From the NCBI GenBank assembly GCA_012032285.1, contig JAAURJ010000021.1:1-46022 (forward strand): a DNA stretch of 46,022 nucleotides, written 5' to 3'. The notes below the pieces were generated by a model that was given only the letters and a program-made list of their open reading frames with translations, had not been told where the DNA came from and did no database searches. This document shows positions 1 to 46,022 of the stretch, in pieces. Made by a program: the position numbers and the translations under genes. Source of the stretch: Sphingomonadales bacterium (GTDB lineage: Bacteria; Pseudomonadota; Alphaproteobacteria; Sphingomonadales; Sphingomonadaceae). The number at the start of each line of letters is the position of its first letter. Within the stretch, counting starts at the first letter, position 1.

Positions 1-1735
1 TTTCGCCATGCGGGTAGAAGACAATTCAGCGCCTGCAATGCGGTAACGCTTCTGCAGCGATTTCCTTTCGGCCATAAATATGACCAGCTGAAATCATGGC
101 GCTCAATTGCTCATTGGGCCGCGCGAGCCAGAATTCCCCCATCGGAATATCGGCATATTTGCCCGCATCAACATCGCTGAACGGGCCAAATCCATAGGCC
201 TCAATATAGACTTTTAACTTGTCTATATGCGCCAATTTGGTGAAGTGACCGAAATAATTATCGACCATGAGCTTGCTGTTCAGGTTCCGGATGCTGTTGA
301 TGAAGGCTTTGCTCTCGGCAATGCCGCCCACCAAGCGCCCTGTGTAAATGGGAAGATGGCGGATGATATTCTGACCGGTCGCCTCTTGGAAATGCGCTTC
401 ATAGCCTTGGGTCCAATTCTGCCCGCCCACTTCATAGCTATCGATGATCGTGCGATCAAAAGCATCTGGCCGGATGGCGCGAGCGGCGTCGACTACTTTA
501 CGCATATAGGCGTTATAATGCCTTTCAGTCGCGGCCTTGCTGAATTTATCCACTTCCAACCCGGTGCCTTCTTGTGAGGCTGGAACATTGACCGCGCCGG
601 TTGTGGTATAACCCACGCGTAAAATGGTCCATTCTCCCTTTGGCAGCTTCGTTTTCAAAGTGCCGCCGGGTCGCATTGATTTTGTCAGATCGATGATCTT
701 CGCAGGATCAATTACGGCTAGTTCACTAGCATTTTTGAATGGATCCCGGCCGATGGAATTTAACCCAGTGTTGGTTTGCTCCTTGTCATTGGACAAAGTG
801 GTCAGGCTATAGAAATCATCCAAGCGCGGCGTTGCGGAAAACCGAAGCTCGGTGACCTTGAATTCCGCAGAAGAACTGATCCGGAAAAAACGCGCAGGTA
901 CAGGTGCCCAATTGCTGGTCGCTGTGGTTTCACTTTTGCCGCTCCGGCTTTTGACCATGTCGGCAACGGGGATCCAGTTTTTCCCATCATCGGATCGGCT
1001 GATTTGTAACGTCGGACTTGTCCAATTGCCCAGCAACACATCGGCATGGGCAATATGGGCCGGCTTGCCAAGATCAACCGTAAGCGCTGCTTCTGTGCCT
1101 TCTACTTCCACCATTGTAGAAACGTCATGCAGCCTGTCTGTAACAATTGCGGGATTAAATGCAGCCCCAGTGCCTGTAATGCGCATGGTAAGGGCCTGAT
1201 CCAGAATATCACCGGTTTGAGCGGGATAGGCGATCGTAGCGATGTCCTGATAATAGCCATGCATATGAGGCGGTTTCGGCAATATCGTTACCAATTGCCC
1301 GCCTTTGACAACGGCTTCACTCCACACCACCCGTTTCATGGACATTTCCGGTGTAATCCATGGGCCACCGCTGGAGGTCCAGCCATCGGTATTATGAATG
1401 CCAAAGGTGATGCCGAGTCGCTTCGCCTCTGATGCGGCATGGGCGACAAGCGCGATATGTTCGGGGCTCGCAAATTTGACACGGCCAATCGGTATGCCCT
1501 GCGTCACATGGAACATGGTGACATGGCCAATGCCGACGCGGGCCATCGATTCCATATCCAATGTTATGCCTTCCTTGGTCATATTGCCGCTCATCACATG
1601 AAACCAAGTGCCTGGCTTTGCATCCGGTGGCGGATTTTCAAATCCGGCTTCAAGCGCAGTTTGGGCGCTCGCCGCGCTCGCCGCAATCACCATTGATATG
1701 CTAGATAATCCTGCGAAAAGAAATTTATAAGTCAT
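1..1735 (-). CDS. GH106-like alpha-L-rhamnosidase, secreted; 3' part beyond window and frameshifted near position 50
   Basis: The protein begins with a clear signal peptide (hydrophobic stretch, then an ASAQ cleavage site around residue 25). It continues with the layout of GH106 rhamnosidase-like enzymes: an early 'GNMTKEGI' block, 'HNTDGWTSSGGPWI' near residue 115, then 'MKRVVW', and a jelly-roll section around residues 210-300. It is a paralogue of the gene at 14296-17626. The open frame ends early at position 26, just after 'GHIYGRKEIAAE'. Adding one base in the TT run at 50-51 restores 'AAESVTALQ', which parallels 'AAAECFTAS' in the paralogue, and the frame then runs off the window. The start at 1735 overlaps the upstream dehydrogenase stop by four bases, so it is translationally coupled as the last visible gene of the minus operon. 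The role is probably release of terminal alpha-L-rhamnose from oligosaccharides in the periplasm. Exact linkage cannot be read from sequence. Confidence 0.82.
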
Positions 1736-2772
1736 AGAATTACAACCTTATTTTCGGCGGCTGACCGATAGCAGGCATCCACAAGCTTCAGGGTTTTGAG
1801 ATAAGAAGGACCATCGGTTTCAAAATTGCGGGCATCATTAAGTTCAGTAACAAAATGGTTCAGCGTTGCAAAAGCACAGTCGCCCGCAAAGCCAGTTTTC
1901 GGCGGGATATAGTCAATTTCGCTAACATCATGGCCCAGTTGCTTAACCCACAGCCTGCCGTCTTCATCCAATCGGACATGGCCGTTGGCGCAATCAATCC
2001 GCATCGTGCCGAATGTGAAGCGCGGGTTGGGATGCTCACTTTCATTATACCGGCTGGCATCCAGAATTGCGGTGGCACCATTGGTAAATCCGCAGATAAT
2101 TTGCGCTGCATCTTCGCCAGCGATGGCGGCATTTCTTTTCTGTATGCGGCTATACACGCTGCTTATTTCACCGCCAAGAAAGCGGAATGTGTCGAGGAAA
2201 TGGACACCGGTTTCAAAGATAAGCAGGCGCGGATAGTTGCGGAAATAGGGTTGGCGCTCCAAATAAGCATTGTCAGCCCATCCATCACCCATCCGCATAG
2301 TTGATACAATCGAATAAGTTTTGCCCAATGGCTGCGTATCACCGGCCCACTTCGCCATTTCCCGGTACCATGGTTGCCAGCGCCAGTTTTCATGGACCAT
2401 GAATGGCACGCTTGCATCCTTTGCAATCTGCACAATTTTCTCGGCTTCGGCAAAATCTCTGCCCAGCGGTTTTTGGCAAAGGATCGCCATTTTGTGCTTC
2501 GCGCAGATTTCCACCAGTTGTTTATGCGCGGGCGGCGGGGCAATTATATCAACAATGTCCGGGCGGATTCGCGCGATGACTTCTTCCAGCGCGTCGATAT
2601 TATGGGCCTCGGCAATAGCATATGTCTGCGCCATTTGCTGGGCTTGCCCGGTATCCAGCGCAAGGATAGCGGCCATTTCCACCCGATCCGAAAGCCGCGT
2701 CCAGGCGTCATAGTGAAAGGCGCTGAAATATCCTGCGCCTATGCCAATCGCTTTTAATCGCCGCTGGCTCAT
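1732..2772 (-). CDS. Gfo/Idh/MocA family NAD(P)-dependent oxidoreductase
   Basis: This 346-residue protein has the Gfo/Idh/MocA architecture: an N-terminal Rossmann fold starting at 'AIGIGAGYFSAFH' and the family's Lys-Pro motif as 'CQKPLG' near residue 100, where the Lys normally binds cofactor and substrate. A C-terminal alpha/beta substrate domain contains 'ETGVHFLDTFRFLGG', in which the His is a typical catalytic position. No signal peptide is visible, so it is cytoplasmic. It overlaps the MFS gene upstream and the rhamnosidase downstream by four bases each, so the three are one operon with the lactonase. The likely role is oxidation or reduction of an imported sugar or sugar lactone. Members of this family also interconvert 3-keto sugars, which fits the GMC/ThuA genes elsewhere in the locus. 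The substrate is not predictable. Confidence 0.85.
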   Translation of the reverse strand: MSQRRLKAIGIGAGYFSAFHYDAWTRLSDRVEMAAILALDTGQAQQMAQTYAIAEAHNIDALEEVIARIRPDIVDIIAPPPAHKQLVEICAKHKMAILCQKPLGRDFAEAEKIVQIAKDASVPFMVHENWRWQPWYREMAKWAGDTQPLGKTYSIVSTMRMGDGWADNAYLERQPYFRNYPRLLIFETGVHFLDTFRFLGGEISSVYSRIQKRNAAIAGEDAAQIICGFTNGATAILDASRYNESEHPNPRFTFGTMRIDCANGHVRLDEDGRLWVKQLGHDVSEIDYIPPKTGFAGDCAFATLNHFVTELNDARNFETDGPSYLKTLKLVDACYRSAAENKVVIL

Positions 2773-4022
2773 GCCCTTGCCACCGCTATGGTGATCGGTT
2801 TTTGCGGCTCAGCCTTTAGCCATAATAAAGCAGCGAAAATGTTAAGCGCTGCCGCAACCACGAAAAATATCTGATTATTACCTGTCCAAAGCTGAAGATA
2901 GGGGAATGCCAATGCCGTGGTGAAAGAGCCGAGATTACCCGCCATGTTCATCGTGCCGGAAACCGCGCCTGATGATTTGCGGCCAATGTCAACGCAGAAT
3001 GACCAGCTTGGGCTGAGCGTCATATCAACGCCGAATACAGCGATGGTCAGCCAGAATATTGCCGCTACCGCACTATCGGCCCCCATGCCGAATATCAAGC
3101 CGGCAGCGCCCAATAAAAACCCGATAATAGCCGGTATCCTGCGCGATCCAGTCCAGCGGCCGGACCGGTATAATTTATCAACCAGCAGCCCTGATACCCA
3201 ATTGCCCAATGCGCCCCCCAGCAAAGGCATCGCCGCCAAGATACCCGCAGTCGCTATCGACAGATCATAGGTTTTCTGAACAAATGGATAAAGCCAAGTC
3301 AGGGTGAAGAAAAAAGTGAAATTGCTGCACAGATATTGCGCCATTGCGATCCACATATTGCGCGACTTTAACATGACACCCAATGGCACAGTTTCGGCCG
3401 TTTCTTCTGCGGGCCTGTTTGCCGCGATAAGGGCGCGTTCCTGATCGCTAACGTGCGGTTTTTCTTCTGGAGTATCCCGAAACCATGCCCACCAGAATAG
3501 CGCCCAAAGCACGCCAACACCGCCAAGAATGAAAAAGCTCTCACGCCATCCAAAAGATTGTATAAACCACGGCATGATGATCAATGCAGCCGCGCCGCCA
3601 ATGCGTGAACCGGAAAAATTTATGCCGTTTACAAGCCCCCGTTCCTGGGCCGGTATCCAGCTATAGACTGCGCGGGATATTGCCGGGAAGGCGCCTGCTT
3701 CACCGGCGCCAAAAAGAAATCTGTAAATAAGCATTGTGATATATCCGGTTGCAAGACCGGTGAGTGCGGTAAATGCCGACCAGAAAACAACGATAGCCGA
3801 TAGAATCCGGCGCGGACCATATTTGTCTGCCATCACGCCGCCGGGTGTTTGAAAAAGTGCATAGCCGAGCGCAAAAGCCGATAAGATCCAGCCAAATTGC
3901 GTGTCGCTCAATTGCAGGTCGCGGGTTACATCGGCCTTTGCAGCAGAGATGCAGATGCGATCAATATAGAGTAGCAGTGACAAGGCAAATGTGCCGACGA
4001 CCAACCAGTATCTTTGCTGCAA
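2769..4022 (-). CDS. MFS transporter, anion:cation symporter (hexuronate/tartrate-like) family
   Basis: This 417-residue polytopic membrane protein has about 12 hydrophobic segments and MFS motif A after TM2 ('GGVMADKYGPRR'). The N-terminal block 'LYIDRICISAAKADV' and 'AGEAGAFPAISRAVYSWIPAQERG' are typical of the ACS family, which imports sugar acids (hexuronates, galactonate, glucarate, tartrate). The start at 4022 is preceded by purine-rich sequence (GAGGGAGAAGG on the coding strand), a convincing ribosome binding site. The gene lies 24 bases after the lactonase gene and overlaps the next dehydrogenase. The transported compound is inferred to be a uronate, aldonate or unsaturated oligosaccharide product released by the extracytoplasmic enzymes of this locus. 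Confidence 0.88.
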   Translation of the reverse strand: MQQRYWLVVGTFALSLLLYIDRICISAAKADVTRDLQLSDTQFGWILSAFALGYALFQTPGGVMADKYGPRRILSAIVVFWSAFTALTGLATGYITMLIYRFLFGAGEAGAFPAISRAVYSWIPAQERGLVNGINFSGSRIGGAAALIIMPWFIQSFGWRESFFILGGVGVLWALFWWAWFRDTPEEKPHVSDQERALIAANRPAEETAETVPLGVMLKSRNMWIAMAQYLCSNFTFFFTLTWLYPFVQKTYDLSIATAGILAAMPLLGGALGNWVSGLLVDKLYRSGRWTGSRRIPAIIGFLLGAAGLIFGMGADSAVAAIFWLTIAVFGVDMTLSPSWSFCVDIGRKSSGAVSGTMNMAGNLGSFTTALAFPYLQLWTGNNQIFFVVAAALNIFAALLWLKAEPQKPITIAVARA

Positions 4023-4046
4023 AATCCTTCTCCCTCTATCGTTATT

Positions 4047-5066
4047 TTATTCGTTTATTTGCACATTCCAATGCCAGTGAACCGGCTCTACTCCTGTGAA
4101 CGGGGTTCTAAATGTCTGCAGATGATCGCCCAGAAGGCACCCCAATATTGCGGTCCTTCGGTCTTTCCCGGCAAAGCCAATGCTTGAAATATTTCGCAGC
4201 TTTGCACTTTTGTTTGCATCCAAATGGGCGCGCCCCATTGTACCCGCTGCAAAGGCAGTTTCGACTTCATCTAAAAAATAGGGATCATAATCTTTTAGGA
4301 TTGTCGCGGCGTGTCCATCAGGCGCAATCCGCACTATGCAGTTGCTTATGATACTGATGATCCAGATGCCGCCCTGCTCGTCAAATGCAAGGCCATCCGG
4401 GAACAAGCCCCTGCCAAATGCCGCTACAGTTTCACAGGCCCCCAGTCCCCCGGTTGGCAGGACCGGAAACCGGGTCAATCTTCGTCCGAATGTTTCATTG
4501 GCATAAAGCCATTGCCCGCACGGGCTAACCAGTATCTCATTGGTATAGCCAAGGGCATCTGCGACGATTTGCGGTCCGTTTTCATCCATCATGATGATAA
4601 AACCATCCGCCACATCGCCGCGATATGCCAATGCCCGCGGCGCACGTCTTGTGCTCACCGAAATCCAGATGCGTCCTTTGGCATCGACCGATACAAAATT
4701 GCACGGGGGTAAGGCCTTGCCCTCTATGTCAGTCAGAAACGGCTTTAGCGCACCTTTTTGTGTTAATTGCCATATACCGCCTGCGTCACCCAGATTGGCC
4801 AGCAGGAAGCTGCCATCGGGCATTAGTGCGATCCCGTTGGGATGGATATCGGCAACCGGATTTTTGGGCAGGTGATGGCGCACCGATCCGTCCGGCCTGA
4901 TCCGAGAGACGCCGCCTCCTGCCCAATGGGCGGCCCAGACATCGCCATTGGATGTCGCCAATACGGACTCCGGCCGGTTTAATCCCGCGCCAATCGAAGA
5001 TAGCGCACACAAATCCATGCTGCTTTCCGCGATAGTAACGCACTTATTTCCACAAAGGCTTTCCAT
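4047..5066 (-). CDS. SMP-30/gluconolactonase-family sugar lactonase
   Basis: This 339-residue protein resembles the six-bladed SMP-30/gluconolactonase/LRE propellers. It has the repeated 'PNGIALMPDGSFLLANLG', 'VSVDAKGRIWISVS' and 'FPDGLAFDEQGGIWI' blades, with metal-ligand-type Asn/Asp residues in 'LGYTNEILVSPCGQWLYANE'. Such enzymes hydrolyse aldono-lactones made by sugar dehydrogenases, so it pairs logically with the Gfo/Idh/MocA genes here. It is the first gene of the minus operon and diverges from the kinase gene. The start at 5066 has no obvious Shine-Dalgarno sequence. A second ATG at 5018 (residue 17) has GGAAAG just upstream and may be the true start. There is no signal peptide, so it is cytoplasmic. 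Confidence 0.8.
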   Translation of the reverse strand: MESLCGNKCVTIAESSMDLCALSSIGAGLNRPESVLATSNGDVWAAHWAGGGVSRIRPDGSVRHHLPKNPVADIHPNGIALMPDGSFLLANLGDAGGIWQLTQKGALKPFLTDIEGKALPPCNFVSVDAKGRIWISVSTRRAPRALAYRGDVADGFIIMMDENGPQIVADALGYTNEILVSPCGQWLYANETFGRRLTRFPVLPTGGLGACETVAAFGRGLFPDGLAFDEQGGIWIISIISNCIVRIAPDGHAATILKDYDPYFLDEVETAFAAGTMGRAHLDANKSAKLRNISSIGFAGKDRRTAILGCLLGDHLQTFRTPFTGVEPVHWHWNVQINE

Positions 5067-5128
5067 TATGATCGAATCTGCTACAGTAATGATTGATAAT
5101 AATCAAATTTGATCGACAGGAAACCGGT
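5067..5128. promoter_or_regulatory. Divergent promoter region with operator-like inverted repeat (5091-5107)
   Basis: These 62 bases separate the lactonase operon from the kinase operon. Within them, TTGAT-N4-ATCAA forms an inverted repeat at about 5094-5107. The 17-mer starting at 5091 recurs with 14 of 17 identical bases at 8487-8503, in front of the next gene block. A shared regulator site is inferred. No regulator gene is present in the window. Confidence 0.45.
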
Positions 5129-6400
5129 TTGTTATCGAGAATGTTCGGATGCATCGCAGATGATTTCACCGGGGCAACCGATATCGGGGCCTTGTTGGCG
5201 CGGCGCGGAATGCGGGTCGCTGTTTTTGTCGGATTACCCGTCGGCGATCATATGGATACCAAATTGGATGCCATCATCATTGCGCTCAAAAGCCGTACGA
5301 TAGAGGCGGAGCTTGCCGTGGAGCAGTCGCTTGCGGCTGCAAAATGGTTGAAAGAGGCAGGCGCACAATCGCTCTATTTCAAATATTGTTCCACTTTCGA
5401 TTCGACTGATCGCGGCAATATAGGTCCGGTTGCGATGGCGTTGGCCGAATTTTGGGATGAAGCCCATGTGCTGTTCAACCCGGCTTTTCCTGAAAATGGC
5501 AGGACGGTTCGCAAGGGCCATCTTTATGTTTATGGGCAACCGATTAACGAAACCGGGATGGCGCATCATCCTTTGACTCCAATGCGCAATTCAAATCTGG
5601 TTGATGTTTTGGGGGCGCAGCTTGACGGTCAGCTTGTCGGGCTTGTCGATCATGAAGTCATAGAAAAAGGGGTTGAATCTGTATCGCGCACCATCCTTAA
5701 CGGCCCCCATTTCCAGATTGCAGACACAGATGCAGACGGTGATTTGCAAGTGATTGCAAAAGCGGCAAAGGAATTGCGCTTTGCAACCGGTGGTTCTGCA
5801 TTCGGTGCGGCATATGCTGGGGAACGATCGGCGGCCCAGACGTCTTTGGCTGCGTATTTCCCCTTGCCTCCCAATGACAGTAAAACCGTGATTTTGGCAG
5901 GAAGCTGTTCCGAGGCAACCTTGCGCCAAATCGCGGCGATACCGGATGACATTCCACATATTCGCCTTGATGCCCATATAGTGGCCGCTCAAAAAAGCCA
6001 TGCAGGCCGATTGGGAGCAGCGGCGCAAACAGCGCTGGAGGAACATGATAGCGTTTTGATCAGCTCTTCTGTTGCCGCGAATATATTGAAAAATGTGCAG
6101 GTCTCATTGGGAGATGCAAATGCGGGCAGCATGATCGAAGAGGCATTTGCCGATATTGCATCTGCGCTTTTTGAAACCGGTCAGCGTATCTTCATTATCG
6201 CGGGCGGGGAAACGTCGGGCGCGGTTGTAGAGCGGCTTTGCGCAAACCAATTGTTGATCGGTCCAGAAATAGCACCCGGCGTTCCATGGTGCTATAGTCC
6301 CGCAGGAGGCGGGCTTTGGCTTGCGCTTAAATCAGGAAATTTCGGTGACGACAATTTTTTTATAAAGGCACGTGCCGTGTTAAGGACGCCCATAATATGA
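5129..6400 (+). CDS. DUF1537 four-carbon acid sugar kinase (3-oxo-tetronate kinase-like)
   Basis: The N terminus carries the family signature 'CIADDFTGATD' followed by 'ALLARRGMRVAVFVG'. The C-terminal nucleotide domain has 'IAGGETSGAVVERL' and 'GVPWCYSPAGGGLWLALKSGNFG', the kinase signature of DUF1537. The length of about 420 residues is normal. Known members phosphorylate 3-oxo-tetronates (OtnK), 2-oxo-tetronates or 3-oxo-isoapionate with ATP. The class II aldolase gene overlapping the end makes an OtnK/OtnC pair most likely, giving dihydroxyacetone phosphate plus CO2. The start is uncertain: TTG at 5129 has AGGAAA five bases upstream, while ATG at 5141 has no clear ribosome binding site. 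I favour TTG. The enzyme is cytoplasmic. Confidence 0.85.
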   Translation: MLSRMFGCIADDFTGATDIGALLARRGMRVAVFVGLPVGDHMDTKLDAIIIALKSRTIEAELAVEQSLAAAKWLKEAGAQSLYFKYCSTFDSTDRGNIGPVAMALAEFWDEAHVLFNPAFPENGRTVRKGHLYVYGQPINETGMAHHPLTPMRNSNLVDVLGAQLDGQLVGLVDHEVIEKGVESVSRTILNGPHFQIADTDADGDLQVIAKAAKELRFATGGSAFGAAYAGERSAAQTSLAAYFPLPPNDSKTVILAGSCSEATLRQIAAIPDDIPHIRLDAHIVAAQKSHAGRLGAAAQTALEEHDSVLISSSVAANILKNVQVSLGDANAGSMIEEAFADIASALFETGQRIFIIAGGETSGAVVERLCANQLLIGPEIAPGVPWCYSPAGGGLWLALKSGNFGDDNFFIKARAVLRTPII

Positions 6401-7035
6401 CCCCCGAAGAAATAACTGCGCGAGAACAGATAGTGATAGCAGGGGCGGCCCTCACGGCCCGCGGTCTCGCGCATGGTACGGCCGGGAATATCAGCATAAG
6501 GCTTGATGACGGTATTCTTGTTACACCAACGAACAGCTCGCTTGGCACATTGGATGCGGCGCGGCTGACAAAGCTGGATTTTAACGGCACATATGTTTCG
6601 GGCGATCTTCCGTCCAAAGAGGGGTTCATGCATTTGGCCTCTTATCAGCGCAGACCGCAAGATAGCGCGGTGGTGCATCTGCATTGTTCGCACAGCGTAG
6701 CGGTATCTTCGCTGGCCGATATAGATGCGGACAATCCGATACCGCCCATTACGCCCTATTTTGTGATGCGCGTAGGCAAGGTGCAAATGCTTCCCTATTT
6801 CCGTCCGGGCGACAGGGCGCTTGCGGATGCAATCGCATCGGTCGATCCTGCGCGTCATGCCGTCTTGCTGGCCAATCACGGTCCTGTTGTATCGGGTCAT
6901 TCGCTGAATAACAGTATCGCCGCCATTGAAGAATTGGAGGAAACGGCCAAGCTGTTCCTTCTGCTTGGCGGGCGCGCCGTTCGAACGTTAAATGCTGATC
7001 AATTGGCTGATTTGGCCCATCATTTCCCATCATGA
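6397..7035 (+). CDS. Class II aldolase/adducin family, 3-oxo-tetronate 4-phosphate decarboxylase-like (OtnC type)
   Basis: This 212-residue protein has class II aldolase features: 'HGTAGNISIRL' near residue 28 (phosphate-binding loop), 'TPTNSSLG', 'SKEGFMH' containing the catalytic-type Glu, and the zinc-binding 'VVHLHCSHS' with a further His in 'LLANHGPVV'. The SKEG-type motif is typical of OtnC, which decarboxylates 3-oxo-tetronate 4-phosphate. The ATGA overlap with the kinase gene stop argues for coupled translation and a shared pathway. AAGGA lies upstream of the start. A fuculose- or ribulose-phosphate aldolase would be the alternative, but the kinase partner favours OtnC. Confidence 0.85.
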   Translation: MTPEEITAREQIVIAGAALTARGLAHGTAGNISIRLDDGILVTPTNSSLGTLDAARLTKLDFNGTYVSGDLPSKEGFMHLASYQRRPQDSAVVHLHCSHSVAVSSLADIDADNPIPPITPYFVMRVGKVQMLPYFRPGDRALADAIASVDPARHAVLLANHGPVVSGHSLNNSIAAIEELEETAKLFLLLGGRAVRTLNADQLADLAHHFPS

Positions 7036-7056
7036 ACTTTAAGGGGTAATCTATCT

Positions 7057-7359
7057 ATGTACGTCGTAACTGTAGAATTTGATGTGTTTGACGAACACAG
7101 GGCTACTTTTCTGCAAGCCGTTAAACAACAGGCGAAAGATTCGCTGGACCGTGAAGCGGGCTGCCACCATTTTGACATATGCAGCATCGAAAACGGCGAC
7201 GACGAGATTATTTTTCTGTATGAGCTTTATGACGACCGTGCGGCATTCGACCTCCATCTGGAGAGTGCACATTTTTTAAGCTTTAATGAAAAAACATCCC
7301 CTTGGACACGCAATAAGACGGTGCGCTGCGGAATGCTTGAGCAAGGAACAGCCGAATGA
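7057..7359 (+). CDS. ABM-domain (antibiotic biosynthesis monooxygenase fold) small protein
   Basis: This 100-residue ferredoxin-like dimeric alpha/beta barrel protein of the ABM family has the characteristic 'REAGCHHFDIC' and 'YELYDDRAAFDLHLESAHF' blocks. Relatives include YgiN-type quinol monooxygenases and LsrG-type isomerases, which act on small oxo-acids or phosphorylated dicarbonyls. It sits between the decarboxylase and the dehydrogenase and overlaps the latter by four bases, so it belongs to the sugar-acid branch. A role as an isomerase for an oxo-tetronate intermediate is possible and would be inference. AAGGGG lies upstream of the start. Confidence 0.75.
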   Translation: MYVVTVEFDVFDEHRATFLQAVKQQAKDSLDREAGCHHFDICSIENGDDEIIFLYELYDDRAAFDLHLESAHFLSFNEKTSPWTRNKTVRCGMLEQGTAE

Positions 7360-8444
7360 GCAAAACATTCCGCATCGCTGTTTTGCCGGGCGATGGAATT
7401 GGTCCTGAGGTCACTGCGCCCTGCCTTGCAATATTGGACAAGGTGGCGAGCCAAAGCGATGGCGCGTTCGCATTGGAATTTCAAAATATTGACGCAGGTG
7501 CGGCTTATTATGCGCAACATGGCCTGTCGTTACCAGATGCCGGAATGACCTCCGCCGCAAAAGCCGATGCGATATTGCTTGCCGCTATGGGTTTGCCGTC
7601 GGTGCGCTATCCCGATGGCACGGAAATCGCGCCGCAACTCGAACTGCGCGAGGCGTTTCAGCTTTATGCTGGCGTTCGGCCTATTCGCACAATTGGTGGC
7701 GTTCCTTTACCGCTAGCCGATCCAAGGGGGCAATCGCTGGATATTGTTTTGGTCAGGGAATCGACAGAAGGCCTGTTTGCAAGCCGCGGCAAAACCTTTG
7801 TGGCCGATGATGACAGCTATGCAACGGATGAGATGCGTATTTCACGTGATGTTTGCGAACGGCTTTTCGATTTCAGCTTCCGGCTTGCCCGCGAACGCAA
7901 GGCGCGGGGACGTGCAGGCCGCGTGACCTGTATCGACAAGGCCAATGTTATCGGCAGCCTTGCCTATTTCCGTAAAATATTCCTGGAACGGGCCGCGGCC
8001 TTTCCTGATATTGAAGCTGACTTTGCCTATGTCGATGCGATGGCGTTGAACTTGGTCAAACGCCCTTGGGATTATGACGTTCTGGTCACCGAAAATATGT
8101 TTGGCGATATTTTGTCCGATTTGGGGGCTGCGTTAATGGGCGGATTGGGAATGGCGCCATCGGCGGATATTGGCGATCATCAGGCGGTCTTCCAACCCTG
8201 CCATGGAAGTGCGCCGGATATTGCCGGGCAGAATAAGGCCAATCCAAGCGCAATGGTCCTTTCAGGCGCAATGATGCTGCAATGGTTGGGCGAAAAGCAT
8301 GGAGTATCGCAGGCTCAACTCGCAGCGCAGCGGATCGAATCTGCCGTGGCAAAAGCATTCGCCGATGGAACTTTGTTGCCGGGTGAATTTGGCGGCACGG
8401 CTTCGACCAGCGAAATCGGCAAAGCAATATTGCATTGCCTTTGA
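7356..8444 (+). CDS. Isocitrate/isopropylmalate dehydrogenase-family decarboxylating or beta-hydroxyacid dehydrogenase
   Basis: This 362-residue protein starts with 'VLPGDGIGPEV', the N-terminal signature of the IDH/IPMDH/tartrate/D-malate dehydrogenase family. It also has 'VRESTEGLF' near residue 132, 'DKANV' (catalytic Lys) and the metal-binding C-terminal block 'VTENMFGDILSDL'. NAD-binding 'HGSAPDIAGQNKANP' is intact. It is unlikely to be leuB because it sits in a sugar-acid operon, overlapping the ABM gene and following OtnK/OtnC-like genes. In this position it could oxidise a C4 or C5 hydroxyacid (tartrate-, threonate- or erythronate-like) to the 3-oxo acid used by the kinase. This would replace the 6PGDH-family LtnD of known pathways. 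The family is certain, the substrate inferred. Confidence 0.82.
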   Translation: MSKTFRIAVLPGDGIGPEVTAPCLAILDKVASQSDGAFALEFQNIDAGAAYYAQHGLSLPDAGMTSAAKADAILLAAMGLPSVRYPDGTEIAPQLELREAFQLYAGVRPIRTIGGVPLPLADPRGQSLDIVLVRESTEGLFASRGKTFVADDDSYATDEMRISRDVCERLFDFSFRLARERKARGRAGRVTCIDKANVIGSLAYFRKIFLERAAAFPDIEADFAYVDAMALNLVKRPWDYDVLVTENMFGDILSDLGAALMGGLGMAPSADIGDHQAVFQPCHGSAPDIAGQNKANPSAMVLSGAMMLQWLGEKHGVSQAQLAAQRIESAVAKAFADGTLLPGEFGGTASTSEIGKAILHCL

Positions 8445-8535
8445 TTCAATCTGTCCTTGCCAATTCAATCAGAGTCGATAAATTTGGATCAATAATAATC
8501 AGAATTCTAAGCTGGAGCGTAAGGAGAGAGCCGCT
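8445..8535 (+). promoter_or_regulatory. Internal intergenic region with second copy of the operator-like motif (8487-8503)
   Basis: This 91-base gap precedes the second dehydrogenase gene. It carries a 17-mer matching the one at 5091-5107 in 14 of 17 positions, ending in AATAATCA, and an AAGGAGAGAG ribosome binding site at 8521-8530. A separate promoter and the same regulator as the divergent region are inferred. Confidence 0.4.
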
Positions 8536-9675
8536 GTGGGTAAAATAAGGATCGGAATGGTTGGCGGCGGTGAAGGCGCGTTTATTGGCGCTGTTCATCG
8601 CACGGCGCTGGCGATTGATGGGCGGTGCGAACTTGTTTGCGGTGCGCTGTCATCGACCGCTGATAAAGCAAAACGTTCCGGCCTTGCTATCGGCCTTGCT
8701 GATGACCGGTCCTATTCTGATTACCGATCGATGCTAACAGCAGAGGCGGCGCTACCCGAAGAAATAAGGATGCAGGCGGTTGCCATCGTAACGCCCAATC
8801 ATGCGCATTTTGATGTGGCCATGGCTGCGCTCGATGCCGGTTTCCATGTCTTTTGCGAAAAACCGATGGTCATGGATATGACACAGGCACAGGCACTGGC
8901 GAGCAAGGTCCGCGAAACCGGTCTGGTCTTTGGCCTTGCCCATACATATGCAGGCTATCCATTGGTGCATCAGGCCCGGTCGCTGGTCGCGGCAGGTCGG
9001 CTTGGTGCGATCCGCAAAATCATTGTGGAATATCCGCAAGGCTGGTTAGCTAGGATGGAAGAAGGCGGCGATAACAAACAGGCAGACTGGCGCACCGATC
9101 CTGCGCGTGCGGGTGGCGGCGGTGCCATAGGTGACATCGGAACCCACGCGCATCAATTGGCGGAAATGATTTCGGGCGAGGCGGTCACCGAAGTCCGCGC
9201 GGAGCTGACCCGCTTTGTCGATGGCCGCAGGCTTGATGATGATGCCGAGGTTGCATTTCGCTTGTCGGGCGGCGGCAAGGGGCATTTGCTCGCTACGCAG
9301 ATTGCAATCGGCGAAGAAAACGGCCTGCGCATTCGCGTCCATGGGGAAAAGGCCAGCCTTAGATGGTTGCAAGAAGAACCCAATAGCCTTTGGTTTCAAC
9401 CGATTGATCAACCGGCGCAGTTATGGCGTGCCGCCGCACCTTATCTCGATGATCATGTCGCTGCCCTGTGCCGCACCCCAATGGGCCATCCCGAAGGGTA
9501 TTTGGAGGCGTTTGCAACGCTTTATCTTTTGTTCGCAGACCGGGTTGCGGGCAAAGCCGGCAACGATAAAATCCTGTTCCCGGATATTGATACCGGTCTG
9601 CGCGGAATGGCGTTTTTAGAAGCGGTCATCGCCAGCGACCATGACGGCGGTATTTGGAGGAAAATCAATGTTTGA
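8536..9675 (+). CDS. Gfo/Idh/MocA family oxidoreductase
   Basis: This 379-residue enzyme starts at GTG (8536), six bases after a strong AAGGAGAGAG ribosome binding site. The N-terminal Rossmann motif is '[12 protein letters not shown]', the Lys-Pro motif is 'FCEKPMVMD' near residue 115, and the C-terminal domain holds '[13 protein letters not shown]' with the typical catalytic Asp/His. This 'GGGEGAFIG...HR' subgroup is common next to xylose-isomerase-like TIM barrels, exactly as here, where the two genes overlap by eight bases. It is cytoplasmic. Probable role: NAD(P)-linked oxidation or reduction at a ring carbon, possibly C3, of a sugar or glycoside. Confidence 0.87.
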
Positions 9676-10750
9676 AAACACCAATCGCGGCGAAAGCGCC
9701 GGTATTAAAGGGCCTGCTATTTTTCTGGCCCAATTCATGTCTGATGAAGCACCGTTCAATAGCCTGTCCTCTGCGGCCCGGCAAATGGCAGACTTTGGCT
9801 ATGTCGGGGTGCAAATTCCCAGTTGGGATTACCGCGCCATCGATCTGGAAAAAGCTGCGCAAAGCAAGGATTATTGCGACGAGATAAAGGGCATATGCGC
9901 CGATGCCGGCGTCACCATTACCGAACTTTCCACTCATCTTCAGGGACAGCTTGTGGCTGTTCATCCGGCTTATGATGTGATGTTCGACGCATTCGCCCCG
10001 GCACAGGTGCATGGCAAGCCGAAGGAAAGGCAGATATGGGCCGTCGATCAAATGATGAAAGCGGCCAAAGCCAGCCAGAATATGGGCCTAACCGCTCATG
10101 TAAGCTTTTCAGGCGCGTTGCTATGGCCAACGCTTTATCCATGGCCGCAACGCCCGGCAGGTCTGGTCGAAGAAGGCTTTGCCGAGCTGGCAAAACGTTG
10201 GACCCCGATCCTGAATGCTTTTGATGAAGCGGGTGTCGATGTCTGCTATGAAATCCATCCCGGTGAAGATTTGCATGACGGCATCACGTTTGAAATGTTT
10301 TTGGAAGAGGTGAAAAACCACCCGCGATGCAAAATCCTGTATGATCCCAGTCATTTTATTCTCCAACAGCTCGATTATCTAGAATTTATCGATATTTATC
10401 ATGATCGCATTGGTATGTTCCATGTCAAAGACGCCGAGTTTAATCCCACCGGACGACAAGGCGTCTATGGCGGCTATCAGGCATGGGCCGACAGGGCGGG
10501 ACGGTTTCGTTCGCTGGGCGATGGACAGATTGATTTTCGCGGTATCTTTGCGAAGCTGACCCATTATGGCTTTGACGGGTGGGCCGTCGTTGAATGGGAA
10601 TGCGCACTGAAGGACAATATGCAAGGCGCACGCGAAGGCGCCAAATTTGTTGCCGACCACTTAATAAAACCAGCGGTGGGCGCGTTTGACGATTTTGCCG
10701 GCGGGACCAGCGACCGTGACACCAACCGCCGGATATTGGGTTTAGATTAA
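9668..10750 (+). CDS. Xylose-isomerase-like TIM-barrel sugar isomerase/epimerase
   Basis: From ATG 9668, preceded by GGAGG at about 9656, this is a 360-residue AP-endonuclease-2/xylose-isomerase-like barrel. Metal-ligand candidates appear in order: 'CYEIHPGED' (Glu), 'ILYDPSHF' (Asp, His), 'FHVKDAEF' (His, Asp) and 'AVVEWEC' (Glu). It overlaps the upstream dehydrogenase by eight bases. Members of this superfamily catalyse isomerisation, epimerisation or, in 3-keto-glycoside pathways, beta-elimination. The tight pairing with a Gfo/Idh/MocA enzyme supports action on an oxidised (keto) sugar. No signal peptide is visible. The specific reaction is unknown. Confidence 0.82.
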   Translation: MFENTNRGESAGIKGPAIFLAQFMSDEAPFNSLSSAARQMADFGYVGVQIPSWDYRAIDLEKAAQSKDYCDEIKGICADAGVTITELSTHLQGQLVAVHPAYDVMFDAFAPAQVHGKPKERQIWAVDQMMKAAKASQNMGLTAHVSFSGALLWPTLYPWPQRPAGLVEEGFAELAKRWTPILNAFDEAGVDVCYEIHPGEDLHDGITFEMFLEEVKNHPRCKILYDPSHFILQQLDYLEFIDIYHDRIGMFHVKDAEFNPTGRQGVYGGYQAWADRAGRFRSLGDGQIDFRGIFAKLTHYGFDGWAVVEWECALKDNMQGAREGAKFVADHLIKPAVGAFDDFAGGTSDRDTNRRILGLD

Positions 10751-10771
10751 ACAAAAATTGGAGAAACGATT

Positions 10772-13270
10772 ATGCGTCATAGGTTCTTGGCTGGTGCTGC
10801 ACTGGTCCTTATGGCTGGCAGCGCCCAAGCCCAGAAGCTTGAAGGCGCAGGGGCAGTTTACGATCCGCTGACCTTGACGCTTGAAGGGCCGCAAATGGAC
10901 GAGCGGACAGGTGACAATCCGTTCAGCGATGTCCGGTTGGATGTCGTGTTCAGTCAGGGAAGTCAGCAATGGATTATCCCAGGCTATTTCGCAGGATGCA
11001 AGGATGCAGCCGACAGCAGTTGCACCGGCGGGAAATTATGGCAGGTGCATTTCTTGCCTTCTGTTGCCGGTGACTATCAATGGCAGGTGCGGTTTCGCGC
11101 GGGGAAGGATGTTGTTTTTGAGGAATATGGGGGCAAAACCCTGCCCGGAAATGGCGCAAAAGGCAATTTCACTGTTGGCGAAGCGCAAAATGATCCGGTC
11201 CGCGCACGCGGGATACTGCGCTATACCGGGGATCGGTATTACCGCTATTCGGGTGACAATAGCATCTTCTTCAAACTCGGCCCGGACGCGCCAGAAAATT
11301 TGCTCGCCTATGACGGTTTTGACGCAACACCCAATTTCAAAAGCCTGCGCAAAAACTGGGCGCCGCATTTAAGCGACTATAATGCGAAAGAAGCCAAATC
11401 CTATCTTTGGGCAAAGGGCAAAAAGGGGCAGGCCATGCTGGGTATGTTCCGGTATGTCGCGGACCAGAATTTGAACAGTGTTTCGATGCTGCTGTGGAAC
11501 ACAGGCGGTGATGACCGCAATGTCTTTCCGCATTTACTGACTGTTGAGCCGTCCGAATATGAGCAGATGAAGCCGGCCGAACAATGGACAAAAGGCACCA
11601 TAAAGGACAGGTTCGACCTGTCCAAACTGGCGCAATGGCAACGTGCGCTGTCTTACGCTGACAAGCTTGGCCTGCATCTGCATTTCAAGCTGCAGGAAAC
11701 CGAAAATGACCGGTTTATGGATGGCGGTGAAACCGGACGGACGCGCAAGCTATATTTGCGCGAAATGGTGGCCCGTTTCGGCCATTATCTGGCGCTAAGC
11801 TGGAATTTGGGTGAGGAGAATGTGCAAAAATCGGGCGATGTGGTCCATATGAGCCACTATATCGATGCGCTTGATGCTTATGATCGGCCAATCGTACTGC
11901 ACAGCTATCCGCATCAAAAAGAACGCTATCTACCCTATCTCGGCAATGGTTCCGCACTTAATGGTTTATCACTTCAGGGCAGCAACGATGATTTCGCCGA
12001 TGTGCGCCCCGATATTGCCGACTGGGCCGCGATGTCCAAGCAGGCGGGCAGACCATGGGTGATGAGCTATGACGAACCCGGCAGCGCACAGGGCGGCGCA
12101 GGCGTGGATGCGGCATACCCGGCCACCAAATTGCCGAGCGAGCGAAAAACCATCATCGATCCTGAACATTTTATGCGAGAGGTGGTTTGGAACAGCCTGA
12201 CCGCTGGCGGCAATGGGATAGAGGCCTATTATGGCTATGAAACGGGATGCACCGACCTGAATTGCCAGGACCACCGCACCCGGGCAGAGATGTGGCGTGA
12301 AGGCGTCTTGGCGCTCAGCTTCTTTCGGACTTATGTGGGCGAAAAAGCAGCCAGCATGGCACCCTATGATTGGCTGACCGCAAATGGCGACGACTATGTC
12401 TTTGCCGATCCTGGCCGAACCTATGTGATCATGCCGGGGAAGGATGAAATATCGCTCAAGCTTGCCGGGGAAAATGGCCGATTTGATGTCGATTGGTTTG
12501 ACCGCGGGTTGGGCGGTGCCTTGCAAAAGGGCAGCCTTGCGTCGGTCGAGATGAGCCAAGCGTCTACGTCCGCTAAGGCTGCGGTTTCAATCGGCTCGCC
12601 CCCCGCCGGGGGCAGCGGCAAATGGGTGGCGCTGGTACGCCGTGCAGCCGATGAAGAGATTATGGTTGAGGCAGAGAGCTTTATTGCGCAGCGCAATGAC
12701 AGCGTTCGGCGCTGGTATAGAGTTGATGCGAACAGCGGTGCCACACCGACACCCGACCCCGATGACAAGCATTTGAACCATGCCAGTGGCGGCGCTTATC
12801 TGGAACTGCTCCCCGATACCCGCACGACACATGATGACAAGCTGGTGCGCGAGGAGAATTTCACCGAAGACGCAGGCAGCATGGCGGTGCTCAGCTATGA
12901 TGTGGATTTCCCGGCGGCGGGCCGCTATTATGTCTGGACCCGTATTCATGCGACGGGAACCGAGGATAATGGTATCCATGTCGGTCTGAACGGCGAATGG
13001 CCGATAAACGGCCGCCGCATCCAATATTGCCCCGGCAACAACCAATGGTTTTGGGATAGCCGCCAGCGCACCGAAGGTCAGCATTGCGGCGTGCCCGGCG
13101 GCATATGGCTCGATGTGCCAAGCGCGGGCAAGCACCGCGTCGAATTTGCAATGCGCGAAGACGGTGTTGAATTTGACGCCTTCTTTCTGACCCGCAGCGC
13201 GGTGCCGCCATCATGGGTGGCGAGCCTGAATGCCAAAGCCGCGCCGCCGAAAAAGGCAAAGGAGCATTAA
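10772..13270 (+). CDS. Secreted DUF5060-containing glycoside hydrolase (TIM barrel plus C-terminal beta-sandwich)
   Basis: This 832-residue protein has a signal peptide ending at AQA about residue 20. Residues about 30-135 form a DUF5060 beta-sandwich ('NPFSDVRLDVVF', 'VPGYF'-like 'IPGYFAG', 'WQVHFLPSVAGDYQW'). Residues about 145-520 look like a clan-A-type barrel with 'SWNLGEEN' as a probable acid/base block and 'MSYDEPGS' as a possible nucleophile block. Residues about 630-825 begin 'IMVEAESF' and resemble CBM6/CBM35-like sandwiches with Trp-rich loops and a Cys pair. GGAG lies nine bases before the start. Homologous DUF5060 enzymes occur in polysaccharide loci of marine bacteria, but the substrate cannot be deduced. 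It acts in the periplasm or outside the cell. Confidence 0.8.
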   Translation: MRHRFLAGAALVLMAGSAQAQKLEGAGAVYDPLTLTLEGPQMDERTGDNPFSDVRLDVVFSQGSQQWIIPGYFAGCKDAADSSCTGGKLWQVHFLPSVAGDYQWQVRFRAGKDVVFEEYGGKTLPGNGAKGNFTVGEAQNDPVRARGILRYTGDRYYRYSGDNSIFFKLGPDAPENLLAYDGFDATPNFKSLRKNWAPHLSDYNAKEAKSYLWAKGKKGQAMLGMFRYVADQNLNSVSMLLWNTGGDDRNVFPHLLTVEPSEYEQMKPAEQWTKGTIKDRFDLSKLAQWQRALSYADKLGLHLHFKLQETENDRFMDGGETGRTRKLYLREMVARFGHYLALSWNLGEENVQKSGDVVHMSHYIDALDAYDRPIVLHSYPHQKERYLPYLGNGSALNGLSLQGSNDDFADVRPDIADWAAMSKQAGRPWVMSYDEPGSAQGGAGVDAAYPATKLPSERKTIIDPEHFMREVVWNSLTAGGNGIEAYYGYETGCTDLNCQDHRTRAEMWREGVLALSFFRTYVGEKAASMAPYDWLTANGDDYVFADPGRTYVIMPGKDEISLKLAGENGRFDVDWFDRGLGGALQKGSLASVEMSQASTSAKAAVSIGSPPAGGSGKWVALVRRAADEEIMVEAESFIAQRNDSVRRWYRVDANSGATPTPDPDDKHLNHASGGAYLELLPDTRTTHDDKLVREENFTEDAGSMAVLSYDVDFPAAGRYYVWTRIHATGTEDNGIHVGLNGEWPINGRRIQYCPGNNQWFWDSRQRTEGQHCGVPGGIWLDVPSAGKHRVEFAMREDGVEFDAFFLTRSAVPPSWVASLNAKAAPPKKAKEH

Positions 13271-13272
13271 AT

Positions 13273-14274
13273 ATGACAAACCGGGTAATCCGCAACATGG
13301 GCCTTGGATTGACGCTCGCATTCGGGCTTGCGGCCATTGGCATGGCTTCTAAAAACGCTGCTTCATGGTCGATCATTGCGGCCAAAGATGCTCCAACAGC
13401 CCGGCATGAAGCCGCTTTTTCGGCGCACAAGGAGAAGCTTTACCTGCTCGGCGGACGGCGTATCAATCCTGTCGATGTCTATGACATTAAATCGAACAGC
13501 TGGATCAAAAAAAGCATGGCCCCGCGCGAATTTCATCATGTGCAAATGGTAACAATCGGGGATGCTATTTATATTATCGGTGCCTTTGAAGGGCGCTATC
13601 CAGCCGAGCAGCCGATTGACCGGGTGCTGATCTATTATCCAAAAGAAGATCGTTTTGCCGAAGGGGCGATGATCCCCAAAGAACGCAGACGCGGTGCAGC
13701 TGGAATCGCCGTATATAATGGCAAAATCTATATGCTCGGCGGCAGCACCAACGGCCATATTGATGGCTATCAGCCCTGGTTCGATGAATTTGATCCCAAA
13801 ACAAGCGTATGGCGGACATTGCCCGATGCTCCCGACCCGCGTGACCATTTTCAGTCGGTTGTGATCGGCGACAAGCTTTATGCGCTTGGCGGCAGGCTCA
13901 CCGAACAGAAAATTGGTAAAGTGTTTGAAAATACGGTGGCTCGCGGCAATGTGTTTAACTTCAAAACGGGCAGATGGGACGCCGTGGACGATGCTCCAAT
14001 CATTCCAACACCTCGCGCCGGGTTGATAGCGACCGGATGGAAACATTGGGTCGTGCTGGCAGGCGGCGAAAGCGGAACGCGCGACACCGCACATGATGAG
14101 GTTGAAGCGTTTAACACCCGCACAGGCAAATGGGAAAGCTGGCCCAAATTTGTCCGCGGCCGCCATGGGACCGGAATCGCTTTGGTTAAGCGCAAAGCCT
14201 ATGTTGCCGCCGGCTCTGGTAATCGCGGCGGACAGCCAGAACTTGACACCATCGAAGCGATCAAATTGCCATAA
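13273..14274 (+). CDS. Exported kelch-repeat beta-propeller protein
   Basis: Starting at ATG 13273 (GGAG upstream), this 333-residue protein has a hydrophobic N terminus (about residues 10-28) acting as a signal peptide or anchor. Five or six kelch repeats follow, each with a 'LYLLGG', 'IYMLGG' or 'LYALGG' core and an upstream Arg/His ('PTARHEAAF', 'PREFHHVQM', 'PDPRDHFQSV', 'PTPRAGL', 'RGRHGTGIA'). No galactose-oxidase Cys-Tyr pattern is evident. It follows the DUF5060 hydrolase by two bases in the same operon, so it may be a periplasmic sugar-acid mutarotase/epimerase-like or binding protein. Function remains open. Confidence 0.75.
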   Translation: MTNRVIRNMGLGLTLAFGLAAIGMASKNAASWSIIAAKDAPTARHEAAFSAHKEKLYLLGGRRINPVDVYDIKSNSWIKKSMAPREFHHVQMVTIGDAIYIIGAFEGRYPAEQPIDRVLIYYPKEDRFAEGAMIPKERRRGAAGIAVYNGKIYMLGGSTNGHIDGYQPWFDEFDPKTSVWRTLPDAPDPRDHFQSVVIGDKLYALGGRLTEQKIGKVFENTVARGNVFNFKTGRWDAVDDAPIIPTPRAGLIATGWKHWVVLAGGESGTRDTAHDEVEAFNTRTGKWESWPKFVRGRHGTGIALVKRKAYVAAGSGNRGGQPELDTIEAIKLP

Positions 14275-14295
14275 AATGATTTCGGCATGGCACCA

Positions 14296-17200
14296 TTATT
14301 GCGTGAGCAAACGCACCGGCCCCATAAGGCCAGAGGCGAGAAGTGGTGAATCGGTTTTATAAGGGTTGATTTCCACATTTGCCACAGCGGCCGCGCCCGG
14401 TTGCTTATCTCCTATCATACGGTTCACCCATAGGTTGGCAACCACAATGCGCAGATTATTTTCGCCGCGCTGCACATATTGGGTAATGTCGATGGTGAAG
14501 GGCGCGGTCCAAGCGACCCCGGCACTTTTTCCGTTTATAAAAACCTCGGCAATTTCCCCGACACTGCCCAGATCAAGCAGGATGCGGCCTTTGGGTTTAT
14601 CAGCAATCGTAAACGCACGTGTATAGCTGGCTGTCCCGGAAAAAATTTGAGCGCAGGTTCTTCCAGCTCCGTCCAGGATTTCAGCGTATCAATGGCAAGC
14701 GGCACCGTTTTGTCATCGGGGCCGGGATGACGAAAAGTCACGGACCAACCGCCTGATAGCGCGGCGATTTCCTGCGCGTCTCGCCTTTTTACGCTGCGCT
14801 TCTGGCTTTTGGCGGATTGGCGAAAAACAACAAATTGTGCGCCATTGGGCGGAAGATGAAGTGGCACTATCGTACGGTCGCCTTCAATATGATAGGCTGC
14901 GTCGCTGATGGTGCCGGTGATCGCGTCCCAAATCTCCGGTGCGCGGCCCGTTATGTGAAAGGATGCCTCCAGCTTTTGGGGTTCTGCATTCTCCGCGCAG
15001 ATAAAGAATAGCTCTCCTTCTTTCAAAACGCGGTGCACGAATGAAACGGGCGCATTGTTTCCGGTTGCCGAATAGGTGAAGGCGGGCGGGAACACCAATG
15101 GCAGCGCCTCCGCTGAAGGTGCTGCCTTTGCTCCATTTTGCCACAATGCCCCGGCCATTCTGGTAAAAAGCGCTTGATCATCGGCTTTGCTCGGCGTGCT
15201 TAGCGGTTTGGGGCCGATGATGGAGACACCGGCAGCCGCAAAGGCGGTCAGTTTTTTGAGGACGGGGAGGGTCATCTGCGTCACCGACGGATCAATGACC
15301 AACGCACGGTAGCTAACCCCCGATGGCGCATAAATCTTGCCGTCTTTGGCAGTGACATCGTTCAAAATCGCATCGGCGTTGATAAAATCATAGGCATAGC
15401 CATCGGGCACTTCGGGTGCTCGTTTGACAAACAATTCTGTGACATTGTCGCCCTGCCCGTAAAAATAGGCGACATCAGCGGCAAATTGGCCCTGCTGTAG
15501 CAAATGAGACGAACGCGAGAGATAACCAATCCACGCATGGGCCATGCCCGCCCATGTTTCCTTGCGGGTGAACCACTGTCCAAACTGCCCAAGGCTAAGC
15601 CCCGGCCCAATGCTGTCATCGGGCTGGTGGACCGATGTATGCACCACCACACGGTTCAGGCCATTGGCCATCATACGGTCCGCCACGGGCTTTAAGTGGT
15701 GCGGGGCATAGGCGTGCGATCCGCGCGGGCGGCCCGATGCCGTGAAGCATTCGGCGGCGGCGATATTTTGGCCATAGATATGCGCGACCGACGCGGATTC
15801 GCGAATATCGGCATCACGCATCAGTCGTGACGAATGCGGAAAATCAACCTGGGGCATCCATGTTGCGCCCATCGGGATGTCGGCATATTTTTTTGCCTGC
15901 ATCCCGTCACCAATGAAAGCGCGGCGATCTTCATGTCCCTCGCCATAGCGCTTCATCCCCCGGTCGTGCAGCGCCCGGCTGATCTCACCATAATGTTCCT
16001 CGGCCATTAATTGCCCAAGCAGATTGCGGAAATCCCACAGGAAACGATCGCTTTCTTCTGCGCTGCCTACCACATGGCCCGCCAATACCGGCATCCACGG
16101 GCGCAGATCATAACCGGCAAAAGCTTTGAATTTGGCTTCCATATCGTCGGTCCAGTTGGCGGGGCCAGCCTCGTAACTGTCGGTCAGCAAGTGGGTAAGC
16201 CCGCGCTTGCCCATAAGCCCGGTGCCAAGCGCTGCTTCATAAGCGCTAAGATAATCATTAACATAGGCACGCACATGAACACGGTTCAGCTTGTCGACCT
16301 CAAGCCCGGTCAGCTCGTCCAAAGTCGGCCCGTTGGTTTCGCCCGTCAGGCCATAGCCGATGCGCAGGATTTGCCAGCGACCAGCAGGCGGTGTCCAATC
16401 AAGCTTGCCATCGGCTGCCATGAACGATGTTACATCAATCACATTTTCGGGCTTGATCGTCAAATTTGCTGCAACCGGCGGGCTGGCCAATTCATGCAGG
16501 CTAGGTTCATCCCAAAAACCGGCCTTGTCTTCATACAGATGCACCCGCGGCGCTTCACGCAGCTCCAGCTGTATGATTTCATGCTCGGTGCGGAATGGCC
16601 GATCTCCGAAAAATCCGCTTGTTAAGCGGGCATTTGGATCGATCCGGAATTGGAAACGGAAATGACGCGCGGTTACCTGTGGCACCATGATGGTGCGGGG
16701 AATGAGGTTGATACCGGGCAGTTCGGCCAGCCGTGTGTAAGTGACGCCATCGTCGCTTGTTTCAATCCAGCCTGCGGGTTTGGGCGCTTCGCCAAATTGG
16801 CCATGACCACCGGCCATGAACAAAGTGAACGACCGCACTGTACGCGGTTCGTTGAAGCTATATTCTATCCAGACTGAGCTGTCTTTTTCACGATCATAGG
16901 GCAGCTTAACGGCGGATTCCAAATCACCGTCCGACAATGTGGCACCATTCAACGGACCACGGTTTGAACGGATCACCGCGTGCTTGTTCAGCGGCTCATC
17001 GTCCCAATCAACACGGTAAGCCAAAGCCATGATGTCCCGGTAATAGCTTTTGGGGATTGTGGGATGGGTTTCGGCTGTCCATTTTGCTTCGACATGGCGG
17101 GAACCGAACGGGCCAATGGCGTCGGATGGTTGGGCTAAGGAAATGGCAATTGGTGCGCCGCCATCGACCAATGTTTCGGTCCAAACCAGCCGTTTCATGG

Positions 17201-17626
17201 CTTGTTCGGGCTTGACCCAAGGGCCGCCTGTTTGGCTCCATCCCGGCGAGCCTGCAATGGTAAATTCGAACCCTTGGCCGTCGGCCTTTTCGACTGCATA
17301 GCGAAACTATCGGCCCATTCCGGCGTGCGGCCGACGATACGCTTTTGGACCACTTGCGGAGTGCGCAGCGAGGCATCAAAATTTTGCACGCCGCCAATTC
17401 CCGTGCGCTGCATCCAGGCAAAATCCGCATCAATGCCCTCGCGCGTTACATTGCCGTTCATCCAATGCCACCAGACCCGGGGTTTGGCGCTATTGGGTGG
17501 ATTGAGAAAACCGGATTCCAGCGATAGCGGACCATTTGCCTGAGCCGCTTTTACTATCATCGGCAGGCCTGCAGCAAAAGCGGCGGAGCTTTTCAATAAT
17601 GCGCGCCGTGAAAGATTGGATGACAT
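14296..17626 (-). CDS. GH106-like alpha-L-rhamnosidase, Tat-exported; two single-base frameshifts (about 17303 and 14640-14645)
   Basis: The start is ATG 17626, eight bases after AGGAG. The N terminus 'SRRALLKSSAAFAAG' is a twin-arginine signal. The frame breaks at about 17303; inserting one base gives 'FRYAVEKADGQGFEF...SPGWSQTGGPW' leading straight into 'MKRLVWTETL'. It breaks again in the A-run at 14640-14645. One more base restores 'FSGTASYTRAFTI', an 'LGSVGEIAEVFING' beta-sandwich and the family ending 'SGLMGPVRL' with a stop at 14296. The restored length of about 1,110 residues is normal for GH106. It has the 'AAAECFTAS' block with the catalytic-type Glu, and 'SYEAGPANWTDDMEAKF'. It is the last gene of the GMC operon. 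It probably removes alpha-L-rhamnose in the periplasm. Confidence 0.85.
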
Positions 17627-17652
17627 AAAAATGGCTCCTGTTAAGACGGTTT

Positions 17653-18555
17653 TCAAGAAATTGGGGGCAATGCACGGGCCAGACGTGCGACATCTTCTAT
17701 GGCCTGCCCTTCATTGCCATCGCCGGGGCGACATTCCAGACTGATCGGGACATGGATCCCTTCAGCCTGTGCATTGCGAAGCAAAAAGGCAAAGTCTATC
17801 TCGCCAGTGCCCGGTTGGCGGCGATCCGGGCTATCGGCCAATTGTAGATAACCACATTGGTCCGCGCCTTTTTTCAGATTATCCCACAAATTGCCTTCGG
17901 CACGCTGCATATGAAACAGATCCCAGTTTATCTTTAGGGCCGGGGAATCAATCTCCCGGCAGATGGCGAGCGCGTCTTTGTGACCGTAAAGGAAATAGCC
18001 AGGATGATTATAGGGATTGAACGGTTCGATCAGCAGCCGGATACCCGCTTCGGCAAAATAGGGTAGGGCAATTGCCACATTATCACGATAGCGTGCCAAA
18101 CGGTCCTGCGGCGTCATATCATTAACGATCAGATGACCGACAAGTGTGCAGTGCAGCGCCCCAAGCTGCGCCGTGTTTTCGATCGTCAGCTTTGCCGCTT
18201 CGCGCACTTGCTCCGCTGTTGCCGCGCTCATTTCCGGCAGGCTCGATGTGCAATGGATGATGGTAATGCCCGCATCTGTGGCCCGTTTGCGCAAGATGGC
18301 GGGATCCTTGTCCGCTGCGGTGCCAATGCTCCACATTTCTGCCTGAACAAAACCGCTCCGCGCGGCCATGTCGATCCGTTGCAGAAAAGGCAGATTAGTC
18401 CACCACATCGGCAAATTGACAACAAAACGGGCATGGTCTGCCTTACGCGGCACTGTGGCTATTGCCGGCATGGCATAGAATGCACTTGCTGCACCGGCCA
18501 TACCGGCAAAGGCACGGCGTGTCAGTTTCGTGAAAGGATCATGCTGTCCGCTCAT
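17653..18555 (-). CDS. Tat-exported hydroxypyruvate-isomerase-family (Hyi/OtnI-like) TIM-barrel protein
   Basis: This 300-residue protein has a twin-arginine signal, 'TRRAFAGMAGAASAF', followed by an AIA-type cleavage region near residue 33. The rest matches the Hyi fold: 'LLIEPFNPYNHPGYFLY' near residue 155 (catalytic Glu), 'INWDLFHMQRAEGNL', 'QLADSPDRRQPGTGEIDF' and 'SLECRPGDG' (second catalytic Glu). Cytoplasmic Hyi and OtnI normally lack any signal, so export is unusual. It follows the GMC flavoprotein by 72 bases and is itself followed by a rhamnosidase. A periplasmic enzyme acting on a keto-glycoside made by the GMC complex is the best inference. Confidence 0.82.
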   Translation of the reverse strand: MSGQHDPFTKLTRRAFAGMAGAASAFYAMPAIATVPRKADHARFVVNLPMWWTNLPFLQRIDMAARSGFVQAEMWSIGTAADKDPAILRKRATDAGITIIHCTSSLPEMSAATAEQVREAAKLTIENTAQLGALHCTLVGHLIVNDMTPQDRLARYRDNVAIALPYFAEAGIRLLIEPFNPYNHPGYFLYGHKDALAICREIDSPALKINWDLFHMQRAEGNLWDNLKKGADQCGYLQLADSPDRRQPGTGEIDFAFLLRNAQAEGIHVPISLECRPGDGNEGQAIEDVARLARALPPIS

Positions 18556-18627
18556 TGCTTTCGGCGCTCAACCCGCGCCATCTTGCACTGCCCTTTTGGC
18601 TATTGTCATAATCAACTCTTTTCCAAG

Positions 18628-20322
18628 CTATATCTTCCCTTCCTGTAATAGCTCGACGGCATGGGCCGATGCACGCGCCGATAAAGCCATATAGGTCAAA
18701 GAGGGATTCTGACAGGCGCTTGATGTCATCGCTCCGCCATCGGTGCAGAACAGATTCGGAATATCGTGCGATTGGTTCCACGCATTGAGCACCGATGTTT
18801 TGGGATCGCGGCCCATGCGCACCGTCCCCATTTCATGAATACCCTTTCCAGGTTCGGCTGCTTCGGCATTGCTGTGGACGACTTTATAACCGAGTTTTTC
18901 GCACATCTCCCTAGCATCAGCGCTGATCTTTTCGGCCATTTTTCTTTCATTCTCGCCATGCTCGCATTCGATATGGGGGATGGGCATACCCCATGCATCC
19001 TTCTTGGCCGGGTTCAACGTGACACGGTTATGAGCATAAGGCAGCATCTCGCCAAAACCAGAGATGCCCAGTTGCCAGCCGCCGGGACCGGCCAGACTGT
19101 CTTTCCATTCGCCTCCAATACCGGGGCGGTTGCTGCCCCTTTCCCAATCTTTGCGCGATATACTGCCTTGATAACCATAGCCGCGAACGAAATCCAAACC
19201 TTCATCGTCCAGATTTCTGAATCGCGGAATATAAAGGCCATTGGGACGGCGGCCAAATGTCGTGCGATCTTCAAAACCGCTTACTTCGGCTGCGGTCGAT
19301 ATTCCGAACAGATGATCCATCAGGTTTCGGCCTAGCTGATCAGAGCTATTTGCCAAACCGCGCGGGGCGGCTTCATTGGCACTGTTCAGCAGGATTTGCG
19401 CACTGGTGATGGCCGATGCATTCAGGAATACCATACGCGCGGTATAGGTTGTCGGCTTCTTTGTGACGCTATCGACGACCTGAACGCCCGCCGCGCGGCC
19501 CGTTTTTGGATCGGTGATAACCTTCATGACAACAGCGTTCGGCACAAGTGTCATCAACCCTGTTTGCTTGGCGGCTGGCAGGGTTGCCGATACGCTGGAA
19601 AAATAAGCGCCAAAACTGCAACCTCGCGCACAATAATTACGAAATTGACAGGCACCGCGGCCCAGCGACTCTTGTATTTTTGTTACTTCGCTCAAATTGG
19701 CATTGCGCCCCGGGATGACTTTGCGGCCATCAAATGCTTGCGCCACACGGTTGGCAAAATCTTGCTCAACACAGTTGAGGCCCATGGGTTTTAGAAACTG
19801 GCCATCGGGTAATTGGGGCAGCCCCTCTTTCGTGCCGGAAATTCCGGCAAAGGTTTCCACATGGTCATACCATGGCGCTAGGTCGGCATAGCGGATAGGC
19901 CAATCTACGCCATGACCGTCTTTTTTATTGGCTTCAAAGTCGATATCGGAAAGCCGATAGCTTTGCCGCGCCCACATCAATGACCGGCCACCTACATGAT
20001 AGCCCCTTATCCAAAGGAATGGCTTGTCTTTGGGTGTGGTATAAGGATGCTCGCTATCTTTCACCCACAAATGTTTTGTCGCGGTGTTAAATCCGCCCCA
20101 TTGGGACTGGATGGCGTAGTCGCGCTCGGCTTCTTCCTGAGGGATTTTATTCCCATTTTCGAGCTCCCAAGGATTGTCAAAATCCCGGTAGTCTGTTGTC
20201 GGATCGATATTGCGACCCCGTTCAAGAACAACCACCTTCAAACCCCGTTCGGTCAGTTCTTTTGCGACCCAGCCGCCGCTCATACCGCTGCCCACTATAA
20301 TGGCATCAAAATCGCCGCTCAT
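18628..20322 (-). CDS. GMC-family FAD oxidoreductase, glucoside 3-dehydrogenase/gluconate 2-dehydrogenase-like catalytic subunit
   Basis: This 564-residue flavoprotein begins 'AIIVGSGMSGGWVA' (FAD Rossmann loop, residues 8-20) and has GMC block 'GYHVGGRSLMWARQ'. The motif Cys225-x5-Cys231-x3-Cys235 resembles the iron-sulfur-binding Cys set of bacterial glucose and glucoside-3 dehydrogenases of the GMC type. The C-terminal catalytic region contains 'IHEMGTVRMG' and 'CQNPSLTYMALSARAS'. It has no signal peptide of its own. The four-base overlap with the Tat-exported small subunit gene upstream fits the known hitch-hiker export model. GAGGAGG lies six bases before the start. Predicted role: periplasmic oxidation of a sugar or glycoside hydroxyl, likely C3, with electrons passed to a cytochrome not encoded here. 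Confidence 0.85.
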   Translation of the reverse strand: MSGDFDAIIVGSGMSGGWVAKELTERGLKVVVLERGRNIDPTTDYRDFDNPWELENGNKIPQEEAERDYAIQSQWGGFNTATKHLWVKDSEHPYTTPKDKPFLWIRGYHVGGRSLMWARQSYRLSDIDFEANKKDGHGVDWPIRYADLAPWYDHVETFAGISGTKEGLPQLPDGQFLKPMGLNCVEQDFANRVAQAFDGRKVIPGRNANLSEVTKIQESLGRGACQFRNYCARGCSFGAYFSSVSATLPAAKQTGLMTLVPNAVVMKVITDPKTGRAAGVQVVDSVTKKPTTYTARMVFLNASAITSAQILLNSANEAAPRGLANSSDQLGRNLMDHLFGISTAAEVSGFEDRTTFGRRPNGLYIPRFRNLDDEGLDFVRGYGYQGSISRKDWERGSNRPGIGGEWKDSLAGPGGWQLGISGFGEMLPYAHNRVTLNPAKKDAWGMPIPHIECEHGENERKMAEKISADAREMCEKLGYKVVHSNAEAAEPGKGIHEMGTVRMGRDPKTSVLNAWNQSHDIPNLFCTDGGAMTSSACQNPSLTYMALSARASAHAVELLQEGKI

Positions 20323-20816
20323 GCTGCCTCCTCCTCAAGCTTTACGCAGGGGTCATAACGACCTGGAACCAATTCAAATTTAGCGATTTCGGTTTGGTAT
20401 CTTTCGCTGCCAAAATAGCCGAGCATCATTAACTCTTTAAGCATTTTCCAATCTTTATTATCTTTGCCATAAGCGGCGGCATCAAATTCGCTTAGGGCAG
20501 CAGTGGCCTTCGCATCGTCCATTTTTTCAAGCGCGACCAGATGCGGATTCCCGATTAGAGAGAGCAATTTTCCGCGGGTCTCTTTGCTGGCCCAATTGGC
20601 GATCAGCTTTTCCACAAAACCAGCAGCATCGACATCGCTCGCACCGAATGTTTTGGTTCGCGGGATCATGATTTCACCGATCCTCTCTAGCCGCTTTTTG
20701 ACATCGGCAGCCATGCTATATGGTGCATCCTGCCATGAGCAGCCAGGCAGTGCAGTGAGCGCAGCAGCGCCGCCCACAAGCAATATCGCTTCCTTCAGGA
20801 AGTCCCGTCGATCCAT
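20319..20816 (-). CDS. Gluconate 2-dehydrogenase subunit 3-family protein (Tat signal, hitch-hiker subunit)
   Basis: From ATG 20816 (GGAGAGGAG upstream), this 165-residue protein starts 'MDRRDFLKEAILLVGGAAAL' with a twin-arginine motif and then 'ALPGC', a lipobox-like Cys near residue 26. The remainder is the alpha-helical subunit-3 domain ('IGEIMIPRTKTFGASDVDAAGFVEKL', 'LMMLGYFGSERY'). In LacA/LacC-type glucoside 3-dehydrogenases this small subunit carries the GMC subunit through the Tat pathway. It is the first gene of the minus operon, and the GMC gene overlaps it by ATGA. Confidence 0.85.
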   Translation of the reverse strand: MDRRDFLKEAILLVGGAAALTALPGCSWQDAPYSMAADVKKRLERIGEIMIPRTKTFGASDVDAAGFVEKLIANWASKETRGKLLSLIGNPHLVALEKMDDAKATAALSEFDAAAYGKDNKDWKMLKELMMLGYFGSERYQTEIAKFELVPGRYDPCVKLEEEAA

Positions 20817-20913
20817 AGATTCTCCTCTCCTATTCCGGCATCCGAATTTTCTTCTGGCGCCCGTGTCATTTATTGTGCATAGTTTTTGCGCAAAAGCAAT
20901 AGAAAGCAATCAA
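20817..20913. promoter_or_regulatory. Divergent promoter region with 12-bp perfect palindrome (20884-20895)
   Basis: These 97 bases separate the GMC operon (minus) from the ThuA/GH105/lyase operon (plus). TTTTGCGCAAAA at 20884-20895 is a perfect palindrome suited to a dimeric regulator that could control both directions. The AATAATCA motif of the other promoters is absent. Confidence 0.4.
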
Positions 20914-21692
20914 ATGCAATCACTATTCATGATCAGACTTTTTCTTGCCGCCGCTTTGTTTTCGGCGCTGTTCCCGGCCATGGGCGCACAAGCTCGCCAA
21001 GCCAAAGCAGAAACCAAGCAACAAGCGGTGCTTATTTTTTCACACACCACCGGATTCCGGCACAAGTCCGTTGAGACAGGGGTGGCGGCTGTGGCCGAAA
21101 TGGTTCGCGCAAAAGCAATGCTGCCCGTGGCGAGCGAAGATATTTCGATATTCACAAAAGGGAATTTGTCAGCATATCGGGCAATTATTTTTGTCAGTAA
21201 TACTACCAATCCAAAAGAAGAAGCATCGGACTGGTTGACCGGAGACGCAGCGGCAAATTTTAAGGCTTGGTTGGGTAAAGGCGGCTCTGTGGTTGGAATT
21301 CATGCCGCATCGGATTCGCATTATTTTCAGCCATGGTATGGAAAATGATAGGCGGCTGGTTCCAAAGCCACCCGCGCGGAACCTATGCCGCAACGCTCAA
21401 GGTTGAAGATGCCTCGCATCCGTCCACCAAAGTCATTCCAAAAAGCTTTATTAGAACCGATGAATGGTATGCGTTCAAGGATTTTGACCCCGATGTGACT
21501 TTGCTCGTCACGCTAGACCCGCTTTCAATTGGTCAACCAGCAGGCCCACCATGGCCGGTCAGCTGGTCACGTGAATATGGCGGCGGCCGGATATTTTATA
21601 CTTCGATGGGGCATACTGTTGAAAGTTTTTCTGAGCCGGTTTTTCTGAAACATATCGAGGGCGGTCTCGATTGGACCTTAGCAAAGAAGTAA
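20914..21692 (+). CDS. Exported ThuA-domain (trehalose-utilisation-like) protein; frameshift in A-run at 21342-21345
   Basis: ATG 20914 (or 20929) opens a signal peptide ending near 'MGAQA'. The ThuA fold follows: 'VLIFSHTTGFRHKSVETG', 'YRAIIFVSNTTN', 'GGSVVGIHAASDSHYFQPWYGK'. The frame then stops, but one extra A in the AAAA run at 21342-21345 joins it directly to 'MIGGWFQSHP', 'DEWYAFKDFDPDV' and 'PWPVSWSREYGGGRIFYTSMGH', the normal C-terminal half. The restored length is about 259 residues. ThuA-domain proteins occur in 3-keto-sugar pathways and near uncharacterised glycan genes. Being first in the operon with GH105 and the lyase, it probably processes a keto- or lactone intermediate in the periplasm. 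Confidence 0.8.
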
Positions 21693-21735
21693 ATAAGCAA
21701 ATCCGGGGCAAAGCCGGAGAGAGGAATTATAAACA

Positions 21736-22907
21736 ATGAAATCCGTTTCGGCTGTTGCCGCTGCGATCATATTGGCGGCGCTTGCCGGTTGCACGGCAAA
21801 CTCCGCCGTTCGGACACCACTTAGTGCTGCATCTTCTTCTGTTGAACAATCAATCATTGATCAGATGACCAAAGTTGCCGACTGGCAATTGGCGCATATG
21901 ACGTCCGAAAACTATGCCATCCGCAAACCGTCAAGGCAGACTTGGGTAACGCGCGGTGGGTTATGGGCACTTTCTATGTCGGTCTTGCGGACGCGGCTGA
22001 TGCTTTGGAAAGGCCAGATTATGACAAGGCGCTGAAGGATATTGCTGTTGCGGATGGCTGGCGCTTGGGTGACCGGTTGACGCACGCTGATGATCATCTT
22101 GTTGGCTTGATCCATGCCCGTTATGCTATTCGGGAAAATAATCTGGATTATATTGCGCCTGCACGCGCAAGTTTTGATCAGATTATTGCCAAAAACCCTC
22201 AGGTTTCTCTGGAATTTATTGAAGTTCCCGGTGTTGAAAGCGAATGTCAAGAGCGCTGGTGCTGGGCAGATGCCCTTTATATGGCCCCTGCGGCTTGGAT
22301 GGCGGTGGGCGTGGCGACAGGTGATGATCGCTATATTGCCTATGCCGACAAAGAGTTCTGGGCTGCCGCCGACTATCTTTATGACAAGGAAGCGAAACTG
22401 TTTTTCCGCGACAGCCGTTTCTTTCCCCAACGCGGACCCGATGGCGAAAAGGTTTACTGGGCCCGCGGAAATGGCTGGGTTTATGGCGGGATCGTCAATA
22501 TCCTGCGCACAATGCCCCAAAAAGATCCGCGGCGGGCCCGTTATATCAAATTGTTCAAAGAAATGTCGGATGCCCTGGTCGCTGTTCAACAGGATAATGG
22601 ATTCTGGCACACGTCGCTTGCTGCTCTGCGCCCCGAACCGCCCGAAACCAGCGGTACGGGCTTTTTCACTTACGGACTGGCTTGGGGCGTGAATGAAGGT
22701 ATTTTGAAAGGCCCGGAATATGTCCGCGCGGCACGATTGGGCTGGGCCGGGTTAACCCAATATGTCGATGCAGATGGCCGGCTGGGTTATGTGCAACAAG
22801 TAGGCGACCGGCCCGGTGATGTCCGGCCGGGCGATATGCAATTTTATGGTGTCGGTGCTTATCTGCAAGCGGGCGGCCAAATGTTGAAATTGGAGAGCCG
22901 GAAATGA
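21736..22907 (+). CDS. GH105-family unsaturated uronyl hydrolase (lipoprotein); frameshift at 21917-21918
   Basis: The start ATG 21736 follows AGAGAGGAA by about nine bases. The N terminus is a lipoprotein signal ending 'LAGC'. The frame breaks after 'SENYA'; one extra C in the CC at 21917-21918 joins it to 'HPQTVKADLGNARWVMGTFYVGL', a normal GH105 N-terminal helix. The (alpha/alpha)6 barrel continues with 'THADDHLVGL', 'WCWADALYMAPAAW' (catalytic Asp region), 'KVYWARGNGWVYGG' and 'ETSGTGFFTYGLAWGVN'. GH105 enzymes hydrate and cleave the 4,5-unsaturated uronic acid that polysaccharide lyases leave at the non-reducing end. The overlapping lyase gene downstream matches that job. Restored length is about 390 residues. 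Confidence 0.87.
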
Positions 22908-24313
22908 ATAAACGGATCCATAGCGCAGTTTGCATGGCATTGCTGTCTAGCGCTGCGCCACCAATATCTTTGGCGCAAACCGGGGATAATGCACCGTCCG
23001 CTGCCACGGAGTTACCGAAACTGGTCGAATGGGATGACACGAAATTCCGAAGCAGGATCGAGGCCATCGACCTGACATGGGCCGGGCACCGCGCCCGCGC
23101 CGATATTCTAATGACTGAGGATAATCAGCTTATCGGCTATTATGATGCGAACCGCCAGTTGACGATCGCCTACCGCAAAGGATTGGGCAATCCATGGAAT
23201 TATCACAAGCTGCCTTCTTGGCTGGGTTGGGATAGTCACAACAGCGTGGCCCTTGGCGTTGATGAGGCCGGTTATATCCATGTTATGGCCAATATGCACG
23301 CGGACCCGATTGTCTATTTCCAATCGGAAAAACCATGGAATGTGCGCAGCATTGTGCAGCATAAAGGGCTGGTCAATGACGCCTATGAGGAGCGTGTTAC
23401 TTATCCGCATTTCATGAATGACAGACAAGGCCGCCTGATTGCGAAATTTCGCAGCGGCGGCAGCGGTAATGGTATAGAATTATATCATCGTTTTGATACC
23501 AAAACAAAAAGCTGGTCGCGTATGCATGGCGGCGGGCCGCTTGTCGATGGCGAGGGCGAACGCAATGGTTATTTCAAAGGCCCCGATCTTGGTCCCGATG
23601 GCTATTATCATCTGACGTGGGTGTGGCGCGAGACGCCGTCTGCGAATACCAATCATGATCTATCCTATGCCCGCAGCAAGGATCTGGATAATTGGGAGAC
23701 ATCAGACGGCAAACCGCTGACGCTACCGATGACGCTGTCAACAAGCGAGATTATCGAACCTGTGCCAGTGGGCGGCGGGATATTGAACGGACAGCACCGG
23801 CTGGGCTTTGACAGCGATAAAAAACCGATGATCAGCTATTATAAATATGATCAAAAAGGTGACACGCAAATCTATCTTTTGCGGAAAACCGCACAGGGAT
23901 GGAAATCGGACCAGATTTCCAACTGGACAGGATCACGGCAGGAATTGGACCGGCAAGGCAGCCTCGCTAATACGGTATCGGTTTCAGCCGATCCTGAAAT
24001 AGCGGCAGATGGCTCAATTACAGTGCAGGCCATACGCGACGGCGTAATTACGCAGTGGCAGGTTAATGCAAAAACGAACAAAGTGATGGCCGTAACAACG
24101 ATCAGCGATCCATTGCCCGCGCAAATCCTGTCGGAAAAGGCAAAGCGGGAAATGCCGTTTCATTTCGCCAAAGCAACCGGAAAAGGAACGGGGGTGTTTG
24201 CCGATTATGACTGGTATCTGACATGGCACGCATTACCCGCAAATCAGGATGTCGCCCGCGATGATATTCCTTCACCCTCTGTGCTCAGATTGATCCCTGT
24301 GCCCAAAAAATGA
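22904..24313 (+). CDS. Secreted BNR-4 propeller, PL24/PL25-like (ulvan-lyase-type) polysaccharide lyase
   Basis: This 469-residue protein has a signal peptide ending near 'SLAQT' (residue 25). It matches the BNR-4 seven-bladed propeller family through 'WDSHNSVALGVDEAGYIHV' and 'NMHADPIVYFQS', in which His112 and His132 lie 20 residues apart. 'ERVTYPHF' (Tyr167) and 'IAKFRSGGSGNG' (Arg183) follow. A paired-His plus Tyr/Arg arrangement is the catalytic plan described for PL24 and PL25 ulvan lyases, which cut Rha3S-GlcA/IdoA by beta-elimination. The gene overlaps GH105 by ATGA, a lyase/unsaturated-uronyl-hydrolase pair. Activity on another rhamnose-uronate polymer cannot be excluded, as BNR-4 includes other families. 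Confidence 0.75.
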   Translation: MNKRIHSAVCMALLSSAAPPISLAQTGDNAPSAATELPKLVEWDDTKFRSRIEAIDLTWAGHRARADILMTEDNQLIGYYDANRQLTIAYRKGLGNPWNYHKLPSWLGWDSHNSVALGVDEAGYIHVMANMHADPIVYFQSEKPWNVRSIVQHKGLVNDAYEERVTYPHFMNDRQGRLIAKFRSGGSGNGIELYHRFDTKTKSWSRMHGGGPLVDGEGERNGYFKGPDLGPDGYYHLTWVWRETPSANTNHDLSYARSKDLDNWETSDGKPLTLPMTLSTSEIIEPVPVGGGILNGQHRLGFDSDKKPMISYYKYDQKGDTQIYLLRKTAQGWKSDQISNWTGSRQELDRQGSLANTVSVSADPEIAADGSITVQAIRDGVITQWQVNAKTNKVMAVTTISDPLPAQILSEKAKREMPFHFAKATGKGTGVFADYDWYLTWHALPANQDVARDDIPSPSVLRLIPVPKK

Positions 24314-24691
24314 TATTGGCATAAAGCGTTCAACCGGCAATTGGCGCGAAACAATACCCCAATTGGGCGACTTTAATCATGCAATGGGTATGAATGGCGG
24401 CGGAGACCGGGTCGCCATTCGATCTGGATATGCTGCATACGCGCACGGCAGAGGTGAGCAACGATCTTCAAACGGCCGATTCTGATCGCAAGGTTATCTC
24501 GGAATTTTTGGACGCATGGGCTAATGCAGATAACAGGGAGGATAGGGATTGAAAGCAAAGGCCCGAAGGGTAACCGGCTTTACCAGCATCAGCCACTGAA
24601 CTGCTACAGGCCGGCTTGTATTAATCCCTAAATGGTTGCGGCATATTGAGCCAGTGACCAAGAAGCAGGCTCTGACGCTCTGCGCAATTCA
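24314..24691. other. Intergenic stretch with inverted repeat and a doubtful 52-codon ORF (24394-24552, plus)
   Basis: This 378-base gap separates the glycan locus from the core genome. CAATTGG at 24338-24344 is repeated inverted as CCAATTG at 24359-24365, with no following T-run. A plus-strand ORF from 24394 to 24552 encodes a 52-residue acidic peptide ending 'AWANADNREDRD' that looks coding-like in composition but has no ribosome binding site or recognised family. It may be the remnant of a deleted gene. Nothing else is evident. Confidence 0.3.
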
Positions 24692-25822
24692 TCACCCCCG
24701 TTTGAACGGCATCATTTCGCCCAGAAATGCCATTTCGCGCTGCATTGCCTTGTCTTCGCGTCGCAGGAAATCGGCTATGGCGCTGCGAAAACCGGCATTG
24801 GGAATATAATGGGCGCTATAGGTCGGCACTGGTTCATAGCCGCGGGCCAGCTTGTGTTCGCCCTGCGCCCCGGCCTCCACGCGCGATAGGCCGCTTTCAA
24901 TCGCAAATGCGATCGCTTGATAATAACAAAGCTCAAAATGCAGGAACTCAATATCAGCGCTGCACCCCCAATAGCGGCCATAAAGACAGTCTGGCCCGAT
25001 CATATTCAGCGCCCCTGCCACTGGCCGACCGTCTTGATAGGCAAGGATCAGCAGCAGCTTGTCCGCCATCGCCTCTGCCATCAGGTCGAAAAACGCGCGG
25101 GTCAAATAAGGCCTGCCCCATTTGCGCATTCCGGTATCTTGGTAAAATAGCCAGAATGCATCCCAATGTTCGCTGCGGATTTCTGGGCCGTTCAGCCTTT
25201 TTATCTGAACCGCTGCCTGCGCCGCGCGTCTTTCCTTACGAACCGCCTTGCGCTTGCGCGACGCCAGTGCGGCCAGAAAATCATCAAAGCATGAATAGCC
25301 TTTATTTTGCCAATGAAACTGGCTTCCAGTGCGTATCAGCCAGCCCGCATCACGGAAAAGCGGTATCTGATCGGGTGTGATGAATGTGGCATGGGCGGAT
25401 GACAGGCCATTTTGCTGCACGGCCGCTTCGGCAGCGGTAAGCAAGGGCGCAGCCTGAGCCGGATCTTTTAGCAGCAGGCGCGGCCCCGGCACCGGCGAAA
25501 AAGGCGATGCAATTTGCAGCTTCGGATAATAACGTCCGCCCGCCTGTTCATAGGCATCGGCCCAATGATGGTCGAAAACATATTCGCCCTGGCTATGCGC
25601 TTTCAGATAAGCAGGCAGCGCTCCTATAAGCGCCCCGCCACTTTCGCGCAGCAATATCGGCGCGGCTTGCCAACCGGTTCGGTTACCGATGCTGCCCGAT
25701 TGTTCCAGGGCACAAAGGAAAGCATGGCTGGTAAAGGGGTTGCCATCATTCAGCGCGTCCCATTGCACCGCATCAATGCCCGCGACACCATTACCAATTT
25801 CCGCGATAATCTCGCTAGGCAC
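24692..25822 (-). CDS. FemAB-like GNAT family N-acetyltransferase (peptidoglycan-recognition-like, PF04339 type)
   Basis: This 376-residue protein starts at GTG 25822, eight bases after AAGG. It has the family blocks 'NPFTSHAFLCALEQSGS', 'VFDHHWADAYEQAGGRYYPKLQIASPFSPVPGPRLL', 'RKRKAVRKERRAA' and 'GALNMIGPDCLYGRYWGC...FLHFELCYYQAIAFAI', typical of the COG3146 acyltransferases that are widespread in alphaproteobacteria. It lies ten bases after the RidA gene at the end of the four-gene minus cluster. The biochemical role is not established. It is cytoplasmic, with no signal peptide. Confidence 0.82.
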   Translation of the reverse strand: MPSEIIAEIGNGVAGIDAVQWDALNDGNPFTSHAFLCALEQSGSIGNRTGWQAAPILLRESGGALIGALPAYLKAHSQGEYVFDHHWADAYEQAGGRYYPKLQIASPFSPVPGPRLLLKDPAQAAPLLTAAEAAVQQNGLSSAHATFITPDQIPLFRDAGWLIRTGSQFHWQNKGYSCFDDFLAALASRKRKAVRKERRAAQAAVQIKRLNGPEIRSEHWDAFWLFYQDTGMRKWGRPYLTRAFFDLMAEAMADKLLLILAYQDGRPVAGALNMIGPDCLYGRYWGCSADIEFLHFELCYYQAIAFAIESGLSRVEAGAQGEHKLARGYEPVPTYSAHYIPNAGFRSAIADFLRREDKAMQREMAFLGEMMPFKRG

Positions 25823-25832
25823 AATGGGAACC

Positions 25833-26309
25833 TTATTTGCCCTTCACCGCGACAATAGCATCAATTTCCACAGTGGCATCAAGCGGCAGGACTGGCACGG
25901 ATACCGCCGATCGTGCGTGCTTTCCGGCCTCGCCGAACACCGCCTCCATCAAATCGGACGCACCATTGGCAACAATAGGCTGATTGGTGAAATCAGAGGT
26001 GGAGGCGACAAACACACCCAGCTTCACGATCCGTTCCACCCGGTTCAAATCGCCCAGCGCCGCTTTCATCTGTGCGATCAGCATCAGGGCGCAGGCCTGC
26101 GCCGCGATCTTCCCATCCTCCATAGTGCGGCCCAAGGGGTTTGCAAAATCGCCGACTTTACCAGTTACCACCTGACCATTGATAAAGGGAAGCTGCCCCG
26201 AAATATAAAGCATCCCGCCTTGATGGACGGCGGGTACATAAGCGGCAATGGGCGCAGCAGGCTCTGGCAATTTATGCCCCAATTCGGCCAATTTCAGCTC
26301 TATACTCAT
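25833..26309 (-). CDS. RidA/YjgF family protein
   Basis: This 158-residue protein belongs to the Rid (YjgF/YER057c/UK114) family, in a longer subgroup of about 150 residues. Blocks include 'LYISGQLPFINGQ', 'AAQACALMLIAQMKAALGDLNRVERIVKLGVFVAS' and 'AVFGEAGKHARSAVSVPVLPLDATVEIDAIV', where the Arg in 'HARSAV' is the residue used for imine deamination in RidA. It probably removes reactive enamine/imine intermediates or acts as a related hydrolase. It overlaps the HAD gene upstream by ATGA. Confidence 0.85.
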   Translation of the reverse strand: MSIELKLAELGHKLPEPAAPIAAYVPAVHQGGMLYISGQLPFINGQVVTGKVGDFANPLGRTMEDGKIAAQACALMLIAQMKAALGDLNRVERIVKLGVFVASTSDFTNQPIVANGASDLMEAVFGEAGKHARSAVSVPVLPLDATVEIDAIVAVKGK

Positions 26310-26953
26310 ATCGTCTCCAATTCGATTTTTGGCGCAGGCAACCCCGCCCGCAATTTATCTTCTATCCAGCCATGCGCCGCTTGCCATTCATCAATCCGGG
26401 CATGGGCATGGGCGGCGGGATGTATATGCCGCGCCATTAACGGTTCACCTATCATATGCAGCCGCCACACATCGGGCTGTACCGCGCCCACTGATTCATG
26501 GTGGCTGCCAATATCGTCGATGAACAGCGACAGGCTGGGTTGAAATTCCGCAACAATCCGGGCGAGCGCGGCGCCCTTTGGCCCTTGGTTGGTGAAAACC
26601 GGCGCCTCAATTCCTATGCCCTTTAACTGTTCGCTGCGGGCTTCGGCCCGGTGGTCCTGCAAGTTGGTCAGGATAGCAATATCGGCAATCTCAGCCAAGG
26701 CGGTCATCGCCAGCACCGCCCCTTCTATAGGCTGCTGCCGGTGCATTTCGCTGTCGAAAAACCCGCCCAGCAATTCCCATATTTTAACAGGTTCGACAAA
26801 GCTGCCATCATGACGGTGGGTGAGCGAGCGGCTGAAATCATGATTATCGAAAGTGAAATCAATATCATGCGCTTCATCCACCCATTCGCGAAATGGCACC
26901 ACCATATGCAAAAGCACCTCGTCACAGTCCGAAATGATCAGCGGCCTAGCCAT
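26306..26953 (-). CDS. HAD-superfamily hydrolase
   Basis: From ATG 26953, which follows GGAAGGAA by nine bases, this 215-residue protein starts 'RPLIISDCDEVLLHM', the DxD motif I of HAD phosphatases. Motif II is the Thr/Asn region in 'IAILTNLQDHRAEAR', and motif III/IV ends 'SLFIDDIGSHHESVG' with paired Asp. A cap segment lies between residues 20 and 95. It is cytoplasmic, and the substrate is unknown. The gene overlaps DUF3572 upstream by eight bases and RidA downstream by four. Confidence 0.83.
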   Translation of the reverse strand: MARPLIISDCDEVLLHMVVPFREWVDEAHDIDFTFDNHDFSRSLTHRHDGSFVEPVKIWELLGGFFDSEMHRQQPIEGAVLAMTALAEIADIAILTNLQDHRAEARSEQLKGIGIEAPVFTNQGPKGAALARIVAEFQPSLSLFIDDIGSHHESVGAVQPDVWRLHMIGEPLMARHIHPAAHAHARIDEWQAAHGWIEDKLRAGLPAPKIELETI

Positions 26954-27233
26954 AAATATCCGTTCCTTCCAATTGCCGCTTTGCAAGGATCAGCGCGGCC
27001 GGGCTGACATCAATGGCAACCGCGCAGGCAAGCAGATCAGGTTCATGACTTTCCAGAAAGCCTAGCACTGCTGCTTGCAATCCTGTATCGCCTATCCCGT
27101 AGCGCAGGCCATCCGGCGTCAGGCCGGTCAGCGCCAAAAGCCGCTGCGCCCGGTTATCATCGCCCAAGGCCCATGCCAGCGCCTGTATCGCTAGCACCGA
27201 AGGATCGCCAATATTTTGATTTAATTTTTGCAC
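26946..27233 (-). CDS. DUF3572 family protein
   Basis: This 95-residue all-helical protein has the DUF3572 core 'AIQALAWALGDDNRAQRLLALTGLTPDGLR' and 'FLESHEPDLLACA'. It appears to start at GTG 27233 without a clear ribosome binding site. DUF3572 genes are commonly found divergent to divK in alphaproteobacteria, as here. It is the first gene of the minus cluster. Molecular function is unknown. Confidence 0.82.
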   Translation of the reverse strand: MQKLNQNIGDPSVLAIQALAWALGDDNRAQRLLALTGLTPDGLRYGIGDTGLQAAVLGFLESHEPDLLACAVAIDVSPAALILAKRQLEGTDIYG

Positions 27234-27284
27234 AGGCTCTGTTTAAGACTTGCCAGCCCAAGGGCAAGGTGGGAAAGATGCCAT

Positions 27285-27650
27285 ATGCCAAAAAAAGTGA
27301 TGATCGTTGAAGATAATGAGTTGAATCTGAAATTGTTCACCGATCTTCTTGCCGCGCATAAATTTATCGTGGAAGGCGTCAAGGATGGACGGCTTGCGCT
27401 GGAACAAGCGAAAATGTTCGCCCCCGACCTTGTCATCATGGACATACAATTGCCGCATGTCAGCGGCCTCGATTTGATTGAGGCCATGCAAAAAGATGCT
27501 GCGCTGAAATCCATCCCCGTCCTCGCTGTCACCGCTTATGCGGGCAAGGGCGACGAAGACCGCATCATGGCTGCAGGTGCACGCGGATATTTGTCCAAAC
27601 CGGTATCTGTTATGAAATTCTTGGAGGCGGTAAACGGCATATTGGGGTGA
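27285..27650 (+). CDS. divK: Single-domain response regulator DivK
   Basis: From ATG 27285 this is a 121-residue receiver domain without an output domain. Acidic pocket residues Glu9 and Asp10 ('VEDNELN'), phosphoacceptor Asp53 ('VIMDIQLP'), the Thr of 'VTAYAGKGDEDR' and the Lys of 'GYLSKPV' are all present. The sequence and the DUF3572 neighbour match alphaproteobacterial DivK, which conveys PleC/DivJ phosphorylation to DivL-CckA in cell-cycle control. No pleD follows, unlike the Caulobacter arrangement. GGGAAAG lies upstream of the start. Confidence 0.9.
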   Translation: MPKKVMIVEDNELNLKLFTDLLAAHKFIVEGVKDGRLALEQAKMFAPDLVIMDIQLPHVSGLDLIEAMQKDAALKSIPVLAVTAYAGKGDEDRIMAAGARGYLSKPVSVMKFLEAVNGILG

Positions 27651-27669
27651 TGGGCGGCAGTGCTAGCTC

Positions 27670-28494
27670 CTATTCTGCAACCCTCAAATCAACCGGTTTA
27701 CCGCGCTTATATCCCAATAATCCCGATATTGGGGCCAAACGATTGATACTAGCTGCGCCCGGTTCATAATATTGCTTGATAACCTCAAACCGGGCAGGTT
27801 CAATCGGGAGTGCCTTTAAAAAATCAGGATAGACCACATCTTCTGCAACGGGGACCAGTGCCTGGCCGAAGATATAACCATAGTTAAACATGGAAGGCCC
27901 AAGATTATCTTCCAAATGTGGTAAAGGAGATTTTTTGTGTACCTTATCCGTATAGACTGAACCCATATCTGTTATAATGCCAGCTTTCACTTCAAAACCG
28001 ACTGTTCCCAAACAGTTGCACGTCACCAAAGTGTTGCTCATATTAGTGCTGCCATAAAGTATATATTTCCCGATCGGCACCTCAAGCAAGATAGTTCGCA
28101 TATTACCGTCGGTCAGAAATTCCTTTGAGGAAGCAACGAAACTATTCGCTTTGCCTTCATAATCAAAAGAAAATTGTTCTATCGTAGGTACCTGATTGTT
28201 TTGTGCTTTCTTCTGTAAATCAGGCAAAGCTTTTTCATAAGCGGCCTTTTTCGCCTTTTGATAATCAGCAAGCTCTTCCTCATTGGGAATGCGTAAAAAA
28301 ACAGGCTGCAACGTAAACAATCCGGTTTTTGCGGTACTTGTGCGCAAAAGGATATAAGCCATATCATTTTTTAACTGCGTTGGAGCAGATACTAGCTGAG
28401 TGACGCCTGCATTGTCTTTATCTTTGGCCTGCGCCTGAGAAGAAAAAGCCAAAATGACGAGCACAGAAATTGACCCGATCAGTTTCCTAATCAT
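27670..28494 (-). CDS. Secreted protein of unknown function
   Basis: This 274-residue protein has a signal peptide ending 'SQAQA' near residue 23. I recognise no family. It contains a helical, charged central segment (about residues 75-105), then a beta-rich part with 'IPIGKYILYGSTN'-like wording ('VPIGKYILYGSTNMS'), a Cys pair 'VTCNCLGTVGFEV' and 'ITDMGSVY'. This resembles outer-surface or periplasmic sensor-like proteins that report a cell-surface quantity. The start overlaps the stop of the upstream unknown gene by eight bases, so the two are coupled. Base composition here is more AT-rich than its neighbours, which suggests a later arrival. Confidence 0.7.
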   Translation of the reverse strand: MIRKLIGSISVLVILAFSSQAQAKDKDNAGVTQLVSAPTQLKNDMAYILLRTSTAKTGLFTLQPVFLRIPNEEELADYQKAKKAAYEKALPDLQKKAQNNQVPTIEQFSFDYEGKANSFVASSKEFLTDGNMRTILLEVPIGKYILYGSTNMSNTLVTCNCLGTVGFEVKAGIITDMGSVYTDKVHKKSPLPHLEDNLGPSMFNYGYIFGQALVPVAEDVVYPDFLKALPIEPARFEVIKQYYEPGAASINRLAPISGLLGYKRGKPVDLRVAE

Positions 28495-29073
28495 CTTCTA
28501 CCACCTCATCCTGGGGTTTGGGACCTGTAGCCAGTTTTGCCTGAACAATTAAAATCTTGGCTTCTTCGCCTTCATTAATTTCATCAAAAGTCTTTTCTGG
28601 GATTGCATATCGGACATAGCCTCGCGTTCCCATGCATCGGCGCATCTTATTGCTGCGAACCCCACGCTCGGCTTTAGGCGAGATAATCGCTATTAAAACA
28701 GCGCCAACTAGTCCATATTGCGGATATTGTGCGTAAACAGGGCGCTGATAGGTTTCTGTCCATGGAATAAAACCCGGAAGCGCTACTCCCCCGCCAACAC
28801 GCAGATATCCCCGGCATTCAACGAAATCCTGATATGCATCGGCAAAGCTGATATCTGGATTGTGGAAATAATAGAATTTATAGCCTTGCTTGCGCACCTT
28901 TGGGTCATTGGAAGGCGTAACATCGGGAACGCTAACCGTTTCTGGATCGGGCAGTGCAGATGCTGTTCCAATCGCCGGGCTTTCAACAGCCTGGTCGGCC
29001 GGAGCCTCATCCTGCCCATAGGCGGCAGGCGCGATCAGTAGGCAGAGCGCGGCAGAATTACCGACTTTAGCAT
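28487..29073 (-). CDS. Secreted protein of unknown function; frameshift in signal peptide at about 29058
   Basis: The downstream frame is open from about 29057 to 28487, but an ATG with AGGGG upstream exists only in another frame at 29073. Adding one base at the TT of 29058-29059 gives a sensible signal peptide, 'MLKSV-N-SAALCLLIAPAAYGQ', joined to the mature protein of about 170 residues. A GTG at 28897 is the alternative, internal start. The mature part has 'RKQGYKFYYFHNPDISFADAYQDFVECRGYLRVGGG', a hydrophobic Gly/Ile-rich segment ('GLVGAVLIAIIS') and 'MRRCMGTRGYVRYAIPEKTF'. The last block resembles membrane-associated glycine-zipper-like lipoproteins that carry a 'CM..RGY' motif. Function is unknown. 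It is coupled to the next gene. Confidence 0.65.
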
Positions 29074-29144
29074 ATATTCCCCTAACGAACAGGGGGCATT
29101 ATTTTCACACTATGCGGGCCTTCGCAACGATAATTTTTGCCACG

Positions 29145-29170
29145 AAAAAAGGCGCCCAAAAGCGCCCTTA
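29145..29170 (-). terminator. Rho-independent terminator after rpmG
   Basis: On the minus strand AAGGGCGC-TTTTGG-GCGCCTTT forms an eight-pair stem (one G-U) with a six-base loop and runs into a further T tract. It starts about 28 bases after the rpmG stop codon and separates rpmG from the unknown secreted pair. Confidence 0.8.
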
Positions 29171-29197
29171 TTCATCATTTCAAACAGGCTTTACGCC

Positions 29198-29365
29198 TTA
29201 TTTGATTTTGGCTTCCTTAAATTCCACGTGCTTGCGAACAACGGGATCATATTTACGGAAAGACATTTTTTCGGTGGTGTTGCGCGGGTTTTTCTTCGTG
29301 GTGTAGAAAAAGCCAGTGTCAGCGGTGCTGAGCAATTTGATCTTGATAGTGGCTGGCTTCGCCAT
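29198..29365 (-). CDS. rpmG: 50S ribosomal protein bL33
   Basis: The minus-strand reading gives a 55-residue basic protein beginning '[20 protein letters not shown]' and ending 'EFKEAKIK', which is bL33 at normal length. The CxxC zinc pairs are absent, so it is the zinc-independent (C-minus) form. It is a component of the large ribosomal subunit near the E site. In related alphaproteobacteria rpmG lies close to divK, as here. A clear intrinsic terminator follows. Confidence 0.93.
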
Positions 29366-29576
29366 GGCCCATTCCTTTGTTTTGCAGATGCGTAAAAATA
29401 AAGGGGCAATGCCTGCCCCGTTTCAATCGCGGGCTATTGTCCTTTATGGCGGGATAAGTCAACCCTTTTGAATCAAATAAGCCCCTTTCCGGCCCTTTTT
29501 ACCGAATATTAACCATCTTGTCCGATGGTGCATGGGGGGAGATAAGGATGATCTTCCATAGAGCGGGGGCAGCATT

Positions 29577-29912
29577 ATGGATTTTGACAATGATCGTTTG
29601 TTACTGGCGAGAGCCACGCTTTCCGACCTTGTCGAGGCGCTTCGCCTGACTCATTTTGACAATAGCCCAGTGTTGTTCCTGACCCGGCTTGAGGCCATAC
29701 GCGAAACCGCAAAGATACAGCGTTTTGACGCCGTTGCCGAAATCGCTGCTTCTTTTGAAGATGCGATGCAGCGCGTTATCAGGCGGGGCGGAGCCGAATC
29801 GGTGATTGAAAGCTATCTGGAAATCCTGCGCGAGGCGATTGGTTGTTCCAATCTGGATGCGGTCATCGCCGAATCATTATTGGCATCGGTCGCCATCCGT
29901 TTGCGGGCGTAA
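29577..29912 (+). CDS. Small helical protein of unknown function
   Basis: This 111-residue protein is predicted all-helical, acidic to neutral, without signal or membrane segments. It starts at ATG 29577 after a GGGGG stretch. The sequence 'IRETAKIQRFDAVAEIAASFEDAMQRVI' resembles histidine-phosphotransfer-type bundles in layout, but no conserved phosphorylatable His is visible. It lies 41 bases before the GDT1-family gene. It is probably a real, lineage-restricted gene, with no assignable function. Confidence 0.6.
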   Translation: MDFDNDRLLLARATLSDLVEALRLTHFDNSPVLFLTRLEAIRETAKIQRFDAVAEIAASFEDAMQRVIRRGGAESVIESYLEILREAIGCSNLDAVIAESLLASVAIRLRA

Positions 29913-29953
29913 TCACGGCCATTATCTTAACCAAATTCTGTTAACATCGGCAT

Positions 29954-30520
29954 ATGGACAATATGCTTGCCACTTTTTTTGCCGTTCTGGTGGCCGAAAT
30001 GGGCGATCGCAGCCAGATTTTGGCCGCCGCGCTTGCCATACGTTTTGGCGATGACCGGCGGATATTGGCGGGGCTGATGCTCGCCACCCTGCTGAACTGT
30101 GCGATTAGCGCCGCGGCAGGCTCGGTGATTGATCAATGGATTAGCGAGGAACCGGTCCGGCTTTTCATCGCGCTTGCCTATATTTTTGCAGGCACAGGGA
30201 TGCTGATGTGGCGGCGGCCTGTGGATATATTGAGTGGGTGGAAAACCGGCGCGGTCACCACCAGCTTTTTGGGGCTGTTCATCCTGCAACTGGGCGATAA
30301 GAGCCAGTTTCTAATCGCCGCACAGGCGGCGGCAACGCCGTTTTGGGGCTTCACCTTTGCGGGCGGCGTGATCGGTATAATGGCGGCCTGTGTGCCGGCG
30401 ATTTTGCTGCGCGAAAAACTGGCGCAGATTGCCCCCATCAAACGCATCCGGCGTATGGGCGGTGCATTGCTGCTGCTTTGGGGGCTATATCTGGCGCTGG
30501 GTGTTTTCGATCTGGTTTAA
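29954..30520 (+). CDS. TMEM165/GDT1 (UPF0016) family cation transporter
   Basis: This 188-residue protein has about six hydrophobic segments and the two family signature motifs E/Q-x-GD-[KR]-S: 'AEMGDRSQ' near residue 15 and 'LQLGDKSQ' near residue 115. These form the cation pathway in GDT1 proteins. Bacterial members export Mn2+ or exchange Ca2+/Mn2+ for protons at the inner membrane. No yybP-ykoY riboswitch is evident upstream. Confidence 0.87.
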   Translation: MDNMLATFFAVLVAEMGDRSQILAAALAIRFGDDRRILAGLMLATLLNCAISAAAGSVIDQWISEEPVRLFIALAYIFAGTGMLMWRRPVDILSGWKTGAVTTSFLGLFILQLGDKSQFLIAAQAAATPFWGFTFAGGVIGIMAACVPAILLREKLAQIAPIKRIRRMGGALLLLWGLYLALGVFDLV

Positions 30521-30527
30521 GGCTAGC

Positions 30528-31262
30528 TTATTCCTGAAGCCGGGCAACATTGGCGGCAGAAAATTTGCCGCGGCGATCAATTTCAATGTCAAATTCCAAC
30601 CGGTCACCTTGTGTCACCTGACCCACGCCCGAACGTTCGAGGGCGGAGATATGGACAAAAACATCCTCTGCCCCGTCGTCACGCTGAATAAAACCGAATC
30701 CTTTTACATCATTGAAAAATTTCACCGTGCCATTGGCGTGGTCGCCTGCCGCTCCGGGATTACCGCCGCCAGCGGGTGCACGTTCGGAGCGATCGGAGCG
30801 TTCGGGGCGGGGCGCGGCGGCCTCCACCGGCATCGGTTCGCCGTCAATCACAAGGTCGGACGCAGACACTTTACCGCCGCGGTCGACAAGCGTGAATTCG
30901 AGCGGTTGACCTTCGGCCAATCCGGTCAACCCGGCTTGTTCAACCGCGCTGATATGCACAAAAACATCATCGGGTCGGTCATCGCACTGGATAAAACCAA
31001 ATCCTTTTTGTGCGTTAAAAAATTTGACTATTCCTTTGCCGGAACCAACCACTTGTGCGGGCATAGACGTTCCGCGCGGGGCACCGCGTTGGCCGCCGAA
31101 ACCGCCGCCGGAATTAAATCCACCTGCATTATATCCACCGGCCTTGCCGCCGCCAAAATCATTTCCAAATGCGGGTGCAGCCTGATAGCCATCATAACTT
31201 TCGTCACCAAAACTATCTCTTTTGTCCCGGCCCCTGCCGCGCCGTTTGCGATCAAAACTCAT
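30528..31262 (-). CDS. Double cold-shock-domain protein with glycine-rich N terminus
   Basis: From ATG 31262 this 244-residue protein has a basic Arg/Lys-rich start ('FDRKRRGRGRDKR') and a Gly-rich disordered region (about residues 25-70). Two cold-shock domains follow at about 75-140 and 170-240. Each carries RNP1 'KGFGFIQ' and RNP2 'VFVHISA'. Such tandem CSD proteins are common in alphaproteobacteria and act as RNA chaperones. The basic/Gly-rich tail, which may add nucleic acid affinity, is longer than usual. The upstream non-coding leader exceeds 100 bases, as is common for cold-shock mRNAs. Confidence 0.87.
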   Translation of the reverse strand: MSFDRKRRGRGRDKRDSFGDESYDGYQAAPAFGNDFGGGKAGGYNAGGFNSGGGFGGQRGAPRGTSMPAQVVGSGKGIVKFFNAQKGFGFIQCDDRPDDVFVHISAVEQAGLTGLAEGQPLEFTLVDRGGKVSASDLVIDGEPMPVEAAAPRPERSDRSERAPAGGGNPGAAGDHANGTVKFFNDVKGFGFIQRDDGAEDVFVHISALERSGVGQVTQGDRLEFDIEIDRRGKFSAANVARLQE

Positions 31263-31397
31263 AATTACTCTATTACTTCCCCGACGCCCGACCACTTCGG
31301 CAAATGCAGTCAAGGGCGACACTGCCTGCATCTGTAAACAGGGAACCTCAACCCCATTAGCCCTGTGCATAACCTATTAACGCCGCAGGGTATAGCA

Positions 31398-31409
31398 CTA
31401 TTATAATAG
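31398..31409. promoter_or_regulatory. 12-bp perfect palindrome containing -10-like TATAAT on both strands
   Basis: CTATTATAATAG is its own reverse complement and includes TATAAT on each strand. It lies between the divergent cold-shock gene (start 31262) and RNase D gene (start 31569). It could supply -10 elements in both directions. No matching consensus -35 box was found. Confidence 0.35.
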
Positions 31410-31568
31410 GCCATAGCCGCTATTATCCCTTTATATTGCAGCATTATGGCAATAGCTTGCCCTTGCCATGGCGTCCGGGTTGGTGCATTGCCCGGAAATT
31501 GGCGTTTATGGGTGTTTAGCAGAACCGCCCATCATCGCGCCCGAGTCGCAAAATAGTAAGGCCTGTTA

Positions 31569-32186
31569 ATGTCCATTTTTTTCCACGAAGACGATTTACC
31601 CGAAAATATACTGGCCGATGGTCCGGTTGCGGTGGATACCGAAACCATGGGGCTGATTACCCCAAGGGACCGGCTGTGCTTGCTGCAAATATCCGATGGC
31701 AATGGCGATGAACATCTGGTGCGTTTTGGCGCAAATAGCGATTATGCCGCGCCGAATCTGCGGGCCGTTCTGGCCGATCCTGCACGGTTGAAGCTGTTTC
31801 ATTTTGCTCGTTTCGATCTGGCCGCGATCGAACATTATCTGAAGGTAACAGCGGCGCCGGTTTTCTGCACCAAAATCGCTTCGCGCCTGACCCGCACCTA
31901 TACTGATCGCCATGGGCTGAAGGAGTTGGTCAAGGAAATGCTGGGACAGGATATCAGCAAGCAGCAGCAATCGAGCGATTGGGGCGGAGACAGTCTGTCC
32001 GATGCGCAAAAAGATTATGCGGCGAGCGATGTGCGCTATCTACACCGGCTGCACGCGCAGTTCACCGAAAGGTTGGAGCGCGAGGGGCGCAGCGCATTGG
32101 CGCAGGCCTGTTTCGACTTTCTGCCGCACCGGGCACGACTTGATTTGGCAGGATGGCCGGAAATTGATATATTCGGGCATAGTTGA
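31569..32186 (+). CDS. rnd: Ribonuclease D
   Basis: This 205-residue 3'-5' exonuclease of the DEDDy class has Exo I 'VAVDTETMGL' (Asp, Glu), Exo II 'FHFARFDLAAI' and Exo III 'DYAASDVRYLHRL' (Tyr, Asp). It lacks the HRDC domains of E. coli RNase D, which is normal for the short alphaproteobacterial form. It trims the 3' ends of tRNA and other structured RNA. The lptC gene starts 55 bases downstream. Confidence 0.9.
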   Translation: MSIFFHEDDLPENILADGPVAVDTETMGLITPRDRLCLLQISDGNGDEHLVRFGANSDYAAPNLRAVLADPARLKLFHFARFDLAAIEHYLKVTAAPVFCTKIASRLTRTYTDRHGLKELVKEMLGQDISKQQQSSDWGGDSLSDAQKDYAASDVRYLHRLHAQFTERLEREGRSALAQACFDFLPHRARLDLAGWPEIDIFGHS

Positions 32187-32241
32187 TTGGCGCACCGTTT
32201 CATCGCGCATTAGGCAGCAGTAGAACAATAGAGTAAAGCAA

Positions 32242-32970
32242 ATGTCTGACCTTGCCGACCGGCAAAAAACACAGCGGCAGCATTGGGCCGCACCGGGCAG
32301 CCGCCATGACCGGTTGATCCGGGCGCTGCGCGTGATCTTGCCCAGCATTATTGGCATATTGCTTGCGCTTTTGACCTTCAGCCCGTTTACCAACAGCAAT
32401 GAATTGAGCTTTGTTCTCGACAAGGACCGGGTCAATATGGCCGCCGAACGGATGCGGATCAGCGAGGCGCTGTATCGCGGTGAAGACAGCAAGGGGCGGC
32501 CGTTTTCGCTGCGGGCGGGCAGCGCGGTTCAGAAAAGCTCCGCCGAACCTGTTATCCGAATGTCGGATTTGTCAGCGCGTATTTTATTGGATGACGGTCC
32601 GGCGGCTTTGGTCGCGGGGCAAGGCGCCTATGATCTTGACGCCGAAACCATGCGGGTGAACGGGCCGCTATCGGTCAAATCATCGGACGGATATTCGTTG
32701 CTCGCCAATAATGTCCTATTGACCCTGAAAACTCAGATTTTGCGCAGCAACGGCACTGTTTCTTTCACCGGAAAGGATGGCTATGCGCTCACCGCCAATA
32801 ATGTGCAGGTGAATTTGCCAGAGCGTAATATGCAAAGCTTTGGCCCGGTCCGGGGCAGCACTAAAGTCGGCACTTTCAGCGCCAACAGCATGAGCGCGGA
32901 TATGGACAGCCGTATTGTTACCCTATCGGGCAACGCAAAATTGCGTATCGAAGGAAATGCGTTTAGATAA
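32242..32970 (+). CDS. lptC: LPS export ABC transporter periplasmic protein LptC
   Basis: This 242-residue protein has one N-terminal membrane anchor (about residues 32-52, 'VILPSIIGILLALLTF') and an LptC/OstA-like beta-jelly-roll behind it. It precedes lptA and lptB, the universal LPS-transport order. It anchors to the LptFG permeases and passes LPS to LptA. Its stop codon overlaps the lptA start by one base. Confidence 0.88.
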   Translation: MSDLADRQKTQRQHWAAPGSRHDRLIRALRVILPSIIGILLALLTFSPFTNSNELSFVLDKDRVNMAAERMRISEALYRGEDSKGRPFSLRAGSAVQKSSAEPVIRMSDLSARILLDDGPAALVAGQGAYDLDAETMRVNGPLSVKSSDGYSLLANNVLLTLKTQILRSNGTVSFTGKDGYALTANNVQVNLPERNMQSFGPVRGSTKVGTFSANSMSADMDSRIVTLSGNAKLRIEGNAFR

Positions 32971-33536
32971 TGGCGATGAAAATGCACAAATCCCCTTTCA
33001 AAAGCCCACTGGCTATTATGGCGGCCAGCTTTATCGGCACAGCGGCGCTGATTTCGGTTGCGGTTCCGGCGCAGGTAATCCGCGGCCATAACAGCAATGC
33101 GCCTGTTGATTTCAGCGCGGGCGAGCTGGTTTTGAACGACAAGGCCGACCGCGTTATATTGTCGGGCGGGGCGGTGGTCAGCCAAGCGGGCCTGACCATC
33201 CGTGCGGCGCGGCTGACCGCAGCCTATACCGGCGGAGCAAAGATTGACGTCAACCGTTTTGATGCAGTTGGCGGGGTGCGGATCACCAAAGATGATCTGG
33301 TCGCCACCAGTAACGCCGCGATTTATGATGTCGATGCCGCGCTAATCACGCTGATCGGCAATGTGAACCTGACGCAGGGGCGCAACCGGTTGAACGGCGG
33401 ACGGATTGTGATTGACTTGAATGCGGACCGCACCACCATATCGGGCGGGGCAGGCAATAATGTCGCGCCGGACGGCACGCAAAGCAATAATGGCCGGGTC
33501 AGCGGCACATTCACCGTGCCGCAGCGCAAAAATTAA
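32970..33536 (+). CDS. lptA: LPS transport periplasmic protein LptA
   Basis: This 188-residue protein has a signal peptide (about residues 10-31, cleaved near 'VPAQV') and the OstA/LptA repeat fold 'ADRVILSGGAVVSQAGLTIRAARLTA...GVRITKDDL' followed by 'LIGNVNLTQGRNRLNGGRIVIDL'. It forms the periplasmic bridge that carries LPS to LptDE. It directly follows lptC. The C-terminal tail is Asn/Gly-rich and short. Confidence 0.9.
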   Translation: MAMKMHKSPFKSPLAIMAASFIGTAALISVAVPAQVIRGHNSNAPVDFSAGELVLNDKADRVILSGGAVVSQAGLTIRAARLTAAYTGGAKIDVNRFDAVGGVRITKDDLVATSNAAIYDVDAALITLIGNVNLTQGRNRLNGGRIVIDLNADRTTISGGAGNNVAPDGTQSNNGRVSGTFTVPQRKN

Positions 33537-33665
33537 TTCCCATCAGCTTCGGGATTTTTTTGGGTAGGCATAAATCATGCCAATTGCCAAAGCGCCAAGG
33601 ATAAATTAGCTATTAGCGGCGCATAAGGCGCATTGCGAAATAATAAGGAGCGGCACCGGTTCATT

Positions 33666-34456
33666 ATGGAGATTGTCCAAGGCCTAGACGAAACACACGG
33701 CCCCGCCGCCGACGCCACCACCGCAGCCGGTATGGCATCGGGGCTTGCCGTTGTTTCGATTGCCAAAAGCTATGACAAACGCGCCGTCCTATCCGATGTG
33801 TCGCTGTCGGTAGCGAAGGGTGAGGTGCTGGGCCTGCTTGGTCCCAATGGCGCGGGTAAGACGACCTGTTTCTATTCGATTATGGGGCTGGTCAAACCTG
33901 ATAGCGGGCGGATCATGTTGAACGGAGAGGATATTACCCGCCTGCCCATGTATCGCCGCGCGATATTGGGATTGGGCTATTTGCCGCAGGAAACATCCAT
34001 TTTCCGGGGCATGACGGTGGAGCAGAATATCATGGCCGTGCTGGAAATGGCCGAACCGGATAGAGATGCACAGCAAAGCCGGCTCGATACGCTGCTCGAT
34101 GAATTCGGACTGACGCGGCTGCGCACATCGCCTGCTATGGCGCTGTCGGGCGGGGAAAGGCGGCGCTGTGAAATCGCCCGCGCTTTGGCCGCCAACCCGT
34201 CGATCATGCTGCTTGATGAACCTTTTGCCGGGATTGATCCCTTGTCCATTTCCGATATTCGTGATTTGATCAAGGATTTGAAACCCGCGATATTGGCGTG
34301 CTGATTACCGACCATAATGTGCGCGAAACGCTTGATATTGTAGACCGGGCCTGCATCATTTATGGCGGTCAGGTGCTGTTTGCCGGCACGCCGCAGGCCT
34401 TGGTCGCCGATGCCAATGTGCGCAGGCTTTACCTTGGCGAAAGCTTTGCAATGTAA
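33666..34456 (+). CDS. lptB: LPS export ABC transporter ATP-binding protein LptB; frameshift at 34281-34286
   Basis: Walker A 'GPNGAGKTT', Q-loop region '[11 protein letters not shown]', signature 'LSGGERRR' and Walker B '[13 protein letters not shown]' are intact. The frame ends at 34304 after '[11 protein letters not shown]'. One extra base in the AAACCC run at 34281-34286 restores '[27 protein letters not shown]' with the H-loop His, ending at 34456. The restored length of about 263 residues is normal with a slightly extended N terminus. The ATG at 33666 is preceded by AAGGAG at an unusually long distance (about 15 bases). LptB powers LPS export and is normally essential, so the break is probably a sequencing error. 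Confidence 0.88.
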
Positions 34457-34475
34457 GCCTGCGCAAAGTTAAACC

Positions 34476-36014
34476 ATGGCCCTTTCCCCCCGCCTTGATT
34501 TAAGACAAAGCCAGTCGCTGGTGATGACGCCGCAAATGCAGCAGGCGATCAAGCTGCTCGCTTTATCCTCTGTAGAAATCGAAGCCTATATCAGCGAAGC
34601 GATTGAAAAAAACCCGTTATTGGAAGCAGGCAGCGATGATTTGGGCCGCGATGCAGGCAGCGACCATGACGGCCCGTTATCCGCCCCTGCCGACGCGGCC
34701 AGCATGGGCAGCGATGAGATATTGAACAGCAATGCCGCCGCCGGGGAAAATGCGCTGGATGTCGATTATAATAGCGAAACCTATCATAGCGACAGCGCCA
34801 GCGATGGGATGATGGATGCGGCAAACAGCAGCGCAGCAGGCGGCGCAGATGCCATGCTGAGCCTGTCAGGCGGTGGCGCGGCCAGCGGGGACAGCAGCGG
34901 TTTTGGCGATGGCCCCGATTTTGATCGTTTCGCCGCCGCCGATATTTCACTGCGCGACCATTTGATGGTGCAGGCGGGATCGGTGCTGTCAGGACGCAAA
35001 TATCTGCTGGTCCAGCAATTGGTCGAACATATTGAAAATAGCGGTTATCTGGGCACCGACCTGCTTGCCCTGGCCCACCGTCTGGGCGTGCCGATGGTGG
35101 AGATGGAGGCTGCGCTTGAAATACTGCAAAGCTTTGACCCCACGGGCGTTGGCGCCCGCGATTTAGCCGAATGCATCGCGCTTCAGGCCAAGGAGGCGGA
35201 CCGTTATGACCCCGCCATGGCGCGGCTCATTGACAATCTTGATCTGGTCGCGCGCGGCGGCTTTGACCAGCTCAAACGGCTATGCCGGGTGGATGATGAA
35301 GATTTGCGCGATATGCTGATCGAACTGCGCGGTTATGATCCCAAGCCCGGATCGCATTTTGGCGAAGAAGAAGCCCGTGCGGTCACCCCCGATATTTTCC
35401 TGACACCGCAGGGGCAGGGCTGGTCCGTTGAGCTGAACAGTGCCAACCTGCCCCGCTTGCTTGTCAATCGCAGCTATGCCGCAACGCTGGGTGCAAACGG
35501 CGCGGACAAGCAAACAAAGGCCTGGCTCAACGAAGCGCTGGCCGATGCCCATTGGTTGATCAAGGCCATGGATCAAAGACAGCGCACGATCATCAAAACC
35601 GTGTCTGAAATCGTCAAACAACAGGACGGATTTTTTCGCCATGGCGTCGCGCATTTGCGTCCGTTGACCCTGCGCCAAGTCGCTGAAGCCATTGATATGC
35701 ACGAATCAACCATCAGCCGCGTCACCAGCAATAAATATCTCAGCTGCAAACGCGGGCTGTTTGAACTCAAATATTTTTTCTCCAGCGGGGTTGCTTCCGA
35801 CGATGGCGAGGGCGCGTCGGCGCAAGCGGTAAAGAGCCAGATCAAAACGCTGATCGGCGGCGAAGGTGACAAGATATTATCCGATGACAAGCTGGTCCTG
35901 CTGCTCAAAAAAGCGGGCTTTGATCTGGCGCGGCGCACGGTGGCCAAATACCGCGAAGCCATGGGCATAGGATCATCGGTGCAGCGGCGCAGGGCGCGTA
36001 AAATGGGCGGATGA
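34476..36014 (+). CDS. rpoN: RNA polymerase sigma-54 factor RpoN
   Basis: This 512-residue protein has region I 'LDLRQSQSLVMTPQMQQAIKLLALS' (activator-interaction) and a long acidic, Ser/Ala/Asp-rich region II (about residues 50-150). A core-binding domain and the C-terminal helix-turn-helix follow, with the RpoN box 'ARRTVAKYRE' near residue 490. Position directly after lptB is the usual alphaproteobacterial arrangement. Region II is unusually rich in Gly/Ser/Asp. It directs transcription of genes with -24/-12 promoters. Confidence 0.94.
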   Translation: MALSPRLDLRQSQSLVMTPQMQQAIKLLALSSVEIEAYISEAIEKNPLLEAGSDDLGRDAGSDHDGPLSAPADAASMGSDEILNSNAAAGENALDVDYNSETYHSDSASDGMMDAANSSAAGGADAMLSLSGGGAASGDSSGFGDGPDFDRFAAADISLRDHLMVQAGSVLSGRKYLLVQQLVEHIENSGYLGTDLLALAHRLGVPMVEMEAALEILQSFDPTGVGARDLAECIALQAKEADRYDPAMARLIDNLDLVARGGFDQLKRLCRVDDEDLRDMLIELRGYDPKPGSHFGEEEARAVTPDIFLTPQGQGWSVELNSANLPRLLVNRSYAATLGANGADKQTKAWLNEALADAHWLIKAMDQRQRTIIKTVSEIVKQQDGFFRHGVAHLRPLTLRQVAEAIDMHESTISRVTSNKYLSCKRGLFELKYFFSSGVASDDGEGASAQAVKSQIKTLIGGEGDKILSDDKLVLLLKKAGFDLARRTVAKYREAMGIGSSVQRRRARKMGG

Positions 36015-36021
36015 CCGGCTG

Positions 36022-37337
36022 TTACTCGCCGCTTTGTTCCGGGATTTTCGACAGCCGCAATTTGTCTATTTTGCGCCCGTCCATATCGACCACCTCAAAC
36101 CGCCAGCCCTGATCGGTAAACGCTTCGCCCTCCTCGGGCAAATGGCGCAGCACATAGAGCGCATGGCCCGCCGCGGTCGCATAATCGCGCTCTTCGGACA
36201 AACGGATGTCAAGCGCATCGGCCATGGCATCGGCGGCCATGCTGCCCGAAACCAGCAAGGATCCATCTTCCAGCGTGACGATGCTCGGCGCACTGCCCTG
36301 TTCCTGGTCAGAGGCAAATTCTCCGGCGATGGCGGCCAAAAGGTCATTGGGCGTCACAATGCCTTCAAAATGGCCATATTCATCATGCACCAACAACATC
36401 GGAACATCGGAGGACCGCAATATTTCGAGCGCATCCATCGCGTCCAGCTGATCAGGGACAATCTCCGCCTTACGCATCAATTTTCGGATATTCAGTTTTT
36501 TGCCCTGTATCTGCGCAATCACAATGTCGCGTGATTGCACCACGCCGATAATATCGTCGCTATCCGCGCCGTTACCGGCAACCGGGTGTGCGGCGATTCG
36601 ACCAATGCCACGCGCACATCATCGCCGCTGGCATCGGCGGAAATCCAATCAACATCGGTGCGCGGGGTCATCACCTCGCGCACAGGCCGGTCGGCAAGCC
36701 GGACAACACCTGCGATGACTTTATGTTCATGCTCCTCAATCAGGCCGGCATGGGTGGCCTCCGCGAACACAACACGCAATTCTTCGGCGGACAGCGCCTG
36801 ACGCGAATCGCGGCGCAGGCCAAGCAGGCGGAATATCGCTGCGCTGGATTTGTCGAGCATCCAGACAAAAGGCGCGGTCAATCGCGCCATCCATTCCATC
36901 ATCGGTGCCATAATTTTGGCTATGTTTTCAGGCGCAACCAGCGCAAATTGTTTGGGAACCAACTCGCCAATGACCAGCGATAAATAGGTGGTAATACCAA
37001 TGACGATCCCAAAACCGGTGGTCACCGCCCAGCCACTTTCCATCCCGTAATATTGCAATCTTTCCGCCACCGGACCGCCCAATGTCGAACCCGAATAAGC
37101 GCCCGCGATGATACCGATCAGGGTGATACCGATTTGCACAGTGGACAGGAATTTGCCCGGATCCTGCGCCAAACGCAGCGCGGCGGCCGCGCCCTTACTG
37201 CCTTCATCCGCCTCTGCCTGAAGCTTTGCGCTGCGGGCCGATACGATCGCCAGTTCCGACATGGCAAACACGCCATTGAGCGCGATGAGCGCCAAGATGA
37301 TCGCCATATCAAACCAAGGAAAGGGGGTGAGTGTCAT
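36022..37337 (-). CDS. CNNM/CorC-HlyC-type transporter with CBS pair (hemolysin family); frameshift at about 36572
   Basis: The N-terminal half has a DUF21 membrane domain (about four segments, 'IILALIALNGVFAMSELAIVSAR' near residue 12 and 'GIAITTYLSLVIGELVPK'-like sequence near residue 120). A CBS domain starting 'VREVMTPRTDVDWI' follows. The frame breaks after 'HTRLPV'. One extra base at the TT of 36572-36573 restores 'HTRLPVNGADSDDIIGVVQSRDIVIA', joining the second CBS domain and the C-terminal CorC_HlyC domain ('GSMAADAMADALDIRL...DQGWRFEVVDMDGRKIDKL'). The restored length of about 438 residues is normal. Members are linked to Mg2+/Co2+ efflux. Function is inferred from family. Confidence 0.85.
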
Positions 37338-37479
37338 TGAACTGATTTTGTCTTTAGCGGATTTGCGGCTTTTGGCAATATTTTCGCGCTATATCCCCTT
37401 CTTTCGGGAACTTAATCAGCTTCTGTTCATTTTCATGGGCGCATTCTTTGTGTATCTGAACCGCAAATATGCCAGATAA
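37327..37479 (+). CDS. Putative 50-residue membrane protein
   Basis: A GTG at 37327, six bases after AAGGA, opens a 50-residue frame ending 'MGAFFVYLNRKYAR', with a hydrophobic segment 'LNQLLFIFMGAFFVYL'. It overlaps the divergent CBS-protein start by about 11 bases and sits 12 bases before the OmpA-family lipoprotein. The basic C-terminal end and single hydrophobic segment are typical of small inner-membrane proteins. It may be real but has no recognised family. Confidence 0.4.
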   Translation: MSVIELILSLADLRLLAIFSRYIPFFRELNQLLFIFMGAFFVYLNRKYAR

Positions 37480-37491
37480 AAGGAAAAATAT

Positions 37492-38157
37492 ATGATTAAA
37501 ACCCGCAAAATCGCATTGATAGCCGCGCTGGCCGCCTTACCGCTTTCGGCCTGTGTCACCGATCCTGAAACTGGCAATAAACGCATTTCAAAAGCCGCGA
37601 TTGGCGGTCTGGGCGGGGCGCTGGGCGGTTACTTGCTTGGCGATCTGGTTGGCGGTAAACGCGACCGCACCGAAAAAATCGTAGGGGCAGGCATCGGCGC
37701 CATCGCGGGCGCGGGTGTTGGCTATTATATGGATCAGCAGGAAAAGAAACTGCGCGAACAAACCGCCGGAACCGGCGTTAACGTGATCCGCGACGGCGAT
37801 AATCTGGTCCTTGATATGCCCGCTGATGTGACCTTTCCGGTCAACAGTTATGCGGTGCAGCCCGAATTTCGCCAAACTCTGGCCAATTTGGCCGGCACGC
37901 TGCGCGAATATGAAAAAACCTATGTCGATGTTTTGGGCCATACCGATTCAACCGGATCGGATGCGTATAATCAGACATTGTCGGTAAACCGGGCACAATC
38001 GGTGGCGCAGGTGCTGACTGCCAATGGCGTGCTATCCGCCCGCCTCGCCACCCAAGGCTATGGCGAAAGCCAGCCCAAGGCGAGCAACACAACAGAAGAA
38101 GGCCGCGCCGCCAACCGCCGCGTTGAAATCCGCCTTGTTCCGGTGACCGAGGGGTAG
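37492..38157 (+). CDS. OmpA-family lipoprotein with glycine-zipper segment (YiaD-like)
   Basis: This 221-residue protein has a lipoprotein signal ending 'LSAC' near residue 21. A glycine-zipper pair follows ('IGGLGGALGGYLLGDLVGG' and 'IVGAGIGAIAGAGVGYYM', residues about 37-85). Then comes an OmpA C-terminal peptidoglycan-binding domain with 'VDVLGHTDSTGSDAYNQTLSVNRAQSV' and 'GYGESQPKASNTTEEGRAANRRVEI'. The peptidoglycan-binding Asp and Arg are present. AAGGAAAA precedes the start. It tethers the outer membrane to the cell wall. Confidence 0.9.
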   Translation: MIKTRKIALIAALAALPLSACVTDPETGNKRISKAAIGGLGGALGGYLLGDLVGGKRDRTEKIVGAGIGAIAGAGVGYYMDQQEKKLREQTAGTGVNVIRDGDNLVLDMPADVTFPVNSYAVQPEFRQTLANLAGTLREYEKTYVDVLGHTDSTGSDAYNQTLSVNRAQSVAQVLTANGVLSARLATQGYGESQPKASNTTEEGRAANRRVEIRLVPVTEG

Positions 38158-38162
38158 GCTAG

Positions 38163-38267
38163 TCAAAAATTGGCGGCAAGATATTTGCGGGCATTTTCAC
38201 GCATCTGCTTGTCGCCATTCATGATTTCGCGCATTGATACAGGGTCGGCAAAACGCCCCTGTTTCAT
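38163..38267 (-). CDS. Putative 34-residue protein overlapping the UbiH-like gene
   Basis: ATG 38267 overlaps the UbiH-like stop codon as ATGA, and the frame runs 34 codons to a stop at 38163. The peptide is charged and helical (starts 'MKQGRFADPVSMREIM', ends 'ARKYLAANF'). ATGA overlaps of this kind are typical of coupled translation, and every other one in this window joins real genes. No family is recognised, and at this length it could be chance. Confidence 0.4.
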   Translation of the reverse strand: MKQGRFADPVSMREIMNGDKQMRENARKYLAANF

Positions 38268-39493
38268 ATCGCCACTCCGTTCAGTAATTTAGGCAGACTG
38301 CCGCTTTCGCCGCGGGCTTCGGCCATGAAAAAGGCTTTGGCAGGGCGGGTGCGCTGCACCACGGCCATGCCGAAACGGCGCACTGCGCTGGCGGCTTTGC
38401 CGGGCACCGAAAATAACCGGTTCAGGCCGTCGGTTGACGCTGCAACCGTCAAAGTGTCCAAACTGCGCCAGCGGCTATACCGGGCCAGCAATTGCGCATC
38501 GCCCAGATCAAGTCCCAAACGCACACCGTCTACCAACACTTCGGTCAGGCTGGCAACATCACGCAGGCCCAGATTAAGCCCTTGGCCTGCTATCGGGTGA
38601 ATACCATGGGCGCTATCGCCGATCAGCGCAAGCCGCTGCGCCGTGATCTGTCCTGCATGGTGGAAGCCGAGCGGATAGCTGGACAAGGGGGCGGCCAATT
38701 CCACAATCCCCAGCATATGCCCCATTGCCTTTTCAAGTTCGGCGGTAAAGGCGCGCGGCGATAATTTCAGATAAGCAGGAGCATCCCCCTTTGTTTGCGA
38801 CCACACAATCGCGCTGCGATGGCGGCCCTGATCATCATCAAGCATCGGCAGCACCGCAAAAGGCCCTGTGGGATAAAAAATTTCATAGGCGATATTTTCA
38901 TGGCTTTTTTCATGGGTGATCGCCCCGACCAGCGCGATATGATTATAGTGCCAATGGGCAATTTTCAGGCCTGCTTCCTCGCGCGTTTGGCTTTGTCGTC
39001 CCTCCGCCACGATCAACAATTGCCCGGTCAGAACCGCGCCATTATCCAACTGGACGCGGGCCGCACCGTCATCACGCTGCTTAGAATTAATCTGCGCGGG
39101 CATATGCAATTGGATCAGGTCGCTTTCCTGCGCCGCGCGGGTCAATATCCGGCGCAGAAATTTATTTTCAAACATCTGCCCCAGATAGCCGTCTTTTTCG
39201 CCTGGAACAAAATCAAGCTCGCCGGGTTTCAAACCGTCGCTGACCCAAATCTGCTCAATCGGGCACCCTTTACCGGACAAAGAATCGCCAAGGCCGATGG
39301 CTTCAAACATTTTCATCGAAGAGCTGCTGATCGCCGAAGTGCGGCCGTCAAAACCATCGGCCAACATAATGGCCGGGTCGGCGCGGTCGACAATATGGCT
39401 GCTTATCCCGTGCGCAGCGAGCGCAAGCCCCTGTGTCAGGCCGATAAGTCCGCCGCCTATGATGATGACATCTGCTGTTTGGGATTGCGTCAT
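38264..39493 (-). CDS. UbiH/UbiF/Coq6-family FAD-dependent hydroxylase
   Basis: From ATG 39493 (AGGAAAAAGG upstream) this 409-residue flavoprotein has the N-terminal FAD motif 'VIIIGGGLIGLTQGLAL', the mid 'FDGRTSAIS' motif of ubiquinone hydroxylases and the second FAD motif 'LIGDSAHGIHPIAGQGLNLGLRD'. The family hydroxylates the benzoquinone ring during ubiquinone biosynthesis. The exact ring position (C5, C1 or C6) cannot be told from this sequence. Divergent from ftsK. A short overlapping ORF follows. Confidence 0.88.
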   Translation of the reverse strand: MTQSQTADVIIIGGGLIGLTQGLALAAHGISSHIVDRADPAIMLADGFDGRTSAISSSSMKMFEAIGLGDSLSGKGCPIEQIWVSDGLKPGELDFVPGEKDGYLGQMFENKFLRRILTRAAQESDLIQLHMPAQINSKQRDDGAARVQLDNGAVLTGQLLIVAEGRQSQTREEAGLKIAHWHYNHIALVGAITHEKSHENIAYEIFYPTGPFAVLPMLDDDQGRHRSAIVWSQTKGDAPAYLKLSPRAFTAELEKAMGHMLGIVELAAPLSSYPLGFHHAGQITAQRLALIGDSAHGIHPIAGQGLNLGLRDVASLTEVLVDGVRLGLDLGDAQLLARYSRWRSLDTLTVAASTDGLNRLFSVPGKAASAVRRFGMAVVQRTRPAKAFFMAEARGESGSLPKLLNGVAI

Positions 39494-39649
39494 GATATGG
39501 CCTTTTTCCTGCTGCTGTGTTTTTTGTGATATTAAGGCGCGATGGCGGCGCTTGCATAGTGCAAAATATGGCAGGACTCTTGACGCGGAGTCACTCATCG
39601 GCGCAAAAGGGCTTTGGTTAACGATATTCATTTAAGGCAGTATAATCCC

Positions 39650-41969
39650 ATGGCCAGCAGCGCCCGAAAATCCGCCAATAACTCCGCCTTAACCGGTTGG
39701 CGCGAAATGATGCGTCAATCAATCATCCGCAGCGGTGCATTGATCGGCGCAATTGCGCTGGCGCTGTTTGCGGTTTTCTATGCGCTATCGGTGTTGAGCT
39801 ACTCGCCCGCCGATGCCGCCTTTAACAGTGCCGCCGATGGCGTGCGGCATAATTGGATGGGTACGGCAGGAGCGTATATGGGCGACAGCGCCCTGTTCCT
39901 GTTTGGCCTGCCGGCGATATTATTTCTGCCGCTGATGCTGATCATGGCGCAGCGGCTTTGGAAAGATGTGCCGCAGCCGCGCTGGCGGCGGCAATGGCTG
40001 CTATGTCTTGCGGGAATGCTGCTTTTGGGCTTTGGCATGGCCTATTGGCAAAGCGGCAGTGATATTGGCCTGCCCGGGGGATGGGGCGGCGCCCCTGCCT
40101 TGCTGTTCGAACGCATGGCCAGCGCGGGCGTTGGCATGGTCGAGGGCGGATGGGCGGCGCTGCTGCGTTGGTTTTTGATTATTGGATCGCTGCTGGGCGG
40201 CATTGCCCTTGTCATCCGCTCGTTGGAAATGGAACGGCCCTTGCTCCGTATCCCGGCGATGCCGCTGCCCAATATCCCCGCGTCCAAAAAGAAACAGGCT
40301 GTGTCCAATCCCGATGGAGAATCCGAATCGCAACCGGTCAAGGCCGCACCGCGTAAAATTGTCGAGCGTGAGGAACGCCGCGCACCGGAAATCAGCGAAC
40401 GCAAGCTGGCCCCTAAAAAGCCAATTTTCAACAGGGGCACGGCAGGGCGATTTTTTTGGCAGCTATGCCCTGCCATCGGTTGATCTGCTCGACCCTTCGC
40501 CCGAAAATGCCGCACCCAAATTGGATAAAGCTGCGCTCGAATCCAACGCCCGCCTGCTCGAATCGGTGCTGGAGGAATATAGCGTGAAGGGCGAAATTGT
40601 TGCCGTGCGCCCCGGTCCGGTTGTCACCATGTATGAACTCGAACCCGCGCCAGGGATCAAGGCAAGCCGGGTGATCCAGCTGGCCGAGGATATTGCCCGT
40701 AATATGTCCGCGCTGTCGGCGCGTGTTTCCGCCATTCCGGGCCGGACGGTGATGGGGATTGAGCTGCCCAATAGCCACCGGGAGATGATCTCGCTTAATG
40801 AGATGGTCGGATCGGATGCCTTTGCCGAACAAACGGGCACATTGCCGATCATATTGGGTAAGAATATTTCCGGCGATCCGGTGATTGCCGATCTTGCCCC
40901 CATGCCGCATCTTCTGGTTGCGGGCACCACCGGTTCGGGTAAATCGGTCGGGTTGAACAGCATGATATTGTCGCTGCTTTACCGGATGACGCCCGATCAA
41001 TGCCGGATGATCATGATCGATCCCAAAATGCTGGAGCTGAGCATTTATGACGATATTCCGCACCTGCTCTCGCCGGTTGTAACCGATCCTTCCAAAGCGG
41101 TCCGGGCGCTGAAATGGGCGGTGGAGCAGATGGAGGAACGCTACCGCATGATGTCGTCGCTTTCGGTGCGCAACCTTGCCAATTTCAATGAAAAGGTCCG
41201 CGCGGCAAAGGCCAAGGGTGCCCCATTGGGCCGCAAGGTGCAAATCGGTTATGATCCGATGACCGGACAGCCGCAATATGAGGAAGAAAGCCTCGAATAT
41301 GAGCCCATGCCGCAAATTGTGGTGATCGTGGACGAGCTTGCAGACCTGATGATGACCGCGGGCAAAGAGGTCGAATTCCTTATCCAGCGTATCGCGCAAA
41401 AAGCACGCGCGGCAGGCATCCACCTGATCATGGCGACGCAGCGTCCATCGGTGGACGTGATTACCGGCGTGATCAAGGCGAATTTGCCGACACGCATTTC
41501 CTTTCACGTCACCAGCAAAATCGACAGCCGCACAATATTGGGCGAACAGGGCGCGGAGCAGCTGCTCGGCAAAGGCGATATGCTGTATATGGCCGGCGGC
41601 AAGGGGTTGACCCGTATCCATGGGCCGTTTGTTTCCGATGACGAGGTCCGCCGTGTCGCCGACCATTGGCGCGAACAGGGGCAACCGGAATATATCCAGG
41701 CAGTGACCGAAGAACCCGAAGATGGCGGGTTTGCGCTTGACGGCCTGGGCGGGGACGACAATCCCGAAGATGCGCAATATCGGAAAGCGTGCCAGATTGT
41801 GTTCGAAAGCCAGAAAGCGTCAACCAGCTGGATCCAACGGCAATTGCGCATCGGCTATAACAGCGCGGCGCGGTTGATCGACCGGATGGAGGAAGATGGC
41901 TATGTCAGCGCGCCCAACCATATCGGCCGCCGAGAGGTGCTGCGCGATCAAAATGGGGAACCGATATAA
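39650..41969 (+). CDS. ftsK: DNA translocase FtsK; frameshift in T-run at 40451-40457
   Basis: ATG 39650 opens an N-terminal membrane domain with about four segments (for example 'ALIGAIALALFAVFYALSV' near residue 25). The frame stops at 40483 after 'TAGRFFWQLCPAIG'. Removing one T from the seven at 40451-40457 gives 'GRFFGSYALPSVDLLDPSPE' and continues into the alpha/beta/gamma motor. Walker A is 'GTTGSGKS', Walker B 'VVIVDELADLM', and the C-terminal winged-helix gamma domain 'SWIQRQLRIGYNSAARLIDRM'. The restored length is about 772 residues, typical of alphaproteobacteria. FtsK pumps chromosome ends at the septum. lolA follows, as is usual. Confidence 0.9.
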
Positions 41970-42075
41970 TCGCCGTTTTTCCTTGAATATATGGCGCAAA
42001 TGCGGTTCACGCTCCATTCAAACCCTTTTTGGTAATTCCGCAGAAGAGTTACTGAAATTCAACAGGATAATGCCC

Positions 42076-42696
42076 ATGAATAAATATCTTACCGCCATCA
42101 TCGCCGCACCTTTCGCGCTTGTTGCCAGCACAGCGGCGCCCGCGCAGCAGGCATCGAACAAAATGGATGCGGTGGTGCAGCATATGAAATCGGTGTCGTC
42201 GATGACCGCCAATTTCACGCAGACCGACGGTTCCGGGCGCAGCGTTTCGGGAAAGCTGCTGCTCAAACGTCCGGGCCATGTGCGTTTTGAATATACAGGC
42301 GACACATCGCTTTTGATCGTTGCCGACGGAAAAGCGCTGACCATGATCGACTATGCCGTGCGTCAGGTGCAAAGATGGCCGATCAAAAACAGCCCGCTCA
42401 CCGCTCTTCTCGATCCGGGGCAGGATTTGCGCAAATATGGCAAGTTGCAACCCACCAGCAACGACAAGGTGATCAGTGTAGAGGTGCGCGATCCCGGCCG
42501 TCCGGAATATGGCACCATGACCTTTACCTTTACCAAGGATGCGTCTGCGCCCAGCGGCTATACGCTTTATGGCTGGGTCGCGCTCGATTCCAAGAACAAC
42601 CGGACCACGGTGCGACTCGGTAACATCAAATATAATGTCGCAATATCCGATAAGAGCTTTAACTGGACCGACCCGCGCCGCCGTGGACGCAAATAA
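42076..42696 (+). CDS. lolA: Outer-membrane lipoprotein carrier protein LolA
   Basis: From ATG 42076, with AGGA eight bases upstream, this 206-residue protein has a signal peptide ending 'AAPAQQ' near residue 24. It has the LolA fold 'MTANFTQTDGSGRSVSGKLLLKRPGHVRFEYTG', 'LIVADGKALTMIDYAVRQVQRWPIKNSPL' and 'GWVALDSKNNRTTVRLGNIKYN'. It ferries lipoproteins through the periplasm. The ftsK-lolA order is conserved in alphaproteobacteria. Confidence 0.92.
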   Translation: MNKYLTAIIAAPFALVASTAAPAQQASNKMDAVVQHMKSVSSMTANFTQTDGSGRSVSGKLLLKRPGHVRFEYTGDTSLLIVADGKALTMIDYAVRQVQRWPIKNSPLTALLDPGQDLRKYGKLQPTSNDKVISVEVRDPGRPEYGTMTFTFTKDASAPSGYTLYGWVALDSKNNRTTVRLGNIKYNVAISDKSFNWTDPRRRGRK

Positions 42697-42805
42697 AGGT
42701 TAATAGCAGTTAACAAGCGGTGAAGTGAGCCATTGGGCGCGACCAACCGGTCATCTGAATAGGCTTGTTCATCTAAATGACAGGAAAGTCATTGTATAAA
42801 ATAGA

Positions 42806-42930
42806 CATCGAAGGACGGTTGTTGTGAGGTTTTCCCCCTGTTGCCCGCAGCAATATACTTTCCCTCGATATCCGCGTGACGAACGCAAGCTTAGCCCTCA
42901 CTCCAAATGCCCCCGGAGTGAGGGCTTTGC
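42806..42930 (+). ncRNA. Candidate small RNA between lolA and ribE
   Basis: A -10-like TATAAA at 42795-42800 is followed by about 125 bases without an ORF, ending in a strong intrinsic hairpin (42893-42926). It could also be the 3' UTR of lolA. No known RNA family was recognised. Boundaries are estimates. Confidence 0.3.
42893..42926 (+). terminator. Strong intrinsic terminator hairpin
   Basis: AGCCCTCACTCC at 42893-42904 pairs perfectly with GGAGTGAGGGCT at 42915-42926 (12-pair stem, 10-base loop). It is followed on the plus strand by TTGCTTT. It lies 12 bases past the ribE stop and may also end the minus-strand ribE transcript. Confidence 0.75.
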
Positions 42931-42938
42931 TTTATGCG

Positions 42939-43556
42939 CTATAGGCGGCGCACATCCTCCATGCGCTTAAGATAGCGGGCGAGAATATCAATTTCTAAAT
43001 TGACGCTGCGGCCCGGCGCGAAGCTGCCCAGCGTTGTTACCGCCGATGTGTGCGGAATGATGTTGAGCCCGATGTTGCATCCTCCGGCATTGTCGGTGAC
43101 GCTGTTCACCGTCAGCGACACGCCGTCAATGGTGACCGATCCTTTCGCCGCGACAAAGGGCGCAATGGCGGGCGGGACGGTGATTTCCAACCGGTGCGAT
43201 CCGCCCTCTGCGTCCCAGCGGGTAACGATGCCAACGCCGTCGACATGGCCGGTGACAATATGCCCGCCCAATTCGTCGCCGACTTTCAATGCCCGTTCCA
43301 GATTCAACCTGCGCCCCGTTTCCCATTGGCCAGGCGCCGTGCAGGCGATGGTTTCGCCCGAAATATCGGCAGCGAACCAGCCGCGATCCCCGTCCTGCCC
43401 CTTGTCCACCACGGTCAGGCACACGCCGCTGCACGCAATGGATGCGCCCATGGCTACCCCGCCCATATCATAGCCGCAGCGGATGACCGCACGGGTGTCG
43501 CCGCTCCGTTCGGTGCTTTCTATCGTGCCGATGTCGGTGATGATGCCGGTGAACAT
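42939..43556 (-). CDS. ribE: Riboflavin synthase alpha chain
   Basis: This 205-residue protein starts 'MFTGIITDIGTI' and contains two lumazine-binding repeats (about residues 1-95 and 96-195), each with a 'GGHIVTGHVDGVG' or 'ACSGVCLTV' type block ('VTIDGVSLTVNSV' in the second). It dismutates two 6,7-dimethyl-8-ribityllumazine molecules to riboflavin. It follows ribD in the usual alphaproteobacterial order, 30 bases apart. Confidence 0.93.
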   Translation of the reverse strand: MFTGIITDIGTIESTERSGDTRAVIRCGYDMGGVAMGASIACSGVCLTVVDKGQDGDRGWFAADISGETIACTAPGQWETGRRLNLERALKVGDELGGHIVTGHVDGVGIVTRWDAEGGSHRLEITVPPAIAPFVAAKGSVTIDGVSLTVNSVTDNAGGCNIGLNIIPHTSAVTTLGSFAPGRSVNLEIDILARYLKRMEDVRRL

Positions 43557-43586
43557 GAATGCTATCCTGTCATGGTTGGTGCGGTG

Positions 43587-44540
43587 TTATTCGGGCCGTT
43601 CTGTCCGCTCGTAAATTTCCATCCGGTCTTTGGCAAGCATCCGCGTATCGGTCAGCCGCCAAGTGCCATGCGCCTCGGCCAGATCGGACAGGCCGATATC
43701 GCCAAGACAAGGCTTGCCATCGCCCAGCATTATTGGCGCACGGTATAGTAAAATCCGGTCCACCAGCCCGCTGCGCAAAAAGGAAGATGCCGCCCCGGAC
43801 CCGCCTTCGACAAACAGGCTGTTGCCCGGCAGCGCCGCTATATCGCCGGGCGATGCCAGTTTCTGCCACCCGTCCGGCGTTTCCCCGCGGCCGAGCATGA
43901 TCCGTGCCGGGCTGCGGCCCTCCAATCCAGGCAAGCGCACGGTGAGCGCCGGATTGTCGGCCCGCAGCGTCCCTGATCCTACCAATATCATGTCATGACA
44001 GGCCCGCTCCAAATGGCAATGCGCCCGCGCCGCTTCGCCGGTAATCCATTGGCTTTGCCCGCTTGCCAGTGCGATTTTGCCATCCAGCGAAGTCGCCAGC
44101 TTTAGCGTCACATGGGGGCGGCCCAGCAATTGCCGTGTGAAAAAACCGGCCATGGCGGCTCTGGCCTCGGCCTGCATCACCCCGGTTTCGGTGTGGATTT
44201 GCGCTGCCCTCAGCTTTGCAATCCCTTTGCCTGCGGTGCGCGGATCGGGATCTGTACAGGCGATCACCACCCGTGCGGGCCGGGCGGCGATGACGCTATC
44301 GCAGCAGGCAGGGCCGCGTTCGCTATCATGGGCGCATGGTTCAAGCGTCACATAAATGTCGGCCCCCGCCGCTTCGCCGCCTGCTGCGGACAGCGCCATA
44401 GCCTCGGCATGGGGCCGCCCGCCCGGCTGCGTATGGCCGCGGGCAATGATGCGTCCCTGTTTGACAATGACACAGCCCACAGCCGGGCTATGCCCCGTTT
44501 GCCCCGATGCTCTTCGCGCATAGGACAGCGCCGCCGCCAT
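43587..44540 (-). CDS. ribD: Bifunctional riboflavin biosynthesis protein RibD
   Basis: The N-terminal deaminase domain has 'SPAVGCVIV', zinc-binding 'RPHAEAMAL' and 'LEPCAHDSERGPACCDSV'. The C-terminal reductase domain begins 'RPHVTLKLATSLDGKIA' and includes 'MILVGSGTLRADNP'. It converts the pyrimidine precursor in two steps. The annotated ATG 44540 omits a normal leading segment: in-frame sequence upstream reads 'DAKPNDARY', which fits the family, but I see no standard start codon there. The true start is unresolved, perhaps because of another small indel near 44570. Confidence 0.9.
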   Translation of the reverse strand: MAAALSYARRASGQTGHSPAVGCVIVKQGRIIARGHTQPGGRPHAEAMALSAAGGEAAGADIYVTLEPCAHDSERGPACCDSVIAARPARVVIACTDPDPRTAGKGIAKLRAAQIHTETGVMQAEARAAMAGFFTRQLLGRPHVTLKLATSLDGKIALASGQSQWITGEAARAHCHLERACHDMILVGSGTLRADNPALTVRLPGLEGRSPARIMLGRGETPDGWQKLASPGDIAALPGNSLFVEGGSGAASSFLRSGLVDRILLYRAPIMLGDGKPCLGDIGLSDLAEAHGTWRLTDTRMLAKDRMEIYERTERPE

Positions 44541-44566
44541 ATAGCGCGCGTCGTTTGGCTTTGCGT

Positions 44567-45016
44567 CTATTTCACGGCTCCCTTGGCCGTATTGGCAGGC
44601 TCGCTTGCGGCGGCATTGGCTGCGGCTTCCGCCTTGGCTGCGGCGGCGCGGGCCTCGGCGCGTATCTGTTCGGCCTCACGCTTAATCTCCTCCACATCCA
44701 TACCCATGGCGCGGCCCAGCGCTTCATAGCCTTTACGTTTTTCTTCCAGAAACGCGTCTTTCTTCGCCTGACGTGCGGTTATGTCCTTGATGGTTTCTTC
44801 GCGCGTACGGTCGGCGGGCCAGCTTTCAAAATAAACCACCTTGGGCGGGGGCGGCACTGATTTGACGGCCATGTCATTTTGGAACATATACACCATGATT
44901 GCAGGCGGCAGACAGGCTGCGGCCCAGAAAAACCAGTTATACTGCCGCCGCTCGCGCAGATAGGCGATCAAATCGGTGATACCGCCCGTGGGCGAGGCGT
45001 CTTTGAAAAAGCTCAT
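44567..45016 (-). CDS. Single-span membrane protein of unknown function, Ala/Glu-rich coiled-coil tail
   Basis: This 149-residue protein has one membrane segment (about residues 28-47, 'WFFWAAACLPPAIMVYMF'), a Pro-rich stretch 'SVPPPPKVVYFESWPADRT' and a charged helical tail with 'REAEQIRAEARAAAAKAEAAANAAA', predicted coiled coil. Similar short proteins occur beside ribD and tonB in sphingomonads. The role is unknown. It may be an assembly or cytochrome-associated factor, but nothing in the sequence shows this. Confidence 0.7.
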   Translation of the reverse strand: MSFFKDASPTGGITDLIAYLRERRQYNWFFWAAACLPPAIMVYMFQNDMAVKSVPPPPKVVYFESWPADRTREETIKDITARQAKKDAFLEEKRKGYEALGRAMGMDVEEIKREAEQIRAEARAAAAKAEAAANAAASEPANTAKGAVK

Positions 45017-45092
45017 ATTGCTTTAATAGCGCGGGCGGCGGTGATTTGCCAGTGGGCGAATCATCACCGCCAACGCAATCCATGATGCCGTA

Positions 45093-45770
45093 TCAGTTAA
45101 TGTCAAACCGCACCGACAGGGTCTGCCAATCCTCCACGGCTTTACCATCGCGCGTCGCCGGTTTGAAACGCCAGCTTTCCAGAGCCTTTTTCACCGTTGC
45201 TGCGCCAAAATCGGGATGGGTCGCGCGCACCACCATCGCCTCTCGCACTCGTCCGTCGGTGCCGATCAACACCTTTACCGTGACGCTGCCCTCTATTTCT
45301 TTTTGCAGCAATCCGCGCGGATAATCGGGTTGAAATTTACCTGCATATCTAGGGTCGCGCACCGCCGCGCGGAAAATCGGAACCGGCGGTTTGGGGTCAA
45401 TTTTCGGAATTTCAGCCGCAGCCGCAATTTTCGGCTCCTCGCCCAGCGACCCTGCGGGCGGTAACGGATCATCCGCCATCACATCGCCGATCGTCGGGCC
45501 AGGATCAACCGGATCGATCATCGGCACGATAGGCGTGGGCGCATAAATGGGCGGCACGATAGGCGGCTGTTCCACCGTCTGTTTGGTTTCGGGCGGCGGC
45601 GCGGGCGGCACGGGCTTATCGATCGGGACAGCGGTGAAGCCTGCATCCTTTATCTTTGGCGGCAACACCACCGGCGACAGCATGATTGCCGCGATAATCG
45701 CCCCGTTAATCGCAATCGCCGCGGTTAATCCGGCGGGCTTGCCCTTTTGCGTCTGGGTAACATAGCTCAT
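45093..45770 (-). CDS. tonB: TonB-family energy-transducing protein
   Basis: From ATG 45770 (GGAGA six bases upstream) this 225-residue protein has an N-terminal membrane anchor ('LTAAIAINGAIIAAIMLSPVVL'), a Pro-rich periplasmic spacer (about residues 40-120) and the TonB C-terminal domain 'DYPRGLLQKEIEGSVTVKVLIGTDGRVREAMVV...ALESWRFKPATRDGKAVEDWQTLSVRF'. It transmits proton-motive force to TonB-dependent receptors. It has its own strong promoter upstream (45893-45920). No exbB/exbD lie in the window. Confidence 0.88.
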   Translation of the reverse strand: MSYVTQTQKGKPAGLTAAIAINGAIIAAIMLSPVVLPPKIKDAGFTAVPIDKPVPPAPPPETKQTVEQPPIVPPIYAPTPIVPMIDPVDPGPTIGDVMADDPLPPAGSLGEEPKIAAAAEIPKIDPKPPVPIFRAAVRDPRYAGKFQPDYPRGLLQKEIEGSVTVKVLIGTDGRVREAMVVRATHPDFGAATVKKALESWRFKPATRDGKAVEDWQTLSVRFDIN

Positions 45771-45892
45771 TGCATTCTCCTCTTCCCTGCACATGGCGTT
45801 GTAACAAGCCAAATGGCTTTCGCGGTCAGGCGGAAAAAACGGCCATTGACCCTATGGATGGAACACTAATATTTCCGTCTGATGCAATAGGT

Positions 45893-45920
45893 ATGATATA
45901 CTATAACATAATCTTGTCAA
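45893..45920 (-). promoter_or_regulatory. Strong sigma-70-type promoter for tonB
   Basis: On the minus strand TTGACA (45915-45920) is followed after 16 bases by TATCAT (45893-45898), a near-consensus pair. The predicted start near 45886 leaves a leader of about 115 bases before the tonB ATG. The AT-rich core could host a Fur-like site, but no clear Fur box was seen. Confidence 0.65.
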
Positions 45921-46022
45921 GAGGGAGTGAAGCCGCGCGCGCGGCATTGCCGGACCTATTTGTTGGACATTTCCCCGCGCAGATACGCAATAATATTTCC
46001 AACAGAAAATGCGCGTGCAAAT

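Follow-up and report, generated by a model that had tools for sequence, protein, structure and literature searches.

Gene content of the locus

The 46,022-nucleotide stretch analysed here, referred to below as the window, contains a gene for a GMC flavoprotein (18628..20322, minus strand; PF00732/PF05199), a candidate pyranoside 3-dehydrogenase catalytic subunit. Its start is overlapped by four bases by the stop of a subunit-3 gene, SUB3 (Gluconate_2-dh3; 20319..20816, minus strand; PF13618, 40.8 bits), which encodes a candidate membrane anchor and export escort. After a gap of 72 bp the GMC gene is followed on the same strand by a gene for a TIM barrel of the Hyi/OtnI type (17653..18555; PF01261). 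The original prediction had placed a Tat-signal TIM barrel beside the GMC gene, and both the family match and a TRRAFAG Tat signal agree with this, although the gene lies outside the region proposed for the module, 18555..21692, which begins at its start codon. On the plus strand is a gene for a ThuA-domain protein (20914..21692) that occupies two frames, with a break near 21345 and PF06283 matched by both halves. A Sec-type signal, recognised by inspection, is in keeping with the signal-peptide ThuA protein that had been proposed, but the gene is not a single open frame. In related loci, ThuA genes also adjoin GMC/SUB3.

The surrounding genes place the GMC module inside a rhamnose/uronate-type polysaccharide locus. 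These include a GH106 alpha-L-rhamnosidase with a Tat-like signal (14535..17656, minus strand; PF17132, 736.9 bits), which falls into two frames, the break lying somewhere from about 17195 to 17290, and whose N-terminal piece also matches PF17132 (111.5 bits); a GH88/GH105-type unsaturated uronyl hydrolase (21736..22907, plus strand; PF07470, 222.7 bits), likewise in two frames, with a break inferred from them near 21900; and a BNR_4 protein resembling BT3686-type rhamnosidase or rhamnose-glucuronate lyase (22904..24313, plus strand; PF15892). The last scores 179.2 bits against the NCBIfam BT3686-type family, under the cut-off of 700, and matches PDB entries 5muk (127.7 bits) and 7esk (64.1 bits). 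Homologues of OtnK and OtnC lie at 5093-7035 (PF07005/PF17042 and PF00596). In the locus tables behind this analysis, the stronger of overlapping matches are displayed; one neighbourhood table covers open frames of at least 100 aa, and regions L109 and L110 are short contigs. As ftsK and a CorC/HlyC gene on the same contig look split in the same way, the breaks in the ThuA, GH105 and GH106 genes look like assembly or sequencing indels, and the ThuA split is probably technical and not biological. For the same reason we rejected selective decay of ThuA as the preferred reading.

Conserved synteny of GMC, SUB3, Tat-signal Hyi-type barrel and ThuA had been expected among relatives, but the complete block was present in no relative that we fetched. 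The relatives have partial blocks, in which SUB3-GMC is accompanied by either an exported TIM barrel or ThuA.

The GMC dehydrogenase and its small subunit

The GMC protein has no evident signal peptide and carries the anticipated Cys-x5-Cys-x3-Cys motif (CQFRNYCARGC), and the overlapping PF13618 gene has a twin-arginine signal, again as predicted. By inspection, the N-terminus of SUB3, MDRRDFLKEAILLVGGAAALTALPGC, combines this signal with a lipobox-like LPGC, and the true start of the gene is probably 20816. SUB3 is the sole PF13618 match in the genome, and its overlap with the GMC start gives the flavoprotein the small-subunit partner of the GlycDH/FAD-GO type. The catalytic histidine of the GMC protein stands in a GIHEMG context (EPGKGIHEMGTVRMG). 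In FAD-GO, which oxidises the 3-OH, His493 serves as the catalytic base (PMC4650693). His496/Glu497 and C225/C231/C235 of the window GMC are invariant in a 27-row alignment. In the tree, a 100/98 branch separates it from two GMC proteins of the sugar/gluconate-dehydrogenase type (L097 and L099, the only two such rows used), and it does not group with small-subunit/GMC/cytochrome operons of the gluconate 2-dehydrogenase or fructose-sorbitol dehydrogenase type. The cysteine motif is also carried by sugar-dehydrogenase-type GMC proteins of Pantoea and Gluconobacter, and we therefore do not take it as proof of a LacA-type enzyme.

The third component of LacABC, LacB, is a cytochrome c. Among the open stretches of at least 80 codons in the window, no cytochrome-like CxxCH gene lies beside the GMC gene, the only matches being at 4759 and 26373. 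The predicted absence of a DUF1080 3-keto hydrolase was confirmed for this genome (0 of 1 at E ≤ 0.001), while 4 of 14 control genomes, including Caulobacter, were matched. A LacA/LacC-type arrangement had been suggested from the GMC/SUB3 overlap, but on the components examined a strict LacABC label does not apply, since both the DUF1080 hydrolase in the genome and the cytochrome-like neighbour are missing.

Hydratase and reductase partners

About 8 kb away from the GMC gene are two plus-strand genes whose products have no evident signal peptide. One encodes a close homologue of 2-hydroxy-3-keto-glucal hydratase (9641..10750) that aligns over nearly its full length with the solved structure 8ro4 (residues 22-368 to 4-349; 553 bits, E 2.5e-165). 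The other encodes a Gfo/Idh/MocA oxidoreductase (8536..9675; PF01408), a candidate 3-keto-sugar reductase that is 49% identical to a plasmid-encoded Agrobacterium Gfo protein whose gene adjoins that of a hydratase homologue; Gfo adjoins the hydratase in relatives too. The hydratase and reductase, which were absent from the original prediction, are conserved partners in relatives and constitute the strongest evidence in our analysis. Across 148 genomes, including that of the window, the hydratase was present in 22 of the 27 with the GMC and in 1 of the 121 without it (both, 22; hydratase only, 1; GMC only, 5; neither, 120), counts that are not independent of kinship. In 16 of these genomes, 10 kb or less separates the hydratase from a GMC gene. 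This co-occurrence supports C3 oxidation. Together with the catalytic-His motif shared with FAD-GO and the tree, the partners suggest that a glycoside is oxidised at C3 outside the inner membrane, as had been proposed.

The Tat-exported TIM barrel

The barrel scores highest against hydroxypyruvate isomerase (132.4 bits, cut-off 353.45) and 2-oxo-tetronate isomerase (126.3 bits, cut-off 325); it thus falls short of the curated Hyi/OtnI scores while having the fold, with 1k77 nearest, and the E-D-Q-E site. These residues (E142, D177, Q203 and E239 in fragment numbering, 35 higher in the full-length protein) do not vary among the 33 sequences of alignment A1, which comprises the window, 29 of the 35 barrel loci (L073 twice) and two further regions, with L080, L083, L084, L086, L087 and L089 left out. 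The protein also has an NHPG segment, the His of which is nearly invariant. The residues of the TIM-barrel eliminase AtOGE (metal ligands His132 and His189, catalytic His134) are not found in it: the strand-5 ligand is Glu, the residue two further on is Phe, and Gln takes the strand-7 position. Among the histidines that the barrel does not have are the two whose loss abolishes AtOGE activity. The barrel gave no match to AtOGE (8bvk) at E ≤ 10. Neither 8bvk nor CGE is among the 50 folds listed for it, which we do not count as evidence.

A relative of the GMC is present in 29 of the 35 barrel genomes at E ≤ 1e-60 and in 23 at E ≤ 1e-120, compared with 27 of the 148 window relatives at the latter threshold, although the two genome sets differ in taxa. 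The barrel occupies the slot on the GMC side in the window, L057 and L073, and lies beside SUB3 in L056. With flanks that extend to 10 kb at most and are often shorter, only 3 of the 35 loci show the barrel adjoining the GMC; about ten place it in dnaX/recR-like housekeeping surroundings, and in the others it lies among different genes.

The arrangement of SUB3-GMC with a neighbouring Tat-signal TIM barrel recurs, and in relatives the slot next to the GMC is often filled by a Tat-exported AtOGE homologue; in 16 of the 148 genomes, a barrel of the AtOGE type and a GMC gene are no more than 150 bp apart. The AtOGE-type query found nothing in the window's own genome, while matching 25 of the 148 genomes and 24 of the 35 barrel genomes. 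The Hyi-type barrel normally adds to the AtOGE-type enzyme and does not replace it, and as 18 of 20 barrel genomes (G530-G549) match both, simple replacement is weakened. Replacement of DUF1080 as a general rule is excluded, since L073 has both and DUF1080 was found in 9 of the 20 genomes G530-G549, the part of the 35 barrel genomes that was searched. The AtOGE-type barrel of L040 matches 8tcd, 8tcs and 8tct (107-112 bits) ahead of 8bvk (74 bits). These entries are named only as sugar phosphate isomerase or similar, so the label "AtOGE type" is a partial one. We found no paper describing them, nor one for 8tdi or 8ro4.

It had been proposed that the barrel cleaves the 3-keto product. This may be so, but the protein is of the Hyi/OtnI type, is without the two histidines essential in AtOGE, and mostly occurs in genomes that also match the AtOGE type. 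It may therefore be either an epimerase/isomerase or a substitute eliminase.

A candidate oxidise-then-cleave route

The sequence shows what the genes are, which signals and catalytic residues their products carry and which partners are conserved, and this combination is consistent with an oxidise-then-cleave route for glycosides within a rhamnose/uronate-type polysaccharide locus, a reading to which we assign a probability of roughly two in three. For this route we infer the C3 regiochemistry, the location, the substrate, the transport and the step of the barrel. SUB3, exported by Tat and probably lipid-anchored, would carry the signal-less GMC along, and the pair would work on the periplasmic side, oxidising a pyranoside at its C3 hydroxyl. 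The Tat-exported barrel, a proton-transfer-type metal enzyme, would act on the periplasmic 3-keto glycoside. It would either epimerise or isomerise this compound and thereby make the bond cleavable, or itself expel the C1 group. ThuA may contribute to the periplasmic step. The 2-hydroxy-3-keto-glycal would then enter the cell, where the hydratase would add water and the Gfo reductase would restore the sugar.

What the barrel does is where the closest alternative differs. It may be solely an accessory periplasmic 3-keto-glycoside epimerase or isomerase, similar to the YcjR 3-keto-glucoside 4-epimerase, with cleavage by ThuA or spontaneous; this narrower reading within the same module is quite plausible, at somewhat less than even odds. 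Since the genome shows neither an AtOGE-type eliminase nor DUF1080, it needs another cleaver if the step is enzymatic, and ThuA, whose gene is split here, is only a putative one. We consider more doubtful, though conceivable, that the barrel represents another class of enzymes cleaving 3-keto-glycosides in the periplasm, in which a two-glutamate epimerase metal site and the family-specific NHPG His would expel the C1 group, having taken the AtOGE-type slot in this lineage.

The remaining alternatives dissociate the genes from one another. A general sugar or alditol dehydrogenase of the gluconate, fructose or sorbitol type, with the hydratase and reductase serving another substrate, would account for the best PDB match of the GMC (fructose dehydrogenase large subunit, 154 bits) and for a cysteine motif common to such enzymes. 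We find this improbable given the 100/98 branch apart from the small-subunit/GMC/cytochrome type of Pantoea and Gluconobacter, HEMG in place of HI(I/M)G at the active-site His, the lack of an adjacent cytochrome in the window, and its strong linkage, in relatives, to genes for the hydratase and the AtOGE-type barrel. Least probable is a role for the barrel in the catabolism of four-carbon acids, as an isomerase of 2-oxo-tetronate or hydroxypyruvate that partners the OtnK/OtnC homologues and has no connection with the GMC. The barrel's top families, its nearest fold and the PF07005/PF17042 and PF00596 genes within the window point that way, but the family scores are far under their cut-offs, the barrel has a Tat signal whereas no signal is evident in the OtnK/OtnC-like proteins, and it is a same-strand neighbour of GMC/SUB3 not only here but also in L056, L057 and L073, with a GMC in 29 of the 35 barrel genomes.

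Only recently has the breakdown of glycans by C3 oxidation and subsequent elimination been recognised as an alternative to glycoside hydrolases. A 2024 paper in Nature reportedly deals with an alternative route of glycan degradation. Our analysis suggests that in sphingomonads and Hellea/Litorimonas-type bacteria the first steps are periplasmic and involve at least two subfamilies of TIM barrels with Tat signals, with a cytoplasmic finish by the hydratase and reductase. The chemistry is already known, and the exported partner of the Hyi type, from an uncharacterised subfamily, is a variant on it. In the open-access literature that we found, titles and the beginnings of abstracts do not name Tat-exported TIM barrels paired with GMC dehydrogenases. 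A five-protein set is now defined for assay, and the GH106/GH105-type polysaccharide locus offers a test case for use of the route on rhamnose- or uronate-containing glycans.

Comparison with known systems

The closest known system is that of Agrobacterium, where a single operon for 3-keto-glucosides, GlycDH - AtOGE - AtHYD - Gfo, encodes a flavin-dependent glycoside dehydrogenase together with a beta-eliminase of TIM-barrel fold, a putative hydratase and a Gfo reductase (PMC10628242). The window likewise has a flavin 3-dehydrogenase, a hydratase and a Gfo reductase, as for oxidation, elimination, hydration and reduction, but its barrel is of the Hyi type with a Tat signal and the genome has no AtOGE-type match; relatives of the window do have an AtOGE homologue, but with a Tat signal. 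Caulobacter LacABC with its DUF1080 3-ketoglycoside hydrolase shares periplasmic C3 oxidation, with a transporter, two epimerases and a reductase nearby (PMC9007349); this genome differs in being without DUF1080, and no third component was seen beside the GMC. The FAD-GO of Rhizobium sp. GIN611 is a GMC with a GIHEMGT motif that is expressed with a small subunit (PMC4650693), and the window matches its GIHEMG, as read from primer sequences. The Hyi and OtnI isomerases (PDB 1k77 and 3ngf; enzyme names from NCBIfam) differ from the window barrel in its Tat signal, NHPG segment and GMC linkage. Finally, the rhizobial thuEFGKAB operon, with ThuA and ThuB, likewise associates a ThuA-domain protein with 3-keto sugars (Ampomah 2013, as cited in PMC6683767), but the ThuA protein of the window is exported, judging by inspection, and has the GMC as its partner instead of ThuB.

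Carbohydrate locus and gene order

The window is a complete contig (46,022 bases) of a 2.78-Mb genome in 96 contigs. Family, profile and PDB matches mark its left half (about 1-24.3 kb) as a single carbohydrate locus encoding two GH106 proteins, a GH88/GH105-type protein, DUF5060, Kelch, MFS and SMP-30 proteins, two Gfo/Idh/MocA proteins, two TIM barrels, and a BNR_4 protein (22904-24313) with similarity to BT3686-type rhamnosidase and to rhamnose-glucuronate lyase. In the right half lie housekeeping genes, ftsK, lolA, sigma-54 and ribD-type genes among them. This polysaccharide context suggests glycans with rhamnose or glucuronate as the substrate. The BNR_4 protein may be an alpha-rhamnosidase, the better match in a PDB search, or a rhamnose-glucuronate lyase, and the choice would narrow the substrate. 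Genes for an OtnK-like kinase, an OtnC-like aldolase and an isopropylmalate-dehydrogenase-family protein (5093-8444) suggest that the locus also processes a four-carbon acid.

The subunit 3 (20319-20816), GMC flavoprotein (18628-20322) and Tat-signal TIM barrel (17653-18555) of the original prediction were all found, in this order on the minus strand, the first two overlapping by four bases and the last two 72 bases apart. The ThuA gene (20914-21692) is divergent from them, and PF06283 matches each half of it, but not in one frame. Other genes have the same two-frame appearance (14535-17656, 21736-22907, 36022-37337 and 39614-41969), among them ftsK, which is normally essential, and a CorC/HlyC gene. 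Because these two look split likewise, the ThuA break was taken as technical, and gene breaks in the window are treated as such as a working assumption; the several split-looking genes suggest that small indels are frequent in the assembly.

The GMC flavoprotein and its probable cytoplasmic partners

A PDB sequence search puts the large subunit of fructose dehydrogenase nearest to the GMC protein, though with just 154 bits. An alignment of 27 rows has invariant C225, C231 and C235 and the motif H496-E497-x-G499; the cysteines also occur in sugar dehydrogenases, but the HEMG motif is absent from those and agrees with the active site of the glycoside 3-oxidoreductase FAD-GO (PMC4650693). In a 32-row tree, the protein joins seven GMCs from the same genus and family (support 91/89, under the tool's strong threshold). 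A 100/98 branch sets the larger assemblage around it apart from an ETF-linked GMC and from the tree's two sugar dehydrogenases of cytochrome type, so it does not group with these two sugar/gluconate-dehydrogenase-type rows; a firm place among gluconate 2-dehydrogenases would have counted against the original prediction. Long branches are present, making the deep placement of two rows (L057b and L096) unsafe.

The TIM barrel at 9641-10750 matches the solved 2-hydroxy-3-keto-glucal hydratase at 553 bits, and the Gfo protein preceding it (8536-9675), a candidate reductase, shares 49% identity with a Gfo protein that adjoins a hydratase homologue on a plasmid of Agrobacterium. Neither partner figures in the original prediction. 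The hydratase occurs in 11 of 20 regions fetched around related GMCs. Among 148 genomes, the window's own included, 27 carry the GMC (E<=1e-120), 23 the hydratase (E<=1e-60) and 22 both (Fisher p 2e-20, but the genomes are non-independent by kinship). A Croceicoccus plasmid has a compact form, Gfo-hydratase-SUB3-GMC, with ThuA close by. On the Croceicoccus marinus plasmid L092, two TIM-barrel/DUF6379 gene pairs (6993-8407 and 23170-24566) adjoin the GMC operon, and we take these to be reminiscent of C-glycoside-cleaving enzymes.

Exported barrels in relatives

A TIM-barrel scan of fetched regions showed that Tat-signal barrels adjoin many GMCs. One from the window's genus (L040) matches the Agrobacterium beta-eliminase AtOGE (PDB 8bvk) at 74 bits; its top matches, at 107-112 bits, are 8tcd, 8tcs and 8tct, which bear only names such as sugar phosphate isomerase. 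All 12 aligned rows of this AtOGE type share the twin arginine, H171-N-H173, D204, H230 and E268, in the same order and with similar spacing as AtOGE His132, His134, Asp163, His189 and Glu233. At E<=1e-15 the type occurs in 25 of the 148 genomes. The GMC is present in 21 of these 25, and in 16 genomes the barrel lies <=150 bp from a GMC; many relatives therefore appear to carry out both oxidation and elimination in the periplasm. Three or four tandem GMCs follow one subunit 3 ahead of such a barrel in L101 (9058-14210), L102 (7436-12545) and L106 (6601-13389), and likewise in L107 (58-5165), where the contig starts at the first GMC and no subunit 3 is seen; this suggests a 3-dehydrogenase diversified by substrate.

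The window's barrel belongs to a distinct subfamily. Sequence, profile and model comparisons place it nearest to Hyi/OtnI isomerases, with scores under their curated cut-offs; profile comparison assigns it and the AtOGE type to the same superfamily (probability 98%), with a gap at strand 5. All 33 aligned rows keep its E-D-Q-E site, and the NHPG-segment His is nearly invariant (90% or more). Relatives were collected from 35 loci, in genomes labelled Caulobacterales (Hellea, Robiginitomaculum and others), in Verrucomicrobiota and in a few more genomes, two of them from sphingomonads. A GMC relative is present in 29 of these 35 genomes at E<=1e-60, including all 20 of G530-G549, and in 23 at E<=1e-120. 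The barrel lies within a SUB3-GMC cluster in three loci (L056, L057 and L073); in about ten Robiginitomaculum/Caulobacterales-type loci it sits between genes that, from their N-terminal sequences, we presume to be dnaX/ybaB-like and recR-like (among them L062, 7897-11488, and L063, L064, L065 and L070). In L067, a gamma-glutamyltranspeptidase-family gene comes after it. Ten regions were fetched around the GMCs of genomes with the barrel in this housekeeping context: three (L101, L102 and L106) hold the complete set of Gfo, hydratase, SUB3, three or four GMCs and AtOGE-type barrel, and seven hold parts of it, with DUF1080 or ThuA adjoining the GMC instead in two. With an AtOGE-type query, 24 of the 35 genomes give a match at E<=1e-15, in some cases a weak one.

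Interpretation and comparison with known systems

Several lines support a module in which periplasmic C3 oxidation feeds a cytoplasmic hydratase and reductase. Support for the original prediction covers oxidation outside the inner membrane; the Hyi-type barrel may carry out a subsequent cleavage or isomerisation, a role less broadly based than the module itself. Across genomes the barrel is strongly associated with the GMC, but it usually occurs alongside an eliminase-type gene, not in place of one. In the window's genome, where the AtOGE type has no match at E<=0.01, the barrel and ThuA are the sole exported candidates found. Either an epimerase or isomerase or a substitute eliminase would fit. 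An eliminase could also be dispensable through spontaneous loss of the aglycone, which has been documented (PMC4650693).

In the portions of the open-access literature consulted, we found no description of a Tat-exported eliminase type adjoining the GMC or, above all, of the exported Hyi-type barrel. The chemistry and the dehydrogenase, hydratase and reductase set are already known. In Agrobacterium, assays of this chemistry covered a flavin dehydrogenase and AtOGE, the TIM-barrel eliminase, with the hydratase step preliminary (PMC10628242).
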